Positions 1-64,000 of a DNA stretch of 64,000 nucleotides are shown here, in pieces (the stretch's first letter is position 1; every line of letters starts with the position of its first letter). Source of the DNA: Aggregatimonas sangjinii (lineage in GTDB: Bacteria > Bacteroidota > Bacteroidia > Flavobacteriales > Flavobacteriaceae); assembly GCF_005943945.1 (NCBI RefSeq), contig NZ_CP040710.1:2491001-2555000 (forward strand), given 5' to 3'. Made by a program: the position numbers and the translations under genes. The notes below the pieces were generated by a model. It was not told the DNA's origin, searched no databases, and worked only from the letters and a program-made list of their open reading frames with translations.

Positions 1-343
1 TTATACGATACCCCGTTTCTTCTTCAACCTCTTTGCGAATACAATCCTCCGGGTTGTCGCCGTCTAAAAGTCCTGCACAGGCTTCGATCATCATGCCATC
101 TTCATTACCGTTTACATAGGTTGGCATGCGAAATTGCCGCGTAAGCACGACGGTTTTTTTGCTTTTGTTGTACAATAGAATAGCCGCCCCGTTGCCGCGG
201 TCATAGGCTTCACGTTCTTGGGTCTCCCAGATGCCGTCGGGTCTTCGATACTCGAAGCTAAACTTGTTCAGGGTATACCAATTATCGGAAAGGACTTCTT
301 TTTTGATGTTGCGTACGTTCTTATTTTGCATTTGGAATTTCAT
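1..343 (-). CDS. nudK: NUDIX hydrolase, NudK-like (partial, 3' end outside window)
   Basis: The first 114 codons are visible; the rest runs off the left edge. A Nudix region ends the visible part (about residues 91-113, with [11 protein letters not shown]), preceded by [10 protein letters not shown]. That combination resembles the GDP-mannose hydrolase NudK rather than MutT. NudK-type enzymes split GDP-mannose or ADP-ribose-like nucleotide sugars in the cytoplasm. The first Nudix glutamate position appears to be Asn, so the box is slightly non-canonical. Start chosen at 343 (MKFQMQNKN); an internal Met at residue 5 is an alternative. The start overlaps the end of the upstream DUF4406 gene by 23 bases, so the two are probably translated from one mRNA. 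Family call is by motif recognition only. Confidence 0.75.
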
Positions 344-680
344 TTAAGTCATAATACACCTTTAGACCCAGCTCTTTGGCAATCCGCACATCTTCGTCGG
401 CCCCTTTAGAGGCGCCTTCGATTCTTAGAATCGCATCGCATTTGGTCAACAATCGGTGTGCGGCTGGATACTGGATAGCCGTAAAGATCGCGTCACCTAC
501 TTCCTTCGAACCCGCAAGCTCGATCAAGGGATTCGCCACCCATTCCCCGATCATGGGTACATGACCTTTTCGGAAAATTGGCAAGGCCATGGTCTCGAGT
601 CTATCCATATTCTTTTTGATACGCATCGGGTCGTTGTTCGTACCACTACGGTACGGACCTGCAATTAAAATCATCATCAT
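321..680 (-). CDS. DUF4406 / nucleoside 2-deoxyribosyltransferase-like protein
   Basis: A 119-residue protein opening with [14 protein letters not shown], the strand-loop that starts the nucleoside 2-deoxyribosyltransferase-like Rossmann fold. It also has an acidic segment ([15 protein letters not shown]) near the C-terminus. Related DUF4406 proteins are short and of unknown substrate. Their fold suggests handling of a nucleoside or nucleotide, which fits the overlapping downstream Nudix gene. The start has three consecutive Met codons, so the exact first residue is uncertain by one or two. No signal peptide or membrane segment. Confidence 0.7.
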
Positions 681-770
681 AGTGTAGCGCCTTTTTTAAG
701 GTGTGGGATTATATTTTTTGTAAAGAACGTAAATCGGACTAGCATAGCGATTAAGATAGTTTAAGGTATC

Positions 771-1376
771 TCACTTTTTTTTTACCGAACTTAAAAATTC
801 CGGTGTTACCCCTAGGTAGGATGCGATTTGTTTCTGTGTTACCTTTTTAGCGATATGCGGATACTTGCTTACAAAGCGGTGGTACCTTTGCTCTGTGGTG
901 AACGAAATGGCATCAAGAATGCGCAGCTGTTCGCGGGCATAGGCATTTTGAAAAAGGATTCTAAAAAAACGCTCGAACTTAGGCAATCGCTGCACTAAGA
1001 GCCCGAACACATCGAAACTCAAGGCAACCACCTTGCTGGCTTCAAGCGCTTCCAACGATACCATTGCGGGTTTTTGATTGGCAAAACAGTACATATCGGA
1101 TATCCACCAATCCTCAATGGCGAACATAATGGTCGCCTCTTTCCCTTCCCTGTTTAAATGGTACGCGCGCAGACTGCCTTCCTCGACAAAAAATAGGTTC
1201 TTGCAAACCTGGCCCTGATCGAGTAACAATTCGTTTTTTTGATAGGTTTTGACCGCAACAAGACCTTCAAGATATATTTTCTCGGAACCATCAAGATCGA
1301 TATGTTTTCTTATGTTGGCGAATAATTTGGAGTCATTAGTTAATCCACTTTCCGTTCCAGTTCGTACTTTTTTCAA
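771..1376 (-). CDS. Crp/Fnr-family transcriptional regulator
   Basis: A 201-residue protein with an N-terminal cyclic-nucleotide-binding-like beta barrel (about residues 25-140; ELLLDQGQVCKNLFFVEEGS is the usual CNBD signature). A C-terminal winged helix follows (VTQKQIASYLGVTPEFLSSVKK). No Fnr-type cysteine cluster is seen at the N-terminus, so an oxygen-sensing Fe-S role is unlikely. Flavobacterial members of this group usually act alone as stress or metabolic regulators with unknown ligand. It is divergent from the outer-membrane protein gene at 1510, which is therefore a possible target; this is inference from position only. Confidence 0.85.
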   Translation of the reverse strand: MKKVRTGTESGLTNDSKLFANIRKHIDLDGSEKIYLEGLVAVKTYQKNELLLDQGQVCKNLFFVEEGSLRAYHLNREGKEATIMFAIEDWWISDMYCFANQKPAMVSLEALEASKVVALSFDVFGLLVQRLPKFERFFRILFQNAYAREQLRILDAISFTTEQRYHRFVSKYPHIAKKVTQKQIASYLGVTPEFLSSVKKK

Positions 1377-1509
1377 AAATATTGCTTCTTAGGTAAGGAT
1401 TAAAGGTATAGAAATATGATCACTATCATTTTAAGGCAGCTTTGAAACGATATCGTTATATTTAGTTCAAATATGACGAAGACAATTTAATACGCAAGTC
1501 CCCCGTCCG

Positions 1510-2214
1510 ATGATACATTTAATTGCAGGAAAATTAAAGCGCATAGCGATTAATACGATACTACTATTCTCTGCACTGGGGATTGCCCAAGAAATCAACT
1601 TCGGTGCAAAAGCGGGATTCAATATTTCTAGCTTACGGGGAGATTATCCCAACGGTATCGAAAAAAAGGCAAAAGTCGGTTTTCACATAGGAAGTTTGGC
1701 CGAGTATGTGGTTAATGAAAAGATCGGTGTACAACCAGAGCTGCTTTTCTCCCGACAAGGTGTAACAAGCAAGACAAATAATGAGGGTTTTCGTCTTACG
1801 CAAACTACTCTGCTAAATTATCTGAACCTCGCCCTTATTGGCAAGTATGTCGTTCTGGAGAAGCTCTCGATTGAGTTCGGACCACAATTTGGCTATGTCT
1901 TAACGGCAAAATCTAAATGGGAATATGTAGATAATACGGATTCCTCGAGAAATGAAACTCTTGAATTTGATTTGATCAATGATCAAACGTTTACCTTTTT
2001 AGGAGAGACCTTTATGGGAGAAGGAGGTATCAACAGATTCGATTTTGGACTGAGCCTAGGTGCAGCCTATGCGTTGAACGAACATGTTTTCGTTCAAGTC
2101 AGATATACCCTCGGGCTTTTGACAGTGGACGAAATATCAACCTTCAATCAAAGTAACGAAAGCTGGAAATTGAAAAACTCCGTACTTCAATTTTCTGTAG
2201 GTTATCAATTCTAA
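1510..2214 (+). CDS. outer-membrane beta-barrel protein (PorT-like)
   Basis: A 234-residue protein with an N-terminal signal segment ending near ALGIAQE. Beta strands alternate polar and aromatic residues. A GAKAGFNIS opening and a C-terminal FSVGYQF with terminal Phe are typical of small flavobacterial outer-membrane barrels (OMP_b-brl_2 type). No enzyme motif is visible. It probably sits in the outer membrane as a small structural or transport barrel. Divergent from the Crp/Fnr-like gene, with a 133-base shared upstream region. Confidence 0.75.
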   Translation: MIHLIAGKLKRIAINTILLFSALGIAQEINFGAKAGFNISSLRGDYPNGIEKKAKVGFHIGSLAEYVVNEKIGVQPELLFSRQGVTSKTNNEGFRLTQTTLLNYLNLALIGKYVVLEKLSIEFGPQFGYVLTAKSKWEYVDNTDSSRNETLEFDLINDQTFTFLGETFMGEGGINRFDFGLSLGAAYALNEHVFVQVRYTLGLLTVDEISTFNQSNESWKLKNSVLQFSVGYQF

Positions 2215-2308
2215 CGCATATAAAGACTACCCCTCTGCATCTACATCAAGCAAATTGCAATAGTTTTAATACAGGAAGCCCTCTTCCGATTATCTAAGTT
2301 CTTATCCT

Positions 2309-3172
2309 ATGAAAAAAATAGCTCTTATTACAGGCACCTCATCGGGACTTGGGCTCGAAACCGCCATCATTTTGGCCAAAAATGGTTATACCGTCTACGC
2401 CACCATGCGAAGCCTAGCAAAAAAGGAACCCCTTTTAGCCCGAGCGCAAGAAGAGCACATCCAGCTAAAAGTATTGGCCCTGGATGTCACCGAACAACAA
2501 TCCGTCGACAATTGTGTACAAACGATTATAGCTGCCGAAGGGCAAATAGACCTACTCGTGAACAACGCAGGTTCCGGTTTCGCCAAAACAACCGAACAAA
2601 CAACGGAAATAGAAATGCAATGGGTCACCGATGTCAATTACTTTGGTGTGGTACGCTGCTCCAAAGCCGTAATTCCAGGAATGAGAACCCGAAAAAAAGG
2701 TCACATTATCAATATTTCTTCAGTAGGCGGACTTGTTGGCCAACCTTTCAATGAGCTTTACTGTGGAGCCAAATTCGCGGTAGAAGGATATACCGAAGCC
2801 TTAGCGAGCTATCTAACAGATGCCTTTCATATTCAATTTACCCTTGTTGAGCCTGGTGGTATCGTTACCGATTTCATGCAATCGGCGATGGAAAAGACAA
2901 TGACAGCGGGCAAAATGGCACATCAGGCCTATATGCCGATTTTGAAAAAATATATGAGCGGCATCAAACAACGCACCGAGGGAAGTTCCCAACAGGTATA
3001 TCAAACTCCTCTAGAGGTCGCTAAAGTTATCTTGGCGGTCGCTCAAAATGAAAATCCACCCTTGCGCATACGTACGTCGGAGTGGGCCGAGGAGTTTTGC
3101 TCCCTAAAAACCCAAGCCGATCCCGATGGGACTAAATCGGTCGAACGGATAAAGGAGCGGTTTCTTTCGTAA
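2309..3172 (+). CDS. short-chain dehydrogenase/reductase (SDR)
   Basis: A 287-residue classical SDR. The nucleotide-binding glycine motif TGTSSGLG is at residues 8-15 and NNAG at 85-88. The catalytic set is Ser138 (NISSVGG), Tyr151 and Lys155 (YCGAK). It should carry out NAD(P)H-dependent oxidation or reduction of a small hydroxyl or carbonyl substrate in the cytoplasm; the substrate cannot be read from the sequence. The length is slightly above the usual 250 because of a C-terminal extension. It stands alone, with a decayed region downstream. Confidence 0.85.
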   Translation: MKKIALITGTSSGLGLETAIILAKNGYTVYATMRSLAKKEPLLARAQEEHIQLKVLALDVTEQQSVDNCVQTIIAAEGQIDLLVNNAGSGFAKTTEQTTEIEMQWVTDVNYFGVVRCSKAVIPGMRTRKKGHIINISSVGGLVGQPFNELYCGAKFAVEGYTEALASYLTDAFHIQFTLVEPGGIVTDFMQSAMEKTMTAGKMAHQAYMPILKKYMSGIKQRTEGSSQQVYQTPLEVAKVILAVAQNENPPLRIRTSEWAEEFCSLKTQADPDGTKSVERIKERFLS

Positions 3173-3290
3173 TATGTATATCTAGGGCAAAGACTATAGC
3201 GCAAAGCGCGCTACGTTAAAAAACTCATGACTCGCTCTCCAGTACGGAATAATAAGAAGAATCAGGCCGCAACACCAATTACACCCGTTT

Positions 3291-3422
3291 ATGGGATTAC
3301 CTGAGTGGTACGGATTCCGTGGAGATACGGCAAAAAAACCGAAAGGACTCGAACTTCTGGAGGATATTTTATATAAAATTTATTACCAAAATCTTCTGAA
3401 TTTCTGGGGATTCAATAACTGA
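3291..3422 (+). pseudogene. possible C-terminal remnant of a hydrolase-like gene
   Basis: This 43-codon open stretch encodes MGLPEWYGFRGDTA followed by a segment ending ILYKIYYQNLLNFWGF and a stop. The ending has the look of the last helix of TIM-barrel amidohydrolases, which often finish with a Y-x-N-A/L-L/F helix. The frame is open a little upstream but has no plausible full gene, and the region from 3173 to 3655 holds no intact CDS. Best read as a decayed end piece; the parent family is a guess. Confidence 0.25.
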
Positions 3423-3610
3423 AAGAAGACGGTTTTTAACGAACATGGGGAGCACACCAACCAAGATAGGCATGTACGAAAGTTGGCTCAAAAGAAAATG
3501 TCCAATCTTGGCGTCGGTCTATATGTTGCAGATATTACCGAGAAACGTTTGCGCCGATTTTTACCATCCATGAATATGAGCATCTGATTAATTATGCGAA
3601 CACGGCAACT
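3423..3610 (+). other. intergenic stretch with broken coding-like frames
   Basis: Two overlapping frames look coding-like but are interrupted. One reads through KKMSNLGVGLYVADITE near 3500-3541; the next frame continues as FAPIFTIHEYEHLINYA from about 3551. A single-base shift would join them. No family was recognised. With the remnant just upstream, this supports a decayed locus between the SDR and DUF2461 genes. Confidence 0.2.
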
Positions 3611-3655
3611 CAAATTATCGATCAGCAAAGCCAAGGTTTGATGCAAACTTTTTTA

Positions 3656-4309
3656 TTACACCGTAACGGCCTTGTTCAAATACCTGCGAAACGGTAACAT
3701 CTCTTGATATACGGCAATCAACTTTTTCTCAAAATTATCGGAGAAAATCTCCTGGGTAGGGAATTCCATCGCTACGGCGAAAGTTTTGTTGCGCAACAAG
3801 TCGATATGCGGGTGATTGTTCGAAAACCCCTTGGGAGCATTGGTAAGTTTCACATCCTCGTGAAGGCCTCCAAAGGTTTCTTTAAATGACTTTTTGTTCA
3901 GGATTTCTTTTAGTTCTTCCCCATTGTAATCGATGGCGTCCCGAATACTTCGTAGGCGCTTTGGATCCGGTCGCCAGAGTCCGCCAGCGAACATACCGCG
4001 TTCTATTCCGATTTCCACGTAAAAATCTCCAGTCTTCGGCCGCTTGTCCAAGCCCGCACCAAAATGGTCTTTGTATATGGGCCTATTAGGGTGAAACATC
4101 AGGTTGTTGTTGATACGATTTATGCCTTTTTTCCCCGGGGTATCATAATACTCATCATCAACCACGGCCAACTTCGCGTTCATTTGGTCTAACCAAACGA
4201 TAAAATCGTCGCGGACTTCCTTATACCATTTTCGGTTGGCGTCCATCCATTCCTTGTTGTTGTTTTTTTGAAGTTGTTTGAGGAAGTTGATTTGGTTTTT
4301 GAAATTCAT
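3656..4309 (-). CDS. DUF2461 domain-containing protein
   Basis: A 217-residue protein matching the DUF2461 (TIGR02453) pattern throughout. It has an N-terminal NFLKQLQKNNNKEWMDANR motif, a central GKKGINRINNNLMFHPNRPIY segment and a GLWRPDPKRLRSIRDAI block. The function of the family is unknown; members are cytoplasmic and widespread in Bacteroidota and Actinobacteria. The start at 4309 gives the usual N-terminus (MNFKNQINF). It is followed at its 5' side by a heptanucleotide repeat and then the four-helix-bundle gene on the same strand. Confidence 0.85.
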   Translation of the reverse strand: MNFKNQINFLKQLQKNNNKEWMDANRKWYKEVRDDFIVWLDQMNAKLAVVDDEYYDTPGKKGINRINNNLMFHPNRPIYKDHFGAGLDKRPKTGDFYVEIGIERGMFAGGLWRPDPKRLRSIRDAIDYNGEELKEILNKKSFKETFGGLHEDVKLTNAPKGFSNNHPHIDLLRNKTFAVAMEFPTQEIFSDNFEKKLIAVYQEMLPFRRYLNKAVTV

Positions 4310-4340
4310 TTATGTTTGATGTTGGGTGGTGGGTGTTTGG

Positions 4341-4372
4341 TGCTCGATGCTCGATGCTCGATGCTCGATGCT
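4341..4372. repeat. heptanucleotide tandem repeat (TGCTCGA, 4.5 copies)
   Basis: Four perfect copies of TGCTCGA and a half copy lie head to tail, just after a GGTGTTT-like heptamer. They sit in the gap between the four-helix-bundle gene and the DUF2461 gene, both read on the minus strand. The copy number could vary by slippage. No function is evident. Confidence 0.9.
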
Positions 4373-4384
4373 TAAGTTAAGCGG

Positions 4385-4747
4385 TTAAAGTTTGTTCCTA
4401 AAGGCTATGATCATGTTCATTAATTTAAAGCAAGAATTATACAATTTTTCAAATTCAATAATTTTAACATAATCCCTGTTTTTCGCTTTATGGAGGCATG
4501 TGACGACTTCGGCCAATGACCGGGCCGAATACCCTAAAAATTTCCTGAATTCTGGGACAGACTGAATTATAGACCCCTCCGAAATATTTAATGCTACGGA
4601 GTCCACCGCTCTGCAGAGTTGTGATGATAAATTATATAGCTCTTTTTTAGGGAAACTTTCGGTCAAAAGATTAATATCCTCTCCGAGGTTCATAGCATCT
4701 TGCCATATCCGTAACTTTTCAAATTTGAATCTTGGTTCAAATGTCAT
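4385..4747 (-). CDS. four helix bundle protein (23S rRNA intervening-sequence type)
   Basis: A 120-residue all-helical protein of the four-helix-bundle/S23 family (TIGR02436). The N-terminal FEKLRIWQDAMNL is the standard opening, and SSQLCRAVDSVALNISEG is the conserved second-third helix motif. Homologues occur inside 23S rRNA intervening sequences and as free-standing chromosomal genes scattered in Bacteroidota; their role is unknown. Here no rRNA surrounds it, so it is of the free-standing type. Confidence 0.85.
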   Translation of the reverse strand: MTFEPRFKFEKLRIWQDAMNLGEDINLLTESFPKKELYNLSSQLCRAVDSVALNISEGSIIQSVPEFRKFLGYSARSLAEVVTCLHKAKNRDYVKIIEFEKLYNSCFKLMNMIIAFRNKL

Positions 4748-4800
4748 TAGCTTGCTTTATATTCAAACACCGTTCACCCAACATCGTGCATCCAACTGTC

Positions 4801-5598
4801 TTAAAATCTATTGTCCCCGCCAATGATATCACCTAAGCCTCCAAGAATACTGCCCTCACCTTTGTCCTTGCCTCCTCTTGGAAGCGACGCCAGTACCCTG
4901 CCGGCCAAACGGCTAAAGGGTAACGACTGCACATAAACGGTTCCCGGTCCTTTGAGGGTGGCAAAGAAAAGACCCTCGCCGCCGAAAATCGTGTTCTTGA
5001 TACCTCCTACAAATTCGATATCATAATCGATGTCCTGGGTAAAGCCAACAATGCAGCCCGTGTCTACTTTCAAGGTCTCCCCTGTTTGCAAGTACTTTTT
5101 TGCCAATGTTCCTCCCGCGTGCACAAAGGCCATACCATCACCTTCCAGCTTTTGCATGATAAAACCTTCGCCACCAAAAAGACCACGGCCCAGTTTTTTT
5201 GAAAACTCGATACCCACGGTCACGCCTTTAGCCGCACATAGGAATGCATCTTTCTGGCAAATGAACTTCCCATTGATTTCAGATAGGTCTATCGGTAAGA
5301 TTTTGCCCGGATAGGGCGAGGCGAAGCTCACTTGCTTCTTGCCTTGGCCATTGTTCAAAAAGGCCGTCATAAAAAGACTTTCCCCGGTAAGGATTCTTTT
5401 CCCAGCGGAAAATATCTTTCCGAGCACCCCTTTTTCTTGGTTGGAGCCGTCTCCGAAAATGGTGTCCATTTTAATGTCGCTGTCCATCATCATAAAGCTT
5501 CCGGCCTCTGCCACAACGGCCTCTTGCGGATCGAGCTCTATTTCGACATATTGCATTTCTTCTCCAAAAATTTCGTAATCGATTTCGTGTGCGTTCAT
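4801..5598 (-). CDS. AIM24 / TIGR00266 family protein
   Basis: A 265-residue protein of the AIM24-like family. An N-terminal [17 protein letters not shown] leads into repeated beta strands with many glycines and a C-terminal [13 protein letters not shown] tail. The family folds as a beta roll. In bacteria its function is unknown; the mitochondrial relative Aim24 affects inner-membrane organisation. The start at 5598 ([10 protein letters not shown]) is preferred over one seven codons upstream because the family begins close to that point. Probably cytoplasmic or peripheral. Confidence 0.85.
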
Positions 5599-5749
5599 AA
5601 ATAAGTTATTTAATGTCATTCCCGCTCTTCGTCTATGCCCGGCATAAACTCCGATAGGAATCTTGTTTTATAATTGATTGACAAATGTTAGTTGTCCGTC
5701 CATACTGTTTTGTTACATCCAAAGCAGATAAACTCCGTAGATGATCGAT

Positions 5750-6262
5750 CTAGCCAAGGTCAGTCGGGCGTCTCATCTCCTTCACTACACTTCTTAGTTC
5801 CTCAGGTCTTTGTGTTCCGATCAGCCGCTTCCGTCCATCCTGTAGCGTGATAAAAAGTCCGTGCTTTCCTTTTACGTTATATACCGTACCATGCTTTAAG
5901 CTGATGCGAATGCCATAGCCAACAAAACCATAGTTGATGATTTCAGCGGTCGTAATTTCCTCCCAACGGAATTCTTTTTTAACCAAAAAAAGGTGCTTGA
6001 CCATTATCTTTTCGGAATCGATTGTCGTTTCCATCCGTACCACAAGAAACAAAAAGGCGATTACCAGAGTAACCACGAGTATGATCCAATACTCCGAAGG
6101 CATGATTATGGATAAGGATAAATTACCGGAAGTATTCCCGGTAGGCTGCGAAATAGCTGCAAATTGCGCATATAAAACATAGGCCAAAGGCCAAAGCAAC
6201 AACAGCCATAACCACCATTGGGTAAACTTTTGCTTTTCTTGGAATAGGATTTTAGTCGCCAT
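5750..6262 (-). CDS. membrane protein with PH-like domain
   Basis: A 170-residue protein from the MATKILFQEKQ start, with two hydrophobic segments (about residues 15-32 and 55-75). A beta-rich cytoplasmic domain follows with FRWEEITTAEIINYGFVGYG, resembling bacterial PH-like domains of membrane proteins. Function unknown. An upstream Met 17 codons earlier exists, but the sequence before MATK is not conserved-looking. It ends 5' to ribH on the same strand. Confidence 0.6.
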   Translation of the reverse strand: MATKILFQEKQKFTQWWLWLLLLWPLAYVLYAQFAAISQPTGNTSGNLSLSIIMPSEYWIILVVTLVIAFLFLVVRMETTIDSEKIMVKHLFLVKKEFRWEEITTAEIINYGFVGYGIRISLKHGTVYNVKGKHGLFITLQDGRKRLIGTQRPEELRSVVKEMRRPTDLG

Positions 6263-6318
6263 GTTCCACGATTCAAGAGATTTATTTTCTGTTCGAGCGA
6301 AACTGGAAATCAAGAAGT

Positions 6319-6801
6319 TCAGTTGCCCAAAACGGCCATTTTTATTGCCGCAATGGCAGCCTCGGCACCCTTGTTCCCGTGTTTGCCGCCGCTACGGTCT
6401 ATTGCCTGTTGTAGCGTATTGTCAGTAAGCACACAAAAAATAACGGGGACCTTAAGTATAACATTCAGGTCTTTGATGCCTTGAGCAGTAGCACTGCATA
6501 CAAAATCGAAATGTTTGGTTTCGCCTTGAATCACACTACCAATGGCAATGATGGCATCAACGTCCAGAGTCTGCGCCATTTTCTTGCAGCCATAGGTGAG
6601 CTCAAAACTTCCCGGAACGTCCCATCGCAGTACATTTTCAGGGATGGCCCCACAATCCAACAATGCGGCCTTAGCGCCTTGGTACAGACCTTCTGTGATT
6701 TTTGAATTCCATTCAGAAACAACGATCCCAAACCGGAGCTTTTCCGCATTTGGGATCGTTGTCTTATCGTAAGCCGATAAATTTTTAGTTGCCGTAGCCA
6801 T
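6319..6801 (-). CDS. ribH: 6,7-dimethyl-8-ribityllumazine synthase
   Basis: A 160-residue lumazine synthase, the penultimate step of riboflavin synthesis. It condenses 5-amino-6-ribitylaminouracil with dihydroxybutanone phosphate. Visible motifs are FGIVVSEWN (ring-binding loop), DVPGSFELTYGCKK, AIIAIGSVIQGETKHFDFVC (phosphate loop and catalytic His region) and PVIFCVLTDNTLQQAIDR. The length is standard for the icosahedral-type subunit. It lies 11 bases downstream of the TPR gene on the same strand and is probably cotranscribed. No FMN riboswitch-like leader is visible. Confidence 0.97.
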   Translation of the reverse strand: MATATKNLSAYDKTTIPNAEKLRFGIVVSEWNSKITEGLYQGAKAALLDCGAIPENVLRWDVPGSFELTYGCKKMAQTLDVDAIIAIGSVIQGETKHFDFVCSATAQGIKDLNVILKVPVIFCVLTDNTLQQAIDRSGGKHGNKGAEAAIAAIKMAVLGN

Positions 6802-6812
6802 TGAAAACCGAT

Positions 6813-7580
6813 TTACTTTCCACTTTTCGCCATACCGATAAAAGCATCGATGGTACGGGCTTCCTGCGATTTTGAAAATTCGTCTTTTATCCGCTGAAAA
6901 TACTGAAGCGCTTTGTCGTTTTGATTCAATTCCATTGCGGTCACGCCCGCCTTGTATAAAAACTTTGGAGTCGTAAAGTCGTTCGTGCTGTGTGCGACGG
7001 CGCCTTCATAGTATCCCAATGCCTCTTCGGGCTGGTCTAATTGCATAAAAGCATCACCCAATCCTCCTTTCGCCATAGCACCTAAAACATCGTCATCCGA
7101 AGAAAAATCACTGAGGTAGGTAATGGCCTCTTGGTATTTTTGCATATTCAAATATGCCATTCCAGCAGAGTAATTAGCAAGGTTGGCTGCTTTTGTCCCA
7201 GGATACTCCTCTATGATGTTTAGAAAACCATATTTGCCCTCCGCCCCGTTCAAGGCCAAATTGTAAAGGGAATCTTTGGCAGTAGTTGCGGCAATAGCTT
7301 GATCAAAATACTGCTGCGGGTAGTACAGTTCGTTGGACGCATCGGCATCTTTTGGCTTTTGCACGAATTGGTTGTAGCCCAAATATCCTAAAAGTGCTAC
7401 AGCGATAATGCCGATAACCCCAAGAATATAATTCTGGTTGTTCGAGACCCATTCTTCGGTCTTCGACGCACTTTCATCCAAGGTGCTAAAAACCTCAGCC
7501 GTTGCGCTTTCCTGTTCATCTATCTGCTGCTCTTCGGCCCGATTTTTAGGTTTATGTCCGCGCTTTTTATATGTTGCCAT
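6813..7580 (-). CDS. tetratricopeptide repeat membrane protein
   Basis: A 255-residue protein with a basic N-terminus, an acidic stretch (residues 18-45), one transmembrane helix (about 51-67, [19 protein letters not shown]) and a C-terminal set of TPR-like helices. The architecture resembles YfgM, a periplasmic TPR partner of the Sec translocon anchored by one helix. Assignment to that family is inference. Divergent from recF, with a TAnnTTTG element ahead of its start. Confidence 0.75.
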
Positions 7581-7601
7581 TTCAGTAATTTATTGGTCGC
7601 G

Positions 7602-7609
7602 CAAAAATA
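7602..7609 (-). promoter_or_regulatory. candidate -7 element for the TPR-ribH operon
   Basis: On the minus strand this reads TATTTTTG, an exact fit to the Bacteroidota TAnnTTTG -7 consensus, 21 bases upstream of the TPR start codon. No TTG at the expected -33 spacing is clear. Confidence 0.45.
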
Positions 7610-7645
7610 AAGGTTTTATCCAAAACCGAAAGGGTATTTATTCGT

Positions 7646-7653
7646 TATTTTTG
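7646..7653 (+). promoter_or_regulatory. candidate -7 element for recF
   Basis: TATTTTTG fits TAnnTTTG and lies 51 bases upstream of the recF ATG, giving a plausible short leader. The -33 side is not obvious. Confidence 0.4.
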
Positions 7654-7704
7654 GATATTCGTTTAATCCTCACTGCAATAAATTTAATTTCCGATACCCG
7701 TCGA

Positions 7705-8784
7705 ATGTTTCTGAACAGCTTATCGCTCCTAAATTACAAGAATTTCGAATCCGAGAATTTTGAATTCGATTCCAAAATCAACTGCTTTGTCGGGGAGAAC
7801 GGTATCGGGAAAACGAATATTCTCGATGCCATCTATCACCTATCGTTCGGGAAAAGCTATTTCAATCCGATAGCCACCCAGAACATCAGACATGGTACCG
7901 ATTTTTTTGTGGTGGAAGGGGAATTCGAAAAAGAGGATCGCATTGAAAAGGTGGTATGTAGCCTTAAAAAAGGTGCCAAAAAGGTAATCAAGCGCAACGG
8001 AAAAGCGTACGATCGGCTTTCGGATCATATCGGGCTTTTACCCTTGGTCATCATCTCTCCTGCCGACCGGGATTTGATTATCGAAGGCAGCGACACCAGA
8101 AGAAAATTTATCGATGGGGTCATCTCGCAACAAGACAAACAATATCTGCAGGACCTTATCAAATATAATAAGGTATTGGCGCAGCGCAATTCGCTATTAA
8201 AATACTTTCATTTGAACCAAACGTTCGAGCCTACGACCTTGTCCGTATATAACGAGCAATTGAGCGGATACGGGTCATCCATTTTTAAAAAAAGAGTCGC
8301 TTTCCTGGAGGTCTTCGTACCAATTTTAAGGACACAATACGAGAATATTTCAGGTGGAAAGGAAACCATCGACCTCAACTATGAAAGCAAACTATTGGAA
8401 GATGATTTGCCATCCCTACTAGAAAAAAATAGCGATCGGGACCGAGCGCTGCAATACACCTCTGTCGGTACTCATAAAGACGATCTAGGGTTTGAAATCG
8501 GAGGTTATTCCGTAAAAAAATTCGGCAGCCAAGGGCAACAGAAATCATTTCTCATCGCATTGAAACTTGCGCAGTTTCAGTTTATCAAACAACAGGCAGG
8601 AACAACACCGATACTATTGTTAGATGATATCTTCGATAAATTGGACGAAAACCGGGTATCCCAAATAGTAGCCCTGGTTAACGATGAAAATTTCGGGCAA
8701 ATCTTTATTAGCGACACCCATCCCGAACGCACCGAAAATGTTGTTAAAAACATTCATCAATCGTATAAAATATTTAAATTGTAA
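7705..8784 (+). CDS. recF: DNA replication and repair protein RecF
   Basis: A 359-residue SMC-like ATPase that loads RecA at single-strand gaps with RecO and RecR. Walker A is at residues 30-37 (GENGIGKT), the ABC-type signature is FGSQGQQKS (about 275) and Walker B is [13 protein letters not shown] (about 305). The start at 7705 ([14 protein letters not shown]) is chosen because RecF always begins just before the L-x-N-F strand. The much longer upstream frame is read-through over the divergent promoter region. Unlike in E. coli it is not next to dnaA/dnaN. A lipoprotein gene starts one base after its stop. Confidence 0.97.
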
Positions 8785-8785
8785 C

Positions 8786-9211
8786 ATGCAGAAGCTAGCC
8801 TTTTTTTTCCTGATTTGTTTGCTTGTTGGATGTGCCAAGAGCGTATCCACAGAGGATCTGGCCAAATTAAATGGTTATTGGGAAATAGAGAAAGTGGTTT
8901 TCCCTGACGGCAATACGAAAGAGTATTCGGTTAATCCGATGGTCGACTATTTTCAGTTAGAGGGTCTGAAAGGCTTCCGAAAGAAAGTACAGCCAAAATT
9001 CGATGGCACCTACGACACCTCGAACGACGCAGAGCCTTTTAGTATCGTTGAGGACTCAGAAGGTTTTTATATGCACTATGACAATGAATTGAGCAAATGG
9101 CAGGAAGAACTACGTGTTTTGAACGATGATAATTTTTCGGTGGTCAACGAAGAAGGTGTGCAGTACGATTACAAAAGATATGAACCCATAAGCGTCCAAA
9201 AAAATGAGTAA
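8786..9211 (+). CDS. lipoprotein, lipocalin-like
   Basis: A 141-residue protein with a classical lipoprotein signal (FFFLICLLVGC, Cys at residue 15). The mature part begins with LNGYWEIEKVVFPDG, the opening strand often seen in small lipocalin-like proteins of Bacteroidota. No enzyme motif. The start at 8786 is one base after the recF stop, and its end overlaps the DUF721 gene by 8 bases. recF, this gene and the DUF721 gene therefore form a tight transcription unit. Confidence 0.75.
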   Translation: MQKLAFFFLICLLVGCAKSVSTEDLAKLNGYWEIEKVVFPDGNTKEYSVNPMVDYFQLEGLKGFRKKVQPKFDGTYDTSNDAEPFSIVEDSEGFYMHYDNELSKWQEELRVLNDDNFSVVNEEGVQYDYKRYEPISVQKNE

Positions 9212-9500
9212 AAAACATCAGGACCATCAAAATATGGGAGAGGCGCTCAATGCATTTATCCAAAAGAACAAGCTGCAAAAAGGTATGGATAGAGTTCAGG
9301 TAAGGGACGCCTGGGCAAATCTTATGGGAAATGGGGTGAACAACTATACCACCTCGGTCGAGCTGCAACGCAATACCTTGTTCGTATCGCTATCTTCTTC
9401 GGTGCTACGCGAGGAACTAAGCCATGGAAAATCAAAAATAATCACCATGCTGAACGAAGAACTCGGTAAGGAATTGATTAAAAAAATGGTGTTGCGATGA
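9204..9500 (+). CDS. DUF721 domain-containing protein
   Basis: A 98-residue DUF721 protein. MGEALNAFIQKNKLQKGMD and WANLMGNGVNNYTTSVELQ, followed by LFVSLSSSVLREELSHGK, match this family. In actinobacteria a related protein lies next to recF and interacts with replication or repair factors (DciA-like helicase loaders share this domain). The recF linkage here supports a replication or repair role; the exact function is inferred. It overlaps the preceding lipoprotein gene by 8 bases. Confidence 0.85.
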   Translation: MSKKHQDHQNMGEALNAFIQKNKLQKGMDRVQVRDAWANLMGNGVNNYTTSVELQRNTLFVSLSSSVLREELSHGKSKIITMLNEELGKELIKKMVLR

Positions 9501-9512
9501 GTAGTGGAATGC

Positions 9513-9537
9513 TTGGTGTTTGGTGTTTGGTGTTTGG
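9513..9537. repeat. heptanucleotide tandem repeat (TTGGTGT, 3.5 copies)
   Basis: Three perfect TTGGTGT copies plus a partial copy lie just after the DUF721 stop codon. The unit length is the same as in the repeats at 4341 and 29727. Confidence 0.85.
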
Positions 9538-9590
9538 AGATTTTTTTTAAATCATTTTACTGTGACACATTATCCCAAGGATATCCAAAT

Positions 9591-9627
9591 AAAAACCCGA
9601 TAGCTGCTAACAGCCATCGGGTTTTTT
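9591..9627 (-). terminator. bidirectional rho-independent terminator after ndk
   Basis: The stem AAAACCCGATAGCTG pairs with CAGCCATCGGGTTTT (one mismatch) around a CTAA loop, with T runs on both sides. It lies 21 bases beyond the ndk stop and also downstream of the recF-DUF721 unit, so it can end both convergent transcripts. Confidence 0.85.
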
Positions 9628-9647
9628 GTTCAACATATGTTGCTGTT

Positions 9648-10064
9648 TTAGTAAATCTCACGTCCGGCAAAATGAAATGCGCCTTCAATAGCGGCATTCT
9701 CATCACTATCGGAACCGTGTACTGCATTTTCGCCGATATCCTTCGCAAACAATTTACGGATAGTACCTTCCGCCGCCTCTGCTGGATTGGTAGCACCGAT
9801 TAGTGCACGAAAATCATCTACCGCATTATCTTTCTCGAGAATAGCGGAAACAATGGGCCCACGGGTCATAAAGCTAACTAACTCCCCATAAAACGGACGT
9901 TCTTTGTGTATAGCGTAAAATTCTTGCGCATCCCGTTTGCTCAGTTGGGTATATTTCATCGCAATGATTTTAAAGCCCGCACTGGTTATTTTATCTAAAA
10001 TAGCGCCTATATGTCCATTTTCTACGGCATCGGGCTTGATCATTGTAAATGTTCTATTTGTCAT
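9648..10064 (-). CDS. ndk: nucleoside-diphosphate kinase
   Basis: A 138-residue NDK that transfers the gamma phosphate of ATP to NDPs through a phosphohistidine. The [16 protein letters not shown] opening, [17 protein letters not shown] and the active-site NAVHGSDS (His near residue 116) are all present. The length is typical of the hexameric cytoplasmic enzyme. It stands alone between a promoter at 10081-10110 and a terminator at 9591-9627. Confidence 0.98.
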
Positions 10065-10080
10065 CTTGTAAAATTTTGCG

Positions 10081-10110
10081 CAAAAATACGGTTTATTTAG
10101 AGACTGGCAA
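10081..10110 (-). promoter_or_regulatory. ndk promoter (TTG-N19-TATTTTTG)
   Basis: The minus strand carries TTG at 10110-10108, 19 bases of spacer and TATTTTTG at 10088-10081, a near-ideal flavobacterial sigma-A promoter. The start codon lies 16 bases downstream of the -7 box, giving a very short leader. Confidence 0.6.
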
Positions 10111-10138
10111 GCGTAGTTTGCCGCTTAAAACAATCGCA

Positions 10139-11200
10139 CTAATACTGTTGTTCAAGGCTACCCAGTACGATACCACCATCACCGATTATCTTAAAAAGTA
10201 CTTTTTTCTCTTGAAGATCAAAATACAAGGTGCCGAAACTTTCAGTAAAAATGACTTCCCCGACTCGAAACGGATTGGGCTCGCCCGTAAAGCCGCGATA
10301 GGCGTGCGTAAGTCCGCTACTGGTAAAATCGATAAGCGGGTATGAAAGTCCGTCTACCTCGGTTTTGGAAAATTCCGAAATGTGGCGGTCACCGGACAGG
10401 ACGATAACGCCCTTTGCCTTCGAATCGGAAACCAACCGTTTAAAACGGTCTACCTCATGCGGAAAATTGCCCCAACCCTCAAAGCCGTGCTCGTTCGATA
10501 GCAGTTGAATACTGCTCACTACGATATTGAATTCCGCCTTTGAATTACGCAATTCTTTCTCGAACCATTGCCATTGAGCGGATCCGAGAACCGTGCCCTC
10601 GCCGTACTTATTTGGTTTTAGTCTTTTCGCGGTTTCGGTGTCGGGTGTTACCGCAGTTCTAAAATAGCGGGTATCCAGAACGATTACCTTCACCATTCCT
10701 TTGGTCTTCGGTAAATCTTGGGCGGCATATATCCCTTCCCGCATTCTTCGTGGACTATCCTCTGGAACGTTCATAAAGTTTAGAAATTCCTGCTGGCTTT
10801 CTTTTTTGGCTGTGAATTCGACCCCGCCGTCGTTGAGGCCATAATCATGATCGTCCCATGTGCCCAAAACAGGTGTTTTTGACTTCAGTTCGCGATAACC
10901 CGCTATTTGGTCCTGTGCCCGGTACATGCTACGCAGTTGCTGCATGTCGTCGGTATCCGCATAAATATTGTCTCCGCCCCATAACCACAAGTCGGGTTGG
11001 ATCGCCAAAATATCGTCCCAGAGCAGATTGGGCAGGTCGGTTCGATTACAAGAGCCAAAAGCAATTGTAAACTCCTCTAGCAATGGTTCGGTAGCTATTG
11101 TGTTTTCGTTTTCTGAGACAGTCTGGGACGATTTACATCCGATGAGGAAGAACAAGGCCCCAAAAAGTATAGTCGTTTTTTTCATTCGCATTGATTTCAT
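10139..11200 (-). CDS. alkaline phosphatase D family protein (PhoD-like lipoprotein)
   Basis: A 353-residue protein with a lipoprotein signal (LFFLIGC). Metal-binding motifs of PhoD-like metallophosphatases are in order: FGSCNRTD, WGGDNIYAD, GTWDDHDYGLND and a C-terminal VLSGDRHISEF. It should hydrolyse phosphate mono- or diesters in the periplasm or at the cell surface. Start codons at 11191 and 11185 (MKKTTILFG) are also possible; the extra residues do not change the signal. No phosphate-starvation box was recognised upstream. Confidence 0.9.
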   Translation of the reverse strand: MKSMRMKKTTILFGALFFLIGCKSSQTVSENENTIATEPLLEEFTIAFGSCNRTDLPNLLWDDILAIQPDLWLWGGDNIYADTDDMQQLRSMYRAQDQIAGYRELKSKTPVLGTWDDHDYGLNDGGVEFTAKKESQQEFLNFMNVPEDSPRRMREGIYAAQDLPKTKGMVKVIVLDTRYFRTAVTPDTETAKRLKPNKYGEGTVLGSAQWQWFEKELRNSKAEFNIVVSSIQLLSNEHGFEGWGNFPHEVDRFKRLVSDSKAKGVIVLSGDRHISEFSKTEVDGLSYPLIDFTSSGLTHAYRGFTGEPNPFRVGEVIFTESFGTLYFDLQEKKVLFKIIGDGGIVLGSLEQQY

Positions 11201-11339
11201 CGTAATTCAATTCTTCCCTTCAAGTATTGAGTTATAAGCTACTGCCGTTACTTTTTGTCGGATTAAAAGGTACATCCATCTTCCTTTATTCAGCTTACAA
11301 AAATAGGCTTTACATCATTACCACTCTGTTATTAAATTG

Positions 11340-11347
11340 TATCTTTG
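11340..11347 (+). promoter_or_regulatory. TATCTTTG -7 element abutting the DHH gene
   Basis: TATCTTTG fits TAnnTTTG and ends five bases before the ATG at 11353. If used, the transcript would be nearly leaderless. No clear -33 TTG is seen. Confidence 0.4.
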
Positions 11348-11352
11348 CCGCC

Positions 11353-12378
11353 ATGAATTCGGAGGACATCAAGGCAATACAAGAACTACTCGCCGTACCA
11401 CAGCAAATCGTTATCATTCCACATAAAAATCCCGATGGCGATGCTATCGGCTCTACTTTAGGGCTTTGGCATTATCTAACGAATAGTGGACTTTCCGCCA
11501 CCATTATCGCCCCGAACGATTACCCGAAGTTTCTAAAGTGGATGCCCGGTAACGAGCATATTCTCAACTTTGAACGTCACAATTCCCAAGCGAAGGAAAA
11601 ACTGGCAGAAGCGAGCCTTATTTTTACGTTGGATTTCAATCATTTGGGAAGAACCGGACAAATGGCGCCACTTCTTGAAAGTTCGGAGGCCAAATTTGTG
11701 ATGATCGATCATCATCAAGCCCCTTCCGATTATGCAGTGGTTACCTATTCCGATGTGAGTAAAAGCTCTACTTGCGAAATGGTTTATGAGTTCATTGCCT
11801 ATTTGGGTGGTAAAGACCATATATCCGCCGAAATCGCCAACTGCTTGTATACTGGTATTATGACCGATACGGGATCTTTTAAATTTTCATCTACGACCAG
11901 CAGAACACATCGTATTGTAGCCGACCTTATTGATAAAGGTGCACAAAACACCGAAATACATCATCAGATTTACGACACCAATTCGCCAAGCCGATTGCAT
12001 CTTTTGGGCTGTGCCCTCAAGAATATGGTCATTTTGGAAGAATACAGCACGGCCTACATCACCCTGTCCCAAGAAGAATTGGATCGATATGGGTACAACA
12101 AGGGAGATACCGAAGGCTTTGTGAATTATGGATTAACGCTGGATGGTATTATCTTTGCCGTGATTTTTATAGAAAATAAGGAAGAAGGTATCATAAAGAT
12201 TTCCTTCCGTTCTACGGGTAATTTTTCGGTAAATGAATTCGCCCGCACCCATTTTGAAGGCGGTGGCCATACCAATGCTGCGGGAGGAAAGAGCGATGAT
12301 ACCCTTTCAGAAACCGTACAACGTTTTAGAAGCCATTTGAAAAATTACGAGGAGCAATTACTTATTCAAAGTTCATAA
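11353..12378 (+). CDS. DHH-family phosphoesterase (NrnA-like)
   Basis: A 341-residue DHH/DHHA1 protein. HKNPDGDAIGSTLGL (residues 24-38) and DHH at 119-121 bind the two metals, and the C-terminal FEGGGHTNAAGG is the DHHA1 substrate loop. NrnA-type members degrade short oligoribonucleotides (nano-RNA) and often dephosphorylate pAp; others act on cyclic-di-AMP breakdown products. The start at 11353 (MNSEDIKAIQ) is preferred: the frame is open upstream, but that part is not family-like and the -7 element sits there. gldI follows 35 bases later on the same strand. Confidence 0.92.
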   Translation: MNSEDIKAIQELLAVPQQIVIIPHKNPDGDAIGSTLGLWHYLTNSGLSATIIAPNDYPKFLKWMPGNEHILNFERHNSQAKEKLAEASLIFTLDFNHLGRTGQMAPLLESSEAKFVMIDHHQAPSDYAVVTYSDVSKSSTCEMVYEFIAYLGGKDHISAEIANCLYTGIMTDTGSFKFSSTTSRTHRIVADLIDKGAQNTEIHHQIYDTNSPSRLHLLGCALKNMVILEEYSTAYITLSQEELDRYGYNKGDTEGFVNYGLTLDGIIFAVIFIENKEEGIIKISFRSTGNFSVNEFARTHFEGGGHTNAAGGKSDDTLSETVQRFRSHLKNYEEQLLIQSS

Positions 12379-12413
12379 ATCATAAGTTTGGAATTTAATT
12401 TATTACTACACTA

Positions 12414-12965
12414 ATGGTACGACCACAAATTGTATTGCTTTTGTCAGCTCTTCTTCTTTTCGCTAATTGTGGCCAACCCGAACCCCGCAGGCCTATTCAG
12501 CAAAAAACAGGTAAATATTTCGGGGCGAATGTCGCCCGCAATAAAGCGTTACTCGAGGAAGAACAGCAGCTTATAAAAGCCATTATCGAACAAGACTCCC
12601 TACATCATTATGAACACAGTGCTAGCGGATCATGGTATTATTATATCCGGAAGAACGATACCGCGACCTATTTACCCAAGGCAAATGACCTAGTTACCAT
12701 TGCCTACAACGTGGTAAGCTTCGACAATGACACAATTTATTCCGGTGAAGAAATCGGAATCAAAAAGTACAAAGTAGATATGGAAGAACTCTTTCCAGGG
12801 CTCCGTTACAGCGTAAAGTTGCTGAAAGAAAACGAAAGCGCAACATTTTTGTTCCCTTCCTCCCTAGGTTATGGCTATCAAGGAGACGGGGATAAAATCG
12901 GGGTAAACGTGCCTCTTAAAAGTACGTTGACCGTTTTAAAAATAGAAAAAGAACAAACACCATAA
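12414..12965 (+). CDS. gldI: gliding motility-associated peptidyl-prolyl isomerase GldI
   Basis: A 183-residue lipoprotein (LLLFANC, Cys19) with a C-terminal FKBP-type prolyl isomerase domain (about residues 85-180; LFPGLRYSVKLLKENESATF and SSLGYGYQGDGDKIGVNVPL). The pattern and size are those of GldI, a lipoprotein needed for gliding in many flavobacteria and probably a foldase for secreted motility proteins. Its presence suggests the organism has the Gld machinery. It lies just upstream of a second, larger PPIase. Confidence 0.9.
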   Translation: MVRPQIVLLLSALLLFANCGQPEPRRPIQQKTGKYFGANVARNKALLEEEQQLIKAIIEQDSLHHYEHSASGSWYYYIRKNDTATYLPKANDLVTIAYNVVSFDNDTIYSGEEIGIKKYKVDMEELFPGLRYSVKLLKENESATFLFPSSLGYGYQGDGDKIGVNVPLKSTLTVLKIEKEQTP

Positions 12966-12973
12966 ATACGAAC

Positions 12974-13010
12974 GATTCCCGAGCTAAACCTTTTTGGGAA
13001 TTCGGGAATC
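12974..13010. repeat. inverted repeat between the two PPIase genes
   Basis: GATTCCCGA (12974-12982) pairs perfectly with TCGGGAATC (13002-13010) across a 19-base loop. No T run follows, so it is not a standard terminator; it may act as an mRNA-stabilising or attenuating hairpin. Confidence 0.6.
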
Positions 13011-13029
13011 CCTATAAATTTAAGAATTC

Positions 13030-14142
13030 ATGAAAAAAGTATATGTACTATTTGTAGCGGTCGCCTTGGTCCTATCGGCCTGTAAATCGAGTTATGCAGA
13101 TTTAGGAGATGGCCTTTTTGCCGATATTAAGACCACTAAGGGGGATGTTATCGTAAAACTCGAATATGAAAAAACCCCAGTAACCGTGGCTAATTTTATA
13201 TCACTGGCAGAGGGGAGCAATACATTTGTAAGTGATGAATACAAAGGAAAGAAATTTTACGATGGTATTATTTTTCACAGGGTCATGAAAGACTTTATGA
13301 TCCAAACCGGCGACCCTCTCGGAACGGGTCGAGGGAATCCAGGATATAAATTTAAAGATGAGATTCATGATTCCCTGAATCATAATAAAGCCGGCGTTTT
13401 GTCAATGGCGAATAGTGGTCCGAATACCAATGGTAGCCAATTTTTTATTACCCATGTACCTTATCCTTCGCTGAATGGACGACATGCCGTTTTTGGCGAA
13501 GTGGTCGAAGGTATGGAAGTCGTCGATTCCATCGCGAACGTGAAGGTCACCCAAGGCAGCAACAGACCCGTATCAGAGGTAAGTATGAATACAGTAGAAA
13601 TCATACGCAACGGGAAACAAGCCAAAAATTTTGATGCGAGTCAGGTAATGACCGACTACTTCGCTGAAGAGGCCGAGAAAGAAGCGGCATTCGCCAAGAT
13701 GAAAGCCGATGTCGCCGCAGAATTTCTAGCGCAACGGGAAACCGCAAAGGAACTGCCGTCCGGACTGAAAATATTGACCATCAAGGAAGGAACCGGTGAA
13801 CAACCTAACATAGGACAGCAGGCGATGGTAAATTATGCCGGATACACGGCTACTGGATCTCTTTTCGATAGTAATTACGAAGAAGTAGCTAAAAAATTCA
13901 ACACCTATGATGAGCGCCGAAAAAAGGGCCGTGGCTACGAACCGGTACCAATGGATTATAGCCCGGAGGCACAATTGATACCGGGCTTTAGAGAGGCACT
14001 GCTGACCATGAAAGTGGGTGATAAAATACGGGTCTTCATTCCCTCTCACCTAGGCTACGGCGCACAAGGTAATCCCCGTGCCGCCATACCGCCCAATGCC
14101 GACTTGGTCTTTGATCTGGAAATTACGGGAGTAGCCGAATAA
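13030..14142 (+). CDS. cyclophilin-FKBP fusion peptidyl-prolyl isomerase (lipoprotein)
   Basis: A 370-residue lipoprotein (VLSAC, Cys18) carrying two different prolyl isomerase folds. Residues about 30-195 are a cyclophilin (FHRVMKDFMIQTGDP, ANSGPNTNGSQFFITH, FGEVVEGMEVVD). Residues about 245-368 are an FKBP (GTGEQPNIGQQAMVNYAGY, PGFREALLTMKVGDK, HLGYGAQGNPRAAIPPN). It should speed folding of exported proteins in the periplasm. It is preceded by GldI and followed by a strong terminator, so the DHH gene, gldI and this gene likely share a transcript. Confidence 0.93.
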   Translation: MKKVYVLFVAVALVLSACKSSYADLGDGLFADIKTTKGDVIVKLEYEKTPVTVANFISLAEGSNTFVSDEYKGKKFYDGIIFHRVMKDFMIQTGDPLGTGRGNPGYKFKDEIHDSLNHNKAGVLSMANSGPNTNGSQFFITHVPYPSLNGRHAVFGEVVEGMEVVDSIANVKVTQGSNRPVSEVSMNTVEIIRNGKQAKNFDASQVMTDYFAEEAEKEAAFAKMKADVAAEFLAQRETAKELPSGLKILTIKEGTGEQPNIGQQAMVNYAGYTATGSLFDSNYEEVAKKFNTYDERRKKGRGYEPVPMDYSPEAQLIPGFREALLTMKVGDKIRVFIPSHLGYGAQGNPRAAIPPNADLVFDLEITGVAE

Positions 14143-14180
14143 TAGGTTTGTCGATTTCGAGACACTTATTTGATAAGTAC

Positions 14181-14206
14181 AAAAACCCGCAAAAGCGGGT
14201 TTTTTT
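14181..14206 (+). terminator. rho-independent terminator after the PPIase fusion
   Basis: AAAAACCCGC and GCGGGTTTTTTT pair around an AAAA loop, directly followed by T residues. Located 39 bases after the PPIase stop codon. Confidence 0.9.
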
Positions 14207-14262
14207 ATACCTTTCCATAAAAAATACCGCAAATCGCAATTTGCTTTTTAAAAAGGCACGCT

Positions 14263-15333
14263 ATGAATAACATTCTTCTTAAAGCATTTTTCCTAGCTTT
14301 TATCTTACTGACCAGCTGTTCAAGTAGCACTACTTCGCAGTCGGCAGATGAGGAGCAGGCCGAAACCCAGGAACCTAACAATGCTGACGGAGATACTGGA
14401 GAAGACACCCAAGGTTCCCAAGGTACAGTGGTCGGTGCATATGGTCAGCTTAGTGTTTCGGGAAAAAATATGGTCGACCAAAATGGTACTCCCGTGCAAC
14501 TTCGGGGTATGTCGCTATTCTGGAGCCAGTGGATGGGTCAATTTTACACCAAGGAAGCGGTGCGATGGCTAAAAGACGACTGGAATATTACTGTCATACG
14601 CGCTTCAATGGGCGTTGAAGATCCGGGCGGGTATCTCGAAAATCCCGAAATCGAAAAGGCTAAGATTTTCGAAATCATTGATGCTGCCATTGAAGAAGGT
14701 ATTTATGTAATCGTAGACTGGCACAGCCATCATGCCGAAGATCATCTGGAAGAGTCAAAAATATTCTTTGCGGAGGTAGCGCAAAAATACGGAGACCAAC
14801 CTCATATTATTTACGAGACGTACAACGAACCCTTGGATGATGTTTCTTGGGCAAATACATTAAAACCTTATCACGAAGAAGTAATCAACGAGATTCGAAA
14901 ATACGATACGGATAATATCGTCATCGCAGGCACGCGCAGTTGGTCGCAGCGTGTTGATGAAGTTATCGGAAACGAAATAGACGACGCCAATATCATGTAC
15001 ACCTTACACTACTATGCCGCTTCGCACAAACAGGAATTACGAGATATTGCCCAGACCGCAATTGATGCCGGTCTGCCTATTTTCGTGACCGAGTATGGCG
15101 TAACGGAATATTCCGGTGATGGTTTTATTGATGTTCCCGAAGTGAATACCTGGTGGGATTTTCTCGATGCCAACAACATCTCTTGGTGCAACTGGTCTAT
15201 TGCCGATAAGGATGAAAATTCCGCGGCCTTGAAACCCGGGGCAAGTGGCAGCGGTAATTGGCCCGAAAGCCAACTGACGCCATCTGGTCAGATGGTGCGG
15301 GCAGAATTGAAGGCGAAGAACCCAACCTTCTAA
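14263..15333 (+). CDS. glycoside hydrolase family 5 lipoprotein (endoglucanase-type)
   Basis: A 356-residue lipoprotein (ILLTSC, Cys19) with a Ser/Asp/Glu-rich linker (residues 20-58) and a GH5 TIM barrel. The acid/base Glu189 lies in YETYNEP and the nucleophile Glu277 in PIFVTEYG; VIVDWHSHHAED and LHYYAASH are further conserved strands. This resembles the GH5_2 endo-beta-1,4-glucanase type. It is probably displayed on the cell surface to cut beta-glucan. No SusC/SusD pair is next to it, so it is not part of a visible polysaccharide-utilisation locus. Confidence 0.9.
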   Translation: MNNILLKAFFLAFILLTSCSSSTTSQSADEEQAETQEPNNADGDTGEDTQGSQGTVVGAYGQLSVSGKNMVDQNGTPVQLRGMSLFWSQWMGQFYTKEAVRWLKDDWNITVIRASMGVEDPGGYLENPEIEKAKIFEIIDAAIEEGIYVIVDWHSHHAEDHLEESKIFFAEVAQKYGDQPHIIYETYNEPLDDVSWANTLKPYHEEVINEIRKYDTDNIVIAGTRSWSQRVDEVIGNEIDDANIMYTLHYYAASHKQELRDIAQTAIDAGLPIFVTEYGVTEYSGDGFIDVPEVNTWWDFLDANNISWCNWSIADKDENSAALKPGASGSGNWPESQLTPSGQMVRAELKAKNPTF

Positions 15334-15570
15334 GCTTCATGGATTGAGTGATCCTCCCTGTTGTAAAGTGATTTAATTATAACTGGAATTGGTGCTTCTG
15401 CAGTGGGATACAACGTAAGAACGGATTAGCGTCTATGTTCCGGTTCCCTGCACTAATGAAAAAATGCCCCGCCAATTCTTCTGCAGAGCATTTAACATTC
15501 GAATAAAAAAATTCTTGAAACCGACTATCCACGAGGCAGGTCGGGGAATTATTTCGATTAAAGTAAGCGC

Positions 15571-16338
15571 TTATTTACCGTCTTCCTTATCGGCCCATTC
15601 CTTAGCTCGTGCAGCGCGCTTTGCAGAACCTGGGTGAGAAGACATCAATGAACCCTTGCCCCCATCGTCACTTAGCTCGGCCAGCTTTTGAAAAGCTCCC
15701 TCCATTGCGTGATAATCATAGTCATGGGCGACCATAAATTTAAAACCGTATTCATCGGAAGCCGATTCGTTCGACTGTGAAAACTGTGCATTGAGCATAT
15801 TTTCCATAAAACCACCGATTTCGTCATCTGCAAGTACCTTCCCTGCGCTCGTATTGGTTATCGCTACATCCTTTGCCGCAGAAATGGCATAGGCCGATTG
15901 GTATCTCTTTTTGGAATGCCCTAATTTCACATGTCCGATTTCGTGCCCGATAACGCTGAGCAGTTCATCATCCGTCATCAAATCCATAAGACCTGCCATG
16001 ACCCTAACGCTACCGTCAGGAGTAGCAAAAGCATTGATGTCTACTACATTGTACACCTTAAAATTAAGGTCCAGGCCGTCCTCCGTTTCCAGACCTTCGA
16101 CGAGTTTTGCCAAACGATCTCCGTAAGGGTCGCCTGCCTCTGCAACCGGATTGTTCTCATCCATCCATTGCACCGATTCTAACGAAAGCTGTGCCATATC
16201 CTCATCGGAAAGGGTTGCCGCTTTGGTCATTTTCTTTGCCGCATCTACATTGCCTTTCTTTAATATTTTCTTTCCGAATTGCGCATGGACACCTATGGTC
16301 ATCGCGAGTGCAGTAAGCACTAAAATTGTTTTTTTCAT
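15571..16338 (-). CDS. M48 family metallopeptidase
   Basis: A 255-residue exported protein with a signal peptide (ALAMTIGVHA-Q). The zinc motif HEIGH is at residues 132-136, and the third ligand Glu lies in SNESASDEYGFKFM. The domain resembles BepA/LoiP-type periplasmic M48 proteases that degrade misfolded outer-membrane proteins. It lacks the TPR domain of BepA, so it is of the short form. No partner genes are adjacent. Confidence 0.9.
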   Translation of the reverse strand: MKKTILVLTALAMTIGVHAQFGKKILKKGNVDAAKKMTKAATLSDEDMAQLSLESVQWMDENNPVAEAGDPYGDRLAKLVEGLETEDGLDLNFKVYNVVDINAFATPDGSVRVMAGLMDLMTDDELLSVIGHEIGHVKLGHSKKRYQSAYAISAAKDVAITNTSAGKVLADDEIGGFMENMLNAQFSQSNESASDEYGFKFMVAHDYDYHAMEGAFQKLAELSDDGGKGSLMSSHPGSAKRAARAKEWADKEDGK

Positions 16339-16464
16339 AATAAATTAAATTTAGCGTACTTCCCTCAAATATGGGAATTTGTTTAGTTTCAATCCCTTTT
16401 CTTCTTGTAAGGAATATTGTTAATGGTTTGCAAATTTGTTCAAAGATAAAATTTCTAGGAACTT

Positions 16465-17937
16465 TTAAGTATCCCTTTTTTCAGGGATATCCTTTAAAAT
16501 TTCCAAAACAAACTTCCAAAACTTCTGTACCGAAGAGATTTGAACGCGCTCATCCGGCGAATGGGCTCCCTTGATCGTCGGTCCGAAACTGATCATATCC
16601 AGATCGGGATAGTTTTGTCCCAAAATACCGCATTCCAGACCCGCATGGCATGCCACCACCCTGGCTTTTTGACCGAACAAGGCCTCGTATTTACTTTCCA
16701 GCGCCTTTAGGATGGCAGAATCGGGGTTAGGGTTCCACCCCGGATATTCGCCATCAAAGGATACCTCGAATCCACCAAGCTCGAAGGTCGACTTTAGGGA
16801 TTTGGACAAATCCATCTTTGCGGAATTTACCGAAGAGCGTGTCAGACAGGAAATTTTTATGTTGCCATTCTTCAAGGCCACCCGGGCGATATTGTTCGAC
16901 GTTTCCACCAAATCGGATATTGACGCGCTCATCGTATATACGCCATTATGTGCGGCGTATATAGTCCTGAGCACCTGATGCTGCGCCTCCTTTTGCATCA
17001 CCTTCGTTATGCTCTCCACCTCTTCTTTTAAGACTACCCTCAGTTCCGGTTCGGTCACTGAAAGTTCTTTTTGGATAATTGAAATCAAGCGCGCTAGATC
17101 ATTTTTAAAATCTGAAATACAATCGTTTTGGATTGCAAAAATTGCAACACTTTCCCTGGGAATGGCATTTCGAAGACTCCCACCCTCTATTTCCGCTATG
17201 CGGATACCGAACTTTTCGGAAGCCTGGTACAGCAAGCGGTTCATAATCTTGTTCGCATTCCCCAGCCCTTCATGTATCTGCATCCCGCTATGCCCACCTT
17301 GAAGGCCTTTAACGGTCAGTTCCAACACCTTGAAATCATTTCCGACCGCTTCTTCTTTATACTGTCGCACGGCCGTCACATCTATTCCACCTGCGCATCC
17401 GATATCGATTTCATCATCTTCCTCGGTATCCAAGTTCAATAGAATTTCGCCTTGGAGCACTCCTCCTTGCAATCCAATCGCACCGGTCATTCCGGTTTCT
17501 TCATCAATGGTAAACAGGGCTTCCAAAGCTGGATGGGGTATGTCGGTACTTTCCAGCAAAGCCATGATCGTAGCCACGCCCATGCCATTGTCCGCACCCA
17601 AGGTTGTGCCTTTTGCCTTCACCCAGTCACCTTCCACGAACATTTCGATACCTTGGGTTTCAAAATCGAAAATGGTATCGTTGTTTTTTTGGTGTACCAT
17701 ATCCAAATGTGATTGAAGTGTCACCATTTTCCTCTCCTCCATCCCAGGAGTCGCCGGTTTTCTAATGATGACATTTCCGACATGATCGGTCATAGTTTCC
17801 AGTCCAAGAGCATTACCAAAATCGACCATGAACCGAATTACCCGCTCTTCTTTCTTTGAAGGTCTAGGTACGGCATTCAAATCGGCAAATTTGTTCCAAA
17901 CGGCTGCTGGCTCCAAGGCTCTTACTTCATCACTCAT
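16465..17937 (-). CDS. pepD: aminoacyl-histidine dipeptidase (PepD, M20 family)
   Basis: A 490-residue di-zinc peptidase. QSHLDMVHQKN (HxD ligand), TTLGADNGMGVA (bridging Asp), FTIDEETGMTGA (general base Glu) and IGCAGGIDVT match PepD, which cleaves carnosine-type and other Xaa-His dipeptides in the cytoplasm. Length and motifs agree with the family along the whole protein. It is monocistronic and preceded by a TAnnTTTG element. Confidence 0.95.
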   Translation of the reverse strand: MSDEVRALEPAAVWNKFADLNAVPRPSKKEERVIRFMVDFGNALGLETMTDHVGNVIIRKPATPGMEERKMVTLQSHLDMVHQKNNDTIFDFETQGIEMFVEGDWVKAKGTTLGADNGMGVATIMALLESTDIPHPALEALFTIDEETGMTGAIGLQGGVLQGEILLNLDTEEDDEIDIGCAGGIDVTAVRQYKEEAVGNDFKVLELTVKGLQGGHSGMQIHEGLGNANKIMNRLLYQASEKFGIRIAEIEGGSLRNAIPRESVAIFAIQNDCISDFKNDLARLISIIQKELSVTEPELRVVLKEEVESITKVMQKEAQHQVLRTIYAAHNGVYTMSASISDLVETSNNIARVALKNGNIKISCLTRSSVNSAKMDLSKSLKSTFELGGFEVSFDGEYPGWNPNPDSAILKALESKYEALFGQKARVVACHAGLECGILGQNYPDLDMISFGPTIKGAHSPDERVQISSVQKFWKFVLEILKDIPEKRDT

Positions 17938-17957
17938 AGTATTTGTTTAAGTTTTGC

Positions 17958-17965
17958 CAAAAATA
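17958..17965 (-). promoter_or_regulatory. candidate -7 element for pepD
   Basis: The minus strand reads TATTTTTG, an exact TAnnTTTG match 20 bases upstream of the pepD start codon. The -33 element is weak. Confidence 0.45.
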
Positions 17966-17993
17966 CAGTGTCTCTCTTTAGTATCCTGAAGAA

Positions 17994-18098
17994 TTAATTA
18001 CTTTTGATTGCATGAGTTCGTCTTTGATGGCCTTTCATCCAAAGCCTTTTAGCGGCACTCAGGACGAACGTCAATAGCGAAATTGCCAAACCCAACAT
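17994..18098 (-). CDS. possible 34-residue membrane miniprotein
   Basis: A short frame encodes MLGLAISLLTFVLSAAKRLWMKGH followed by a basic tail (34 residues): one hydrophobic helix and then Lys/Arg/His-rich residues. It lies in the gap between pepD and the DUF3810 gene, where nothing else fits. The topology is plausible for a small inner-membrane peptide, but no homologue is recognised and chance cannot be excluded. Confidence 0.25.
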   Translation of the reverse strand: MLGLAISLLTFVLSAAKRLWMKGHQRRTHAIKSN

Positions 18099-18159
18099 AA
18101 TTATTAGGGAGGAACTAACCCGATAGTCAAAAAGGGATAAGCCGACTTACAAATGGCCT

Positions 18160-19227
18160 ATGAACAACAGACTCCGTAATGGTATCGCCTTAAGTTTCAT
18201 TCCCCAGTTTTTTTTGGTGAAATGGGCGGCCGGAAATTCCGATTGGGTCGAAATTTATTACAGCAATGGCATATATCCTGCAGTTAGCAAGTTTTTTCGT
18301 TTTTTATTTGGATGGATTCCCTTTTCCGTAGGGGAAATCGTCTACACTTTGCTCGTCATCCTATCGCTATACTACATCGTCACCTATCGAAAATGGATTT
18401 TGGCAAAGCCATGGGTTTTTCTTCGGGATGTCGTCATGGTGCTTTCCGTAGTGTATTTTACGTTTCACATGATGTGGGGCCTTAACTATTACCGCGAACC
18501 GATTGCCCAAAAACTGGAAATCGTCGACAAGGCCGAGTACCAAGAGGTGTTGGACCTTACTACAAAACTCTTGGAACGGACTAATGCCTTGCAGCTCGAA
18601 TTGACAGGAGACCGCAGCCAAATGGTTCAGCTACCGTATACTAAAAAGGAGGTGTTCGATAAGACCATATTGGGCTACGAGGAAATTAAGAACCGGCTAC
18701 CATTTTTAGATTATGAACACCCAAGCATCAAAAAATCGATGTTCAGTATTTTATCGAGTTATATGGGTATTGGGGGATATTTAAATCCGTTTACGAACGA
18801 GGCCCAAGTAAATGCACTAACGCCTATTTTCAGGTTTCCGGTCATCAGCGGGCATGAAGTGGGCCATCAAATCGGCTATTCTGCGGAAAACGAAACCAAT
18901 TTTGTAGGGTATCTCGTTACCCTGAAAAATCCCGATCTCTATTTTCAGTATTCGGCATCGGCCTATGGCCTCAGTCATTGCATGAATGCCATATCCGATA
19001 TCGACAGGGTTACTTATGACAACCTCTATGCGCAATTGCACAAAGGGGTGCAAAAAAATTACCAAGAACTACGTGATTTCAGTGCCGCCTACGAAAACCC
19101 GGTGGAGCCTATTTTCAAATCGGTCTTCAATAGTTTTCTCAAGGCGAACAACCAACCGGACGGCATTAAAAGCTACAGTAAAGTAGTGCATTTGATGGTG
19201 GGGTATCATGAGAAGCATCCCTTATAA
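18160..19227 (+). CDS. DUF3810 domain-containing membrane protein
   Basis: A 355-residue protein with hydrophobic segments in the first ~115 residues (ALSFIPQFFLVKWA, IPFSVGEIVYTLLVILSLYY, VVMVLSVVYFTFHMMWGLNYY) and a long soluble C-terminal part. The latter contains VISGHEVGHQIGYSAENETNF, an HExxH-like site with a downstream acidic helix. DUF3810 is a Bacteroidota/Firmicutes family of unknown role; the motif suggests a membrane-bound zinc protease. That function is inferred. Confidence 0.85.
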   Translation: MNNRLRNGIALSFIPQFFLVKWAAGNSDWVEIYYSNGIYPAVSKFFRFLFGWIPFSVGEIVYTLLVILSLYYIVTYRKWILAKPWVFLRDVVMVLSVVYFTFHMMWGLNYYREPIAQKLEIVDKAEYQEVLDLTTKLLERTNALQLELTGDRSQMVQLPYTKKEVFDKTILGYEEIKNRLPFLDYEHPSIKKSMFSILSSYMGIGGYLNPFTNEAQVNALTPIFRFPVISGHEVGHQIGYSAENETNFVGYLVTLKNPDLYFQYSASAYGLSHCMNAISDIDRVTYDNLYAQLHKGVQKNYQELRDFSAAYENPVEPIFKSVFNSFLKANNQPDGIKSYSKVVHLMVGYHEKHPL

Positions 19228-19410
19228 AAGAGCTTGCAGTGGGCAATTGCGGTGAACAGAGGTTGCATACCGCCTGTAACCATTGCGAACTGGCTACTTT
19301 TTTCGTGTGCAAAAAAAAGAATAGAAATAATTCCCTAATTCTCTCTACTTCCCTTATTTTTAAAGAGACTAATTTACGAGCCCTCTTGGGTTTCGACTAA
19401 TCCGACCGAT

Positions 19411-22371
19411 ATGAAAATGCGACTTCTCGCACTGGCCCTTTTTTGGTGCAGTGCAACTCTTTTTGCACAGGAATATTTCCCTAAAAACGACGGAGTAAAA
19501 TCCAAAAACAACAACTACACCGCATTTACGAATGCCAAAATCTATGTAACCCCCACTCAAATTATCGAGGGCGCTACCTTGCTCATCCAAAATGGTAAAG
19601 TTGTGCAGGTCGGAAAAACGGTCTCCCTACCAAAAAGTACCATCGTGATAGATTTGACGGGCAAGACGGTATATCCTTCCTTTATCGAATCTTATTCGGG
19701 GTTCGGGGTTCCGCTACCAAAAAAGGCGGAACGCAACGGTCGTTCGGCCCAATACGATACAAAGCGGGAAGGTTTTTATTGGAATGACCACATTATGCCC
19801 GAAAATAATGCCATTTCCAAATTCAAATACGACAATAAAAAAGCCGAGGAATTAAGAAAAGCTGGTTTCGGGGTGGTCAACACGCACATTCAAGATGGTA
19901 TCGCCCGCGGTACGGGGGTTTTGGTCGCATTGAATGCAGCAGGCAATGATGCCGACCGTATTCTGGACGATCGCTTGGGACAGTATTTTTCGTTGGATAA
20001 AAGCATCGCCAGCAATCAGGCCTACCCTACCTCCTTAATGGGCAGTATGTCCTTATTGCGCCAAATGTATCACGATGCCGATTGGTACGCCAAGGGTAAT
20101 GTCGACACCAAAGACCGCTCCTTGGAAGCCTTGAATCGAAACAAGAGCAAACTGCAAATTTTCGAGGCCGGTGATAAAGGCCATGTGGTTCGCGCCGATG
20201 GAATCGGGGATGCCTTTGGAATTCAATATACCATCGTAGGCGGAGGCGACGAATACGAACGTATTGCCGACGTCAAAGCCACTAATGCCCCTATGATCTT
20301 GCCGTTGAATTTTCCGGATGCCTACGATGTGTCGGACCCCTACGCCGCACAATATGTGGCCTTGGCCGATATGAGACATTGGAACCAAGCGCCGGCCAAT
20401 CCTAAAATACTGGCCGAGAACGGAATTGTTTTTTCTTTAACCACCCATAAGCTGAAGAAAACGGAAGAGTTCCAGAAAAAGTTGATGAAAGCCATCGAAT
20501 ATGGTCTTTCCAAAACCAAAGCGTTAGAAGCGTTGACTACCGTACCTGCACAAATGCTAGGGAAATCCGCTGAAATCGGTTCCTTGCAAAATGGGCGTTG
20601 GGCGAATTTCCTGATTACTTCGGGAGACCTCTTCGACAAGAACACCACCTTATATGAAAATTGGGTTCAGGGCCAGAAAAATGTGATCAACGATATGTCG
20701 CTCAAAGACATCAGGGGCGAGTATGATCTTTCCGCCGCTGGGCAGACGTTTAAAATGTCCGTCACTGGAGAAGCGGGAAAGCCCAAGGTGGAAATCAAAC
20801 AAGACACCACCAAGCTGAAATCGAAATTTAGCTACAGCGGCGACTGGATACAGCTTTCCTTTGCCGATACCGATACGCAGCACTATAGAATGACGGGCTT
20901 GGTCACTGCCGACACGGACAATTTAACAGGTAAAGTGGCACTTCCCAACGGGAACGAAGGACAGTTCAGCGCTAAAAAGACTAGCGATTTTAGCGAAAAA
21001 ATCACTGATTCGAAGAGCGGGGACAAGACAGACGAGAAGCCGGAAATCGTGGCGGTTACCTATCCGAATATCGCTTACGGCTATTCGTCACTGCCAAAAG
21101 CGGAGGACATGCTCTTTAAAAATGCGACGGTATGGACGAGCGAGGACACCGGTATTTTGGAAGGTACCGATGTCTTGGTCAAAGATGGGAAAATCAAGAA
21201 AATCGGCACCGATCTGAACGCTGGCGGCGCCAAGGTTATCGATGCTACCGGAAAGCATCTGACGGCAGGGGTCATTGATGAACATAGTCATATTGCAGGA
21301 CTATCCATCAACGAGGCGGGACACAATTCCTCTGCCGAGGTAAAAATGGAAGATGTAGTAGACCCTGAAGACAAGGGAATCTACCATGCCCTTGCAGGGG
21401 GTGTCACCTCCCTGCAATTACTGCACGGATCGGCAAATCCCATTGGTGGGCAATCGGCTATCTTAAAGTTGAAATGGGGCGAAAGTGCGGCGAACATGAT
21501 TTACGACAACTCGCCCAAATTCATCAAATTCGCCTTGGGTGAAAATGTGAAGCAAAGCAACTGGCAGAGCTTTAGCCGCTTTCCGCAAACACGTATGGGC
21601 GTAGAACAGGTTTTTATGAATTACTTTCAGCGTGCCAAAGAATACGAGGTGCAAAAGAAAAGCGGACAGCCTTATCGTTATGATGAGGAAATGGAGACCT
21701 TGGTCGAAATCCTCAATAGCGAACGTTTTATCAGTTGCCATTCCTATGTACAGAGCGAAATCAATATGATGATGAAAGTCGCCGAGCATTTCGGTTTTCG
21801 CGTCAATACCTTTACCCATATCTTAGAAGGCTACAAGGTGGCGGATAAGATGGCCGAGCACGGCGCAGGTGGTGGCACATTTAGCGATTGGTGGGCCTAC
21901 AAATACGAAGTAAACGACGCCATTCCCTACAATGCGGCCATCATGCAAAGCCAAGGGGTTACCGTGGCGATCAACAGCGATGATGCCGAAATGATCCGCC
22001 GATTGAACCAGGAAGCGGCCAAAACAGTTAAATACGGGGGAATGACCGAGCTGGAAGCATGGAAAATGGTGACCATCAACCCCGCCAAACTCTTGCATTT
22101 AGACGATAGAACGGGAAGCATCAAAGAAGGGAAGGATGCCGATTTGGTACTATGGAACGGGCATCCGATGTCGGTCTACACTAAAGCGGAGAAAACCATC
22201 ATCGACGGGGCCGTGTATTTCGATTTACAAAAGGATGAACAGCTACGGGAATCGGTGAAGAAAGAGCGCAATCAACTCATCGATATGATGCTCTCCGAAA
22301 AAGAGGGTGGCGGTAAAACACAGGCCCCGAAGATGAGCAAAAAGGAAATCCATACCTGTGAAAGCGATTAG
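19411..22371 (+). CDS. exported tandem amidohydrolase-family protein
   Basis: A 986-residue protein with a signal peptide (LALALFWCSATLFAQ) and two amidohydrolase modules. The C-terminal module (about residues 555-960) starts with an inverted urease-like beta sandwich and has the metal motif DEHSHIAG. A later SCHSYVQSE, FTHILEGYKVAD and AINSDDAEMIRR agree with an imidazolonepropionase-like hydrolase. The N-terminal module (about 25-430) aligns in layout but has YPSFIESYSGFG where HxH should be, so it is probably not catalytic. It should act on a cyclic amide or a peptide-like substrate in the periplasm. A second family member follows 73 bases later. Confidence 0.88.
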   Translation: MKMRLLALALFWCSATLFAQEYFPKNDGVKSKNNNYTAFTNAKIYVTPTQIIEGATLLIQNGKVVQVGKTVSLPKSTIVIDLTGKTVYPSFIESYSGFGVPLPKKAERNGRSAQYDTKREGFYWNDHIMPENNAISKFKYDNKKAEELRKAGFGVVNTHIQDGIARGTGVLVALNAAGNDADRILDDRLGQYFSLDKSIASNQAYPTSLMGSMSLLRQMYHDADWYAKGNVDTKDRSLEALNRNKSKLQIFEAGDKGHVVRADGIGDAFGIQYTIVGGGDEYERIADVKATNAPMILPLNFPDAYDVSDPYAAQYVALADMRHWNQAPANPKILAENGIVFSLTTHKLKKTEEFQKKLMKAIEYGLSKTKALEALTTVPAQMLGKSAEIGSLQNGRWANFLITSGDLFDKNTTLYENWVQGQKNVINDMSLKDIRGEYDLSAAGQTFKMSVTGEAGKPKVEIKQDTTKLKSKFSYSGDWIQLSFADTDTQHYRMTGLVTADTDNLTGKVALPNGNEGQFSAKKTSDFSEKITDSKSGDKTDEKPEIVAVTYPNIAYGYSSLPKAEDMLFKNATVWTSEDTGILEGTDVLVKDGKIKKIGTDLNAGGAKVIDATGKHLTAGVIDEHSHIAGLSINEAGHNSSAEVKMEDVVDPEDKGIYHALAGGVTSLQLLHGSANPIGGQSAILKLKWGESAANMIYDNSPKFIKFALGENVKQSNWQSFSRFPQTRMGVEQVFMNYFQRAKEYEVQKKSGQPYRYDEEMETLVEILNSERFISCHSYVQSEINMMMKVAEHFGFRVNTFTHILEGYKVADKMAEHGAGGGTFSDWWAYKYEVNDAIPYNAAIMQSQGVTVAINSDDAEMIRRLNQEAAKTVKYGGMTELEAWKMVTINPAKLLHLDDRTGSIKEGKDADLVLWNGHPMSVYTKAEKTIIDGAVYFDLQKDEQLRESVKKERNQLIDMMLSEKEGGGKTQAPKMSKKEIHTCESD

Positions 22372-22444
22372 AAATGGAATCGTTGGTACCACTTATAAAA
22401 AACATTAATTTCCGCTTAAGCGGACGTGACAAAAAGAAATACCC

Positions 22445-23731
22445 ATGAAAAAAGCAACAACATTAGTATTCATTGCCTTCCTAGGTGCATTCATCGGTTG
22501 GGCACAGCAAACACCGGCCCCACCACAGTCAGAAGCGATCAGCATAACTGGGGCGACCGCTCATATCGGTGATGGCACGGTGGTCGAAAACGCCATTATC
22601 GTTTTTGAAAATGGCAAAATTACCGCCCTAGGAAGCGACGCAGCAACCAAAGGAAGAATTATCGATGCGGCTGGAAAACACATATACCCTGGCTTTATCG
22701 CACCGAACAAATCACTGGGATTGATAGAGGTAAACGCCGTTCGTGCCAGCAACGACCAAGAGGAACTCGGGGAAATCATTCCCCACGTACGTAGTTTGAT
22801 CGCGTACAATTCAGAATCGAAAGTTGTGGAGAGCATGCGCCCCAATGGTGTACTGTTAGGACAAGTAACTCCACAAGGTGGCCGTATTTCGGGAACTTCT
22901 TCCATCGTGCAGTTTGATGCGTGGAATTGGGAAGACGCTGCCGTAAAGGTAGACGATGGCATTCATCTCAGATGGCCGAATTCCTTCCGACAAGGCCGAT
23001 GGTGGATGGGCGAAGAACGCGGATTTAAACCGAATAAGGACTATGCAAAAGACGTTGACGCCGTAGCGACCTTTATGAAGGGCGCTTTGGCCTACGGTAA
23101 GGGCGCGGCCAAGGAAATGAATCCTGCCTTTGCCGCCATGCAAGGTATTTTTGACGGAACTCAAAAACTATACCTGTATGCCGATGGGGAACGCGAGATC
23201 ATCGATGCGGTTACCACAGCCAAGAAAGGCGGTGCCAAACATGTGGTTTTAGTAGGCGGCTATCACGCTTATAAAATTACCGATTTCTTAAAGAAACACG
23301 AGATACCCGTTTTGGTGCAGTTTGCCCATAACCGACCTGCATTCGACTATGAGGATTATGATTTACCGTATAAGCTGCCCAAATTATTGGCCGATGCGGG
23401 ACTTTTGGTAGGTATTCAAAATGCCGATGCGTCTAATTTTCAGACCCGAAACTTACCCTTTTACGCCGGGCAGGTTGTTGGACAGGGTATGGACAAAGAA
23501 CAGGCCCTATCATTGATTACGGGCAACACCGCAAAAATTCTAGGAATAGACAGTGATTTCGGTACTCTGACAGTGGGCAAAAGCGCGACGCTCTTCGTAT
23601 CGGAAGGCGATGCACTGGACATGATGGGCAACCAGCTCACCCATGCCTTTATCGATGGACGTGATATTTCTTTGGAAACCCACCAGACCGAACTTTGGAA
23701 ACGGTATATGGGCAAGTATGAAGGGAAATAA
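22445..23731 (+). CDS. amidohydrolase-family protein, metal site degenerate
   Basis: A 428-residue exported protein (signal LVFIAFLGAFIGWAQ) with the amidohydrolase frame: ISITGATAHIGDGTVVENAIIVF at the front, LSLITGNTAKILGIDSDFG and a final beta sandwich. Where the HxH ligands belong, the sequence reads YPGFIAPNKSLG, and the later His ligands are not convincing. It resembles the inactive N-terminal half of the upstream 986-residue protein and may be its non-catalytic partner subunit. The two genes are clearly one operon. Confidence 0.82.
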   Translation: MKKATTLVFIAFLGAFIGWAQQTPAPPQSEAISITGATAHIGDGTVVENAIIVFENGKITALGSDAATKGRIIDAAGKHIYPGFIAPNKSLGLIEVNAVRASNDQEELGEIIPHVRSLIAYNSESKVVESMRPNGVLLGQVTPQGGRISGTSSIVQFDAWNWEDAAVKVDDGIHLRWPNSFRQGRWWMGEERGFKPNKDYAKDVDAVATFMKGALAYGKGAAKEMNPAFAAMQGIFDGTQKLYLYADGEREIIDAVTTAKKGGAKHVVLVGGYHAYKITDFLKKHEIPVLVQFAHNRPAFDYEDYDLPYKLPKLLADAGLLVGIQNADASNFQTRNLPFYAGQVVGQGMDKEQALSLITGNTAKILGIDSDFGTLTVGKSATLFVSEGDALDMMGNQLTHAFIDGRDISLETHQTELWKRYMGKYEGK

Positions 23732-23901
23732 GTCGTACGGTTCAAGTCATAAGACCGCATCTCATTAAATCTTGAGACTTTTTAGAAGTTTTTTTGGGGT
23801 ACTTGAAGGTAAAACGAAAAGCTCCTTTGCCTCAGAGAAAAGGCCCTAAAATTGCATCAGGGCTCTAGTTGGTCGCGTTCCATATATAAAACCGTATTAT
23901 A

Positions 23902-26298
23902 ATGAAACTTCGCCTATCATTTTTTTTGGTCATCCTTGTTTGTTCTTGTAAAAACGAAACTACCAACAACGTCGACGAGCAAATGATTGACGACCTGTTA
24001 GAACCCGTTGAAATTGTAAGGGACCAATGGGGCATCAATCATATCTACGCCAAAAATCAAAAAGATCTATTTTTCGCCCAAGGCTACGCCGCCGCAAAGG
24101 ACCGCTTGTTTCAATTTGAAATATGGCGAAGGCAAGCTACCGGAACCGTAGCCGAAATCCTAGGGGAACGAGAACTCAAAAGGGATATTGGGACACGGCT
24201 CTTTAAGTTTCGTGGCGACATGACCACTGAAATGAAGTACTACCATGAAGACGGGGCTGAAATCATCACGGCATACACCAATGGGGTCAACGCTTATATT
24301 TCAGAAATCCTACAAACCCCTGAGCGGCTTCCAATAGCATTTAAAATACTAGATATTCAGCCGCAACTATGGACGCCAGATGTCGTCATTTCGCGACATC
24401 AAGGTCTTTTGGGAAACATCGAACAAGAGTTGCAAATAGGCCGGGCTGTAGCCAAACTAGGTGAAAAAACCGTAAAAGACCTCTATTGGCTTCATCCCAA
24501 AGAGCCTGACTTGACAATCGATGCTAGTATTGATACCGACTTACTTTCAGAGGATATCCTTGAACTTTATAATGCCTATCGCCAACCGGTAACATTTGAA
24601 AAAGGAGATGTGCTGCCACAGTATCAAAGTACGGCGGCGGAAGAGACAGTGCTCTCGCTAAACGAAGGCAAAAACGATTCTTTGGCCATAGGAAGTAATA
24701 ACTGGGTCGTGAAAGGGGATTTGATGGCGGACGGCCACACTTATATGGCCAATGACCCCCATCGGACCGTTGCCGTACCATCGCTTCGCTATATGGCGCA
24801 TTTGGTAGCGCCAGGTTGGAATGTTATCGGGGGCGGTGAACCGGAGATTCCGGGAATTTCCATCGGACATAACGAATATGGCGCATGGGGATTAACCGTA
24901 TACAGAACCGATGGGGAAGACCTGTATGTATATGAGCTGAATCCCAAAAATCCGCAACAATACAAATACAAGGACGAATGGGTCGACATGACAAAAATCT
25001 CGGAGACTATCAAAGTAAAAGGTCAAAAAGATTCCATTGTGGATTTATTTTATACGCGACACGGCCCGGTCTCTTACATTGATCGTAAAAACAATACAGC
25101 ATATGCCGTGCGTTGCGCTTGGTTAGAACCTGGTGGCTCACCTTATTTGGCCTCTTTACGTATGGATCAGGCCCAAACTTGGGAAGAATTTCGTGCCGCT
25201 TGCAACTATAGCCACATCCCGGGCGAGAATATGGTGTGGGCCGATTCCCAAGGCAATATTGGGTGGCAGGCTGTTGGTATCGCACCGATCCGAAGAAATT
25301 TTAGTGGACTCGTTCCCGTTCCCGGGGACGGGCGTTATGAATGGGATGGATATTTACCGATTATTGAAAAGCCCCATGTGTACAATCCCCAAGCCGGTTT
25401 TTTGGCTACTGCCAATCAAAACGTTACTTCGGAAGACTATACCCATTGGGATGCCGTAGGGTATTCCTGGTCCGACCCGTATCGTGGCGACCGCGTGAAC
25501 GAAGTGCTCGGTTCGGGCAAAAAAATGACCATGGCCGATATGAAGGCCCTGCAAACCGATTATATTTCTATCCCTGCCAAGACTCTAGTGCCTATGTTGG
25601 AGCCCTATATGTTTAACGGTATCGTAGCGGAAGCCAAGGAAAGATTAAACGGCTGGGACTATAAACTGAAGGCAAATTCCGTCGCGGCCGCCATTTATGT
25701 AGCATGGGAAGACCATATCAAAGCAATGGCAAATGAGCGATTTATACCGGCAGCTGGTAAAGGCCTTGTTCCAGGAATTCAATTGAAAAAAATTATGGAT
25801 TGGATCGCCAAACCCGACTATCGTTTCGGCCCGGACCCCGAGTTTGGGAAAAATCAATTTTTATACCATGCCTTTATCAACGCGATTACCGATTTGGAAA
25901 AGAGGCTGGGTCCCGATATCGATAAGTGGCAGTACGGTCAGGAAAGAAATAAACATACTTTTATGCAACATGCATTGAGTGATGCGGTAAACGACTCCAT
26001 AAAATCCAAACTGGATGTAGGACCGTTACCCAGGGGCGGAAATGCCTATACGCCAGGTTCTACCGGCGGCAATCTTAGGCAAAGTAGTGGCGCAACCTTC
26101 CGAATCATAGTTAATACGGGCGATTGGGACGCTGCCGTAGGCACCAATAGCCCGGGACAATCGGGCGATCCGGACAGTCCTTTCTTTGACAATCTCTTTG
26201 AAACCTGGGCCAAAGACGAATATTTTCCCGTATACTTTTCTCGAAATAAAGTGGATTCGGTTGCGGTTGAAACTATGGTATTGCGTCCAAAGAAGTAG
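23902..26298 (+). CDS. penicillin acylase family protein (Ntn hydrolase)
   Basis: A 798-residue lipoprotein or exported precursor (LVILVCSC) of the penicillin G acylase family. The alpha chain spans about residues 33-260 with the typical DQWGINHIYA and FFAQGYAAAKDRLFQFE. Ser265 in GSNNWVV should become the N-terminal nucleophile after self-cleavage. The beta chain carries YMANDPHR and NQNVTSEDYTH. Such enzymes cut amide bonds of N-acyl compounds; in Bacteroidota the natural substrates are unknown, with acyl-homoserine lactones one possibility. It lies 170 bases after the amidohydrolases on the same strand; linkage is suggestive only. Confidence 0.93.
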   Translation: MKLRLSFFLVILVCSCKNETTNNVDEQMIDDLLEPVEIVRDQWGINHIYAKNQKDLFFAQGYAAAKDRLFQFEIWRRQATGTVAEILGERELKRDIGTRLFKFRGDMTTEMKYYHEDGAEIITAYTNGVNAYISEILQTPERLPIAFKILDIQPQLWTPDVVISRHQGLLGNIEQELQIGRAVAKLGEKTVKDLYWLHPKEPDLTIDASIDTDLLSEDILELYNAYRQPVTFEKGDVLPQYQSTAAEETVLSLNEGKNDSLAIGSNNWVVKGDLMADGHTYMANDPHRTVAVPSLRYMAHLVAPGWNVIGGGEPEIPGISIGHNEYGAWGLTVYRTDGEDLYVYELNPKNPQQYKYKDEWVDMTKISETIKVKGQKDSIVDLFYTRHGPVSYIDRKNNTAYAVRCAWLEPGGSPYLASLRMDQAQTWEEFRAACNYSHIPGENMVWADSQGNIGWQAVGIAPIRRNFSGLVPVPGDGRYEWDGYLPIIEKPHVYNPQAGFLATANQNVTSEDYTHWDAVGYSWSDPYRGDRVNEVLGSGKKMTMADMKALQTDYISIPAKTLVPMLEPYMFNGIVAEAKERLNGWDYKLKANSVAAAIYVAWEDHIKAMANERFIPAAGKGLVPGIQLKKIMDWIAKPDYRFGPDPEFGKNQFLYHAFINAITDLEKRLGPDIDKWQYGQERNKHTFMQHALSDAVNDSIKSKLDVGPLPRGGNAYTPGSTGGNLRQSSGATFRIIVNTGDWDAAVGTNSPGQSGDPDSPFFDNLFETWAKDEYFPVYFSRNKVDSVAVETMVLRPKK

Positions 26299-26357
26299 AA
26301 TCTATTAAAGTGGCCGAAGCATAGTCTTAAACGCAAATGTAAATTGTATGCTCCATC

Positions 26358-26438
26358 GCTTGGGCTTTTAAGCTCCCCTCTATCTGCCATTGACCCATTC
26401 ATTCCCTTCTTTGTCCAAAAGGGGGAGCTTAAAAAGCC
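26358..26438. repeat. half copy of palindromic element
   Basis: Begins GCTTGGGCTTTTAAGCTCCC and ends GGGGGAGCTTAAAAAGCC. It matches the right arm of the complete elements that follow (GGGCTTTCAA ... GGGGAGC). Present between the acylase gene and the first complete element. Confidence 0.7.
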
Positions 26439-26461
26439 TCCTTTCTTTAAAAAGAAAATGT

Positions 26462-26652
26462 AAAAGCTCCTCCCCTCTGATGAAGGGAAGTGGATTCCAG
26501 CGGCCATCGGCGGATAGGAAGACGGAGGGATAGAAAGCCCGAATCTTCGTTTAAAACACAAACGTGAACTGAGTACCCTATGGTTTGGGCTTTCAACCTC
26601 ACAGACCAACAAGTTGGACACCCCTCCTTTTCCAATGAGGGGAGCTTTAAAA
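26462..26652. repeat. imperfect palindromic element, complete copy
   Basis: About 190 bases. The left edge AAAGCTCCTCCCCTCTGATG pairs with the right edge CCAATGAGGGGAGCTTT. Inner arms GAAAGCCCGAA and TTTGGGCTTTC form a nested stem. Located directly upstream of the DUF559 gene. Confidence 0.75.
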
Positions 26653-26708
26653 TCCACTCAATATAAATACTCCAATAAATTTCCCATATTTTTCTAATTT
26701 TAGATAAC

Positions 26709-27083
26709 TTGAAAACTGACAGAACGCATAGCAAAAAAGAGCTACTGGAATTCCGAAAAGAGCTACGCAAGAACCTTACCCCTGCTGAAGCTTTTCTCTG
26801 GAAACAATTGAAGGCAAAGCAGTTTGAAGGCCAAAAGTTCGTAAAACAACATAGTATTGGAAAATACATCCTTGATTTCTATTGCGCCTCAGAAAAATTG
26901 ATTATTGAATTGGATGGGGAAGTACACCAAAACGCAACCGTTGCCGAATATGATGCTGAAAGAACGAACTACCTTAACAAGCTAGGATATACAGTGATAC
27001 GATTCGAGAACAAAATGGTTTTTGACAACCTGCAGTCTTTTTTTATGGAAATAAGGGAAAAATTTAAAAAAGATGTAAGTTAA
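26709..27083 (+). CDS. DUF559 endonuclease-domain protein
   Basis: A 124-residue protein starting at a TTG codon (MKTDRTHSKKELLEFR). The DUF559 domain covers nearly all of it: KELRKNLTPAEAFLWKQLK, KFVKQHSIGKYILDFYC, LIIELDGEVHQ and GYTVIRFENKMVFDN. The fold is related to Vsr-type mismatch nicking nucleases, and Asp56, Glu67 and Asp69 are the probable metal ligands. The function of free-standing members is unproven. Its surroundings are striking: complete imperfect palindromes stand on both sides. A close paralogue, also with a TTG start and palindromes nearby, is at 45642-46004. Confidence 0.8.
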   Translation: MKTDRTHSKKELLEFRKELRKNLTPAEAFLWKQLKAKQFEGQKFVKQHSIGKYILDFYCASEKLIIELDGEVHQNATVAEYDAERTNYLNKLGYTVIRFENKMVFDNLQSFFMEIREKFKKDVS

Positions 27084-27114
27084 AAAACGACTTGTATTGA
27101 AAAGTGTTTTAGGC

Positions 27115-27313
27115 TGAAGTTCCTCCCTTTGGATAAAGGGAGGTGGTTTTTCTCCGCCGCAGGACGGACGAAAAAGCGGAGGGGTTGAAAGCCCGAACCT
27201 TTGCTTATAAAGCAAATGTGAATCGCTTTCCCCTAGGCTTGGGCTTTCAATCTCCCCTTTCTCCGCCTAAGGCGGATTCATTCCCCTCTTTATCCAAAGA
27301 GGGGAGCCAAAGA
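27115..27313. repeat. imperfect palindromic element, complete copy
   Basis: About 200 bases. TTCCTCCCTTTGGATAAAGG at the left pairs with CCTCTTTATCCAAAGAGGGG at the right; inner GAAAGCCCGAA and TTGGGCTTTC arms match those of the copy at 26462. It also holds CTCCGCCTAAGGCGGA, a small perfect hairpin. Starts 32 bases after the DUF559 stop. Confidence 0.75.
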
Positions 27314-27342
27314 AAGTCTTGCTTTCGAAAAGTAAATTATAA

Positions 27343-27536
27343 TAGCTCTTGCCTTCGGATGAAGGGAAGTGGATTCCATTCACCATGAGCGGATAGGAAG
27401 ACGGAGGGTTTGGAAAGCGCGAATCTCGGCTTGAAAAGCAAATGTGAATCGCTATGCTGAGGCTAGGGCTTCTTATCCCATTTTCACCATTAAAAGCGGA
27501 TTCATTCCCCACCATGTCCAATGAGGATTCCTCTTT
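27343..27536. repeat. imperfect palindromic element, more diverged copy
   Basis: Left arm TAGCTCTTGCCTTCGGATGA and a segment GAAGGGAAGTGGATTCCA are shared with the copy at 26462. The right arm (CCAATGAGGATTCCTCTTTA) has drifted. It ends about 35 bases before the stop codon of coxF. Confidence 0.65.
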
Positions 27537-27573
27537 AGCATAACCTCGAGATGCGTCAGCTAATTCTAGTCCC

Positions 27574-28584
27574 TTAAGAACTGATGTACTTCTCCGGAGC
27601 ATTCTCAAAGCTAACCTTACAACCATCGCAGCAGAAATAGACTTTTTCGCCTTGGTACTCCACGATATGCTTAGGGTTCTTTTTGGATACCGGTACATTA
27701 CATACCGGATTGATGTAATAATCTTCGGCAAATTTATCCGCTGCAGGGGCTGTGCCAGACATTTCCGTTGTGGATGTTTTGTCCTGCTCGGAAGTACGGT
27801 GGGCCGCCTTCCCATTTCGAAAATGGTCGACGACCTCGGCCAAAATACTGATGGCGACCTCGCTGGCCAATTTAGCGTTGATATCCAACCCAACGGGACT
27901 TCGCAATTGGGAAACCCGCGCTTCCGAAATACCGGCATCAGTCAGATATTTTTTGATGTCCTCGGATTTTTTCAAACTGGCCACAAAGCCCACGTAGGTT
28001 ACAGAGGTCTCCAATGCCTTCTTTACGGAAAGTTCGTCATCTTCACCCTGTGTGGTGACGATGATATAAGTATTGTTCAGGTTTTTGAAAGTGCTGAAAT
28101 CAACGTTTTCGGCAACATTATCGGCCGTTGGGAACATTTGTACATCGGCATCCGTGGCCATTACCGAGACGCGAAAATCTCCTGCAGAAGCCATTTGCAC
28201 CAGTTTACGGGCAATGTTGCTTTTTCCAATGACAATCAATTCAGGCTGTGGGATTACTGGTTCTATCATAACTTCCAAGGTTCCTTTACTTTGACATGAC
28301 ATTACGTACTCTTTAAATGTTGGGGTTTGGCGGGTACCGCCTTCGGGCGAAATGCGTATGCGGCGGTAACGCCTGGTCCTGATGACCTCCAAAGCCTCCT
28401 TGATGACAATACCACGTACACAACCTCCTCCAACCCAGCCGATAACTTCTCCTGTTTCCAAGATCAAGGCTTTGTCCCCCACTTTACCGGAACTCGGTGC
28501 AATGCGGTCGACCACTTGGGCAATTGCAAAATTAGCTCCTTTGGCCAAGTGTTTTTCTATCTGTAGCGCGAGTTCGTTAAACAT
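27574..28584 (-). CDS. coxF: XdhC/CoxF-family maturation protein with C-terminal YHS domain
   Basis: A 336-residue protein in three parts. An XdhC_CoxI domain (about residues 5-75: AIAQVVDRIAPSSGKVGDKA, WVGGGCVRG) comes first, then a Rossmann XdhC_C domain (about 110-250: ELIVIGKSNIARKLVQMAS, SPVGLDINAKLASEVAISIL). A YHS domain closes it (about 288-336) with Cys295, Cys318, Cys319 and Cys322 (PVCNVPV, YFCCDGCK). XdhC-like proteins bind molybdenum cofactor and help insert its sulfurated form; CoxF has this place in carbon monoxide dehydrogenase clusters. The YHS addition, a metal-binding type, is not part of the classical CoxF and might handle copper. It overlaps coxE by 8 bases. Confidence 0.85.
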   Translation of the reverse strand: MFNELALQIEKHLAKGANFAIAQVVDRIAPSSGKVGDKALILETGEVIGWVGGGCVRGIVIKEALEVIRTRRYRRIRISPEGGTRQTPTFKEYVMSCQSKGTLEVMIEPVIPQPELIVIGKSNIARKLVQMASAGDFRVSVMATDADVQMFPTADNVAENVDFSTFKNLNNTYIIVTTQGEDDELSVKKALETSVTYVGFVASLKKSEDIKKYLTDAGISEARVSQLRSPVGLDINAKLASEVAISILAEVVDHFRNGKAAHRTSEQDKTSTTEMSGTAPAADKFAEDYYINPVCNVPVSKKNPKHIVEYQGEKVYFCCDGCKVSFENAPEKYISS

Positions 28585-29713
28585 CCATTAACAATTTTTC
28601 CAATTTTAATAAACTATCCAGGTTGTGTGCCGATTCGAAGGCATCTAGATGCGGCATCACATTTACAATTCCTTTCTGAACGGGCTGGTAGCCTTTCATC
28701 CCCTTTAAGGGATTCAGCCATACCAAGGTTTTGCATTTTCGGCGTATCGTACGAACGGCTTCCTTTAAAACCGTAACGTTTCCTGTTTCCAGTCCGTCAC
28801 TCAAAATAACTACGATATGTTTCTGACTTAAAAATTTGCTTCCATAAACGGAGAGAAATTCCGATAGCGATTCCCCTATTTTCGTGCCACTTGACCATGA
28901 ATGTACGTTCTTCCCGATCTGTCTTAGAATTTCTTGCTCATTGTTTTGGCGGAGCATTGGCGTAACGTGTGTCAACTCCGTACTAAAGGTAAAGAACTCC
29001 AGACTTTTAAAATATTTCTTTAACACCATCACATAGCGCAGGAGGTAATAACTATAGGTATCCATAGACCCGCTCACATCCAGAATAAAGACCACCTTAC
29101 GCTTTTCCTTGCGTTTGCGTTTATAAGAGAGGTCCAATAACAACCCACCTTTTGCGATGCCGTGTCGAATCGTATTCCGAATATCGATACTGCCCTTGTT
29201 CGCGTTTTCCAACCGTCGCTTAAAACGCATACTCATTTGATGAAAGAGTTCTTCGGCCAGTTCTTCCAATTTCTCTTTATCGGTAACATTTACCTTTGAG
29301 AAATCGGTCATTCGAAGGCGTATGCTTTCATTGGCCCCGACCATCTCTTTGGCCTCCTCCTCTTTCACCTGTTTTTTAGGTACTTTGAACTCCGTTCCCA
29401 AAAAAATAACCGTGGCCGTCTCCTTTTCTTTCTTCAGTTGTTTGATCTGTTTCTTGCGCTGCTCCAATTTCTCTTCGTAGTAGCGACTCCAAAAACGATC
29501 GAACATTTCATCAAAACGATCAGCATGTTCCTTGCGCTTGCAATAAATTGATTTTAAACTATATTGAAACAGTTTACGGTCCAATGCCCAACCGCGCGCG
29601 GCAACCTCAAAAGCATCATGCGTTTCTTGAGGACCCAAGACAAACTGCCGCTCACGACAATACATAGTAAAATCTATCAGGCGTTCTTTGAAAGTTTTGG
29701 TGACGGCTTGCAC
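28577..29713 (-). CDS. coxE: VWA domain protein CoxE
   Basis: A 378-residue protein with a helical, Lys-rich N-terminal half and a von Willebrand factor A domain. The MIDAS motif is DVSGSM (residues 212-217), followed by a SSGTKIGESL loop and ILSDGLETGN. CoxE works with the AAA+ protein CoxD in maturation of the bimetallic active site of carbon monoxide dehydrogenase. The order MoxR-type ATPase then VWA protein is preserved here. A heptanucleotide repeat lies 14 bases upstream of the start codon. Confidence 0.9.
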   Translation of the reverse strand: MQAVTKTFKERLIDFTMYCRERQFVLGPQETHDAFEVAARGWALDRKLFQYSLKSIYCKRKEHADRFDEMFDRFWSRYYEEKLEQRKKQIKQLKKEKETATVIFLGTEFKVPKKQVKEEEAKEMVGANESIRLRMTDFSKVNVTDKEKLEELAEELFHQMSMRFKRRLENANKGSIDIRNTIRHGIAKGGLLLDLSYKRKRKEKRKVVFILDVSGSMDTYSYYLLRYVMVLKKYFKSLEFFTFSTELTHVTPMLRQNNEQEILRQIGKNVHSWSSGTKIGESLSEFLSVYGSKFLSQKHIVVILSDGLETGNVTVLKEAVRTIRRKCKTLVWLNPLKGMKGYQPVQKGIVNVMPHLDAFESAHNLDSLLKLEKLLMDV

Positions 29714-29726
29714 AGGGAGTTATGTT

Positions 29727-29772
29727 TGTGTTTGGTGTTTTGTGTTTTGTGTTTTGTGTTTTGTGTTTTGTG
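29727..29772. repeat. heptanucleotide tandem repeat (TGTGTTT, 6.5 copies) at the coxE leader
   Basis: Six and a half copies of TGTGTTT, one with a single change, end 14 bases upstream of the coxE start. On the mRNA it reads as an A/C-rich tract (AAACACA units). Its length could vary by slippage and would change the leader of coxE. Confidence 0.9.
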
Positions 29773-29916
29773 ATAAATAAATTTTGATTTGGAACTTTCT
29801 TAAATAGGTCAACTTCTCTTAATTAAAGTGTATCTATTCGACTGACTTTTCAAAACAATCAATAAAGACATGAGGGAAGATATTTTGCAATATTCCCTCT
29901 CCATAGCGCTATCAAA

Positions 29917-30789
29917 TCATCCTATGGGATACAGAAACTCCTGTACGGATTTGTTACGTACAAATTCCACGTCATCTTTATGTTTGAGCACGCTACCTAT
30001 AGTCGTTTTTACAATCTCATCAGTGATATTCGTTTGATTCATGAGCAACAAAGTTTTTGCCCAGTCCAAGGATTCTGCGATACCGGGTGGCTTATGCAAG
30101 CTGGACTTGCGCAAGTTGTGAATAAAGGTAACGACCTGTGTCGCCAATTCCTCATCGATATTCGGGAGTTTTTTTGCAATAATATCAATCTCACCAGCTT
30201 TGGACGGGAAGTCTACCCAATGGTATAAGCACCGTCGACGTAGCGCATCGCTCAATTCACGTGTTCGATTGGAGGTTAAAATGACCAAGGGCTTTGATTT
30301 CGCCGAGATGGTTCCTAATTCGGGAATACTGATTTGAAAGTCGGACAACAGTTCTAACAAATAGGCCTCAAACTCCTCATCGGCACGATCGATTTCATCG
30401 ATGAGCAAAACCACGGGTTTGTCAGCACTTATCGATTGCAACAAGGGGCGTTGCAATACGTAGTCCATTCCGAAAATTTGGTTTTGCAGGGCCAGTTTAT
30501 CGGTCTCCTGTTCAAAGAGTTTGATATGAAGGAGTTGTTTTTGGTAGTTCCATTCGTAGATGGTCGTACTTACATCGAGTCCTTCATAACACTGCAATCT
30601 AATAAGGTCCGTACCCAAATGTTCCGCCAAGGTTTTGGCCAACATGGTCTTACCCACCCCTGGATTCCCCTCCAACAATAAAGGCTTTTCCAAATTTTTC
30701 AATAAAAAAACGGAAGTCGCCAGTTCTTCGTTCAAGATATAATCATGCTCATAAAAATCCTGTATAAGCGTTTCGATTTCTTTATTCAA
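29917..30789 (-). CDS. coxD: MoxR-family AAA+ ATPase CoxD
   Basis: A 290-residue MoxR-type ATPase. Walker A GNPGVGKT (residues 41-48), Walker B VVLLIDEIDRADEEFE (126-141), sensor 1 (VILTSNRTRELSDALRRRC) and the arginine finger are visible. In Oligotropha carboxidovorans CoxD is required to build the [CuSMoO2] site of carbon monoxide dehydrogenase. Position between coxG and coxE supports the same role here. Gap to coxE is about 200 bases and contains the heptamer repeat. Confidence 0.92.
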   Translation of the reverse strand: MNKEIETLIQDFYEHDYILNEELATSVFLLKNLEKPLLLEGNPGVGKTMLAKTLAEHLGTDLIRLQCYEGLDVSTTIYEWNYQKQLLHIKLFEQETDKLALQNQIFGMDYVLQRPLLQSISADKPVVLLIDEIDRADEEFEAYLLELLSDFQISIPELGTISAKSKPLVILTSNRTRELSDALRRRCLYHWVDFPSKAGEIDIIAKKLPNIDEELATQVVTFIHNLRKSSLHKPPGIAESLDWAKTLLLMNQTNITDEIVKTTIGSVLKHKDDVEFVRNKSVQEFLYPIG

Positions 30790-30863
30790 TGCATTCGTTT
30801 TTAAGTACTACAAAAGCTATGCCCGGGGGTGCATAGCTTCTTGATTATAGATTACGGGTTCCG

Positions 30864-31337
30864 TTAAACCGCAGCCTCTTCGGCCGCAGCTAATTTTTTC
30901 GAAAAATTGGAAACAAACTGCTTGAACAGTTGATTCGATACCGTAGTAATCAAGCGCGACCCGAACTGCGCGATTTTTCCATTAACGGTAACATCCATAA
31001 TAGCATCCAACTTTACGCCACCTTCATCGCGCTCGGTTAGGTTGATCGTCATCATCATTTCTGCATTCCCATTCCCTTTGGAATCTACACCGTCCCCAGT
31101 AAGAATGATTTTTCGATTTTCCTTATCAATTTCCTTATAGAAAATATCGGCATCGTACTTCACACCCATGGGGCCGAATTTCATACCAACCTTTCCTTTG
31201 TAGTGGTTCTCCCCCACTTTCTCATCGACCGATACTCCCGGTACGCAATCCATGATTTTTTCAGGATCGATTAAATGTTCCCATACCAAATCAGTGCCTT
31301 GGGGCACTTCGAATGATTTATCCAATTGTGTTTTCAT
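30864..31337 (-). CDS. coxG: CoxG-like SRPBCC protein
   Basis: A 157-residue protein of the carbon monoxide dehydrogenase subunit G family (SRPBCC fold). It begins LDKSFEVPQGTDLVWEHLID, has CVPGVSVDEKVGENHYKG and KVGMKFGPMGVKYDA, and ends without the hydrophobic C-terminal anchor described for some CoxG proteins. CoxG is thought to link the enzyme to the membrane or to a quinone pool. Placed between coxL and coxD, separated from coxL by a 271-base gap with a half palindromic element. Confidence 0.9.
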   Translation of the reverse strand: MKTQLDKSFEVPQGTDLVWEHLIDPEKIMDCVPGVSVDEKVGENHYKGKVGMKFGPMGVKYDADIFYKEIDKENRKIILTGDGVDSKGNGNAEMMMTINLTERDEGGVKLDAIMDVTVNGKIAQFGSRLITTVSNQLFKQFVSNFSKKLAAAEEAAV

Positions 31338-31470
31338 GATTAAGCAATTTTAATGTCAGTCCCACGCTTGTGCTGAACTCGTTTCAGTAAAGGAGGGAAT
31401 CTGTTTTAATTATATGCTGCGCTTTGTTAAAGGGTTGCGCTTCTATTTTATCTAAGATGTTTGAACTAAG

Positions 31471-31558
31471 GCTTGGGCTTTCAAACCTGTCTGCCGGCAA
31501 GCCCTCCGTCCAACAAGTTAGTCACCTCCCTTCATCTTAAGGGAGGAGCCTTAAACCT
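31471..31558. repeat. half copy of palindromic element inside the cox gene cluster
   Basis: GCTTGGGCTTTCAAACCTGT followed by CTGCCGGCAAG and CCTCCCTTCATCTTAAGGGA resembles the right arm of the elements at 26462 and 27115. It sits in the gap between coxL and coxG; transcribed on the minus strand it can form the CCTCCCTT/AAGGGAGG hairpin. Confidence 0.65.
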
Positions 31559-31608
31559 TTTACTTTTTTGGAACCTAATAGTTCTTTATTTTTTATTTCG
31601 TATTTCAC

Positions 31609-33975
31609 CTAAGCCTTCGCTTTGGACTCTTGAATCGCCTCCCAGACCTTATCCGGGGTAATCGGAATATCCAAATGTTTGATACCCAACGGATATAAGG
31701 CATCAATAATGGCATTGGCAATGGCAGGTGGTGCACCTACTGTCGGGGATTCCGCAACACCTTTGGCACCAAGGGGATGATGCGGTGATGGTGTGATGGT
31801 ATGCCCCGTTTCCCAATGTGGGGACTCGACCGCGGTGGGCACCAAATAATCCATCAGCGTTCCGTTCAGGACATTTCCTTCGTCGTCATATACAATACCC
31901 TCGTACATTGCGGGAGCGATACCTTGTGTTAGTCCACCGTGTACCTGCCCTTCTACAATCATCGGGTTGATAATGTTGCCACAATCGTCAATCGCCACGA
32001 AGCGCTTGACATCGATCGCCCCGGTTTCTTCCTCTACCTCAACAACGCAAATGTATGCGCCGTTAGGAAAGGTTAAATTCGGCGGGTCGTAATAATGCGT
32101 CGCCTCAAAGCCCGGCTCCATTCCCGGTGGTATGTTGGTATAGGCTGCAAAAGCGACCTCTTGAATGGTCTTCGATTTTTCCGGAGCTCCCTTAACAAAG
32201 TATTTCCCCACTTCCCATTCGATATCATCTTCGCTCACCTCCAAGAGATGTGCAGCGATTTTCTTGCCCTTATCCTTTAATTTTCTGGCCGCAATAGCAG
32301 CCGCAGCGCCTGCAGTGGGCGTACTTCTACTGGCATAGGTACCTAGGCCGTAAGGGGCAGTATCGGTATCCCCTTCATCGATTTCAATATCGGTATAAGG
32401 AATTCCGAGTTCCTCGGCCAGAATTTGCGCATAAGTGGTTTCGTGTCCTTGTCCTTGCGACTTCGTGCCAAAACGTGCCAACGCTTTTCCCGTAGGATGC
32501 ACGCGAATTTCGGCACTATCGAACATGGCGATGCCCAAAATATCGAAGTCTTTGGAGGGGCCAGCGCCTACGACTTCCGTAAAGGTGCAAATACCGATAC
32601 CCATCAACTTTCCTTGGGCACGCTTTTCGGCCTGTTCTTTTTTATAATCGTCGTAGCCGATCATTTCCATGGCTTTTTCCAAGGTGGCTTTGTAATCCCC
32701 ACTATCATAACTCCATCCTAAGGGAGAGGCATAAGGGAATTGTTCTTTCTTGATAAAATTTTCAAAACGCAACTGCGCAGGATCTTTACCAATTTCCGCG
32801 GCAAGTTTGTCAACCATGCGCTCGATGGCATGTACGGCCTCGGTAACCCGGAAAGAACAGCGATACGCCACGCCTCCCGGTGCTTTGTTGGTATAGACCG
32901 CATCCAACTCGGCAAAGGCATGCTCGTAATCGTAGGAACCGGTGCAAATCGAAAACATTCCTGTCGGATATTTAGAAGGGTTGGCCGAAGAATCGGTATA
33001 CCCGTGATCAGCTAAGGTAGATACCTTAAACGCTTGGATTTTTCCATCTTTTGTCGCCGCCAATTCACAGTCCATGTGATAATCCCTAGCAAAGCCGTTT
33101 ATGAGATTTTCGGATCGGTCCTCGATCCATTTTACCGGCTTTCCAATAAGGAAGGAAGCGGCGATGGCAACTACATAGCCCGGATAGACGGGTACCTTCC
33201 CACCGAATCCGCCCCCGATGTCCGGAGCGATAATTCGAATCTTTTCTTCCGATAATCCAACATGACCGGCAACCAGGGCTAAAATCGTACGAATGGCATG
33301 CGGTGCCTGAGAGGTCAGATAAATCAACATTTTCTCGGTATCCTTATCATAAGAAGCCACGATACCGCAGGTTTCAATCGAAGCCACGTGAATTCTGGGC
33401 AAGTGAATCCGTTCTTTTACCACAACATCCGCGGCAGCGATTGCAGCATCCGTTTTCTCCCGTTCACCTCGCTCCCAATGGTAAATGTGGTTGTCTTTTT
33501 GTCCTTCCTTATCCGGACGCAACAAAGGGGCATCTTCCTCTAAGGCTTTGTACGGATTTACAATGGCCTTCATAGGTTCGTATTGCACGTCTACCGCTTC
33601 GGCACCATCCACGGCGATGTATCGGTCCGTCGCAATAACGGCGCAAACTTCCTGAGATTGGTGCATGACGGTATCGGTCGGTAAGACCATTTGTGAATCG
33701 GAAAGCAGTGTAGGCATCCAATGCAAATTATATTGTGCCAAATCTTCGCCGGTGATAACCGCTAAAACACCAGGTATGGCCAATGCCTTTTCTTTATCGA
33801 TACTTTTGATTTTTGCATAGGCATACGGACTTCGCACCATTACCATACTTAACATGCCCGGTAATTTTACGTCATCGGTATATTTGCCTTTGCCGTGCAA
33901 AAATCGTGCGTCTTCCTTTCGTTTTACAGAGTGACCCATTCCGCCTACCTCTGGTGATGTTTTACATGAGAACAT
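31609..33975 (-). CDS. coxL: aerobic carbon monoxide dehydrogenase large subunit, form I
   Basis: A 788-residue molybdenum hydroxylase. AYRCSFR (residues 370-376) is the form I signature: Cys373 corresponds to Cys388 of Oligotropha CoxL, which ligates copper in the Mo-S-Cu site. The form II loop would read AYRGAGR. GGGFGGK (254-260) is the cofactor contact and Glu742 in GVAESP is the active-site glutamate. It should oxidise CO with water to CO2 and pass electrons to the Fe-S subunit CoxS. coxS precedes it by 17 bases and coxM precedes that, so the three structural genes are cotranscribed. The N-terminal MFSCKTSPEVGG is slightly extended; a start at Met13 is also possible. Confidence 0.96.
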   Translation of the reverse strand: MFSCKTSPEVGGMGHSVKRKEDARFLHGKGKYTDDVKLPGMLSMVMVRSPYAYAKIKSIDKEKALAIPGVLAVITGEDLAQYNLHWMPTLLSDSQMVLPTDTVMHQSQEVCAVIATDRYIAVDGAEAVDVQYEPMKAIVNPYKALEEDAPLLRPDKEGQKDNHIYHWERGEREKTDAAIAAADVVVKERIHLPRIHVASIETCGIVASYDKDTEKMLIYLTSQAPHAIRTILALVAGHVGLSEEKIRIIAPDIGGGFGGKVPVYPGYVVAIAASFLIGKPVKWIEDRSENLINGFARDYHMDCELAATKDGKIQAFKVSTLADHGYTDSSANPSKYPTGMFSICTGSYDYEHAFAELDAVYTNKAPGGVAYRCSFRVTEAVHAIERMVDKLAAEIGKDPAQLRFENFIKKEQFPYASPLGWSYDSGDYKATLEKAMEMIGYDDYKKEQAEKRAQGKLMGIGICTFTEVVGAGPSKDFDILGIAMFDSAEIRVHPTGKALARFGTKSQGQGHETTYAQILAEELGIPYTDIEIDEGDTDTAPYGLGTYASRSTPTAGAAAAIAARKLKDKGKKIAAHLLEVSEDDIEWEVGKYFVKGAPEKSKTIQEVAFAAYTNIPPGMEPGFEATHYYDPPNLTFPNGAYICVVEVEEETGAIDVKRFVAIDDCGNIINPMIVEGQVHGGLTQGIAPAMYEGIVYDDEGNVLNGTLMDYLVPTAVESPHWETGHTITPSPHHPLGAKGVAESPTVGAPPAIANAIIDALYPLGIKHLDIPITPDKVWEAIQESKAKA

Positions 33976-33992
33976 AGTTTCTTTTTTAGAGG

Positions 33993-34484
33993 TTAGACTG
34001 TGGCTTCTTTTTCTTTAGACATTTCTTCAGCGGCCTGCTGAACGGATTTTACAATATTATTATAGCCTGTACAGCGACATAGATTTCCGGAAATGCCCCA
34101 TCGAATTTCCTCTTCGGTCGGGTTCGGGTTGGTCTCCAACAGATCTATAGAACGCATGATCATTCCCGGGGTACAAAAACCGCAATGGAGTCCGTGTTGA
34201 TCATGAAACGCTTTTTGGAGAGGATGATTGGTGCCATCAGCGGCAATACCCTCTATGGTCGTAATATTCGCCCCGTCTGCCCTTACTGCCAAATACGTAC
34301 AGGATTTTACCGATTTGCCATCGATCAAAATCGTACAGGCACCGCAGCTCGACGTATCGCATCCGATATGGGTACCGGTCATGTCTAAATTCTCACGAAT
34401 AAAATGTACCAAGAGCAAGCGTGAGTCAACCTCGGCGCTTACCGACTCTCCATTAATCGTCATTGTTATATTGTGTTTTGCCAT
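33993..34484 (-). CDS. coxS: carbon monoxide dehydrogenase small subunit (2Fe-2S)
   Basis: A 163-residue protein with two [2Fe-2S] clusters. The plant-type cluster uses Cys42, Cys47, Cys50 and Cys62 ([16 protein letters not shown]). The second uses Cys101, Cys104, Cys135 and Cys137 ([18 protein letters not shown]). It relays electrons from the molybdenum site to the FAD subunit. Length and cysteine spacing match CoxS. Located between coxM and coxL, as in known cox operons. Confidence 0.97.
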
Positions 34485-34495
34485 TGTGGTATTTT

Positions 34496-35365
34496 TTAGT
34501 TTCGTGCTCTTTCCAAAGCCTTGTTCAACATTCGTTTTGTAATCGTATTCACTATCGACCTTTTGTAGGCTTCAGAACCTCTTAAATCCGATTCCGGTTC
34601 ACAATCCTCACTGGCTATTTGACCTACTTGTGCAATAAGTGCATCGGTTACCTTATGACCCCTCAAGACCTCTTCGCCCCTTTCCAATCGCATGGGTACG
34701 GCACTCACATTGGTTAGACCGATTCCGATTTCCTGACACACCCCATCTCCATCAAGTTCTATATGTACGGCGACTCCTGCCGTGGCATAATCGCCGACCT
34801 TTCTTTCTACCTTATGGTACGCCCCTCCACTATTCGCTTTTGCTTTCGGAATCTGAATCTCCGTTAAGATATCGCCAGGCTCTAAAGCCGTCATGTAGAA
34901 GCCATGAAAAAAATCATCGATAGGAATAGCTTTTTCGCCATCTACGCCTTCTGCTATTATGGTAGCACGCAGGGCCAACATCAACGCCGGTTGATCGTTT
35001 GCCGCATCGCCGTGGGCAATATTGCCCCCGATCGTTCCAAAATTCCGTACAGCGGGATCTGCGGTCAACCATACGGCATCACCAAAAATCGGATAGTTCG
35101 ATTTCAGTAGCGGATCATGTTCTATTTCCGATTGCGTAGTCATGGCCCCGATTTTAAGGATATCGCCATCTTCCTTAATATATGAGAGCCCTTCTATTTT
35201 ACTGATGTCAATGATATGCTCGGGAGTGGCGAATCGCAATTTCATCATCGGCAACAGGCTATGGCCACCGGACATGTATTTCGCTTCGTCACCGAGCTCT
35301 TGCGACAAAGCAATCGCCTCTTCTAACGAGGTGGCCTTGTGATAGTCAAAATTAGCTGGAATCAT
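34496..35365 (-). CDS. coxM: carbon monoxide dehydrogenase medium subunit (FAD-binding)
   Basis: A 289-residue flavoprotein of the xanthine dehydrogenase medium-subunit family. The FAD loops are SGGHS (residues 32-36) and TIGGN (111-115), the usual pair in CoxM, with the C-terminal CO_deh_flav_C domain (about 175-280). It accepts electrons from CoxS and delivers them to the respiratory chain. It is the first gene of the cox operon. The upstream gap of about 190 bases to the divergent cysteine desulfurase holds the probable promoter. Confidence 0.96.
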
Positions 35366-35426
35366 AAGTTTTATGGTATTAAATTATGAGGTAACCATTA
35401 AATATATCTTATTTTATTCTATGTGA

Positions 35427-35452
35427 CAAAATATTGTGCTTTTGTTTAACAA
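35427..35452 (-). promoter_or_regulatory. possible cox operon promoter
   Basis: The minus strand has TTG near 35452 and TATTTTG at 35433-35427, about 16 bases apart, some 60 bases upstream of the coxM start. This deviates by one base from TAnnTTTG and the spacing is short, so the assignment is weak. The region is very A/T-rich. Confidence 0.3.
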
Positions 35453-35559
35453 TTTGATAATTCAATGCCTGAATTTACGTGCGGATGGACAAATGGCTTT
35501 CGGGTATATCCGTTTTGAGATAATCCTTACCTTTAATGTTCCACTTAAATTGATAAAAA

Positions 35560-36738
35560 ATCAAGTACGCCCAACTCTATTTCGACTACAACGCCACTAC
35601 GCCCTGCGCCAAGGAAGTGGTTGATGCGATGCTGCCCCATTTTCACGAAGACTTCGGAAATCCTTCGAGCAGTCATCACCCATACGGGTGGTTGGCGAAG
35701 CGTTCCGTTGAAGATGCCACTGCTTCCATAGCTAAAAGTCTAGAGGTTGCTCCGAGCAGCTTGGTCTATACTTCTGGAGCAACGGAAAGTATCAATATGG
35801 TACTGAAGGGGGTTGCCAGAAAACTGCAATCCAAAGGAAAACACATCATTACAACCAAGGCGGAACACAAAGCTGTTTTGGATACCTGCATCTTTTTGGA
35901 GGAAGAAGGATTTGAAATCAGCTATCTGGACGTGGAATCGGATGGATTGATTTCCTTGGAAAAGTTAAACAAAACGCTTCGACCAGATACGATTTTGGTC
36001 TCCATACTATTTGCAAATAATGAGACGGGGGTCATACAACCGCTCGATGACATCGCCGGAAAGGTGCATGCCAATGGAAGCCTGCTTTTCTCCGATACGA
36101 CCCAAGCGCTAGGGAAAGTGGCCATATCCGAAGTTTTAAAAAAAGTCGATTATGCCTGTTTTTCGGGACATAAAGTCTACGGACCAAAAGGAATCGGTCT
36201 GGTATACATCAAGAATAATGAAGATGGCGATGGCCTGCCCAGCCTGATTCAAGGTGGGGGGCAACAAAAACGACAACGGGGTGGTACCATCAATACGCCG
36301 TTAATCGTAGGATTGGCAAAGGCTATTGCCTTGGCTTTTGAACAGTTCGATGATGAAAAGAATCGCATCGAAAAATTAAGAAACAAATTAGAAGCTGGAT
36401 TGTTACAAATTGAAATGGCGTTATCCAATAGCAAATCGCCAAAGCGCTTGCCCAATACTGTTCATATTTCCTTCCCCTATGTAGATGGTGCCAATCTCTT
36501 AATCGCACTTAGTGCGCAAATTGCCGTTTCCAACGGATCTGCCTGCAATTCCGCATCCGTAGAACCTTCGCATGTGTTGATGGCGATGGGCGTTGAACGC
36601 ACTTTAGCCTATGCCTCCCTACGCTTAAGTATCGGCCGATATACTACTGATGCGGATATTGAAAAAGCGATAGCGATTATTAGCGAGGAGGTCTCAAAAC
36701 AGCGGGAAAATAACATTTTGTGGGAACGGAGGGGGTAA
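35560..36738 (+). CDS. cysteine desulfurase (NifS/IscS-like), start codon abnormal
   Basis: A PLP enzyme of about 392 residues. LYFDYNATTP opens the fold, FGNPSSSHHPYGW and NETGVIQPLDDIAG follow, and FSGHKVYGPKG carries the PLP lysine. GSACNSASVEPSHVL carries the catalytic cysteine. It should release sulfur from cysteine as a persulfide. The expected N-terminus lies upstream of the first canonical in-frame start (GTG 35617, inside the motif region). The only in-frame option after the preceding stop is ATC at 35560. One base fewer in the A6 tract at 35555-35560 would join the frame to a TTG at 35550. Lying between the cox operon and an XdhC gene, it may supply sulfur to the molybdenum cofactor. 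Confidence 0.8.
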   Translation: MKYAQLYFDYNATTPCAKEVVDAMLPHFHEDFGNPSSSHHPYGWLAKRSVEDATASIAKSLEVAPSSLVYTSGATESINMVLKGVARKLQSKGKHIITTKAEHKAVLDTCIFLEEEGFEISYLDVESDGLISLEKLNKTLRPDTILVSILFANNETGVIQPLDDIAGKVHANGSLLFSDTTQALGKVAISEVLKKVDYACFSGHKVYGPKGIGLVYIKNNEDGDGLPSLIQGGGQQKRQRGGTINTPLIVGLAKAIALAFEQFDDEKNRIEKLRNKLEAGLLQIEMALSNSKSPKRLPNTVHISFPYVDGANLLIALSAQIAVSNGSACNSASVEPSHVLMAMGVERTLAYASLRLSIGRYTTDADIEKAIAIISEEVSKQRENNILWERRG

Positions 36739-36848
36739 CAGCCTTTGACAACGGTTTTCCCTAAATACTGCTGCGACCAATCTGTGCACAATACAGTGCA
36801 GGCTAAAATTGTTAGCGCGTATAGATATCAGGGGGCATATGGAGGGCT

Positions 36849-37955
36849 TTAATTCCGCTCGTGAATCGGTCCGTTCTTCTCGCGTAACATTCCCCCGGTC
36901 TTCTCTGAGAAAACGCTGAGTATCTCGCTAAACAAGCTCAGGGCGATTTCTTCGGGAGTATTCGCTCCGATTTCCAAACCGCAGGGGGCATAAATACGCT
37001 GCTGCTCTTCTTCCGAAAACTCAATACCATTCGCTTTGAATTCGGCAACCATTTTATCAAAGCGTTTGCGCGGTCCCAAAGAGGCGATATAAGGCGCCGG
37101 ACTTTTGATGAGTTGTTTCAAATTGGAATAATCCGTTTTATAGTCGTGGGCCATGAGTATAATCGCCGTGCGCTCATCGATTGTCGGGCGGGCCTCAAAA
37201 TCTTTGGGATACAAGTTAGCGACAGACCGCAGCTTTTCCTTCTTCAACTTCTGAATGTTTCCGACAAGACTTACCTCCCAATCCATCAACTTGGCCATTT
37301 CAAGTATGGGATAGATATCATAATTATCGCCATATACCGCCAGATGAAATTGAGGCGGAATCAATTCTATAAACACACTGGCCTGTAGCGCTTGTGCTTC
37401 ATAATCATACGTCTTTGATTTTTTGTGATTCAGCACGTCCTGAATCTTATCTTGAAGGAAATTCCGCAAGCCTTCGTGTCGACAGTCCTCCAAAGAGGCG
37501 GAATCCTTATTGTAATATAAAGATCGTCCTAAAGGAATCGTATCAATTTCTGAATTTAAAGCGGTTACCGTAGCGATCACATGCTCTCCCCTATCGGAAA
37601 CACATTTTTGCAGCATCTGCAAGGTCTTGGAATTTTCAGAAATGGGCGAGATCAAAACATCGATTACCCCGTTACAGCCCAAGCCCACCCCTATCTCATT
37701 TTCTTTAGAGGTATCATAAGTTACTATTGATGGTTCCTGTTTCAAAATCGCAATTTGGGAACGTTGCAGGGCATCGCCTTCCAAACAGCCACCGCTAATG
37801 CCGCCTTCAAAAACACCGGACTCGAAGACTAGCATTCTGGCGCCTTCCCTGCGGTATGACGATTCCTCAACACGTACTACCTGGGCAATAGCACATTTTT
37901 CATTGGAGTCTTTAAATGAATTGTAAAGTTGTAGTATCGATTTTATTTCTTTCAA
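36849..37955 (-). CDS. XdhC/CoxI-family protein
   Basis: A 368-residue protein with the full XdhC layout. The N-terminal domain has ESSYRREGARMLV, GGISGGCLEGDALQ and GVGLGCNGVIDVLI, and the C-terminal Rossmann-like domain (about 195-340) has LAVYGDNYDIYPILEMA and ASLGPRKRFDKM. XdhC binds molybdenum cofactor, promotes its sulfuration by a cysteine desulfurase and hands it to the apoenzyme. It is the second XdhC-type gene of the region, distinct from the YHS-fused one, and faces the desulfurase gene convergently. A CoxI-like role is likely. Confidence 0.88.
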   Translation of the reverse strand: MKEIKSILQLYNSFKDSNEKCAIAQVVRVEESSYRREGARMLVFESGVFEGGISGGCLEGDALQRSQIAILKQEPSIVTYDTSKENEIGVGLGCNGVIDVLISPISENSKTLQMLQKCVSDRGEHVIATVTALNSEIDTIPLGRSLYYNKDSASLEDCRHEGLRNFLQDKIQDVLNHKKSKTYDYEAQALQASVFIELIPPQFHLAVYGDNYDIYPILEMAKLMDWEVSLVGNIQKLKKEKLRSVANLYPKDFEARPTIDERTAIILMAHDYKTDYSNLKQLIKSPAPYIASLGPRKRFDKMVAEFKANGIEFSEEEQQRIYAPCGLEIGANTPEEIALSLFSEILSVFSEKTGGMLREKNGPIHERN

Positions 37956-38143
37956 GTGATTTCTTTTTTATGTAATCAAGTATTTATGCGCACTCCAAGG
38001 ATGAACTGCAAAGCATATAGCTGTTCGAATGATTATGGAAATTTTCGACAGCGACCATTTCCGATTATTGCGAAATGACCGATTATCTCCTCTAATATAT
38101 CTAAAAATAGCTATATTGAGTACTCTAATTGCTAAGAAAGAAC

Positions 38144-39127
38144 ATGAAGGATTCCTTTGATAGAACCATAGACTATGTACGCATTGCCGTAACGGACCGT
38201 TGCAATTTGCGGTGTTTCTATTGCATGCCCGCCGAAGGAATTCCTTATGAACCAAAGGCACATTTACTTAGTTATGAAGAGATTACACGCCTGTTAAAGG
38301 TCTTAGGCGAATTAGGATTTCGCAAGGTACGGTTTACGGGGGGAGAGCCTTTTCTACGGAAGGATTTTATGCAGTTGTTGGAGAATACGGCCCAGCTGGG
38401 CGACTACAAATCCATTCATATAACCTCTAACGGTACACTTTTACAGCGTCATATTCCACGATTAAAGGAATTGGGCATTACCAAAATCAATCTCAGCATC
38501 GATTCTTTAAATAAGGAGCGTTTCCATAAAATCACACGGCGTGACGATTTTGAAAAAGTAATGCAGACCTTTCACATGCTAATTGACCATGGGTTTCAAA
38601 TCAAACTCAACGCCGTTATCATGAAAGGCATCAATACCCAGGATATCATACCATTGGCCGAACTTGCAAAAAACCACCCCGTTGATGTGCGATTTATAGA
38701 AGAAATGCCTTTCAATGGTGGATATAAGGAAAATTTGGAAATGTACTCCGCCCGCGATATACATGCGGATTTAAAAGCGCAATATCCCAATCTGGCAAGA
38801 CTTCCTAGTGCACACGGAGACACGGCCAGTTTGCTTTCCGTTCCTGGCTATAAGGGAAATATCGGTGTTATCGCGGCATTCTCTAGAACATTTTGTAACA
38901 CCTGCAATCGCCTTCGCATTTCTTCAAAAGGGGATATTAAAAGTTGTTTGTACGACGATGGCGTTTTCAACATACGCGATTTTATGCGTTCGGGAGTATC
39001 CGATATCGAACTCGCCGCAAAATTCCGCGAAATCGTGCGCTTAAAACCGAAGGATGGTTTTGAAGCAGAAAAAATGCGTAAGGCCCCGGCAGCAGCGATG
39101 CAAAGTATGAGCAGTATAGGTGGATAA
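38144..39127 (+). CDS. moaA: GTP 3',8-cyclase MoaA
   Basis: A 327-residue radical SAM enzyme that starts molybdopterin synthesis by converting GTP to 3',8-cyclo-GTP. The SAM cluster is Cys20, Cys24, Cys27 (CNLRCFYC). The C-terminal cluster is in FCNTCNRLRI and SCLYDD, and the protein ends in the GG tail needed for activity. The start at 38144 (MKDSFDRTIDYVRIAV) is the family start; the five extra upstream codons are probably not used. moeA follows on the same strand. Confidence 0.97.
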   Translation: MKDSFDRTIDYVRIAVTDRCNLRCFYCMPAEGIPYEPKAHLLSYEEITRLLKVLGELGFRKVRFTGGEPFLRKDFMQLLENTAQLGDYKSIHITSNGTLLQRHIPRLKELGITKINLSIDSLNKERFHKITRRDDFEKVMQTFHMLIDHGFQIKLNAVIMKGINTQDIIPLAELAKNHPVDVRFIEEMPFNGGYKENLEMYSARDIHADLKAQYPNLARLPSAHGDTASLLSVPGYKGNIGVIAAFSRTFCNTCNRLRISSKGDIKSCLYDDGVFNIRDFMRSGVSDIELAAKFREIVRLKPKDGFEAEKMRKAPAAAMQSMSSIGG

Positions 39128-39185
39128 GGCAAGTAATCCTGAGCGCTCCCAATAATTATGTAGGAGAAAGACTAGGAACAAAAAA

Positions 39186-39217
39186 AGATCTTCGTCTGCG
39201 CTCAGACTGACAAAATG
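39186..39217. repeat. REP-like interspersed hairpin
   Basis: AGATCTTCGTCTGCGCTCAG followed by ACTGACAAAATG. It contains a near palindrome (TCTGCGCTCAGA) and resembles the TCGTCTGCGCTCAGACTGAC-type repeat found many times in intergenic regions of flavobacteria. Located between moaA and moeA. The frequency claim is from general knowledge and not from this window. Confidence 0.5.
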
Positions 39218-39263
39218 CTTATTACTAAACCTACTCATATCTTCTTGATATTTAAAGTACTAC

Positions 39264-40478
39264 ATGGAAAACAATTTCATCCCCTACGAAAAAGCCCTTT
39301 CGATTTTAGAAGAGCATAAAGGCAATTTTTCTACTGAAACCCTAACTATTGAGGACAGTATTGGTCAATATCTCGCAGAAAATCTCGTGGCCGATAGGGA
39401 TTTTCCACCATTCGACCGGGTTACCATGGATGGTATCGCGATCGCCTTCAAAACTTTTGAAAAAGGCCAAAGGGAATATAACATTGAAACTACGGCGGCA
39501 GCGGGCGCACCTCAGGCCACTCTTCAAGACCCGAAAAAATGCATCGAGGTCATGACCGGCGCCATTAAGCCAAATGGTGTGGACACTGTAATCAGGTATG
39601 AGGATTTGACCCTTTCCGGCGAAAATGCTATAATCACAATAGATACACTGAACTACAAACAGAATGTTCATTTCAAGGGAATGGATATTGCCCAAGGTTC
39701 GGTCATCGTACCGGCTGGAAAGCAATTATCACCAGCGGAAATCAATATTGCCGCCGCCGTTGGAAAAGCTGAGATACAAGTTTATAGGTTGCCAAAGACG
39801 ATAATTTTCTCTACGGGGGATGAGCTCGTAGCCGTTGACGAAACACCAGAATTGCATCAAATTCGACGTTCAAATGTCTATGGGATTCAAGCTACCTTAA
39901 AGGAATGGGGAATAATTGCGGATTTACATCACCTGGCCGATGATAAAACGGTGATGTTGAAAACCGTATCAGAAATGCTGCACGAATATGATCTTTTCAT
40001 CTTCACTGGAGGCGTCTCCAAGGGAAAGTTCGATTACCTGCCCGAGGTGCTGGAAGAATTAAAGGTCAAAAAACACTTTCACAAAATTCAGCAAAGACCG
40101 GGAAAACCTTTTTGGTTTGGTACGAATGCATCGGGAAAAAAGATTTTCGCACTTCCGGGAAATCCTGTCTCGTCCTTTGTTTGTGTGTATATGTATCTGC
40201 GTTTCTGGTTACAAAAATCATTGGGAATCGAACCCAAAACCCAATACGTAAAGCTGAAAAACGATGTGGAGTTCAAGCCAGATTTGGTCTATTTCCTAGA
40301 AGCTAAGTTGACCCGAGTAACCGATGGCAGCTTAATGGCCGAAGCGATTAAAGGAAATGGATCAGGTGATTTCGCTAATCTCGTAAAAACCGACGGATTT
40401 TTAATATTACCGCAAAATAAAAGCCAATTTTTTGCGAATGAGGTGTATCCTTTCGTACCTTATCGAACGAAATGGTAA
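39264..40478 (+). CDS. moeA: molybdopterin molybdotransferase MoeA
   Basis: A 404-residue MoeA that inserts molybdate into adenylylated molybdopterin. FPPFDRVTMDGIAI, AGAPQATLQ, IFSTGDELV, FTGGVSKGKFDYLPEVL, IQQRPGKPFWFG and ALPGNPVSSFV are all in place, and the C-terminal domain IV is present. No separate MogA/MoaB adenylyltransferase was found in the window. The gene lies between moaA and a small membrane protein gene that starts 9 bases later. Confidence 0.96.
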   Translation: MENNFIPYEKALSILEEHKGNFSTETLTIEDSIGQYLAENLVADRDFPPFDRVTMDGIAIAFKTFEKGQREYNIETTAAAGAPQATLQDPKKCIEVMTGAIKPNGVDTVIRYEDLTLSGENAIITIDTLNYKQNVHFKGMDIAQGSVIVPAGKQLSPAEINIAAAVGKAEIQVYRLPKTIIFSTGDELVAVDETPELHQIRRSNVYGIQATLKEWGIIADLHHLADDKTVMLKTVSEMLHEYDLFIFTGGVSKGKFDYLPEVLEELKVKKHFHKIQQRPGKPFWFGTNASGKKIFALPGNPVSSFVCVYMYLRFWLQKSLGIEPKTQYVKLKNDVEFKPDLVYFLEAKLTRVTDGSLMAEAIKGNGSGDFANLVKTDGFLILPQNKSQFFANEVYPFVPYRTKW

Positions 40479-40487
40479 TTCCTTTCA

Positions 40488-40967
40488 ATGGAAATCACGA
40501 AGACCGGCTGTTGTAAAACCAAATTGCATACTCCAAAAAAAGTAGAGGCAGCTACTGGCTCTATGTCCTTTTTTTCCACGATTTTGCTGATACTTGTTCC
40601 CAAATGCCCCCTGTGCCTGACGGCATATATGAGCGCCTTGGTGCTCTTCTTCGACATTGAATACACTACTTTGGTTCCTGTGTTATTGCATACCAAACCC
40701 ATTATGGGGCTTTTCATCATTATAACAATATTAATGAACCGAAAAGACAACAGAACTTTAATCGCGCTAGCTATTGCGGGGTTGGCTCTAACTTTCTTGG
40801 TGTTAAAGACCTATTTTGTGTCGGCTTTGTTTCTACCGGATTGGATTATCTATATTGCTTTTATCTTTGCGATTTGGTACAATGGCAACTTTCGGTATTT
40901 CTACCGTTTCATACGCTTTAGTCGCAAAGGAGAGGTTATTCAGGGACCAAACAGTACGTTCAGTTAA
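40488..40967 (+). CDS. small cysteine-containing membrane protein
   Basis: A 159-residue protein with four predicted membrane helices and a short N-terminal cytoplasmic part bearing Cys8-Cys9. A CPLC pair (Cys40, Cys43) lies within the first helix (LVPKCPLCLTAYMSALVLFF). The pattern is reminiscent of MerC-type heavy-metal membrane proteins, but that is inference; no firm family was recognised. It starts 9 bases after moeA and may be cotranscribed. Its end overlaps the convergent LamG-type gene by 8 bases. Confidence 0.65.
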   Translation: MEITKTGCCKTKLHTPKKVEAATGSMSFFSTILLILVPKCPLCLTAYMSALVLFFDIEYTTLVPVLLHTKPIMGLFIIITILMNRKDNRTLIALAIAGLALTFLVLKTYFVSALFLPDWIIYIAFIFAIWYNGNFRYFYRFIRFSRKGEVIQGPNSTFS

Positions 40968-42138
40968 ACCGCAAGCCTTCGGTATCGGCCACACGGGCAA
41001 TTAGCCCCCATCCGTAAAAGTAGTTAGTTACCCCTATCAATATTTCGTTATCCCCTTTTTCCAATGGAAGCTGAAACGAAGTGTTCTCAATAGTGCATCT
41101 TCCTTTGGGCTCCTTCATGCCCGGTGAGCCATAATAGTTTCTATCAGTGTACAAAGGTTGTCCGTTCACAAACACCCAAACTTCATCGCTAAAGCCCATA
41201 TCAACTCGTTTTTCTTGAGCTGTTTCCGAAGAAATAGTTGTTTTTATCCATGCCAATTTTCTTGGACCGATATCTGAACCGCCGAATTCTTTGGTCAGAT
41301 TCACTAAAGAACGATAACCTGCTTTTATCGGTTTCCAAATGCCGGTGCTATCAAGATATGCAGGATTTATGGCCACGCCAGGGTTATTTTCAATACCCAT
41401 AAAAATATCTTTACCAAATGGAAAATCCGAAGGCTGGGTAACTTCCCATTTTCTTAAATAACGCGAATCATTATAAGTCGGATCGTAACCCTCATTGCTG
41501 GCTAAGTCTTCGGTCTCGTTAGGTCGAACTACAAAATTGGCATAGATTACATTTCCCGTTAAGGAAATTCCACCAGATTCTGTAATGCCCTCTAAGGCAG
41601 GAACATGCAAAGCAGCTCGTTTCGTATCATTCACATAGACTTTCATTTGTTTTCCACTAATGACCAGTTTTACGTGGTTCCATTTGCCTTCATACAAAGT
41701 AGCTGCCGCCTGATAGTCATCGGTAAGATCCCAAAGATTTACACGATCTAAAACAGCGGCGTATTGCAGCGTGTTCCTACTTAAGGCGTTAGGTGCACCG
41801 AAATAGCGTAAGTAACACTTTTCCGAATTCAGCGTGTCTTTATCTATTCTAAAATCGATGCCTGGAAAACCCATTCCTTTCAGTTCAACGTCGAACTCGA
41901 TGGTTCCATTCGTAAACTCAAAATCCTTAAGCATAATAGCCAATCCTTTATCATCGGTGCTTCGCACCGCATTAGTCGATTTATAGTCCATAAATTCAAC
42001 ATTGTCCGATACCGAGGTCCAATGCTTTTCGGTCATGGGAAACTCCATTGCCTTCTTCTCCTTACGGTCTTTTCTTTGCCCGTGGATCACATTGACCATA
42101 ACCAATAGGGTAAACCCAAGAAATACTTTTTTCATCAT
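40960..42138 (-). CDS. secreted concanavalin-like (LamG/DUF1080-type) protein
   Basis: A 392-residue protein with a signal peptide (FLGFTLLVMVNVIHGQ). A jelly-roll domain (about residues 35-200: FEFTNGTIEFDVELKGMGFP, YEGKWNHVKLVISGKQMKVY) is followed by a second beta-rich module (about 215-385; VWVFVNGQPLYTDRNYYG). The first domain resembles the laminin-G/3-keto-disaccharide hydrolase fold used for carbohydrate binding. No catalytic residues were identified. It is divergent from a membrane-bound HTH-like protein across a 152-base region with three direct repeats, so it may be that protein's target. Confidence 0.7.
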   Translation of the reverse strand: MMKKVFLGFTLLVMVNVIHGQRKDRKEKKAMEFPMTEKHWTSVSDNVEFMDYKSTNAVRSTDDKGLAIMLKDFEFTNGTIEFDVELKGMGFPGIDFRIDKDTLNSEKCYLRYFGAPNALSRNTLQYAAVLDRVNLWDLTDDYQAAATLYEGKWNHVKLVISGKQMKVYVNDTKRAALHVPALEGITESGGISLTGNVIYANFVVRPNETEDLASNEGYDPTYNDSRYLRKWEVTQPSDFPFGKDIFMGIENNPGVAINPAYLDSTGIWKPIKAGYRSLVNLTKEFGGSDIGPRKLAWIKTTISSETAQEKRVDMGFSDEVWVFVNGQPLYTDRNYYGSPGMKEPKGRCTIENTSFQLPLEKGDNEILIGVTNYFYGWGLIARVADTEGLRFN

Positions 42139-42230
42139 GACATTTGATTTTGATATGATTTATTTATTAAAAACTAAATTTGATTGGCACTAAAATTACT
42201 CACGAGCAGAGGGATTTATCTAACGCGACC

Positions 42231-42260
42231 TTGTTCAATCTTGTTTAATTTTGTTCAAAA
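42231..42260. promoter_or_regulatory. three 10-bp direct repeats (TTGTTYAAT-like), probable operator
   Basis: TTGTTCAATC, TTGTTTAATT and TTGTTCAAAA follow one another without gaps, a period of one helical turn. They lie 31 bases upstream of the HTH-like gene and 93 bases upstream of the divergent LamG-type gene. Binding by the neighbouring protein is inference. Confidence 0.5.
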
Positions 42261-42290
42261 GCCAATACTTCATATACCAGCTTTACATTT

Positions 42291-43571
42291 ATGGACAAAT
42301 CGACATTACATATAAAAAACCATTTGGTAAGGCAAATTGAAGACAAGCTCGGTTGGGGTATAGGCGCTACATGGGGGAATAAGGATTTTGAGGAATTGAG
42401 CGAACAAATCCTTAAAAAAACCTCTAAAAGAATAAGCGTTACCACCTTAAAGCGAATTTGGGGCCGCACGGAATGGTTGGCCAACCCTAGCATGGCCACC
42501 TTAGACATGCTATCGGAATTCATTGGTTATGAAAATTGGCGTGCATTCGTTCGCACAAACGAGCATGAACTACCCAAACCGGAGAACGTAAAAAAAGCCA
42601 AACCGCTTACGGTTTGGATTCCAGTAATAGCTTTGGTGCTTCTTGGTTCTTTTTTTGGATTTTTTTGGAAAACCGACGCCAATCTTAAAAAGGACGTAGA
42701 TGGTAGCAAAACCTACGAACCCGAAGATTTTGTATTTAGCAGCAGACCGGTAAGTATGGGAATTCCAAATTCAGTGATCTTCGATTATGATGTGTCGGCG
42801 GCTAGTGACGGCGCCAGAGTTGAAATACAACAGGATTGGGACGATACCAAGCGAACCGCAATCGATAAAAAAGATAGTATTGCCACGAGTATTTATTATC
42901 GCCCCGGATTCTTCAAGGCAAAATTAGTGTTGGACTCGGTCATTGTAAAGGAACAGGATGTCTTTATTACAACCCAAGATTGGTTAGGTATTATTCAAAA
43001 AAATCCTTACCCGATTTATCTCAACAGCGAGGATATTCACAAGGAGGACAGAATGGCCATCACACCAGATATTTTGGCCGACCATAAGCTCGACCCAAGA
43101 ACCGATCGTGTTATCGTAAGCTTCTATCAGGTTAAAGATTTTGGCGAACTTTACACTGGTAATTTTGAAATGTCGGTTCTTTTAAAAAATGACTTTAAGG
43201 AAGGAGTGAGCGGCGCATGCCAGGCAGCACAAGTCTTCATTCTCTATGATGGCGGTGCGATAGGTATTCCATTGGCAAAAAAAGGTTGTGTAGCAGATTT
43301 AGAGCTGTTGACATTTGAAGAATTCGTAGATGGTAAGAAAAACGATCTTTCCGATTTCGGTGTCGACTTTAACGCCTATGTGCGTTTGAAATGCGTTTCT
43401 AAGAATCGAAAACTTGAAATCCTAATCAATGACAGGGTTGTGTATCAAATGAATGTTCCGGACACGGAGCTAAAAATCAAGGGAATTTCGATTCACTTTG
43501 AGGGTGCGGGTTCAATAAAAAATGTAGCATTCAAAAAAGACAAGGAAATTGTATACCAATCCGATTTCTGA
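42291..43571 (+). CDS. membrane-anchored HTH-like protein with extracytoplasmic C-terminal domain
   Basis: A 426-residue protein in three parts. An N-terminal helical region (residues 30-90: FEELSEQILKKTSKRISVTT, LKRIWGRTEWLANPSMATLD) looks like a DNA-binding helix-turn-helix module. One transmembrane helix follows at about 106-126, then a beta-rich C-terminal part of about 300 residues. That part includes a jelly-roll-like tail (LEILINDRVVYQMNVPD) similar in style to the secreted neighbour's domain. A ToxR-like one-component membrane regulator that senses something outside is the simplest reading. The family has no name known to me. Confidence 0.6.
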   Translation: MDKSTLHIKNHLVRQIEDKLGWGIGATWGNKDFEELSEQILKKTSKRISVTTLKRIWGRTEWLANPSMATLDMLSEFIGYENWRAFVRTNEHELPKPENVKKAKPLTVWIPVIALVLLGSFFGFFWKTDANLKKDVDGSKTYEPEDFVFSSRPVSMGIPNSVIFDYDVSAASDGARVEIQQDWDDTKRTAIDKKDSIATSIYYRPGFFKAKLVLDSVIVKEQDVFITTQDWLGIIQKNPYPIYLNSEDIHKEDRMAITPDILADHKLDPRTDRVIVSFYQVKDFGELYTGNFEMSVLLKNDFKEGVSGACQAAQVFILYDGGAIGIPLAKKGCVADLELLTFEEFVDGKKNDLSDFGVDFNAYVRLKCVSKNRKLEILINDRVVYQMNVPDTELKIKGISIHFEGAGSIKNVAFKKDKEIVYQSDF

Positions 43572-43594
43572 CCAATCATTGTATTTTATCAAGA

Positions 43595-44368
43595 TTACAT
43601 CTGCAATCCATTGACCAGCAGTACCCGTACGCCCACAAAAAGCACCAAAATAGCGGTCACTACTTTAATACCATTCCCGGTAAGTTTACTTAAGCTCAGG
43701 CGAATCCCGATTTGTCCACCGATAAAAACCGCGACGATCAATCCAGCGGCCTCTATCCAAGGTAATTCAAAGGTACCCTTGGTCAATAAGCCACCGATAC
43801 CGGAAACGGAATTCACTAGAATAAAAAAGCTAGCCAGCGCAGCAATTTTTATCGATTTGTCCCATTTCATGTGATTGAGAATCGGCGCCAAAAAAATACC
43901 ACCGCCGATACCGACCAAACCGGAGAGCAGACCGATAGCAGCTCCTAACAAATAAGTTACATATATCGGATAGTTCTGATTTACTTCTTGCGATTTTTTT
44001 AGGCTTACGGTTTGATATATCAAAGCCAGAGCCGATACAATCAAGGAAGCGCCCAGGATGCTAAAAAATGTACTTTCCTGAAGGCGAAACCGAGCTCCGA
44101 TAAACGCCAATGGAATGCTGGTAACGATAAAGGGAAGGAACTTCTTAAAATCCAAATGACCGTTTTTCCAATAGAGGTAGGTACTTCCGAAAACCACGAC
44201 AAGATTGCAGATCAACGCGATACTCCGTATGGCAAAAAAACTAACGAAGACCAAGGCCAACAGCGCCAAATAACTCGACCCTCCCCCAAAGCCTACCGAA
44301 GAATACAAGGTTGCAATGACGAGGAAGCCACCCATTAGCAATAAGAGTTCTGGAATGGTTAGGAGCAT
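43595..44368 (-). CDS. TauE/SafE-family membrane permease
   Basis: A 257-residue protein with about eight hydrophobic helices and the duplicated glycine-rich motifs of the TauE/SafE family (SSVGFGGGSSYLALLALV and LLSGLVGIGGGIFLAPIL). Members export or import sulfite, sulfoacetate or other sulfur-containing anions. The start at 44368 (MLLTIPELLLLMGG) overlaps the last codons of moeB. That tight coupling to a sulfur-transfer gene inside the cofactor cluster suggests a role tied to sulfur or molybdate movement; substrate unknown. Confidence 0.85.
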   Translation of the reverse strand: MLLTIPELLLLMGGFLVIATLYSSVGFGGGSSYLALLALVFVSFFAIRSIALICNLVVVFGSTYLYWKNGHLDFKKFLPFIVTSIPLAFIGARFRLQESTFFSILGASLIVSALALIYQTVSLKKSQEVNQNYPIYVTYLLGAAIGLLSGLVGIGGGIFLAPILNHMKWDKSIKIAALASFFILVNSVSGIGGLLTKGTFELPWIEAAGLIVAVFIGGQIGIRLSLSKLTGNGIKVVTAILVLFVGVRVLLVNGLQM

Positions 44369-45426
44369 GTGGCCAAATACTGGTTTAGGCCTCCTAAAAT
44401 ACTGAAAAATGAACTGTCGGGGTGCTGTTCCCGCAATTGTTTTAAAGCGGTCTCGCTTCGTTTTCCAGACTGACAAAGTAGATACACAGGAACTGAAAAA
44501 TCAATTTTATCAGAATGGTCTGCCAACTCGTTCAAAGGAACGGAAATTGCACTCGGCAGGTGGTAATCTTCAAACTCCTCGGTCGTGCGTACATCGATAA
44601 TTTGGACATTGTCGGCCAAGAGTTTTGCCAATTCCTCCGTATGAACGGTCGGAATAATTTCGCAGGGGTCGTTCCATTCGTAAAAATCCTGCAATTGAGA
44701 AATCTCCAAATTCTCGGATTTCCGTTTGAAATTTATTTTTTGATAAGAATGCTGAAGTCCGTCAAAAATCAATAGTACACCGGACAGCACTTCGCCTATT
44801 CCTGTGAGTACTTTGATAGTTTCCAAGGCTTGTAGGTTGCCAATGATTCCGGGGAGGATGCCCAATACACCGTGTTCATTACAGTTTGGGACTTCATTTT
44901 CCTTTGGCATCTTAGGAAAGAGACAGCGATACGTAGGACCGTCTTTGTAATTGAAAACACTCACTTGTCCTTCATACCCGTGTAACGCACCATATACAAA
45001 CGGCTTATCTAAAATTACACAGGCATCGTTCACTAAGTAGCGTGTTGGAAAATTATCGGAAGCGTCAACAACCACATCGTATTCCTTTATAATTTCAAGC
45101 GCATTTGCCGTCGTCAAAATTGTTTCATACCCGATAAGCTTGGTACTCGGGTTTTGGACCCTTAATTTCTCTAGAGCCACCGTTACTTTTGCCTTGCCCA
45201 CATCTGCCGCGCCATATAAAACCTGACGGGGTAAGTTGGTGATGGATATGGTATCATTATCCATGACCCCGATTTGACCTACACCCATGGCATTGAGATA
45301 CGTCAGGACGGGAATGCCAAGTCCTCCGGCACCGACGACCAAAACTTTGGCATCCGCAAGCTTTTGCTGGCCTTCCGAACCAAAGCCTTTTAACGTGGTT
45401 TGGCGTATGTAGCGATTGTCGTTCAT
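44359..45426 (-). CDS. moeB: HesA/MoeB/ThiF adenylyltransferase with C-terminal rhodanese domain
   Basis: A 355-residue MoeBR-type protein. The E1-like domain has GAGGLG (residues 32-37), DNDTISITNLPRQVLYG, VVDASDNFPTRYLVND and CNEHGVLGILPGIIG. A rhodanese domain (about 255-355) follows with active-site Cys318 in LLCQSGKRS. It adenylates the C-terminal glycine of MoaD and can itself carry the persulfide used to make MoaD thiocarboxylate. The matching MoaD is encoded at 47834-48088. Overlaps the permease gene by 10 bases. Confidence 0.92.
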   Translation of the reverse strand: MNDNRYIRQTTLKGFGSEGQQKLADAKVLVVGAGGLGIPVLTYLNAMGVGQIGVMDNDTISITNLPRQVLYGAADVGKAKVTVALEKLRVQNPSTKLIGYETILTTANALEIIKEYDVVVDASDNFPTRYLVNDACVILDKPFVYGALHGYEGQVSVFNYKDGPTYRCLFPKMPKENEVPNCNEHGVLGILPGIIGNLQALETIKVLTGIGEVLSGVLLIFDGLQHSYQKINFKRKSENLEISQLQDFYEWNDPCEIIPTVHTEELAKLLADNVQIIDVRTTEEFEDYHLPSAISVPLNELADHSDKIDFSVPVYLLCQSGKRSETALKQLREQHPDSSFFSILGGLNQYLATCS

Positions 45427-45564
45427 TGGTCTAATATAGTGAAAAGGTCATAGTTGCTTGCCCTTGATGGCCTCCGCATTATTAGTTCAATGAAAATGCC
45501 TGAGGATTTAACGCAGATGCCCTGGTAAATCACTCAATAAACCATCGGTGTGGAGCTAATTTGC

Positions 45565-45635
45565 GATTCAAACCCTCCTTTCTTCCGCAAGCGGAATTCA
45601 TTCCTCCCTTTTTCTAAAAGGAGGAGCTTTTGTCT
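45565..45635. repeat. right-arm copy of palindromic element, DUF559 side
   Basis: GATTCAAACCCTCCTTTCTT followed by CCGCAAGCGG (a perfect 10-base hairpin) and ATTCATTCCTCCC. It is nearly the same as the right half of the element at 46017-46195, in the same orientation, so the DUF559 gene lies between direct repeats of about 70 bases. Confidence 0.75.
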
Positions 45636-45641
45636 TTTTAA

Positions 45642-46004
45642 TTATTTAAAATTCTCTTTTAATTCGACAATCACGGATTCAAAGTTGTCAAATACCATTT
45701 TATTCTCAAACCGAATCACAGTATATCCTATATTTTCTAAAAACTTTGTTCTATTTTCGTCATATTCTTGGGCATTGGGAGTTTGGTGTACCTCACCGTC
45801 CAATTCAATAATTAATTTTTCTGAAGCACAATAAAAATCGACAATGAATGGTCCAATACTATGTTGCCGCGTAAAGCGTTTACCGTCTAATTGTCTTGAT
45901 TTTAAATGTTTCCATAAAAATGCCTCGGCCGGAGTTAGGTTTTTCCGAAGCTCCTTTCTAAATTCTGCAAGTTCTTTACGCGTATGTAATTGTGGTCGTT
46001 TCAA
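45642..46004 (-). CDS. DUF559 endonuclease-domain protein
   Basis: A 120-residue paralogue of the protein at 26709-27083, with long identical blocks (KELAEFRKELRKNLTPAEAF, DFYCASEKLIIELDGEVHQ, IGYTVIRFENKMVFDN). It probably starts at a TTG codon (46004, MKRPQLHTRKEL), the same choice as its paralogue. Upstream Met codons exist, but the peptide they add is translated repeat DNA. The domain is related to Vsr-type nucleases, with the same D...ExD residues. Flanked on both sides by palindromic repeat sequence. Confidence 0.78.
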   Translation of the reverse strand: MKRPQLHTRKELAEFRKELRKNLTPAEAFLWKHLKSRQLDGKRFTRQHSIGPFIVDFYCASEKLIIELDGEVHQTPNAQEYDENRTKFLENIGYTVIRFENKMVFDNFESVIVELKENFK

Positions 46005-46016
46005 AATGCCTTTTTT

Positions 46017-46195
46017 GAATCCTCCCTTTAGAAAAAGGGAGGTGGATTTTTCTCCGCCAGCAGGCGGTTGGAAAAGCCGGAGGGTTTGAAGGTACAAGCT
46101 GTAGCAGATTGCCCAAAACACCATCGTTCGGGAGCTTGTTTGCGAATCAAACCCTCCTTGTCTTCCGCAAGCGGAATTCATTCCTCCCTTGCTGT
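46017..46195. repeat. imperfect palindromic element, complete copy
   Basis: Left arm AATCCTCCCTTTAGAAAAAG, then GGGAGGTGGATTTTTCTCCG; right arm ends GCGGAATTCATTCCTCCCTT. Inner segments CCGGAGGGTTTGAAGG and CAAACCCTCCTTG pair. About 180 bases long; located 12 bases upstream of the DUF559 start codon. Confidence 0.7.
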
Positions 46196-46245
46196 CTTCT
46201 TTCAGATATACTTCGCTCGTAGACGACGGGAGAGAGAAACTTCTA

Positions 46246-46842
46246 TTATCTCAAAGCTAATTTTTTCAAAGCCTCTTTATATTCCTCCTCTGAATTCGCG
46301 TTCAACAAAACTTTTTCATTACTCGGAAACACCAATTTCGTATCGTGGTTGATTAAAAATTTTCGCGGACAAGTGCCCGTTCCGGCGTCCAAATAGCGTA
46401 CCGAATCGGCAAAGGCATGAGGTTCCCAAATGGCGCACAAGGGTTCAGGCAAGGGGTTTTCTTTTAAAGCGAAAGCTGTCGCCATTTTTTTCGGGTCGCG
46501 CGCAGCGATCAACTCTCGAAGGGCGTCTTCATCCATCAACGGCAAATCGCAGGCCAACACCAACCATGCCGCCTCCGGGTATTTTTTATGGGCTGAAAGG
46601 AGTCCATTATAAGGTCCCCGATATTCATCAAGATCCACGATAAGTTGCATGCCACTTGGCAATGTTGGTAGCTGGTCTTCGCGCAGACTGATAAAGGTCT
46701 TTTCGCAAACCTTGCGTAACAATCCGTATAAATACTCCCGTTGCGGAATACCGTGGTAAGGAATAATGCCTTTATCGGTGCCCATTCGGGTACTTTTGCC
46801 ACCTGATAAAACGAGTCCGTATAGTTTAGCGACTGAAGTCAT
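46246..46842 (-). CDS. mobA: molybdenum cofactor nucleotidyltransferase, MobA-like
   Basis: A 198-residue nucleotidyltransferase that adds a nucleotide to molybdenum cofactor. LSGGKSTRMGTDKG (residues 12-25) is the nucleotide-binding loop, DEYRGPYNGLLSA the second motif, and ACDLPLMDEDALREL carries the metal Asp. The loop begins L-x-G-G, as in GTP-using MobA; CTP-using MocA has L-x-A-G. Carbon monoxide dehydrogenases studied so far use the cytosine form, so specificity here is an open question. The start at 46842 (MTSVAKLYGLVLSGG) overlaps moaC by 17 bases. Confidence 0.9.
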   Translation of the reverse strand: MTSVAKLYGLVLSGGKSTRMGTDKGIIPYHGIPQREYLYGLLRKVCEKTFISLREDQLPTLPSGMQLIVDLDEYRGPYNGLLSAHKKYPEAAWLVLACDLPLMDEDALRELIAARDPKKMATAFALKENPLPEPLCAIWEPHAFADSVRYLDAGTGTCPRKFLINHDTKLVFPSNEKVLLNANSEEEYKEALKKLALR

Positions 46843-47299
46843 TCTCGCCTCCTGTTTTTTGTTCCAATTGAATTTCGGAAATCTTAATATCGTGAGAAAC
46901 GGCTTTGCACATGTCATAAATGGTCAATGCGGCAACAGAGACTCCCGTCAAGGCTTCCATCTCTACTCCTGTTTTTCCGTTACATTTAACGGTGCAGTTG
47001 ATTTTGAGCGTATCTTCTTCTGGCCGAATATCAATGTTTATTTTCGTCAGATTGATATGATGACATAAGGGTATCAGCTCGGCTGTTTTCTTGACCGCTT
47101 GAATTCCAGCTATGACCGCAGTTTGTATGATACTTCCCTTTTTACCGAGGAAATCGTCCGCAGAAAGTTTTTCAAAAACGTCAGAAGGAAAAAGCACTTT
47201 TCCCATTGCCGTTGCGCTACGCTCGGAAATTGATTTCCCGGAGACATCGACCATCACAGCGTTCCCGGATTCGTCTATATGAGAGAGGGATTTGTTCAT
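46826..47299 (-). CDS. moaC: cyclic pyranopterin monophosphate synthase MoaC
   Basis: A 157-residue MoaC that completes cyclic pyranopterin formation after MoaA. LSHIDESGNAVMVDVSGK, AVIAGIQAVKKTAELIPLCH (catalytic core), CNGKTGVEMEALTGVSVAAL and TIYDMCKAVSHDIKI all match. Located between mobA (overlap 17 bases) and moaE (gap 118 bases). Confidence 0.97.
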   Translation of the reverse strand: MNKSLSHIDESGNAVMVDVSGKSISERSATAMGKVLFPSDVFEKLSADDFLGKKGSIIQTAVIAGIQAVKKTAELIPLCHHINLTKINIDIRPEEDTLKINCTVKCNGKTGVEMEALTGVSVAALTIYDMCKAVSHDIKISEIQLEQKTGGENDFSR

Positions 47300-47417
47300 T
47301 TTTTAAAATTCGTTTTATTGAATGGTACAGTTTCTTGTTATAGCCGTGTAACCTCCAGATGGAAAAGCAGATGCCCATAATTTGGCTTATGCAAACCCTG
47401 TATCAAATACTTCCAAC

Positions 47418-47837
47418 TTACGGATGCGCCGAAACCCAAACCGTCTTGTTCTCAAAAACCTCCTTTTTCCAGATGGGAACGGTTTCCTTCAATGTATCGA
47501 TCAAATAACGGCAAGCTTCGAAACAAGCATCCCGATGTGCTGAAGAAGCTCCCACCACGACTACGGGTTCTTCCACTTTTTTAAGGCCCACAGCATGACG
47601 TATGAGCACCTTGTTCAGATTCCATTTATCCATGGCAGCCGTAGCAATCTTGTCCATTTCCTTAAGGGCCATTTTCTCATAGGTCTCAAATTCGAGGGAC
47701 ATTACCTTTTCGTTCTGCGTGAATTCCCGAACGGTGCCCACAAAGACGCATAGTCCGCCGCTGTGGGCATGGGACAGTTCCCCATATACTTGGGCAACAT
47801 CGATATCATTGACTATGGCTACTATCTTTTTCATCAT
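47418..47837 (-). CDS. moaE: molybdopterin synthase catalytic subunit MoaE
   Basis: A 139-residue MoaE. GGLCVFVGTVREF, LEFETYEKMALKEMDKIA, RHAVGLKKVEEPVVVVGASS, AHRDACFEACRYLIDTLKE and PIWKKEVFE are the standard blocks, the last with the catalytic Lys. It receives sulfur from MoaD thiocarboxylate to make the dithiolene. It overlaps moaD by 4 bases (ATGA). Confidence 0.97.
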   Translation of the reverse strand: MMKKIVAIVNDIDVAQVYGELSHAHSGGLCVFVGTVREFTQNEKVMSLEFETYEKMALKEMDKIATAAMDKWNLNKVLIRHAVGLKKVEEPVVVVGASSAHRDACFEACRYLIDTLKETVPIWKKEVFENKTVWVSAHP

Positions 47838-48088
47838 CCGCCGCTTACTGGTGGTATAATCGCAATCTCGTCAGTGCTTTGCAAGGCGACCTCATCGGTT
47901 GCATATTCGCTATTGACCGCGACTGCCAAAGAGGATAACTTTCCAAATTCCGGGTAGGTCTCCGCAAGGAGCCGCTTTAATTCCAACACGGAATTCGGGA
48001 CTTTATCGGCACTTGAAATTTTGAGGATCGATTCTCCAACGATATCCCTTGCGATTCCGAATAATAATACTTCCATATCCTTTCTCAT
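47834..48088 (-). CDS. moaD: molybdopterin synthase sulfur carrier subunit MoaD
   Basis: An 84-residue ubiquitin-like protein ending IPPVSGG; the terminal Gly-Gly is adenylated by MoeB and thiocarboxylated. LAVAVNSEYATDEVALQSTD matches MoaD. A start four codons later (MEVLLFGIARDI, 48076) fits family length equally well. First gene of the moaD-moaE-moaC-mobA run on the minus strand. Confidence 0.95.
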   Translation of the reverse strand: MRKDMEVLLFGIARDIVGESILKISSADKVPNSVLELKRLLAETYPEFGKLSSLAVAVNSEYATDEVALQSTDEIAIIPPVSGG

Positions 48089-48133
48089 TAAAAGCCCTTA
48101 CCGATAGACAATGTACTTAAAAAAAGTCATTCG

Positions 48134-48934
48134 TTACTCCTTTGTGACGATTTCGGCATTGTCAGGCGCGCCGTAAAAGTCACTTGGTTTTGCCATTTCA
48201 GTAAGCGAGACATCTTCGAATTTTCTAGTACTGTTCGCTTCGGTGGGCCTACCGTTCTCTACTTTGTACCATGTTAACGATTTTGGTAATAACAATCCAC
48301 CAACCTCCTGCCAATCGTCGTATCTGATCCATTTGATGTTATCCGATTTTTCACCACTGCGATAGGTTACCGTATAGCCCAGCCAAGCCATTTGTTTCGT
48401 GTCGGTATCATAATGTAAAAAATATTCATCCTTGGGTGAAACCCCTACCCCATCATCATAACTGATGCGAATACCTGGATATGACGTTCCATCGAACTCC
48501 AAGTCCTCCGTATCGCTATAAATGATGCCATCATCAGCAAGTACAAAGGGCATGGCATAAAAGTAGAACATTAGGTTATGGTAAAAGACAGGGTCTCCTT
48601 CGTAGATGTCATTTTCATCTACCAACCAATAGTCCTTGCCATCGTAGCCCATTGTATAGTCAGGTGTTTCGATTTTTTCGTTTCTATTGTTTACATCAAT
48701 GGTTTGCATTTCGGCACCATCCGGTTTTGGCATATTATAGGAAAGTGTCGCCTTGTCTTTCCAGTTCGGTAATCCGCCATGTGCCTCAAAAACGCTGCGC
48801 ACGTTTTCCGGATAGGATATCGATGTTTTAGCCTCGACCTTTTCAGGTTTTTGGGTGGACTCATCAATCGATTTAGGGGTTTCTTTACAGCCCGTGGCCA
48901 TAATCAAGGAAAGGATTACCAAAATTCTTTTCAT
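48134..48934 (-). CDS. DUF6503-type lipoprotein
   Basis: A 266-residue lipoprotein (LSLIMATGC) with a charged linker and a domain resembling DUF6503 of Flavobacteriaceae. FEAHGGLPNWKDKATLSYNM is the typical opening, and YTMGYDGKDYWLVDEN and MFYFYAMPFVLADDG follow. The fold is probably a LolA/LppX-like open beta sheet, but the function is not known. No operon partner. Confidence 0.75.
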   Translation of the reverse strand: MKRILVILSLIMATGCKETPKSIDESTQKPEKVEAKTSISYPENVRSVFEAHGGLPNWKDKATLSYNMPKPDGAEMQTIDVNNRNEKIETPDYTMGYDGKDYWLVDENDIYEGDPVFYHNLMFYFYAMPFVLADDGIIYSDTEDLEFDGTSYPGIRISYDDGVGVSPKDEYFLHYDTDTKQMAWLGYTVTYRSGEKSDNIKWIRYDDWQEVGGLLLPKSLTWYKVENGRPTEANSTRKFEDVSLTEMAKPSDFYGAPDNAEIVTKE

Positions 48935-48983
48935 TGTATTTTTTTTAGCGCTATAGGAACTGTCGCGCGATTATCGTTTTCTT

Positions 48984-48991
48984 TACTTTTG
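48984..48991 (+). promoter_or_regulatory. TACTTTTG -7 element before the SpoU gene
   Basis: TACTTTTG is an exact TAnnTTTG match ending five bases before the ATG at 48997, the same near-leaderless geometry seen at 11340. Confidence 0.4.
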
Positions 48992-48996
48992 CCCCG

Positions 48997-49818
48997 ATGA
49001 ACGAAGTTAAGAAAATTAGCAGTCTACAGAATCCTTTGGTGAAAAAGGTTTTGCTTCTAAAGGACAAGGCACGTGAACGAAAAAAATCGGGACTGTTCGT
49101 TCTGGAGGGGCGGCGGGAACTGCAATTGGCGATAAAAGGAGATTATGAGGTCAGCACTCTGTTGAGCTGCGAAACGCTTGTGTCAGAAGCAGAGGTACGG
49201 GTATTGATCGATGGTTTAAAAAGGAGGCCCCAACTAGTTACCATATCCAAAGAGGTCTACCAAAAAATAGCTTATCGCGAGACTACCGAAGGAATCGTTG
49301 CGCTGGCCAAAAGCAAGCTCCACACGCTGGAAGACGTTGTGCTCGAAAACAAGAATCCCCTCGTATTAGTTGCCGAAGCCCCTGAAAAACCCGGAAATAT
49401 CGGTGCTTTGTTACGAACTGCGGATGCAGCGAATGTAGATGCCGTGCTTATTGCCAACCCAAAGGGGGACCTATACAATCCGAATACCATACGGTCAAGT
49501 ATCGGTTGCGTTTTTACCACCACCATCGGCCTCGGGAGTACTTCCGAAATCATCGCCTTTTTAAAGTCAAATGGTGTCGGTATTTTCTGTGCGGCATTAA
49601 CGGCCTCTAAGAACTATACCGATATCGATTTTAACGCTTCAACCGCTATCGTGGTCGGTACCGAAGCTACCGGCCTTTCCCAAGAATGGCTCCAACATTC
49701 CACACAAAATATCATCATACCTATGCGTGGGGAAATCGATTCTATGAACGTTTCGGTTTCGGCCGCGATACTTGTTTTTGAAGCGTTACGACAAAGAGAG
49801 CTTAAAGGTTCGAAGTAA
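48997..49818 (+). CDS. TrmH/SpoU-family RNA 2'-O-methyltransferase
   Basis: A 273-residue SPOUT methyltransferase. An N-terminal substrate-binding domain (NPLVKKVLLLKDKARERKKS, FVLEGRRELQLA) comes first, then the knotted catalytic domain with APEKPGNIGALLRTADAA, VVGTEATGLSQEWL and IPMRGEIDSMNVSVSAAIL. It methylates a ribose in rRNA or tRNA using SAM; the exact target cannot be read. Divergent from the DUF6503 gene. Confidence 0.93.
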   Translation: MNEVKKISSLQNPLVKKVLLLKDKARERKKSGLFVLEGRRELQLAIKGDYEVSTLLSCETLVSEAEVRVLIDGLKRRPQLVTISKEVYQKIAYRETTEGIVALAKSKLHTLEDVVLENKNPLVLVAEAPEKPGNIGALLRTADAANVDAVLIANPKGDLYNPNTIRSSIGCVFTTTIGLGSTSEIIAFLKSNGVGIFCAALTASKNYTDIDFNASTAIVVGTEATGLSQEWLQHSTQNIIIPMRGEIDSMNVSVSAAILVFEALRQRELKGSK

Positions 49819-49972
49819 AAAGTACGAGTTACAAGGTTTAAGGTGATAGGTACAAGTTCTTAAAACAGTTATAAAACAGCCCTATCTTCATTTCATGGTC
49901 TACCAGAACATTTAAACAAACTCGATTCTTTTCAGTCTTTTAACTTGAAACTTGAACGGTCAACTTTTTTTG

Positions 49973-50003
49973 TTGTGTACTCTAAAGGATTATGCTACTT
50001 TAG
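49973..50003 (+). promoter_or_regulatory. relA/spoT promoter (TTG-N20-TACTTTAG)
   Basis: TTG at 49973-49975, 20 bases of spacer, then TACTTTAG (one mismatch to TAnnTTTG) ending seven bases before the ATG at 50010. Confidence 0.45.
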
Positions 50004-50009
50004 TTTAGC

Positions 50010-52214
50010 ATGAAAAAGGATACCCTCGAAGTTGAAAACAAAGAGATTGCTAAACAGTATAAGGAATTACTGCGCATTAGCTATCAAACCCTGACCGATG
50101 ATGACAAAACGCTTATCAGGCAGGCTTTTGAGGTGGCGGTCGATGCCCATAAAGATCAGCGTAGAAAATCAGGTGAGGCATATATCTTTCACCCGATTGC
50201 CGTGGCGAAAATCGTGGCTTCCGAAATCGGTCTCGATGCGGTTTCCATAGCTTCCGCCCTACTGCACGATGTGGTTGAAGATACTGAATATTCGTTAGAC
50301 GATATCGAACGTATGTTCGGTGAAACCGTTGCTAGAATTGTAGACGGACTCACCAAAATAGCCCATCTTAAAAAGGAGATGAACATCTCCCAGCAGGCGG
50401 AGAACTTCCGTAAGATGTTATTGACCTTACATGACGATGTGAGGGTTATCATCATCAAAATCGCGGATCGTTATCATAATATGCTTACCATGGATGCGAT
50501 GCCCGAGCACAAACAGGTTAAAATCGCCTCCGAAACGCTTTATATTTACGCGCCCCTAGCCCATAGAATCGGACTTTACAACATTAAGACCGAATTGGAG
50601 GACCTTAGCCTGAAATATACCGAACCAGAGGTATACAACGATATCTTGGGCAAAATCGAAGATTCGAAAGAGGAGCAACAAGCTTACATCGACTCCTTTA
50701 AAGAGACTATTGAAAAGTCTTTGGATAAGGAAAAACTACAATACGTCATTAAGGGAAGAATGAAGTCTATCTTTTCGATGCGGCGAAAAATGAAAGCCCA
50801 GAACGTGGCCTTCAATGAAATTTACGACAAGTTTGCCATCCGCATTATCTATAAATCCACCCCTAAGAACGAAAAGTTCATCGCATGGAAAATCTATTCC
50901 ATAGTTACGGACCATTTCACACCAAATCCCGTTCGCCTTAGGGATTGGATATCCTCCCCGAAATCCACTGGGTATGAAGCCTTACATATAACGGTCATGG
51001 GGCCAAAAGGAAAGTGGGTAGAGGTGCAGATACGCAGCGAGCGCATGCATGAAATCGCAGAAAAAGGATATGCCGCCCATTTTAAATACAAACATGGCGA
51101 CCAAAAAGAACAGGGTATCGAAATTTGGTTGAACAAACTGCAGGAGGCCCTGGAAAATTCGACCATGAACGCCGTTGATTTTGTAGAAGAATTCAAGCTC
51201 AACCTTTACTCTAAGGAAATTTTCGTTTTCACGCCCAAAGGAGAACTAAAATCCTTACCAAAAGGGGCTACACCTCTGGATTTCGCCTTCAACATACATA
51301 CCGAAATAGGTCTCCGCACCCGTGGTGCAAAAGTCAATGGGAAATTGGTGCCCCTGAGTACCACGCTCAGTAGTGGCGACCAGGTCGAAATCATGACTTC
51401 GGACCAAGCCAAACCCAATCAAAACTGGTTGGATTATGCCACCACGGCAAGGGCAAGGGCGAAAATCAAATCCTCACTACGCGACGAGCAAAAATCAGTT
51501 GCCGAAGAAGGTAAGGAAATCCTTCGACGTAAATTGAAATCGCAAAAAATTACCGTCAATGAGGATAGTGTTAATAAAATGGTCATGTACTTTAAGCTGA
51601 AAACCAGCTTAGACCTGTTCTACAGGGTAGGCACGGGGGCCATCGACAATCAAATGATTAAGGATTTCGCCTCGTCCTATAATAACGCGTTCCTGAATTT
51701 TTTCAAAAATAGGATGAGGCGCAATCCCGTACCCGAAGATATCGATAAGGATGAAATCACATCCAAATACGATATTCTGGTCTTCGGCAAAGAAGAGGAA
51801 AAACTGGAATACACCCTTTCCAAATGCTGTAACCCCATCCCTGGTGATGAAGTTTTTGGGTTCGTCAGCGTCTCGGAGGGGATAAAAGTGCACAAGAAAA
51901 ATTGTCCGAATGCCATACAACTGCAAAGCAACTATGCCTACCGCATCATTACCGCTAAATGGATAGATTCTACCAAAGAAGAGTTTAGGGTAGAAATTAA
52001 ACTCGAAGGACTAGATCATTTGGGTCTGGTATCGGAGATAACCGAAGTGATTTCGGGGAACATGCACGTAGACATGCGGAATCTTAACTTTGGTACCGAT
52101 GGCGGAACCTTCAAGGGTAAAATTATGGTAGTCGTAAAAAACAAGGGCATTCTCAGAAAATTGATCACCAATCTTAAACAGATAGAAGGTATCGAGAAAG
52201 TGACAAGGGTTTAG
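50010..52214 (+). CDS. spoT: bifunctional (p)ppGpp synthetase/hydrolase RelA/SpoT
   Basis: A 734-residue RSH protein. The HD hydrolase domain contains [26 protein letters not shown] and [13 protein letters not shown]. The synthetase domain (about residues 230-360) carries [18 protein letters not shown] and [16 protein letters not shown]. The TGS domain (about 395-460) has [20 protein letters not shown], and a C-terminal ACT domain ends the protein. It both makes and breaks the alarmone (p)ppGpp in response to starvation. The hydrolase residues look intact, so the protein should be bifunctional, as is common in Bacteroidota. Confidence 0.97.
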
Positions 52215-52268
52215 AACGCTACGGACGATCTGTTAGTAACTCTTCGAAAAAGAGTCGAATTTTAACTG

Positions 52269-52276
52269 TACATTTG
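52269..52276 (+). promoter_or_regulatory. TACATTTG -7 element before the fur-like gene
   Basis: Exact TAnnTTTG match 24 bases upstream of the ATG at 52301. It also lies inside the frame upstream of that ATG, which favours the later start. Confidence 0.4.
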
Positions 52277-52300
52277 CGAATTGATGTAGCGATACTCACC

Positions 52301-52774
52301 ATGGCAAACAACAAGAACCAAGAAATCGTAAAAAACGTATTTACCTCATTCCTAGAGGATAATGGGCATCGAAAGACTCCCGAACGTTACGCCATACTGC
52401 AAGAAATTTATGATAGCGATGAACATTTCGACATTGAGTCGCTGTACATCAATATGAAGAATAAAAATTATAGGGTGAGTCGTGCTACCCTGTATAATAC
52501 CATAGAGTTGTTGTTGGATTGCAAACTGGTGCGCAAACACCAATTCGGAAAAAATCAGGCGCAGTACGAAAAATCATATTTCGATCATCAGCACGACCAT
52601 GTGATTCTGACCGATACCGGTGAAGTGGTCGAATTCTGCGATCCTAGAATACAATCCATCAAAAAAACCATTGAGGAGGTTTTCGACATAAAAATCAATA
52701 ATCACTCACTTTATTTTTACGGTACGCGTAATCAGTCGGAGGATGGTCCGGCCCAAGACAACACTAATAACTAA
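52301..52774 (+). CDS. Fur-family transcriptional repressor
   Basis: A 157-residue Fur/PerR-type protein. A winged helix (about residues 20-85; [34 protein letters not shown]) is followed by a dimerisation domain with the regulatory metal ligands ([22 protein letters not shown]). The CxxC structural zinc pair of many Fur proteins is absent. Sensing of iron, peroxide or another metal cannot be told apart from the sequence. Followed by purA 20 bases later. Confidence 0.9.
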
Positions 52775-52794
52775 CCACAAATAGGCAGATTACA

Positions 52795-54066
52795 ATGGCG
52801 GTAGATTTACTACTAGGATTACAATGGGGAGACGAAGGAAAAGGAAAAATAGTTGATGTACTGACCAACAACTACGATATTATCGCCCGGTTTCAGGGAG
52901 GCCCCAATGCCGGACATACCTTGGAGTTCGACGGAATAAAACATGTACTGCATACCATACCGTCAGGAATTTTTCATGAAAGTGCCGTAAACGTGGTCGG
53001 CAACGGAGTGGTTATCGACCCGGTAATCTTCAAAAAAGAACTGGACAATCTGGCTCAATTCAACATCGATTTCAAGTCGAAATTATTGATTTCCAGGAAG
53101 GCCCATTTGATTTTACCCACCCATCGCTTGCTCGATGCGGCATCCGAAGCTTCGAAGGGGAAAGCCAAAATCGGATCTACTTTGAAAGGCATCGGCCCCA
53201 CCTATATGGATAAAACCGGCCGTAACGGAATGCGTGTCGGTGATTTGGAAATGGAAGGCTGGGAAGACAAATACCGCGCATTGGCCAATAAGCACGAGTC
53301 GATGATCGACTTTTATGATGTAGAGCTTCAGTATGATTTGAAAGATCTCGAAAAAGACTTCTTCAACGCGGTTGCCGAATTGAAAAAACTAACTTTTATC
53401 GACAGTGAGGAATATTTATACCAAGCGCAGAAATCAGGCAAGAAGATTTTGGCTGAAGGTGCCCAAGGATCATTGTTGGATATTGATTTTGGCACCTACC
53501 CCTATGTAACCTCATCGAACACCACGGCCGCCGGTGCCTGCACGGGTCTTGGGGTGGCCCCGAGCCAAATAGGAAGGGTTTTCGGTATCTTCAAGGCGTA
53601 TGCTACACGCGTGGGCAGTGGCCCATTCCCAACAGAACTATTTGATGAAGACGGGGAAACGATGGGTCGGGTAGGCAACGAGTTTGGCGCAACGACCGGA
53701 CGACCGCGAAGGTGTGGTTGGTTAGACTTGGTCGCACTAAAATACGCCGTTCAGGTAAACGGGGTAACCGATTTAATGATGATGAAAGGGGATGTGCTTA
53801 GCGGGTTTGAAAAATTGAAAATCTGCACTTCCTACAATTACAAAGGACAAGAAATCACCCACCTGCCGTACAACATAGAAGCCGAAAATGTAAGTCCAAA
53901 TTACATCGAAATGAATGGTTGGGAAGCCGACTTGACCAAAATGAGCTCCCCTGACCAATTTCCGCCTGCACTGAATGCTTATATCGACTTCTTGGAAAAA
54001 GAACTCGAGGTGCCCATTAAAATAGTCTCTGTAGGGCCGGACAGAACGCAGACCATCCATAGATAG
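52795..54066 (+). CDS. purA: adenylosuccinate synthase
   Basis: A 423-residue PurA that joins IMP and aspartate with GTP on the path to AMP. QWGDEGKGKIVD at the N-terminus is the GTP P-loop, and NAGHT, GPTYMDKTGRNGMRVGDL and GPFPTEL follow. SVGPDRTQTI stands at the C-terminus. Length is normal. It starts 20 bases after the Fur-like gene and is followed 7 bases later by a GNAT gene, so the three are probably one operon. Confidence 0.98.
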   Translation: MAVDLLLGLQWGDEGKGKIVDVLTNNYDIIARFQGGPNAGHTLEFDGIKHVLHTIPSGIFHESAVNVVGNGVVIDPVIFKKELDNLAQFNIDFKSKLLISRKAHLILPTHRLLDAASEASKGKAKIGSTLKGIGPTYMDKTGRNGMRVGDLEMEGWEDKYRALANKHESMIDFYDVELQYDLKDLEKDFFNAVAELKKLTFIDSEEYLYQAQKSGKKILAEGAQGSLLDIDFGTYPYVTSSNTTAAGACTGLGVAPSQIGRVFGIFKAYATRVGSGPFPTELFDEDGETMGRVGNEFGATTGRPRRCGWLDLVALKYAVQVNGVTDLMMMKGDVLSGFEKLKICTSYNYKGQEITHLPYNIEAENVSPNYIEMNGWEADLTKMSSPDQFPPALNAYIDFLEKELEVPIKIVSVGPDRTQTIHR

Positions 54067-54073
54067 CAGTTTT

Positions 54074-54523
54074 ATGATACAGCGACTAAACCATACCCAT
54101 GCGGATGTTGCTGAAAAAATATATGGGGTGTTCCAAAAATCGTATGCGGTCGAGGCCAAGCTTCTTGAAGCAGTCGATTTCCCTCCTTTACAAAGAACCC
54201 AGAATGATATTCAAACCGGCGAAAATGATTTCTACGGCTTTTATATGGACGCACGATTGGTCGCCGTCGTCGAGATAGCCCACCAAAAACCGGCAGTACA
54301 TATTCAAAGTTTGGTTGTGCTCCCCGAGTACTTCCGTATGGGAATTGCGAGCAGTTTGATATCATTTGTAAGCGTCACCTACCCCACTCCCCTTTTCACC
54401 GTAGAAACCGGATTCAAAAACGAACCAGCCATCGCACTCTACAAAAAATTCGATTTTGTGGAAACGAAACAGTGGAATACCGACCATGGCATACGCAAAA
54501 TACGGTTCGAAAAAAGGCTTTAA
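54074..54523 (+). CDS. GNAT-family N-acetyltransferase
   Basis: A 149-residue acetyltransferase. IQSLVVLPEYFRMGIASSLI is motif A with the acetyl-CoA loop, and FTVETGFKNEPAIALYKKFDF is motif B. The substrate is unknown; such enzymes acetylate small amines or protein N-termini. It lies 7 bases after purA. Confidence 0.88.
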   Translation: MIQRLNHTHADVAEKIYGVFQKSYAVEAKLLEAVDFPPLQRTQNDIQTGENDFYGFYMDARLVAVVEIAHQKPAVHIQSLVVLPEYFRMGIASSLISFVSVTYPTPLFTVETGFKNEPAIALYKKFDFVETKQWNTDHGIRKIRFEKRL

Positions 54524-54614
54524 TCGATTGTAAATCGCCACTATCTACAATTTGAACGGATTTTTATTTCCTATATTTATGACGATGCCTCAGTCCTAAT
54601 TTGATTATTTGTCA

Positions 54615-57600
54615 ATGTCGCAAAAACTTTTAATGCACCGACCTCAGCTGGGAATTTTGCTATTGTCTTCAATTTTTGCCTTTCTCGGATGCTCTGAAGA
54701 AAAAACTGGTCTGGTCGAAATACAGAAAGATTCCAGCATCGTTCTTATCGGAAACAATCTAGGTTCCCGTATGATGAATTATGGCAGTTTTGAGACGGAG
54801 TTGCACTTGCGGTATCCCGACAGTACGCTTCACATCAGGAATTTGTGTGATGGTGGAGATACTCCTGGGTTTAGACCCCATTCCGGTAGAAATGTGCCAT
54901 GGGCATTTGAAGGCGCAGAAAAATTCCAAACCGAATTGGCTCAAAATTCTGGTAGTGAAGGTGTTTTTGAAACGCCGGACCAATGGCTCGAACGGTTGAA
55001 AGCGGACGTGGTCATTGCTTTTTTTGGTTACAACGAATCTTTCGCGGGGGATAAAGGTATTGACGACTACAAGAATGAGCTGAAGGCATTTATATCCCAT
55101 ACTCGCTCACAACAGTATAACAGTTCTACCGCTCCCGAGCTGATTCTCGTATCACCCATTGCTTATGAGGATTTGTCCGCCACCTATGACCTACCCGATG
55201 GCAAAACCCAAAATCGAAACCTCGCCTTATATACTTCCGCAATGGCCGAAGTATGTAAAGACCAAAACGTTGATTTTGTAGACGTATTTCATCCTTCCCA
55301 AGAATGGTTTTCGGAAAACGGGCCGCTTACCTCCGATGGGTTTCAATTGAATGAAAACGGATACGAGCGGTTGGCGCAATTTTTAGCTGATAGAATTTTT
55401 GGTGAGGCGGCCGGATTGGATTCCCAAAAACGTGCCGACCTCAAAGCTGCGGTCAAGCAAAAGAACTTCTATTGGCACAACGATTATAAAATCCCGAACG
55501 GCGTACACGTTTTTGGAAGACGCTTTGCCCCCTATGGTCAGGACAATTACCCTTTTGAAATTGAAAAAATACGACAGCTAACCAAAATCAGGGACACTCT
55601 GATATGGCGTACTGCTCAAGGTAAATCATTTGATTTGAAAGCTGCCGACGCCAATACGACTGAGCTTCCCCCTGTAACGACCAACTACAACCTAGGGAAC
55701 TCCGATGTATCCTCGAATTATCTGTACGGAGAAGCGGCCCTTGAAAGCTTCGAATTGCCGGAAGGTTACCAAATTGAGCTTTTCGCCTCGGAAAGTGAAT
55801 TTCCCGATTTAGCAAATCCCGTTCAGATTTCATTCGATAACAAAGGGCGGCTATGGGTTGCGGCAATGCCATCCTATCCGCATCATAGACCGGGAGACCC
55901 ACCACCTAACGACAAATTGCTTATTCTTGAGGATACTGACGGCGATGGTGCTGCCGATAAGCAAACTACTTTCGCCGACGGTTTACATCTTCCTATAGGA
56001 TTTGAAATCGCTCCCGAAGGAGTTTATGTGAGTCAGGGCACGAACCTGAAACTGCTGAAAGATACCAATGGTGATGATAAAGCAGACATCGAGGAAATCA
56101 TCCTCAGCGGCTTTGACGACCACGATACGCACCATGCCATTTCAGCATTTTGCGCCGACCCGTCCGGAGCTTTTTATATGGCCGAAGGGGTATTCCTGCA
56201 CACGAATGTAGAGACCCCATACGGGCCAGTAAGGGGTACCAATGGCGGTTTTTATCGATATGCCCCGCAACAAAAAAAACTAGAACGTGTTGCGCAAGTG
56301 AGTATTCCCAATCCTTGGGGCATTGCCTTCGATGCTTGGGGACAGGACTTTTTCTTACAAACCTCTGGCACCAAAATGAATTGGATGATGCCCAGCACCA
56401 TGAAGTCTATCTATGGTGTGGCGACACCCTTAACCGAAGATCTTATCGAAAAAAAGCATCAGGTACGGCCTACTTCTGGATTAGAGTTCGTATCGAGCAG
56501 GCATTTCCCGGATGAAGTGCAAGGGGATATCCTCTTGGGAAATACCATAGGCTTTTTGGGACTCAAACAACATCAAATTAACGAAGAGGGTACCGGATAT
56601 ACAACGAAGCACCGTCAAGACCTTTTGACCAGCAGCGACGCCAATTTCAGACCTGTCGATATCGAGTTTGCACCTGATGGCTCCCTTTATCTTGCCGATT
56701 GGCATAACATACTGGTAGGGCATATGCAACATAACGCCAGGGACCCTTTGCGTGATCATTCTCATGGGAGAATCTATCGCATTACCTATCCTTCAAGGCC
56801 ACTAGTACAACGGGCATTCATAACGGGGGCGTCTATCGAAATCCTTTTGGACAACTTAAAACTACCCGAATACCGAAGCCGTTATCGTTCACGGCGCGAG
56901 TTACGTGCACGGGATGCCGAAAAAGTATCGGAAGCAATTACCTCTTGGTGTCAAAATCTCGACAAGACACAATCTGCGTACGAACATCATTTACTGGAAG
57001 CCCTTTGGGTCTCTTGGGGAATCAATAAAATCGATACGGAATTACTACAACAACTCCTTGCCGCCAATGACCATCGAGTGCGCTCCGCCGCGGTTCGGGC
57101 TTTGCGATACAATTACTCTAGAACCGACAACAGTCCATCCCTTTTTGCCAATTCAGCCAGCGATCCGCATGGGCGCGTGCGTTTGGAGGCTATTGTCGCA
57201 TCCACATGGCTAGCCCCGGAAATTGGAGGTAAAATTTTAGACGAGGCTGAAAAACATCCTTTGGACAAATGGATGATCGAAGCCTACGACTTTGCCCGAA
57301 CACGACTATCCGGCGCTACGATGAGCGATAATCCTGTCAAATTGGTTGCCTCTCATTTAAAAGGTGACGATTACGAAAAGTTTGTCAAAGGCAAGGCCAT
57401 TTATGAAACCGAAGGTTATTGCATCACCTGCCATCAAGAAAGTGGCGGCGGATTACAGGCGGGAGGCTACCCGACTTTGGTAGACCAATCTTGGGTCTTG
57501 GGCAGTGAGGAACGTCTCATAAAATTAACATTGAACGGCATTTACGGCCCGATGGATGTCATGGGCATTCATTACGAGGGTCAAGTACCTATGTTGGCCT

Positions 57601-57779
57601 TTAGGAATATCCTAAATGATGACGAAATCGCCGCGGTGCTCACCTATGTGCGCAATGCATTCGGTAACAAAGCTTCTGTGATTGAAAGCGAAACGGTAAA
57701 GCGAGTCAGAGCGGAAACAGAGGATAAAGACGGTTATTGGACTGCCGACGAGCTCTTGAAACAACATCCCGACAAATAA
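54615..57779 (+). CDS. PVC-type heme-binding protein with SGNH, propeller and cytochrome c domains
   Basis: A 1,054-residue lipoprotein (IFAFLGC). It has an SGNH-like domain (about residues 35-275), then a beta-propeller of the putative membrane-bound dehydrogenase type (about 375-720: LFASESEFPDLANPVQISFD, GRLWVAAMPSYPHH). A HEAT-like helical region (about 720-890) and a C-terminal cytochrome c domain with Cys936, Cys939 and His940 (CITCH) complete it. Such proteins sit beside ThuA and Gfo/Idh proteins in Bacteroidota and Planctomycetes and are thought to oxidise sugar derivatives outside the cytoplasm. In the SGNH part the nucleophile Ser and catalytic His appear replaced (IGNNLGSRM; DGFQLN). 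ATG 54615 is preferred to TTG 54609. Confidence 0.9.
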   Translation: MSQKLLMHRPQLGILLLSSIFAFLGCSEEKTGLVEIQKDSSIVLIGNNLGSRMMNYGSFETELHLRYPDSTLHIRNLCDGGDTPGFRPHSGRNVPWAFEGAEKFQTELAQNSGSEGVFETPDQWLERLKADVVIAFFGYNESFAGDKGIDDYKNELKAFISHTRSQQYNSSTAPELILVSPIAYEDLSATYDLPDGKTQNRNLALYTSAMAEVCKDQNVDFVDVFHPSQEWFSENGPLTSDGFQLNENGYERLAQFLADRIFGEAAGLDSQKRADLKAAVKQKNFYWHNDYKIPNGVHVFGRRFAPYGQDNYPFEIEKIRQLTKIRDTLIWRTAQGKSFDLKAADANTTELPPVTTNYNLGNSDVSSNYLYGEAALESFELPEGYQIELFASESEFPDLANPVQISFDNKGRLWVAAMPSYPHHRPGDPPPNDKLLILEDTDGDGAADKQTTFADGLHLPIGFEIAPEGVYVSQGTNLKLLKDTNGDDKADIEEIILSGFDDHDTHHAISAFCADPSGAFYMAEGVFLHTNVETPYGPVRGTNGGFYRYAPQQKKLERVAQVSIPNPWGIAFDAWGQDFFLQTSGTKMNWMMPSTMKSIYGVATPLTEDLIEKKHQVRPTSGLEFVSSRHFPDEVQGDILLGNTIGFLGLKQHQINEEGTGYTTKHRQDLLTSSDANFRPVDIEFAPDGSLYLADWHNILVGHMQHNARDPLRDHSHGRIYRITYPSRPLVQRAFITGASIEILLDNLKLPEYRSRYRSRRELRARDAEKVSEAITSWCQNLDKTQSAYEHHLLEALWVSWGINKIDTELLQQLLAANDHRVRSAAVRALRYNYSRTDNSPSLFANSASDPHGRVRLEAIVASTWLAPEIGGKILDEAEKHPLDKWMIEAYDFARTRLSGATMSDNPVKLVASHLKGDDYEKFVKGKAIYETEGYCITCHQESGGGLQAGGYPTLVDQSWVLGSEERLIKLTLNGIYGPMDVMGIHYEGQVPMLAFRNILNDDEIAAVLTYVRNAFGNKASVIESETVKRVRAETEDKDGYWTADELLKQHPDK

Positions 57780-57785
57780 GAAAAC

Positions 57786-58805
57786 ATGCGAAAACACGAT
57801 TTTAAGAATGATATCGACCTAAAGTATCCGCTGCTGTGCTTTCTACTATTGATTCTTATTTCCTGCGGAGATACCTCAAAAAAAGAAAAGCAGGAAGAAC
57901 GCAGTGTTGCAAACAGCGACGCTCCCCTACATGTCGTTTTTGTAACCGGGGACGAGGAATACCGATCAGAGGAAAGTATGCCCATGCTAGCCCGCTTGGT
58001 TAAAAGGGAACTTGGGGCAAAAGTTACGGTCTGCTACTCCGTGGATTCGACAGGAAAAATCGACCCCAATCGCACTGACCACATTGAAGGCCTTGAAGCC
58101 TTGGAGAGCGCAGATCTCATGGTGCTCTTTACCCGTTTCCGCAATTTGCCGGAAAAAGAGCGATATTATATTGCCGACTATGCGGAATTAGGGAAACCTA
58201 TCGTCGGCTTTCGTACCGCGACCCACGCCTTCTTTTATGAAAATGATTCGACCCTCACTTCTTGGAACAACGAATGGCCAACCAAAGTTTTGGGGCAACA
58301 ATGGATTACACATCATGGACATTTTGAGGATGGAAATAGTCCCTTAACCGCAGTTTCCGCAATCGATGGAAAGAAGCATCCGATTTTAAATGGCCTTGAA
58401 CCTTTTGAGGCATATTCATGGTTGTATCATGTAGATGGCGGTGAATGGAATCTATACGGAGACAGCGAGCCCTTTCTTAAGGGCCGTTCCCTACGCTCGA
58501 AACATGAAGCAGAGGGTAATTTAGCACAATATCCCTTGACCAATCCCGTAGCATGGACCAAAAGCTACACGGGAAATTCTGGAAAGAAGGCAAGGGTCTT
58601 TTTCACAACCTTGGGACACCCCTATGATTTTAAAATCCCGTCAATGCGCAAGCTGTCGCTCAATGGCATTTATTGGGCGTTAGGCAAAGAAGACGAAATT
58701 CCCCCTACAGGAGTTCGAGGGGCGTTGGATATACCTTACGAACCGAACAACTCCGGTTTTGGGCAAGTATACAAAAAGAACAGACGCCCTGAAATCATCC
58801 AGTAA
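57786..58805 (+). CDS. ThuA-like domain lipoprotein
   Basis: A 339-residue exported protein (LLILISC, lipoprotein signal after a charged N-terminus) with a ThuA fold related to class I glutamine amidotransferases. VVFVTGDEEYRSEESMPML opens it, VGFRTATHAF holds the position of the nucleophile elbow but lacks Cys, and RVFFTTLGHPYDF ends it. ThuA family members accompany sugar dehydrogenases and act on trehalose-like sugars. It starts 6 bases after the heme protein gene, so the two are cotranscribed. Confidence 0.88.
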   Translation: MRKHDFKNDIDLKYPLLCFLLLILISCGDTSKKEKQEERSVANSDAPLHVVFVTGDEEYRSEESMPMLARLVKRELGAKVTVCYSVDSTGKIDPNRTDHIEGLEALESADLMVLFTRFRNLPEKERYYIADYAELGKPIVGFRTATHAFFYENDSTLTSWNNEWPTKVLGQQWITHHGHFEDGNSPLTAVSAIDGKKHPILNGLEPFEAYSWLYHVDGGEWNLYGDSEPFLKGRSLRSKHEAEGNLAQYPLTNPVAWTKSYTGNSGKKARVFFTTLGHPYDFKIPSMRKLSLNGIYWALGKEDEIPPTGVRGALDIPYEPNNSGFGQVYKKNRRPEIIQ

Positions 58806-58915
58806 TCCGAACATGGCTGTAAAATAGGACAGTAGAAAAGAAAAACATACATTTAGAATACTGTTGTCGTTTCACGATAGGACTCAGAACTTGACAATTT
58901 AACACACTCATCAAA

Positions 58916-60358
58916 ATGAAAAAAAGACAATTTCTCAAGCAGACCGCCTTACTCGCTTCCTCGGTGACCATAATGCCCTCAGTGCTTTGGGGAGCTGGTT
59001 CGCATGAGGGTAAAAAGTTACGAACCGCCCATATCGGTATCGGCGGCATGGGCGGAGAAGATTTGAGGGACATCGCATCACATCCTATGGTAGAAGTAGT
59101 AGCCTTATGTGACGTAGACGCGAACAACTTAAGGGCGGGGCTGGCTTTGCATCCAAAGGCAAAATCGTACAAAGACTACCGGATCATGCTACAAGAAATG
59201 AAGAACGACATCGATGCGGTTATCGTTTCCACCCCTGACCACACGCATGCACCAGCTTCGATGATGGCCATGAACATGAACAAACCGGTATATTGTCAAA
59301 AGCCATTAACCCATCATGTATCCGAAGCAAGGGCGATGCGTAAATTGGCCGAAGATAAGAATCTTGTTACCCAAATGGGCATTCAAGTACATTCGTTTTA
59401 CGATTATAAATTGGCCACCTTGTTGATACAATCCGGTATCATCGGTAAAGTAAGTCAAGTGCATGCCTGGTCTCCAAAGAATTGGGGCTACGACGGTCCT
59501 ATTCCCAAGGGTGCTGATCCAGTACCGGAAACCTTGGATTGGAATCTGTGGCTAGGAACGGCTGCCGATCGCGTCTATCAAGAGGGGATATACCATCCTG
59601 GAAATTGGCGCAAATTGGTAGATTTCGGTTGTGGTACGTTGGGCGATATGGGCGTGCATATATTCGACACCCCGTACAACGCCCTGGCATTGGATGTTCC
59701 AAAAACCATTACCAATAACTGTAGGCCACCAAACGGATTCGGGTTTCCCGAAAATAATCACGTTATCTATGAATTTCCCGGTACCGAATATACTACAGAG
59801 GAATTCAAATGGACATGGTACGACGGTCCCGGAGCGCCAATGGAACACGAAGACTTAAAGTTGCCCATGGTTGCGAAGCTGCCCGAACCTCAACCTCAAC
59901 AGGAGAACGATAACACATCTATGGCCGATAAAATATCGTTGGAAACGAAAATTACCCAAGAGGGTAAACTACCCGACCAAGGAGCGATGTTCGTGGGTGA
60001 AAAAGGACGCCTGTTATTGCCCCATTTTATGGAATTGCCCAAGAAAATAGTCGATGGGAAGTATGTTGATATATCGGCGGAAATCGAAGCTGTCGAAAAA
60101 GCGAACAACATGGGCAAGCCCATACGCGACTATGCCTCGGAAGGCCCGAAACACTACCATCAATTCGTTGATGCCTGTTTGGGGAAAGGCGAGACCACGG
60201 CTCCATTTTCGTATGCCGCAAGACTTACAGAGACAATTCTTTTAGGGGTCATCGCAGGGCGTTTTCCCGGCGAGACCTTACATTGGGACAATGAAACGGC
60301 AAAATTTACAGAAACCAAAGCCAACGCGTTCTTAGAAGCTCCCTATCGAGAGTTTTGA
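58916..60358 (+). CDS. Gfo/Idh/MocA-family oxidoreductase, exported
   Basis: A 480-residue NAD(P)-dependent oxidoreductase. An N-terminal export signal (KKRQFLKQTALLASS) has a KR pair in place of the usual RR of a Tat signal. The Rossmann fold begins AHIGIGGMGGEDL, PVYCQKPLTHHVSEARAMRK carries the EKP-like Lys, and the C-terminal alpha-beta domain follows. It oxidises or epimerises sugar-type substrates. Third member of the gene trio with the PVC heme protein and ThuA; a 110-base gap precedes it. Confidence 0.9.
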   Translation: MKKRQFLKQTALLASSVTIMPSVLWGAGSHEGKKLRTAHIGIGGMGGEDLRDIASHPMVEVVALCDVDANNLRAGLALHPKAKSYKDYRIMLQEMKNDIDAVIVSTPDHTHAPASMMAMNMNKPVYCQKPLTHHVSEARAMRKLAEDKNLVTQMGIQVHSFYDYKLATLLIQSGIIGKVSQVHAWSPKNWGYDGPIPKGADPVPETLDWNLWLGTAADRVYQEGIYHPGNWRKLVDFGCGTLGDMGVHIFDTPYNALALDVPKTITNNCRPPNGFGFPENNHVIYEFPGTEYTTEEFKWTWYDGPGAPMEHEDLKLPMVAKLPEPQPQQENDNTSMADKISLETKITQEGKLPDQGAMFVGEKGRLLLPHFMELPKKIVDGKYVDISAEIEAVEKANNMGKPIRDYASEGPKHYHQFVDACLGKGETTAPFSYAARLTETILLGVIAGRFPGETLHWDNETAKFTETKANAFLEAPYREF

Positions 60359-60614
60359 TTCGCATCTTACGAGGTATCGCGCATGTGCCATGTACGACGA
60401 AAAAGTGTTTTCGTTCGTAACATTAGACATTTGCGCCCCACTCCTTGATTTTATAGAGCGATGGAAAGCGCTCAACATGTCGAATTAAATGTGACCGCAT
60501 GTCAATTAAATTCGGGTTACCCACAAGGAAATAAACAAATCCTGAAATCTACAGTCCAGCTATACAGTGGTCTTAAATCCGTCATAAATTGAACCGCTCT
60601 GCTTTAAAAAATCC

Positions 60615-60622
60615 TATTTTTG
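60615..60622 (+). promoter_or_regulatory. TATTTTTG -7 element before the OstA-like gene
   Basis: Exact TAnnTTTG match ending 17 bases before the TTG start at 60639. A TTG at 60589-60591 lies a little farther upstream than usual (23-base spacer). Confidence 0.4.
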
Positions 60623-60638
60623 GACAAAATTCCATTAC

Positions 60639-62378
60639 TTGTATAAAACGATATATTTTTTAGCCTTTCTCTTCTTTGCATTTGCCCTTTGGGGTCAAGA
60701 GACCTCTGCTGAAAGCAAAACGGATACTTCACCCGAAAGTAAACAGATTAATATCGTCTACGGTGCCAATTTTACCAAAGACGAAAAACAGTTCCCCGGG
60801 GCTTTTATTTTCAGCAAGGATACCAAACAAGTACAGTTCGAACACCAAGGTGCCGATCTGTGGTGCGATATCGCTATTCACTATCAAAAGGAAAATCGCT
60901 TGCGGGCGATTGGCAATGTGCGCTTGGAACAAGGCGATAGTATTCAACTTACAGGAGGAAAAATCGACTACGACGGCGAAACCAAGCTTGCCAAAATCTA
61001 TGAAGAAGTATTGCTTCGGAACGAGAGCGAGGAAAACAGCATGACCCTACGTACGGATACCCTGTATTTCGACAGGGAAAAACAGGAGTCATATTACAAC
61101 ACTTCCGGCACCGTCATCGATTCGGCGAACACGCTTACCAGCGAAATCGGTCGCTACTTTATGGAATTGAAAAAATATCAATTTCTGGATAGTGTTCATA
61201 TCGATAATCCCGAGTACATATTGGATTCGGAGCAGTTAGATTATTATACCACCTCTAAAAATGCCTACATGTACGGGGCATCGACTATTACGGGGAAGAC
61301 CTATAAAATATACTGCGAACGTGGCTTCTATGATACCAAAATCGAGAGCGGCTACTTTATAAAAAATACCCGAATCGATTATAATAATCAAATCATAGAA
61401 GGGGATAGTCTTTATTTTGATCAGGCTACCGAATTCGCTTCAGCTACCAATAACGTTGTGGTGACCGATACGGTCAACCAAGGAGTAATCAAATCACATT
61501 ATGCGGAGGTGCACAAAGCCGTCGATTCGGTTTTTGCCACCAAAAGAGCTGTTTCCATTAAGGTGGTCGAGCAGGACTCGGTATATATTCACGGCGATAC
61601 CCTAATGATGACCGGAAAACCCGCCAATAGAATCTTAAGGGCATTTAGAAACGCTAAAATTTACAAGACCGATTTGAGCGGCAAATGCGATTCGATACAT
61701 TCCAATCAAAAGACCGGCATCACAAAGTTGATTACGAATCCCGTACTCTGGAACGTTGACAATCAAATCACGGGAGATAGCATCCATATCATTTCCAATA
61801 TAAAAACGGAGCAGCTCGATTCGTTGAAAGTCTTGGAAAATGCGTTTATTATTTCCCAGGACACTATTGGCAAAAAAGGGTTCAATCAAGCCAAAGGAAT
61901 TAATCTTTACGGTAAGTTTAAGGATAATGAATTAAGGGTCGTCGACTTAAAGCAGAATACCGAGGTCATCTACTATATGTACGATGACGATGATGAACTG
62001 CTGGGCATCAACAAAACCATATGCAGTGAAATCCATATTACTTTGGCCAATAATGACATTGAAGACCTAACCTTTATACAAAATCCGGAGGGCGATATCA
62101 ATCCAGAAAAAGACATGCCCGAAAACACCAGAAAACTCAAGGGATTTATATGGCGGGGTGACGAGCGAATTCTAACCAAGGATGATATTTTCGATGAAGA
62201 TGATAATTCTATAGAACTGGTGGTCATAAAAGGGATAACGGAGCCAATAGATATCGACGCCGAGGAAGAACAGCGCTCGCTGAACCCCGCAGACCCCGTA
62301 AACAATTTACCTCTACCCAATCCCGATGAAAAGGAAGGGGAAGACCAGAAACCAAAGGAAAAGAAAAAGGCCAAATAA
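60639..62378 (+). CDS. OstA-like (LptA-type) protein
   Basis: A 579-residue exported protein with repeated OstA/LptA-type beta-jellyroll strands. QVQFEHQGADLWCDIAIHY and ENRLRAIGNVRLEQGDSIQL open a typical OstA unit, and further units run to about residue 480 before an acidic, charged C-terminal tail. LptA-type proteins carry lipopolysaccharide across the periplasm to LptDE, so this may be the flavobacterial counterpart. It begins with TTG (MYKTIYFLAFLFFAFALWGQ) directly ahead of a signal peptide; no ATG is available in the right place. Confidence 0.85.
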   Translation: MYKTIYFLAFLFFAFALWGQETSAESKTDTSPESKQINIVYGANFTKDEKQFPGAFIFSKDTKQVQFEHQGADLWCDIAIHYQKENRLRAIGNVRLEQGDSIQLTGGKIDYDGETKLAKIYEEVLLRNESEENSMTLRTDTLYFDREKQESYYNTSGTVIDSANTLTSEIGRYFMELKKYQFLDSVHIDNPEYILDSEQLDYYTTSKNAYMYGASTITGKTYKIYCERGFYDTKIESGYFIKNTRIDYNNQIIEGDSLYFDQATEFASATNNVVVTDTVNQGVIKSHYAEVHKAVDSVFATKRAVSIKVVEQDSVYIHGDTLMMTGKPANRILRAFRNAKIYKTDLSGKCDSIHSNQKTGITKLITNPVLWNVDNQITGDSIHIISNIKTEQLDSLKVLENAFIISQDTIGKKGFNQAKGINLYGKFKDNELRVVDLKQNTEVIYYMYDDDDELLGINKTICSEIHITLANNDIEDLTFIQNPEGDINPEKDMPENTRKLKGFIWRGDERILTKDDIFDEDDNSIELVVIKGITEPIDIDAEEEQRSLNPADPVNNLPLPNPDEKEGEDQKPKEKKKAK

Positions 62379-62425
62379 TACTTATTTCACAAACTTTACA
62401 GGCACGCGTGGTCTTCTAGTCGAAT

Positions 62426-63607
62426 ATGAAACAGGATTTTCTAAAATACCAGGCACAGACTACCCCACACCCGTTGGCATTGGAAGTGTCCCACGCGAAG
62501 GGAAGCTATATTTACGATACCCATGGAAATGCCCATTTGGATTTCGTAGCTGGTGTTTCTGCCTGTACCCTCGGGCATTGCCATCCGAAAGTAGTTGCGG
62601 CGGTTCAGGAACAAACTGAAAAATATATGCATGTAATGGTGTATGGCGAATACATACAGCAACCCGCCGTCGCCTATACCAAGCTCTTGGCATCACTCCT
62701 TCCCGAGGTGTTAAATACGACTTATTTGGTCAATTCCGGTACCGAGGCCATAGAAGGCGCCTTAAAACTTGCCAGACGATTTACAGGCCGTTCGGAACTA
62801 ATTTCTGCACATCATTCGTACCACGGGAATACCATGGGGAGTTTAAGCGTCTCGGGCTATGAAGAACGTAAAGGCGCTTTTCGCCCGTTACTTCCCGATG
62901 TGAATTTTATCCATTTCAATGCTGAAATCGACCTCTCCAAAATCACTGTGAAAACAGCGGCCGTATTATTAGAAACCATTCAGGGTGGCGCAGGATTTAT
63001 TGTTCCCGTGAACCAATATTTGGAAAAGGTTAGAGAACGTTGCGACGAGGTAGGCGCTCTGTTGATTTTGGATGAAATTCAACCGGGCTTTGGCCGTACC
63101 GGCAAACTATTCGCTTTTGAACAGTATAATTGTATTCCGGACATTTTGGTCGTCGGAAAGGGAATGGCCTCAGGAATGCCCGTCGGAGCCTTTATCGCCT
63201 CGAACAACATAATGAAGAGTTTGCAGGAGTTTCCAAAGTTAGGGCATATTACCACCTTTGGCGGAAATCCCGTCATCGCCTCGGCAAGTCTGGCAACGCT
63301 AAATGAATTGGTGACAAGCGACCTGATTGCGCAAACGCTAAGGAAGGAAAAACTAATCCGCTCCCTGTTGAAACATCGTCTGATCAAAGAAATAAGGGGC
63401 AAAGGCTTACTATTGGCCTTGATAATGGAAAATGCCGAAATAGCGAATCAATTGGTATTGAAATGCGCTAATAAGCACTTGATTTTATTTTGGTTGTTAT
63501 TTGAACCTAAGGCGGTTAGAATCACCCCGCCCCTTACCATTTCAGAGGTCGAAATCACTCAAGGCTGCCAGCTTTTGCTAACGGTTTTAACGGAATTAGA
63601 GCAATAA
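62426..63607 (+). CDS. class III aminotransferase
   Basis: A 393-residue PLP aminotransferase of the ornithine/acetylornithine group. FVAGVSACTLGHCHPKVVAA, LVNSGTEAIEGALKLARRFT, ILDEIQPGFGRTGKLFAFE and VVGKGMASGMPVGAF (PLP Lys) are all present. The donor and acceptor cannot be named; family members use ornithine, acetylornithine, 4-aminobutyrate or a 2-oxo acid. It begins 48 bases after the OstA-like gene and is followed by a TPR gene, so these three may be cotranscribed. Confidence 0.92.
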   Translation: MKQDFLKYQAQTTPHPLALEVSHAKGSYIYDTHGNAHLDFVAGVSACTLGHCHPKVVAAVQEQTEKYMHVMVYGEYIQQPAVAYTKLLASLLPEVLNTTYLVNSGTEAIEGALKLARRFTGRSELISAHHSYHGNTMGSLSVSGYEERKGAFRPLLPDVNFIHFNAEIDLSKITVKTAAVLLETIQGGAGFIVPVNQYLEKVRERCDEVGALLILDEIQPGFGRTGKLFAFEQYNCIPDILVVGKGMASGMPVGAFIASNNIMKSLQEFPKLGHITTFGGNPVIASASLATLNELVTSDLIAQTLRKEKLIRSLLKHRLIKEIRGKGLLLALIMENAEIANQLVLKCANKHLILFWLLFEPKAVRITPPLTISEVEITQGCQLLLTVLTELEQ

Positions 63608-63704
63608 ACTGTTAACTAATTTGTTAATAATATAGCCCAAATCGGGAGCTAAAAGAGCGTTCAAAAGACTACTTTTAATTCCGAAGTTTAATCAACACCC
63701 ATTT

Positions 63705-64000
63705 ATGGCGTTAGAATCTGAGGAAAGACCAAACCAGTCGATTACCAAGTTCGAATCTATGCTCAAGACCGACGACGTCTATTTCTTCGACGCGGAGGAT
63801 TTTGAGGAAATCATACACCATTACCTGAATCACGGGAAAATCGCATTAGCCAAAAAAGCCATTAAAATCGGGCTACAACAACATCCGGATTCCACGGCAT
63901 TAAAGCTCTTACATATAGAAGTACTCGTTTTCGAAAACAACTTGGAGGTTGCCGAGCACATGTTGGATGAATTGCAGTTATTGGAAACCAGCAACGAGGA
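63705..64000 (+). CDS. TPR-like protein, N-terminal part (runs off right edge)
   Basis: The first 98 codons are visible, starting MALESEERPNQSITKFESML. Helical pairs follow with TPR spacing (EEIIHHYLNHGKIALAKKAI, ALKLLHIEVLVFENNLEVAE). A short-repeat, acidic and soluble protein of this type is common in flavobacteria; function unknown. The stop lies beyond the window. Confidence 0.7.
   Translation, partial: MALESEERPNQSITKFESMLKTDDVYFFDAEDFEEIIHHYLNHGKIALAKKAIKIGLQQHPDSTALKLLHIEVLVFENNLEVAEHMLDELQLLETSNE

Follow-up and report, generated by a model that had tools for sequence, protein, structure and literature searches.

The 64,000-nucleotide stretch of the Aggregatimonas sangjinii genome analysed here (hereafter the window) very probably carries a complete operon for a form I (Mo-S-Cu) aerobic CO dehydrogenase whose maturation would proceed in two steps, with CoxF loading the copper. 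All seven genes, coxM-S-L-G-D-E-F, lie on the minus strand between window positions 35365 and 27574, and a sequence-only reading of this DNA had already described them as a compact set on one strand, which the coordinates confirm. From coxM to coxF the intergenic gaps are, in order, 11, 17, 271, 74, 203 and -8 bases, and the Pfam domains of all seven products agree with the gene names. The features of the locus and of its upstream neighbourhood are:

34496..35365, minus strand: coxM, FAD subunit, 289 aa; FAD_binding_5 and CO_deh_flav_C above cut-off, SGGHS at 32 and GTIGG at 110
33993..34484, minus strand: coxS, subunit with two [2Fe-2S] clusters, 163 aa; Fer2_2 and Fer2 above cut-off, eight cysteines (42, 47, 50, 62, 101, 104, 136, 138)
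31609..33975, minus strand: coxL, form I Mo-Cu catalytic subunit, 788 aa; TIGR02416, AYRCSFR, form I clade
30864..31337, minus strand: coxG, 157 aa, probably connects to the quinone pool (role from the literature); PF06240 COXG, 85.1 bits
29917..30789, minus strand: coxD, AAA+ ATPase, TTG start; AAA and AAA_5 domains, homologues equally placed in other cox loci
28577..29713, minus strand: coxE, VWA protein, GTG start; PF05762 VWA_CoxE, 177.8 bits
27574..28584, minus strand: coxF, XdhC_CoxI, XdhC_C and C-terminal YHS, 336 aa; PF02625, PF13478 and PF04945 above cut-off, relatives with the same architecture
27580..27714, minus strand: YHS domain of coxF (genome positions 2518580-2518714); PF04945, 45.1 bits (cut-off 30.3), 49 bits in the genome scan
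35617..36738, plus strand: divergent gene resembling cysteine desulfurases, a candidate donor of sulfur; Aminotran_5
36849..37955, minus strand: second XdhC, without YHS; PF02625 and PF13478 only, non-CoxF XdhC clade (100/100)
38129..39127, plus strand: moaA, molybdenum cofactor synthesis; TIGR02666, 351.6 bits (cut-off 284.05), in 31 of 37 loci
39264..40478, plus strand: moeA-like gene, molybdenum cofactor synthesis; TIGR00177, 93.1 bits (cut-off 85.35), best model NF007960 at 255.6 bits, under its cut-off of 440; in 29 of 37 loci

The assignment to form I rests on several features of CoxL. Its score against TIGR02416 (1196.7 bits, cut-off 991.15) exceeds the cut-off by 205 bits, which excludes a chance match. 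The motif AYRCSFR occupies residues 370-376, numbered from the first ATG, and aligns to residues 385-391 of the Afipia/Oligotropha protein, placing Cys373 on Cys388 and bearing out the earlier proposal that Cys373 stands at the copper-binding cysteine; the ligand residues are kept, with Gln223, Cys373 and Glu742 aligned to Afipia Gln240, Cys388 and Glu763. In a CoxL tree of 63 rows (quick method, LG+G4, with one long form II row, L183, flagged), the split between form I and form II received 100% SH-aLRT, and the window protein fell on the form I side with Maribacter, Pelagihabitans and Eudoraea, not in the form II clade that had been named beforehand as the refuting outcome. Motif and tree position together led us to reject CoxL as form II. 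Three CoxL rows depart from the motif pattern (L095, L105 and L180, with AFRCSFR or AYACSFR), and all three lie within the form I clade. The CoxM and CoxS subunits, with their Pfam domains and the eight CoxS cysteines, are also those of a form I enzyme, and the closest solved structures to CoxL are the CO dehydrogenases 8uem, 1ffu, 1n5w and 1zxi (1011-1036 bits), the next chain scoring 490 bits. In all likelihood, judging from these sequence features, CO is the substrate of the A. sangjinii enzyme.

Form I coxL has already been published for Bacteroidota (PMC6794299, PMC10305171, PMC13203968), and the operon is a fresh member of a known gene-set type. The sequence-only reading had pointed to a gene order unlike that of Oligotropha; this holds, in that pHCG3 has the classical order M-S-L-D-E-F-G and the window operon does not, but the distinctiveness was overstated, since all complete flavobacterial operons (38 of 38) share M-S-L-G-D-E-F. 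We rejected the gene order as a new feature on these counts and on the order in plasmid pBN2, where an SRPBCC gene is counted as coxG.

CoxF, an XdhC-type protein, ends in a YHS domain, which the earlier reading overlooked, as it did a form II paralogue elsewhere in the genome. This YHS domain is the sole PF04945 match in the genome at E ≤ 0.001. We collected 75 loci. Ten of these were unscorable for CoxF: a contig end truncates nine, including L077, whose YHS is present, and in L080 the contig stops soon past XdhC. Among the remaining 65 CoxF proteins, YHS was found in 63 by Pfam (E ≤ 0.001) and in 64 by sequence pattern, one protein having the pattern without a Pfam match at that threshold; the lone CoxF without the pattern (L079) bears an HMA domain. 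Cys295, Cys318 and Cys322 of the YHS domain are invariant in 64 of 64 CoxF-YHS proteins, and the linker before it is predicted to be disordered (CoxF residues 260-279, pLDDT <50). The rest of the window CoxF consists of XdhC_CoxI and XdhC_C, and it grouped with the CoxF side at 100/100 against 15 other XdhC proteins. The CoxF tree comprised 57 rows (26 of the 65 scored CoxF, a further CoxF set and the 15 non-CoxF XdhC, with Nonomuraea, L180, left out); 38 of its 42 CoxF rows add YHS or HMA. Top Foldseek matches of CoxF were XdhC-core structures, with no YHS-titled protein among the best 50 rows listed.

A suspected copper site, M107CPSHGTM, is reported for Oligotropha CoxF in PMC4240915. By eye, the cysteine in that motif seems to have its counterpart in Cys97 of the window CoxF, which does not vary (64 of 64). 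We rejected an Oligotropha-type site as specific to CoxF, because the tail-less XdhC of the window has a similar cysteine, Cys94 (GLGCNG); judged from sequence context, a cysteine at this position seems to be a common feature of XdhC and not one tied to copper.

Within the samples searched, the tail is restricted to form I. The Flavobacteriaceae genomes with form I CoxL, 10 of 397, are the very ones with CoxF-YHS, and across the phylum the genomes with form I CoxL, 7 of 345, are the very ones with CoxF, though these co-occurrences (10 of 10 and 7 of 7) come from few lineages with a block-inherited operon and are not independent trials. These whole-genome tests cover the window's own phylum, and the Chloroflexota evidence consists of loci. 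At 31 form II loci (leaving out L085, where CoxL of both forms occurs in a single stretch, and counting L122, which spans only 10.9 kb), no YHS- or HMA-bearing XdhC was found and any XdhC was present at three, while coxD and coxE occurred together at 25, including all 17 flavobacterial form II loci. One such form II CoxL (L007) is the paralogue in the same genome, about 46 kb away and outside the window (positions 2474575-2476887); its loop is AYRGAGR, matching what had been said of form II enzymes, and it lies in the form II clade, neither of which applies to the window CoxL.

In six CoxF proteins, one of them from a Rhodothermales record, the YHS domain is replaced by an HMA domain with the motif MSCxHC (Pfam and motif agree in 6 of 6), and these form one clade (99/98). 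A scan of four alphaproteobacterial CoxF, that of Oligotropha among them, found neither domain in any, nor was a tail domain found on scanning the XdhC that adjoins Nonomuraea CoxL, so YHS or HMA is dispensable for copper loading in general. A further set of 19 form I-like plasmid records (55-66% CoxL identity) was examined in full for 10 and judged by the end of the tblastn match for nine; of these nine, the match reaches the YHS part in one (Caballeronia SBC1) and stops by residue 287 in eight, all alphaproteobacterial by genus name.

From these patterns we propose a two-step maturation. First, CoxD, with CoxE, would carry out the sulfuration and opening of the Mo site, a step apparently used by form II as well. 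CoxF would then place Cu(I) between Cys373 and the sulfur bound to Mo, its XdhC core docking at the Mo site and its flexibly tethered C-terminal metal carrier (YHS here, HMA in the Rhodothermales-like group) bringing the metal. Given the form I restriction and the HMA replacement, the metal of the YHS domain is probably copper, delivered to CoxL. The division of labour between sulfuration by CoxD/CoxE and copper loading by CoxF is evenly poised between being right and wrong. In Oligotropha, coxE and coxF mutants are reported to make enzyme without copper, part of it still sulfur-bearing (PMC4240915, PMC3471820); each mutant is described as lacking both proteins and as having mixed Mo sites (PMC4240915), so the genetics cannot part CoxF from CoxE. 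Since CoxD and CoxE are common to form II, which lacks the copper-binding cysteine, the CoxF tail would on this proposal turn a Mo=S site into a Mo-S-Cu site. In most form I lineages CoxF could then be a dedicated copper-loading chaperone, made of an XdhC docking core and an exchangeable tail (mostly YHS, HMA in the Rhodothermales-like group, lost in Alphaproteobacteria), and the tail a genomic marker of copper CO dehydrogenases in those lineages; we would wager neither for nor against this generalisation.

HMA domains are metal carriers, and YHS domains are able to hold metals other than copper. It is conceivable, though we consider it unlikely, that the enzyme is form I but that the YHS of CoxF holds structural zinc or serves docking to CoxE or CoxL, copper arriving by another route, as it necessarily does in alphaproteobacteria. 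The tail-less alphaproteobacterial CoxF favour such a role, as does the fact that the YHS part matches no solved chains other than components of phenol hydroxylase, which have a zinc site there. The unrelated HMA with MSCxHC at the same place in six CoxF is, however, hard to square with structural zinc, and the absence of any other YHS domain from the genome also speaks against a structural or docking role. It is distinctly more doubtful that the YHS and HMA cysteines relay sulfur (as persulfide) rather than copper to the Mo site, together with the divergent cysteine desulfurase. Such a desulfurase-like gene does lie upstream of coxM in 36 of the 37 flavobacterial loci having at least 3 kb there, and Rhodobacter NifS4 is reported to sulfurate XdhC-bound Moco (PMC2997495), but 0 of 15 non-CoxF XdhC carry a YHS or HMA tail, and sulfur transfer in Oligotropha is described in PMC3471820 as independent of CoxE and CoxF. 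The neighbouring gene at 35617 has no standard start codon at the position used by seven compared relatives and, from its sequence, may be impaired; that the operon itself encodes a degenerate or re-purposed molybdenum hydroxylase acting on a substrate other than CO is nonetheless highly improbable, given seven open full-length genes, retained ligand residues, CoxL identity of 90-97% among flavobacterial records and the form I clade.

Copper loading by CoxF is thus our preferred reading. The enzyme itself would serve as an energy supplement for a heterotroph. CoxM/CoxS/CoxL would oxidise CO to CO2, with electrons passing via the two [2Fe-2S] clusters and FAD and then onward through CoxG, whose likely role here is taken from the literature (PMC13240472), to the quinone pool and the heme-copper oxidases. 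The RuBisCO large subunit (PF00016) had 0 matches in the genome, which does not fit a RuBisCO-based carboxydotroph, and two heme-copper oxidases are encoded; together these fit CO as an energy supplement. Carriage of the genes is no proof of their use, since Robiginitalea biformata is reported to have a hydrogenase without substantially consuming H2 (PMC10305171).

Prior thinking on the copper route to the Mo-S-Cu site was based on a suspected CoxF motif in one model organism, whose CoxF is tail-less. In CoxF from other lineages a metal-binding module can be recognised; one group bears in its stead an unrelated domain of copper-chaperone type. The tail makes a poorly understood step of enzyme assembly directly testable and, if it is a copper carrier, as is probable, would help explain that assembly. 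The operon would also predict CO use by culturable flavobacteria such as Maribacter, where it is present in the genomes of M. orientalis DSM 16471 (L090) and M. arcticus DSM 23546 (L047).

Compared with known systems, the putative form II operon of the same genome shares CoxM, CoxS and CoxL homologues and coxD and coxE with the window, but differs in its AYRGAGR loop, 41% CoxL identity and separate clade, and coxF was not seen at its locus. The XdhC Moco chaperones 2we7 and 3on5 resemble CoxF in having the XdhC core by sequence and fold, whereas the 15 other XdhC separate from CoxF, with the YHS or HMA tail on the CoxF side. Plasmid pHCG3 of Oligotropha/Afipia carboxidovorans has the same seven genes, AYRCSFR and a CoxL 58% identical to that of the window, but a different order and a CoxF without YHS; its stretch carries MHYT-domain proteins where the window has the desulfurase/XdhC/MoaA/MoeA block, and the window genome, for its part, lacks the RuBisCO large subunit. 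Nearer in CoxF architecture are plasmid operons of Paraburkholderia aromaticivorans, Thermomicrobium roseum, Deinococcus sp. AJ005 and Natronorubrum bangense, which combine form I CoxL (59-66% identical to the window's) with an XdhC-YHS CoxF. P. aromaticivorans pBN2 reads M-S-L-SRPBCC-D-E-F, the window order if SRPBCC is coxG, whereas the order on the other three plasmids is unlike that of the window. Cysteine desulfurase and MoaA, both in the window block, are absent from the annotation of all four plasmid stretches; moeA is present in Natronorubrum, and Natronorubrum and pBN2 each have a second XdhC, as does the window.

The source genome is a single contig of 4.72 Mb, with the window at G000:C1:2491001-2555000 (G000 being the genome and C1 its contig). 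The sequence-only reading had described a complete form I carbon monoxide dehydrogenase operon on one strand, and this was borne out, as all seven genes are present with fitting Pfam domains, and CoxL carries AYRCSFR at residues 370-376:

35365 to 27574, - strand: coxM-coxS-coxL-coxG-coxD-coxE-coxF

Intergenic gaps from coxM to coxF are, in order, 11, 17, 271, 74, 203 and -8 bases. Two of them are longer than the rest of this tight operon: the coxL-coxG gap (31338-31608), which by eye holds a stretch like the repeats near a DUF559 gene, and the coxD-coxE gap (29714-29916), with a short tandem run of AAACAC type. Against the model for aerobic CO dehydrogenase, CoxL reaches 1196.7 bits, where the cut-off is 991.15; its top solved-structure relatives are CO dehydrogenases and its nearest matches are records from Flavobacteriaceae. 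Residues Gln223, Cys373 and Glu742 align on Gln240, Cys388 and Glu763 of the Oligotropha enzyme (sequence from plasmid pHCG3), residues whose roles come from its solved structure.

In a quick LG+G4 tree of 63 CoxL rows, which gave a warning on the long form II row L183, form I and form II separate at 100% SH-aLRT with the window CoxL on the form I side. A tree of this kind was the check suggested by the sequence-only reading, and its outcome favours form I. The observation is right, and its interpretation holds as far as sequence reaches. The nearest neighbours are Maribacter orientalis, M. halichondriae and M. arcticus, then Pelagihabitans and Eudoraea, the group being nested in a form I Bacteroidota group; a search of open-access literature listed no paper with both coxL and Maribacter. 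Three CoxL in the form I clade have variant motifs, AFRCSFR (L095, L105) and AYACSFR (the Nonomuraea locus L180), the former being absent from the six motifs listed in the accessible part of PMC13203968. The genome has a second CoxL (G000:C1:2474575-2476887), with AYRGAGR and 673.7 bits, below the cut-off. Its form II operon (L007:7603-14339), ordered D-E-S-L-M, lies outside the window, separated from the form I genes by about 46 kb, and has between coxE and coxD a small four-helix gene that by eye is 23S intervening-sequence-like. Two more molybdenum hydroxylase genes, IorB-like by eye, were seen with small Fe-S partners (L009:4169-6334 and L010:4341-6575); near the second, a MocA-like nucleotidyltransferase (by eye; L010:3684-4292) could make the cytosine-dinucleotide cofactor.

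CoxL above the cut-off was found in 10 of 397 Flavobacteriaceae genomes and in 7 of 345 drawn from the phylum, two samples that overlap. Among flavobacterial loci with at least 3 kb upstream, a cysteine desulfurase-like gene and a second XdhC each occur there in 36 of 37, MoaA in 31 and MoeA in 29, some stretches stopping short of where MoaA or MoeA would show. In the window, the desulfurase-like gene has in its start region (35560-35640) no standard start codon at the position used by seven relatives compared; its first in-frame start, a GTG at 35617, would cost about 18 N-terminal residues. Possible explanations are a real loss, an atypical start codon and an error in the sequence. The region 26298-27526, directly downstream of coxF, is possibly a small mobile or repeat-associated element: in it a DUF559 gene (26709-27083) sits amid several imperfect repeats, both direct and inverted, 20-122 bases long.

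The part deserving follow-up is the architecture of CoxF, an XdhC-type chaperone, and its tie to the copper step. Window CoxF ends in a YHS domain (residues 291-334; 45.1 bits, cut-off 30.3), the sole YHS match in the genome. Across CoxF from 65 form I loci (64 from the database plus the window), Pfam detects XdhC_C in 65, XdhC_CoxI in 64, YHS in 63 (E<=0.001) and HMA in one. The YHS cysteines are present by pattern in 64 of the 65, with Cys295, Cys318 and Cys322 invariant in all 64 and Cys319 in 48. By record title, these loci come from Bacteroidota, Chloroflexota, Dormibacteria, Gemmatimonadota, Acidobacteriota and Marinimicrobia, with one Gammaproteobacteria and one Actinobacteria record (L098, its CoxF bearing YHS), and plasmid records extend the range to Thermomicrobium, Deinococcus, the archaeon Natronorubrum, Paraburkholderia and Caballeronia. 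The XdhC beside the Nonomuraea CoxL has no tail. An open-access search found no published work joining YHS with XdhC or with carbon monoxide dehydrogenase, such absence being unproven by a search of that scope. CoxF is named alongside XdhC in six papers and alongside a copper chaperone in four, with PMC4240915, PMC2997495 and PMC3471820 among these.

The tail follows form I, in counts that are not independent because the operon is passed on as a block. In the 397 family genomes, a CoxF profile gave 10 matches at E<=2.0e-161 extending through the YHS part, in the same 10 genomes that have form I CoxL, and the next match (1.2e-37) ends with the XdhC core. The 345 phylum genomes gave 7 matches at E<=1e-40, again the same 7 with form I, five of which fall short of the profile end because their tail is HMA. 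We inspected 31 form II loci, of which Flavobacteriaceae supplied 17, further members of the phylum sample 9 and plasmids 5. Homologues of both coxD and coxE occur in 25 of the 31, including all 17 flavobacterial loci; any XdhC occurs in 3, and an XdhC with YHS or HMA in none. The YHS model used there recovered the tail in six CoxF on which it had not been trained; Pfam YHS was found in 6 of the 25 members of set A3, which holds those six, in a summary that names no members.

An HMA domain with the motif (G/A)MSCxHC replaces YHS in L079 (Rhodothermales) and in five phylum-sample genomes, four of one genus (G399, G404, G443, G450) and one of another family (G565), Pfam HMA and the motif each being found in 6 of 6. 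We call the five Rhodothermales-like because their CoxF cluster with L079. In a tree of XdhC cores, from which the Nonomuraea XdhC was left out, CoxF separate from 15 other XdhC at 100/100, HMA-bearing CoxF form one clade (99/98) and four tail-less alphaproteobacterial CoxF another (96/97), with the branching order among the main CoxF groups left unresolved. The minimum number of tail changes is two, and we infer that YHS was ancestral, with one swap to HMA and one loss. The CoxL of G565 (locus L165) clusters with those of L166 and L078, whose CoxF have YHS, while its own HMA-bearing CoxF clusters with that of L079, so its CoxL and CoxF may have separate histories.

Searches of the genome found neither a RuBisCO large subunit nor a [NiFe] hydrogenase, so CO would be an energy supplement. 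Electrons probably exit through CoxG, described as a route to the quinone pool in the available part of PMC13240472, and then reach heme-copper oxidases, which have two matches in the genome.

Form I coxL in Bacteroidota is already published (PMC6794299, PMC10305171, PMC13203968), and in the accessible parts of these papers no isolate of the phylum is described as taking up CO; the operon is a further case of a known type. Its order, proposed to differ from the classical one, does differ from pHCG3 (M-S-L-D-E-F-G), but M-S-L-G-D-E-F is not distinctive, recurring in all 38 complete operons among 44 flavobacterial loci of genome_contigs, the contig database searched. In Oligotropha, according to the portions available, coxD works in sulfuration, and coxE and coxF mutants make enzyme without copper, a portion of it with Mo-bound sulfur (PMC4240915, PMC3471820). 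Each mutant lacks both CoxE and CoxF (PMC4240915), therefore genetics cannot separate the two. Retention of D and E with form II, and not of F, suggests that CoxF is the copper-specific factor. In the predicted CoxF model (pTM 0.69, core-tail placement not relied on), a disordered linker (260-279, pLDDT under 50) lies between core and tail, as expected of a tethered carrier; the YHS or HMA tail would carry copper on this flexible tether, though zinc is a possible metal of the YHS domain. For Oligotropha CoxF, the role in copper supply was deduced from motifs in its sequence, and M107CPSHGTM was suspected to be the site (PMC4240915, in the part available). Being tied to the copper-cysteine form in our samples, missing beside the other form and, in one group, an HMA of copper-chaperone type, the metal-binding-type tail suggests itself as a better candidate site outside the Oligotropha lineage.
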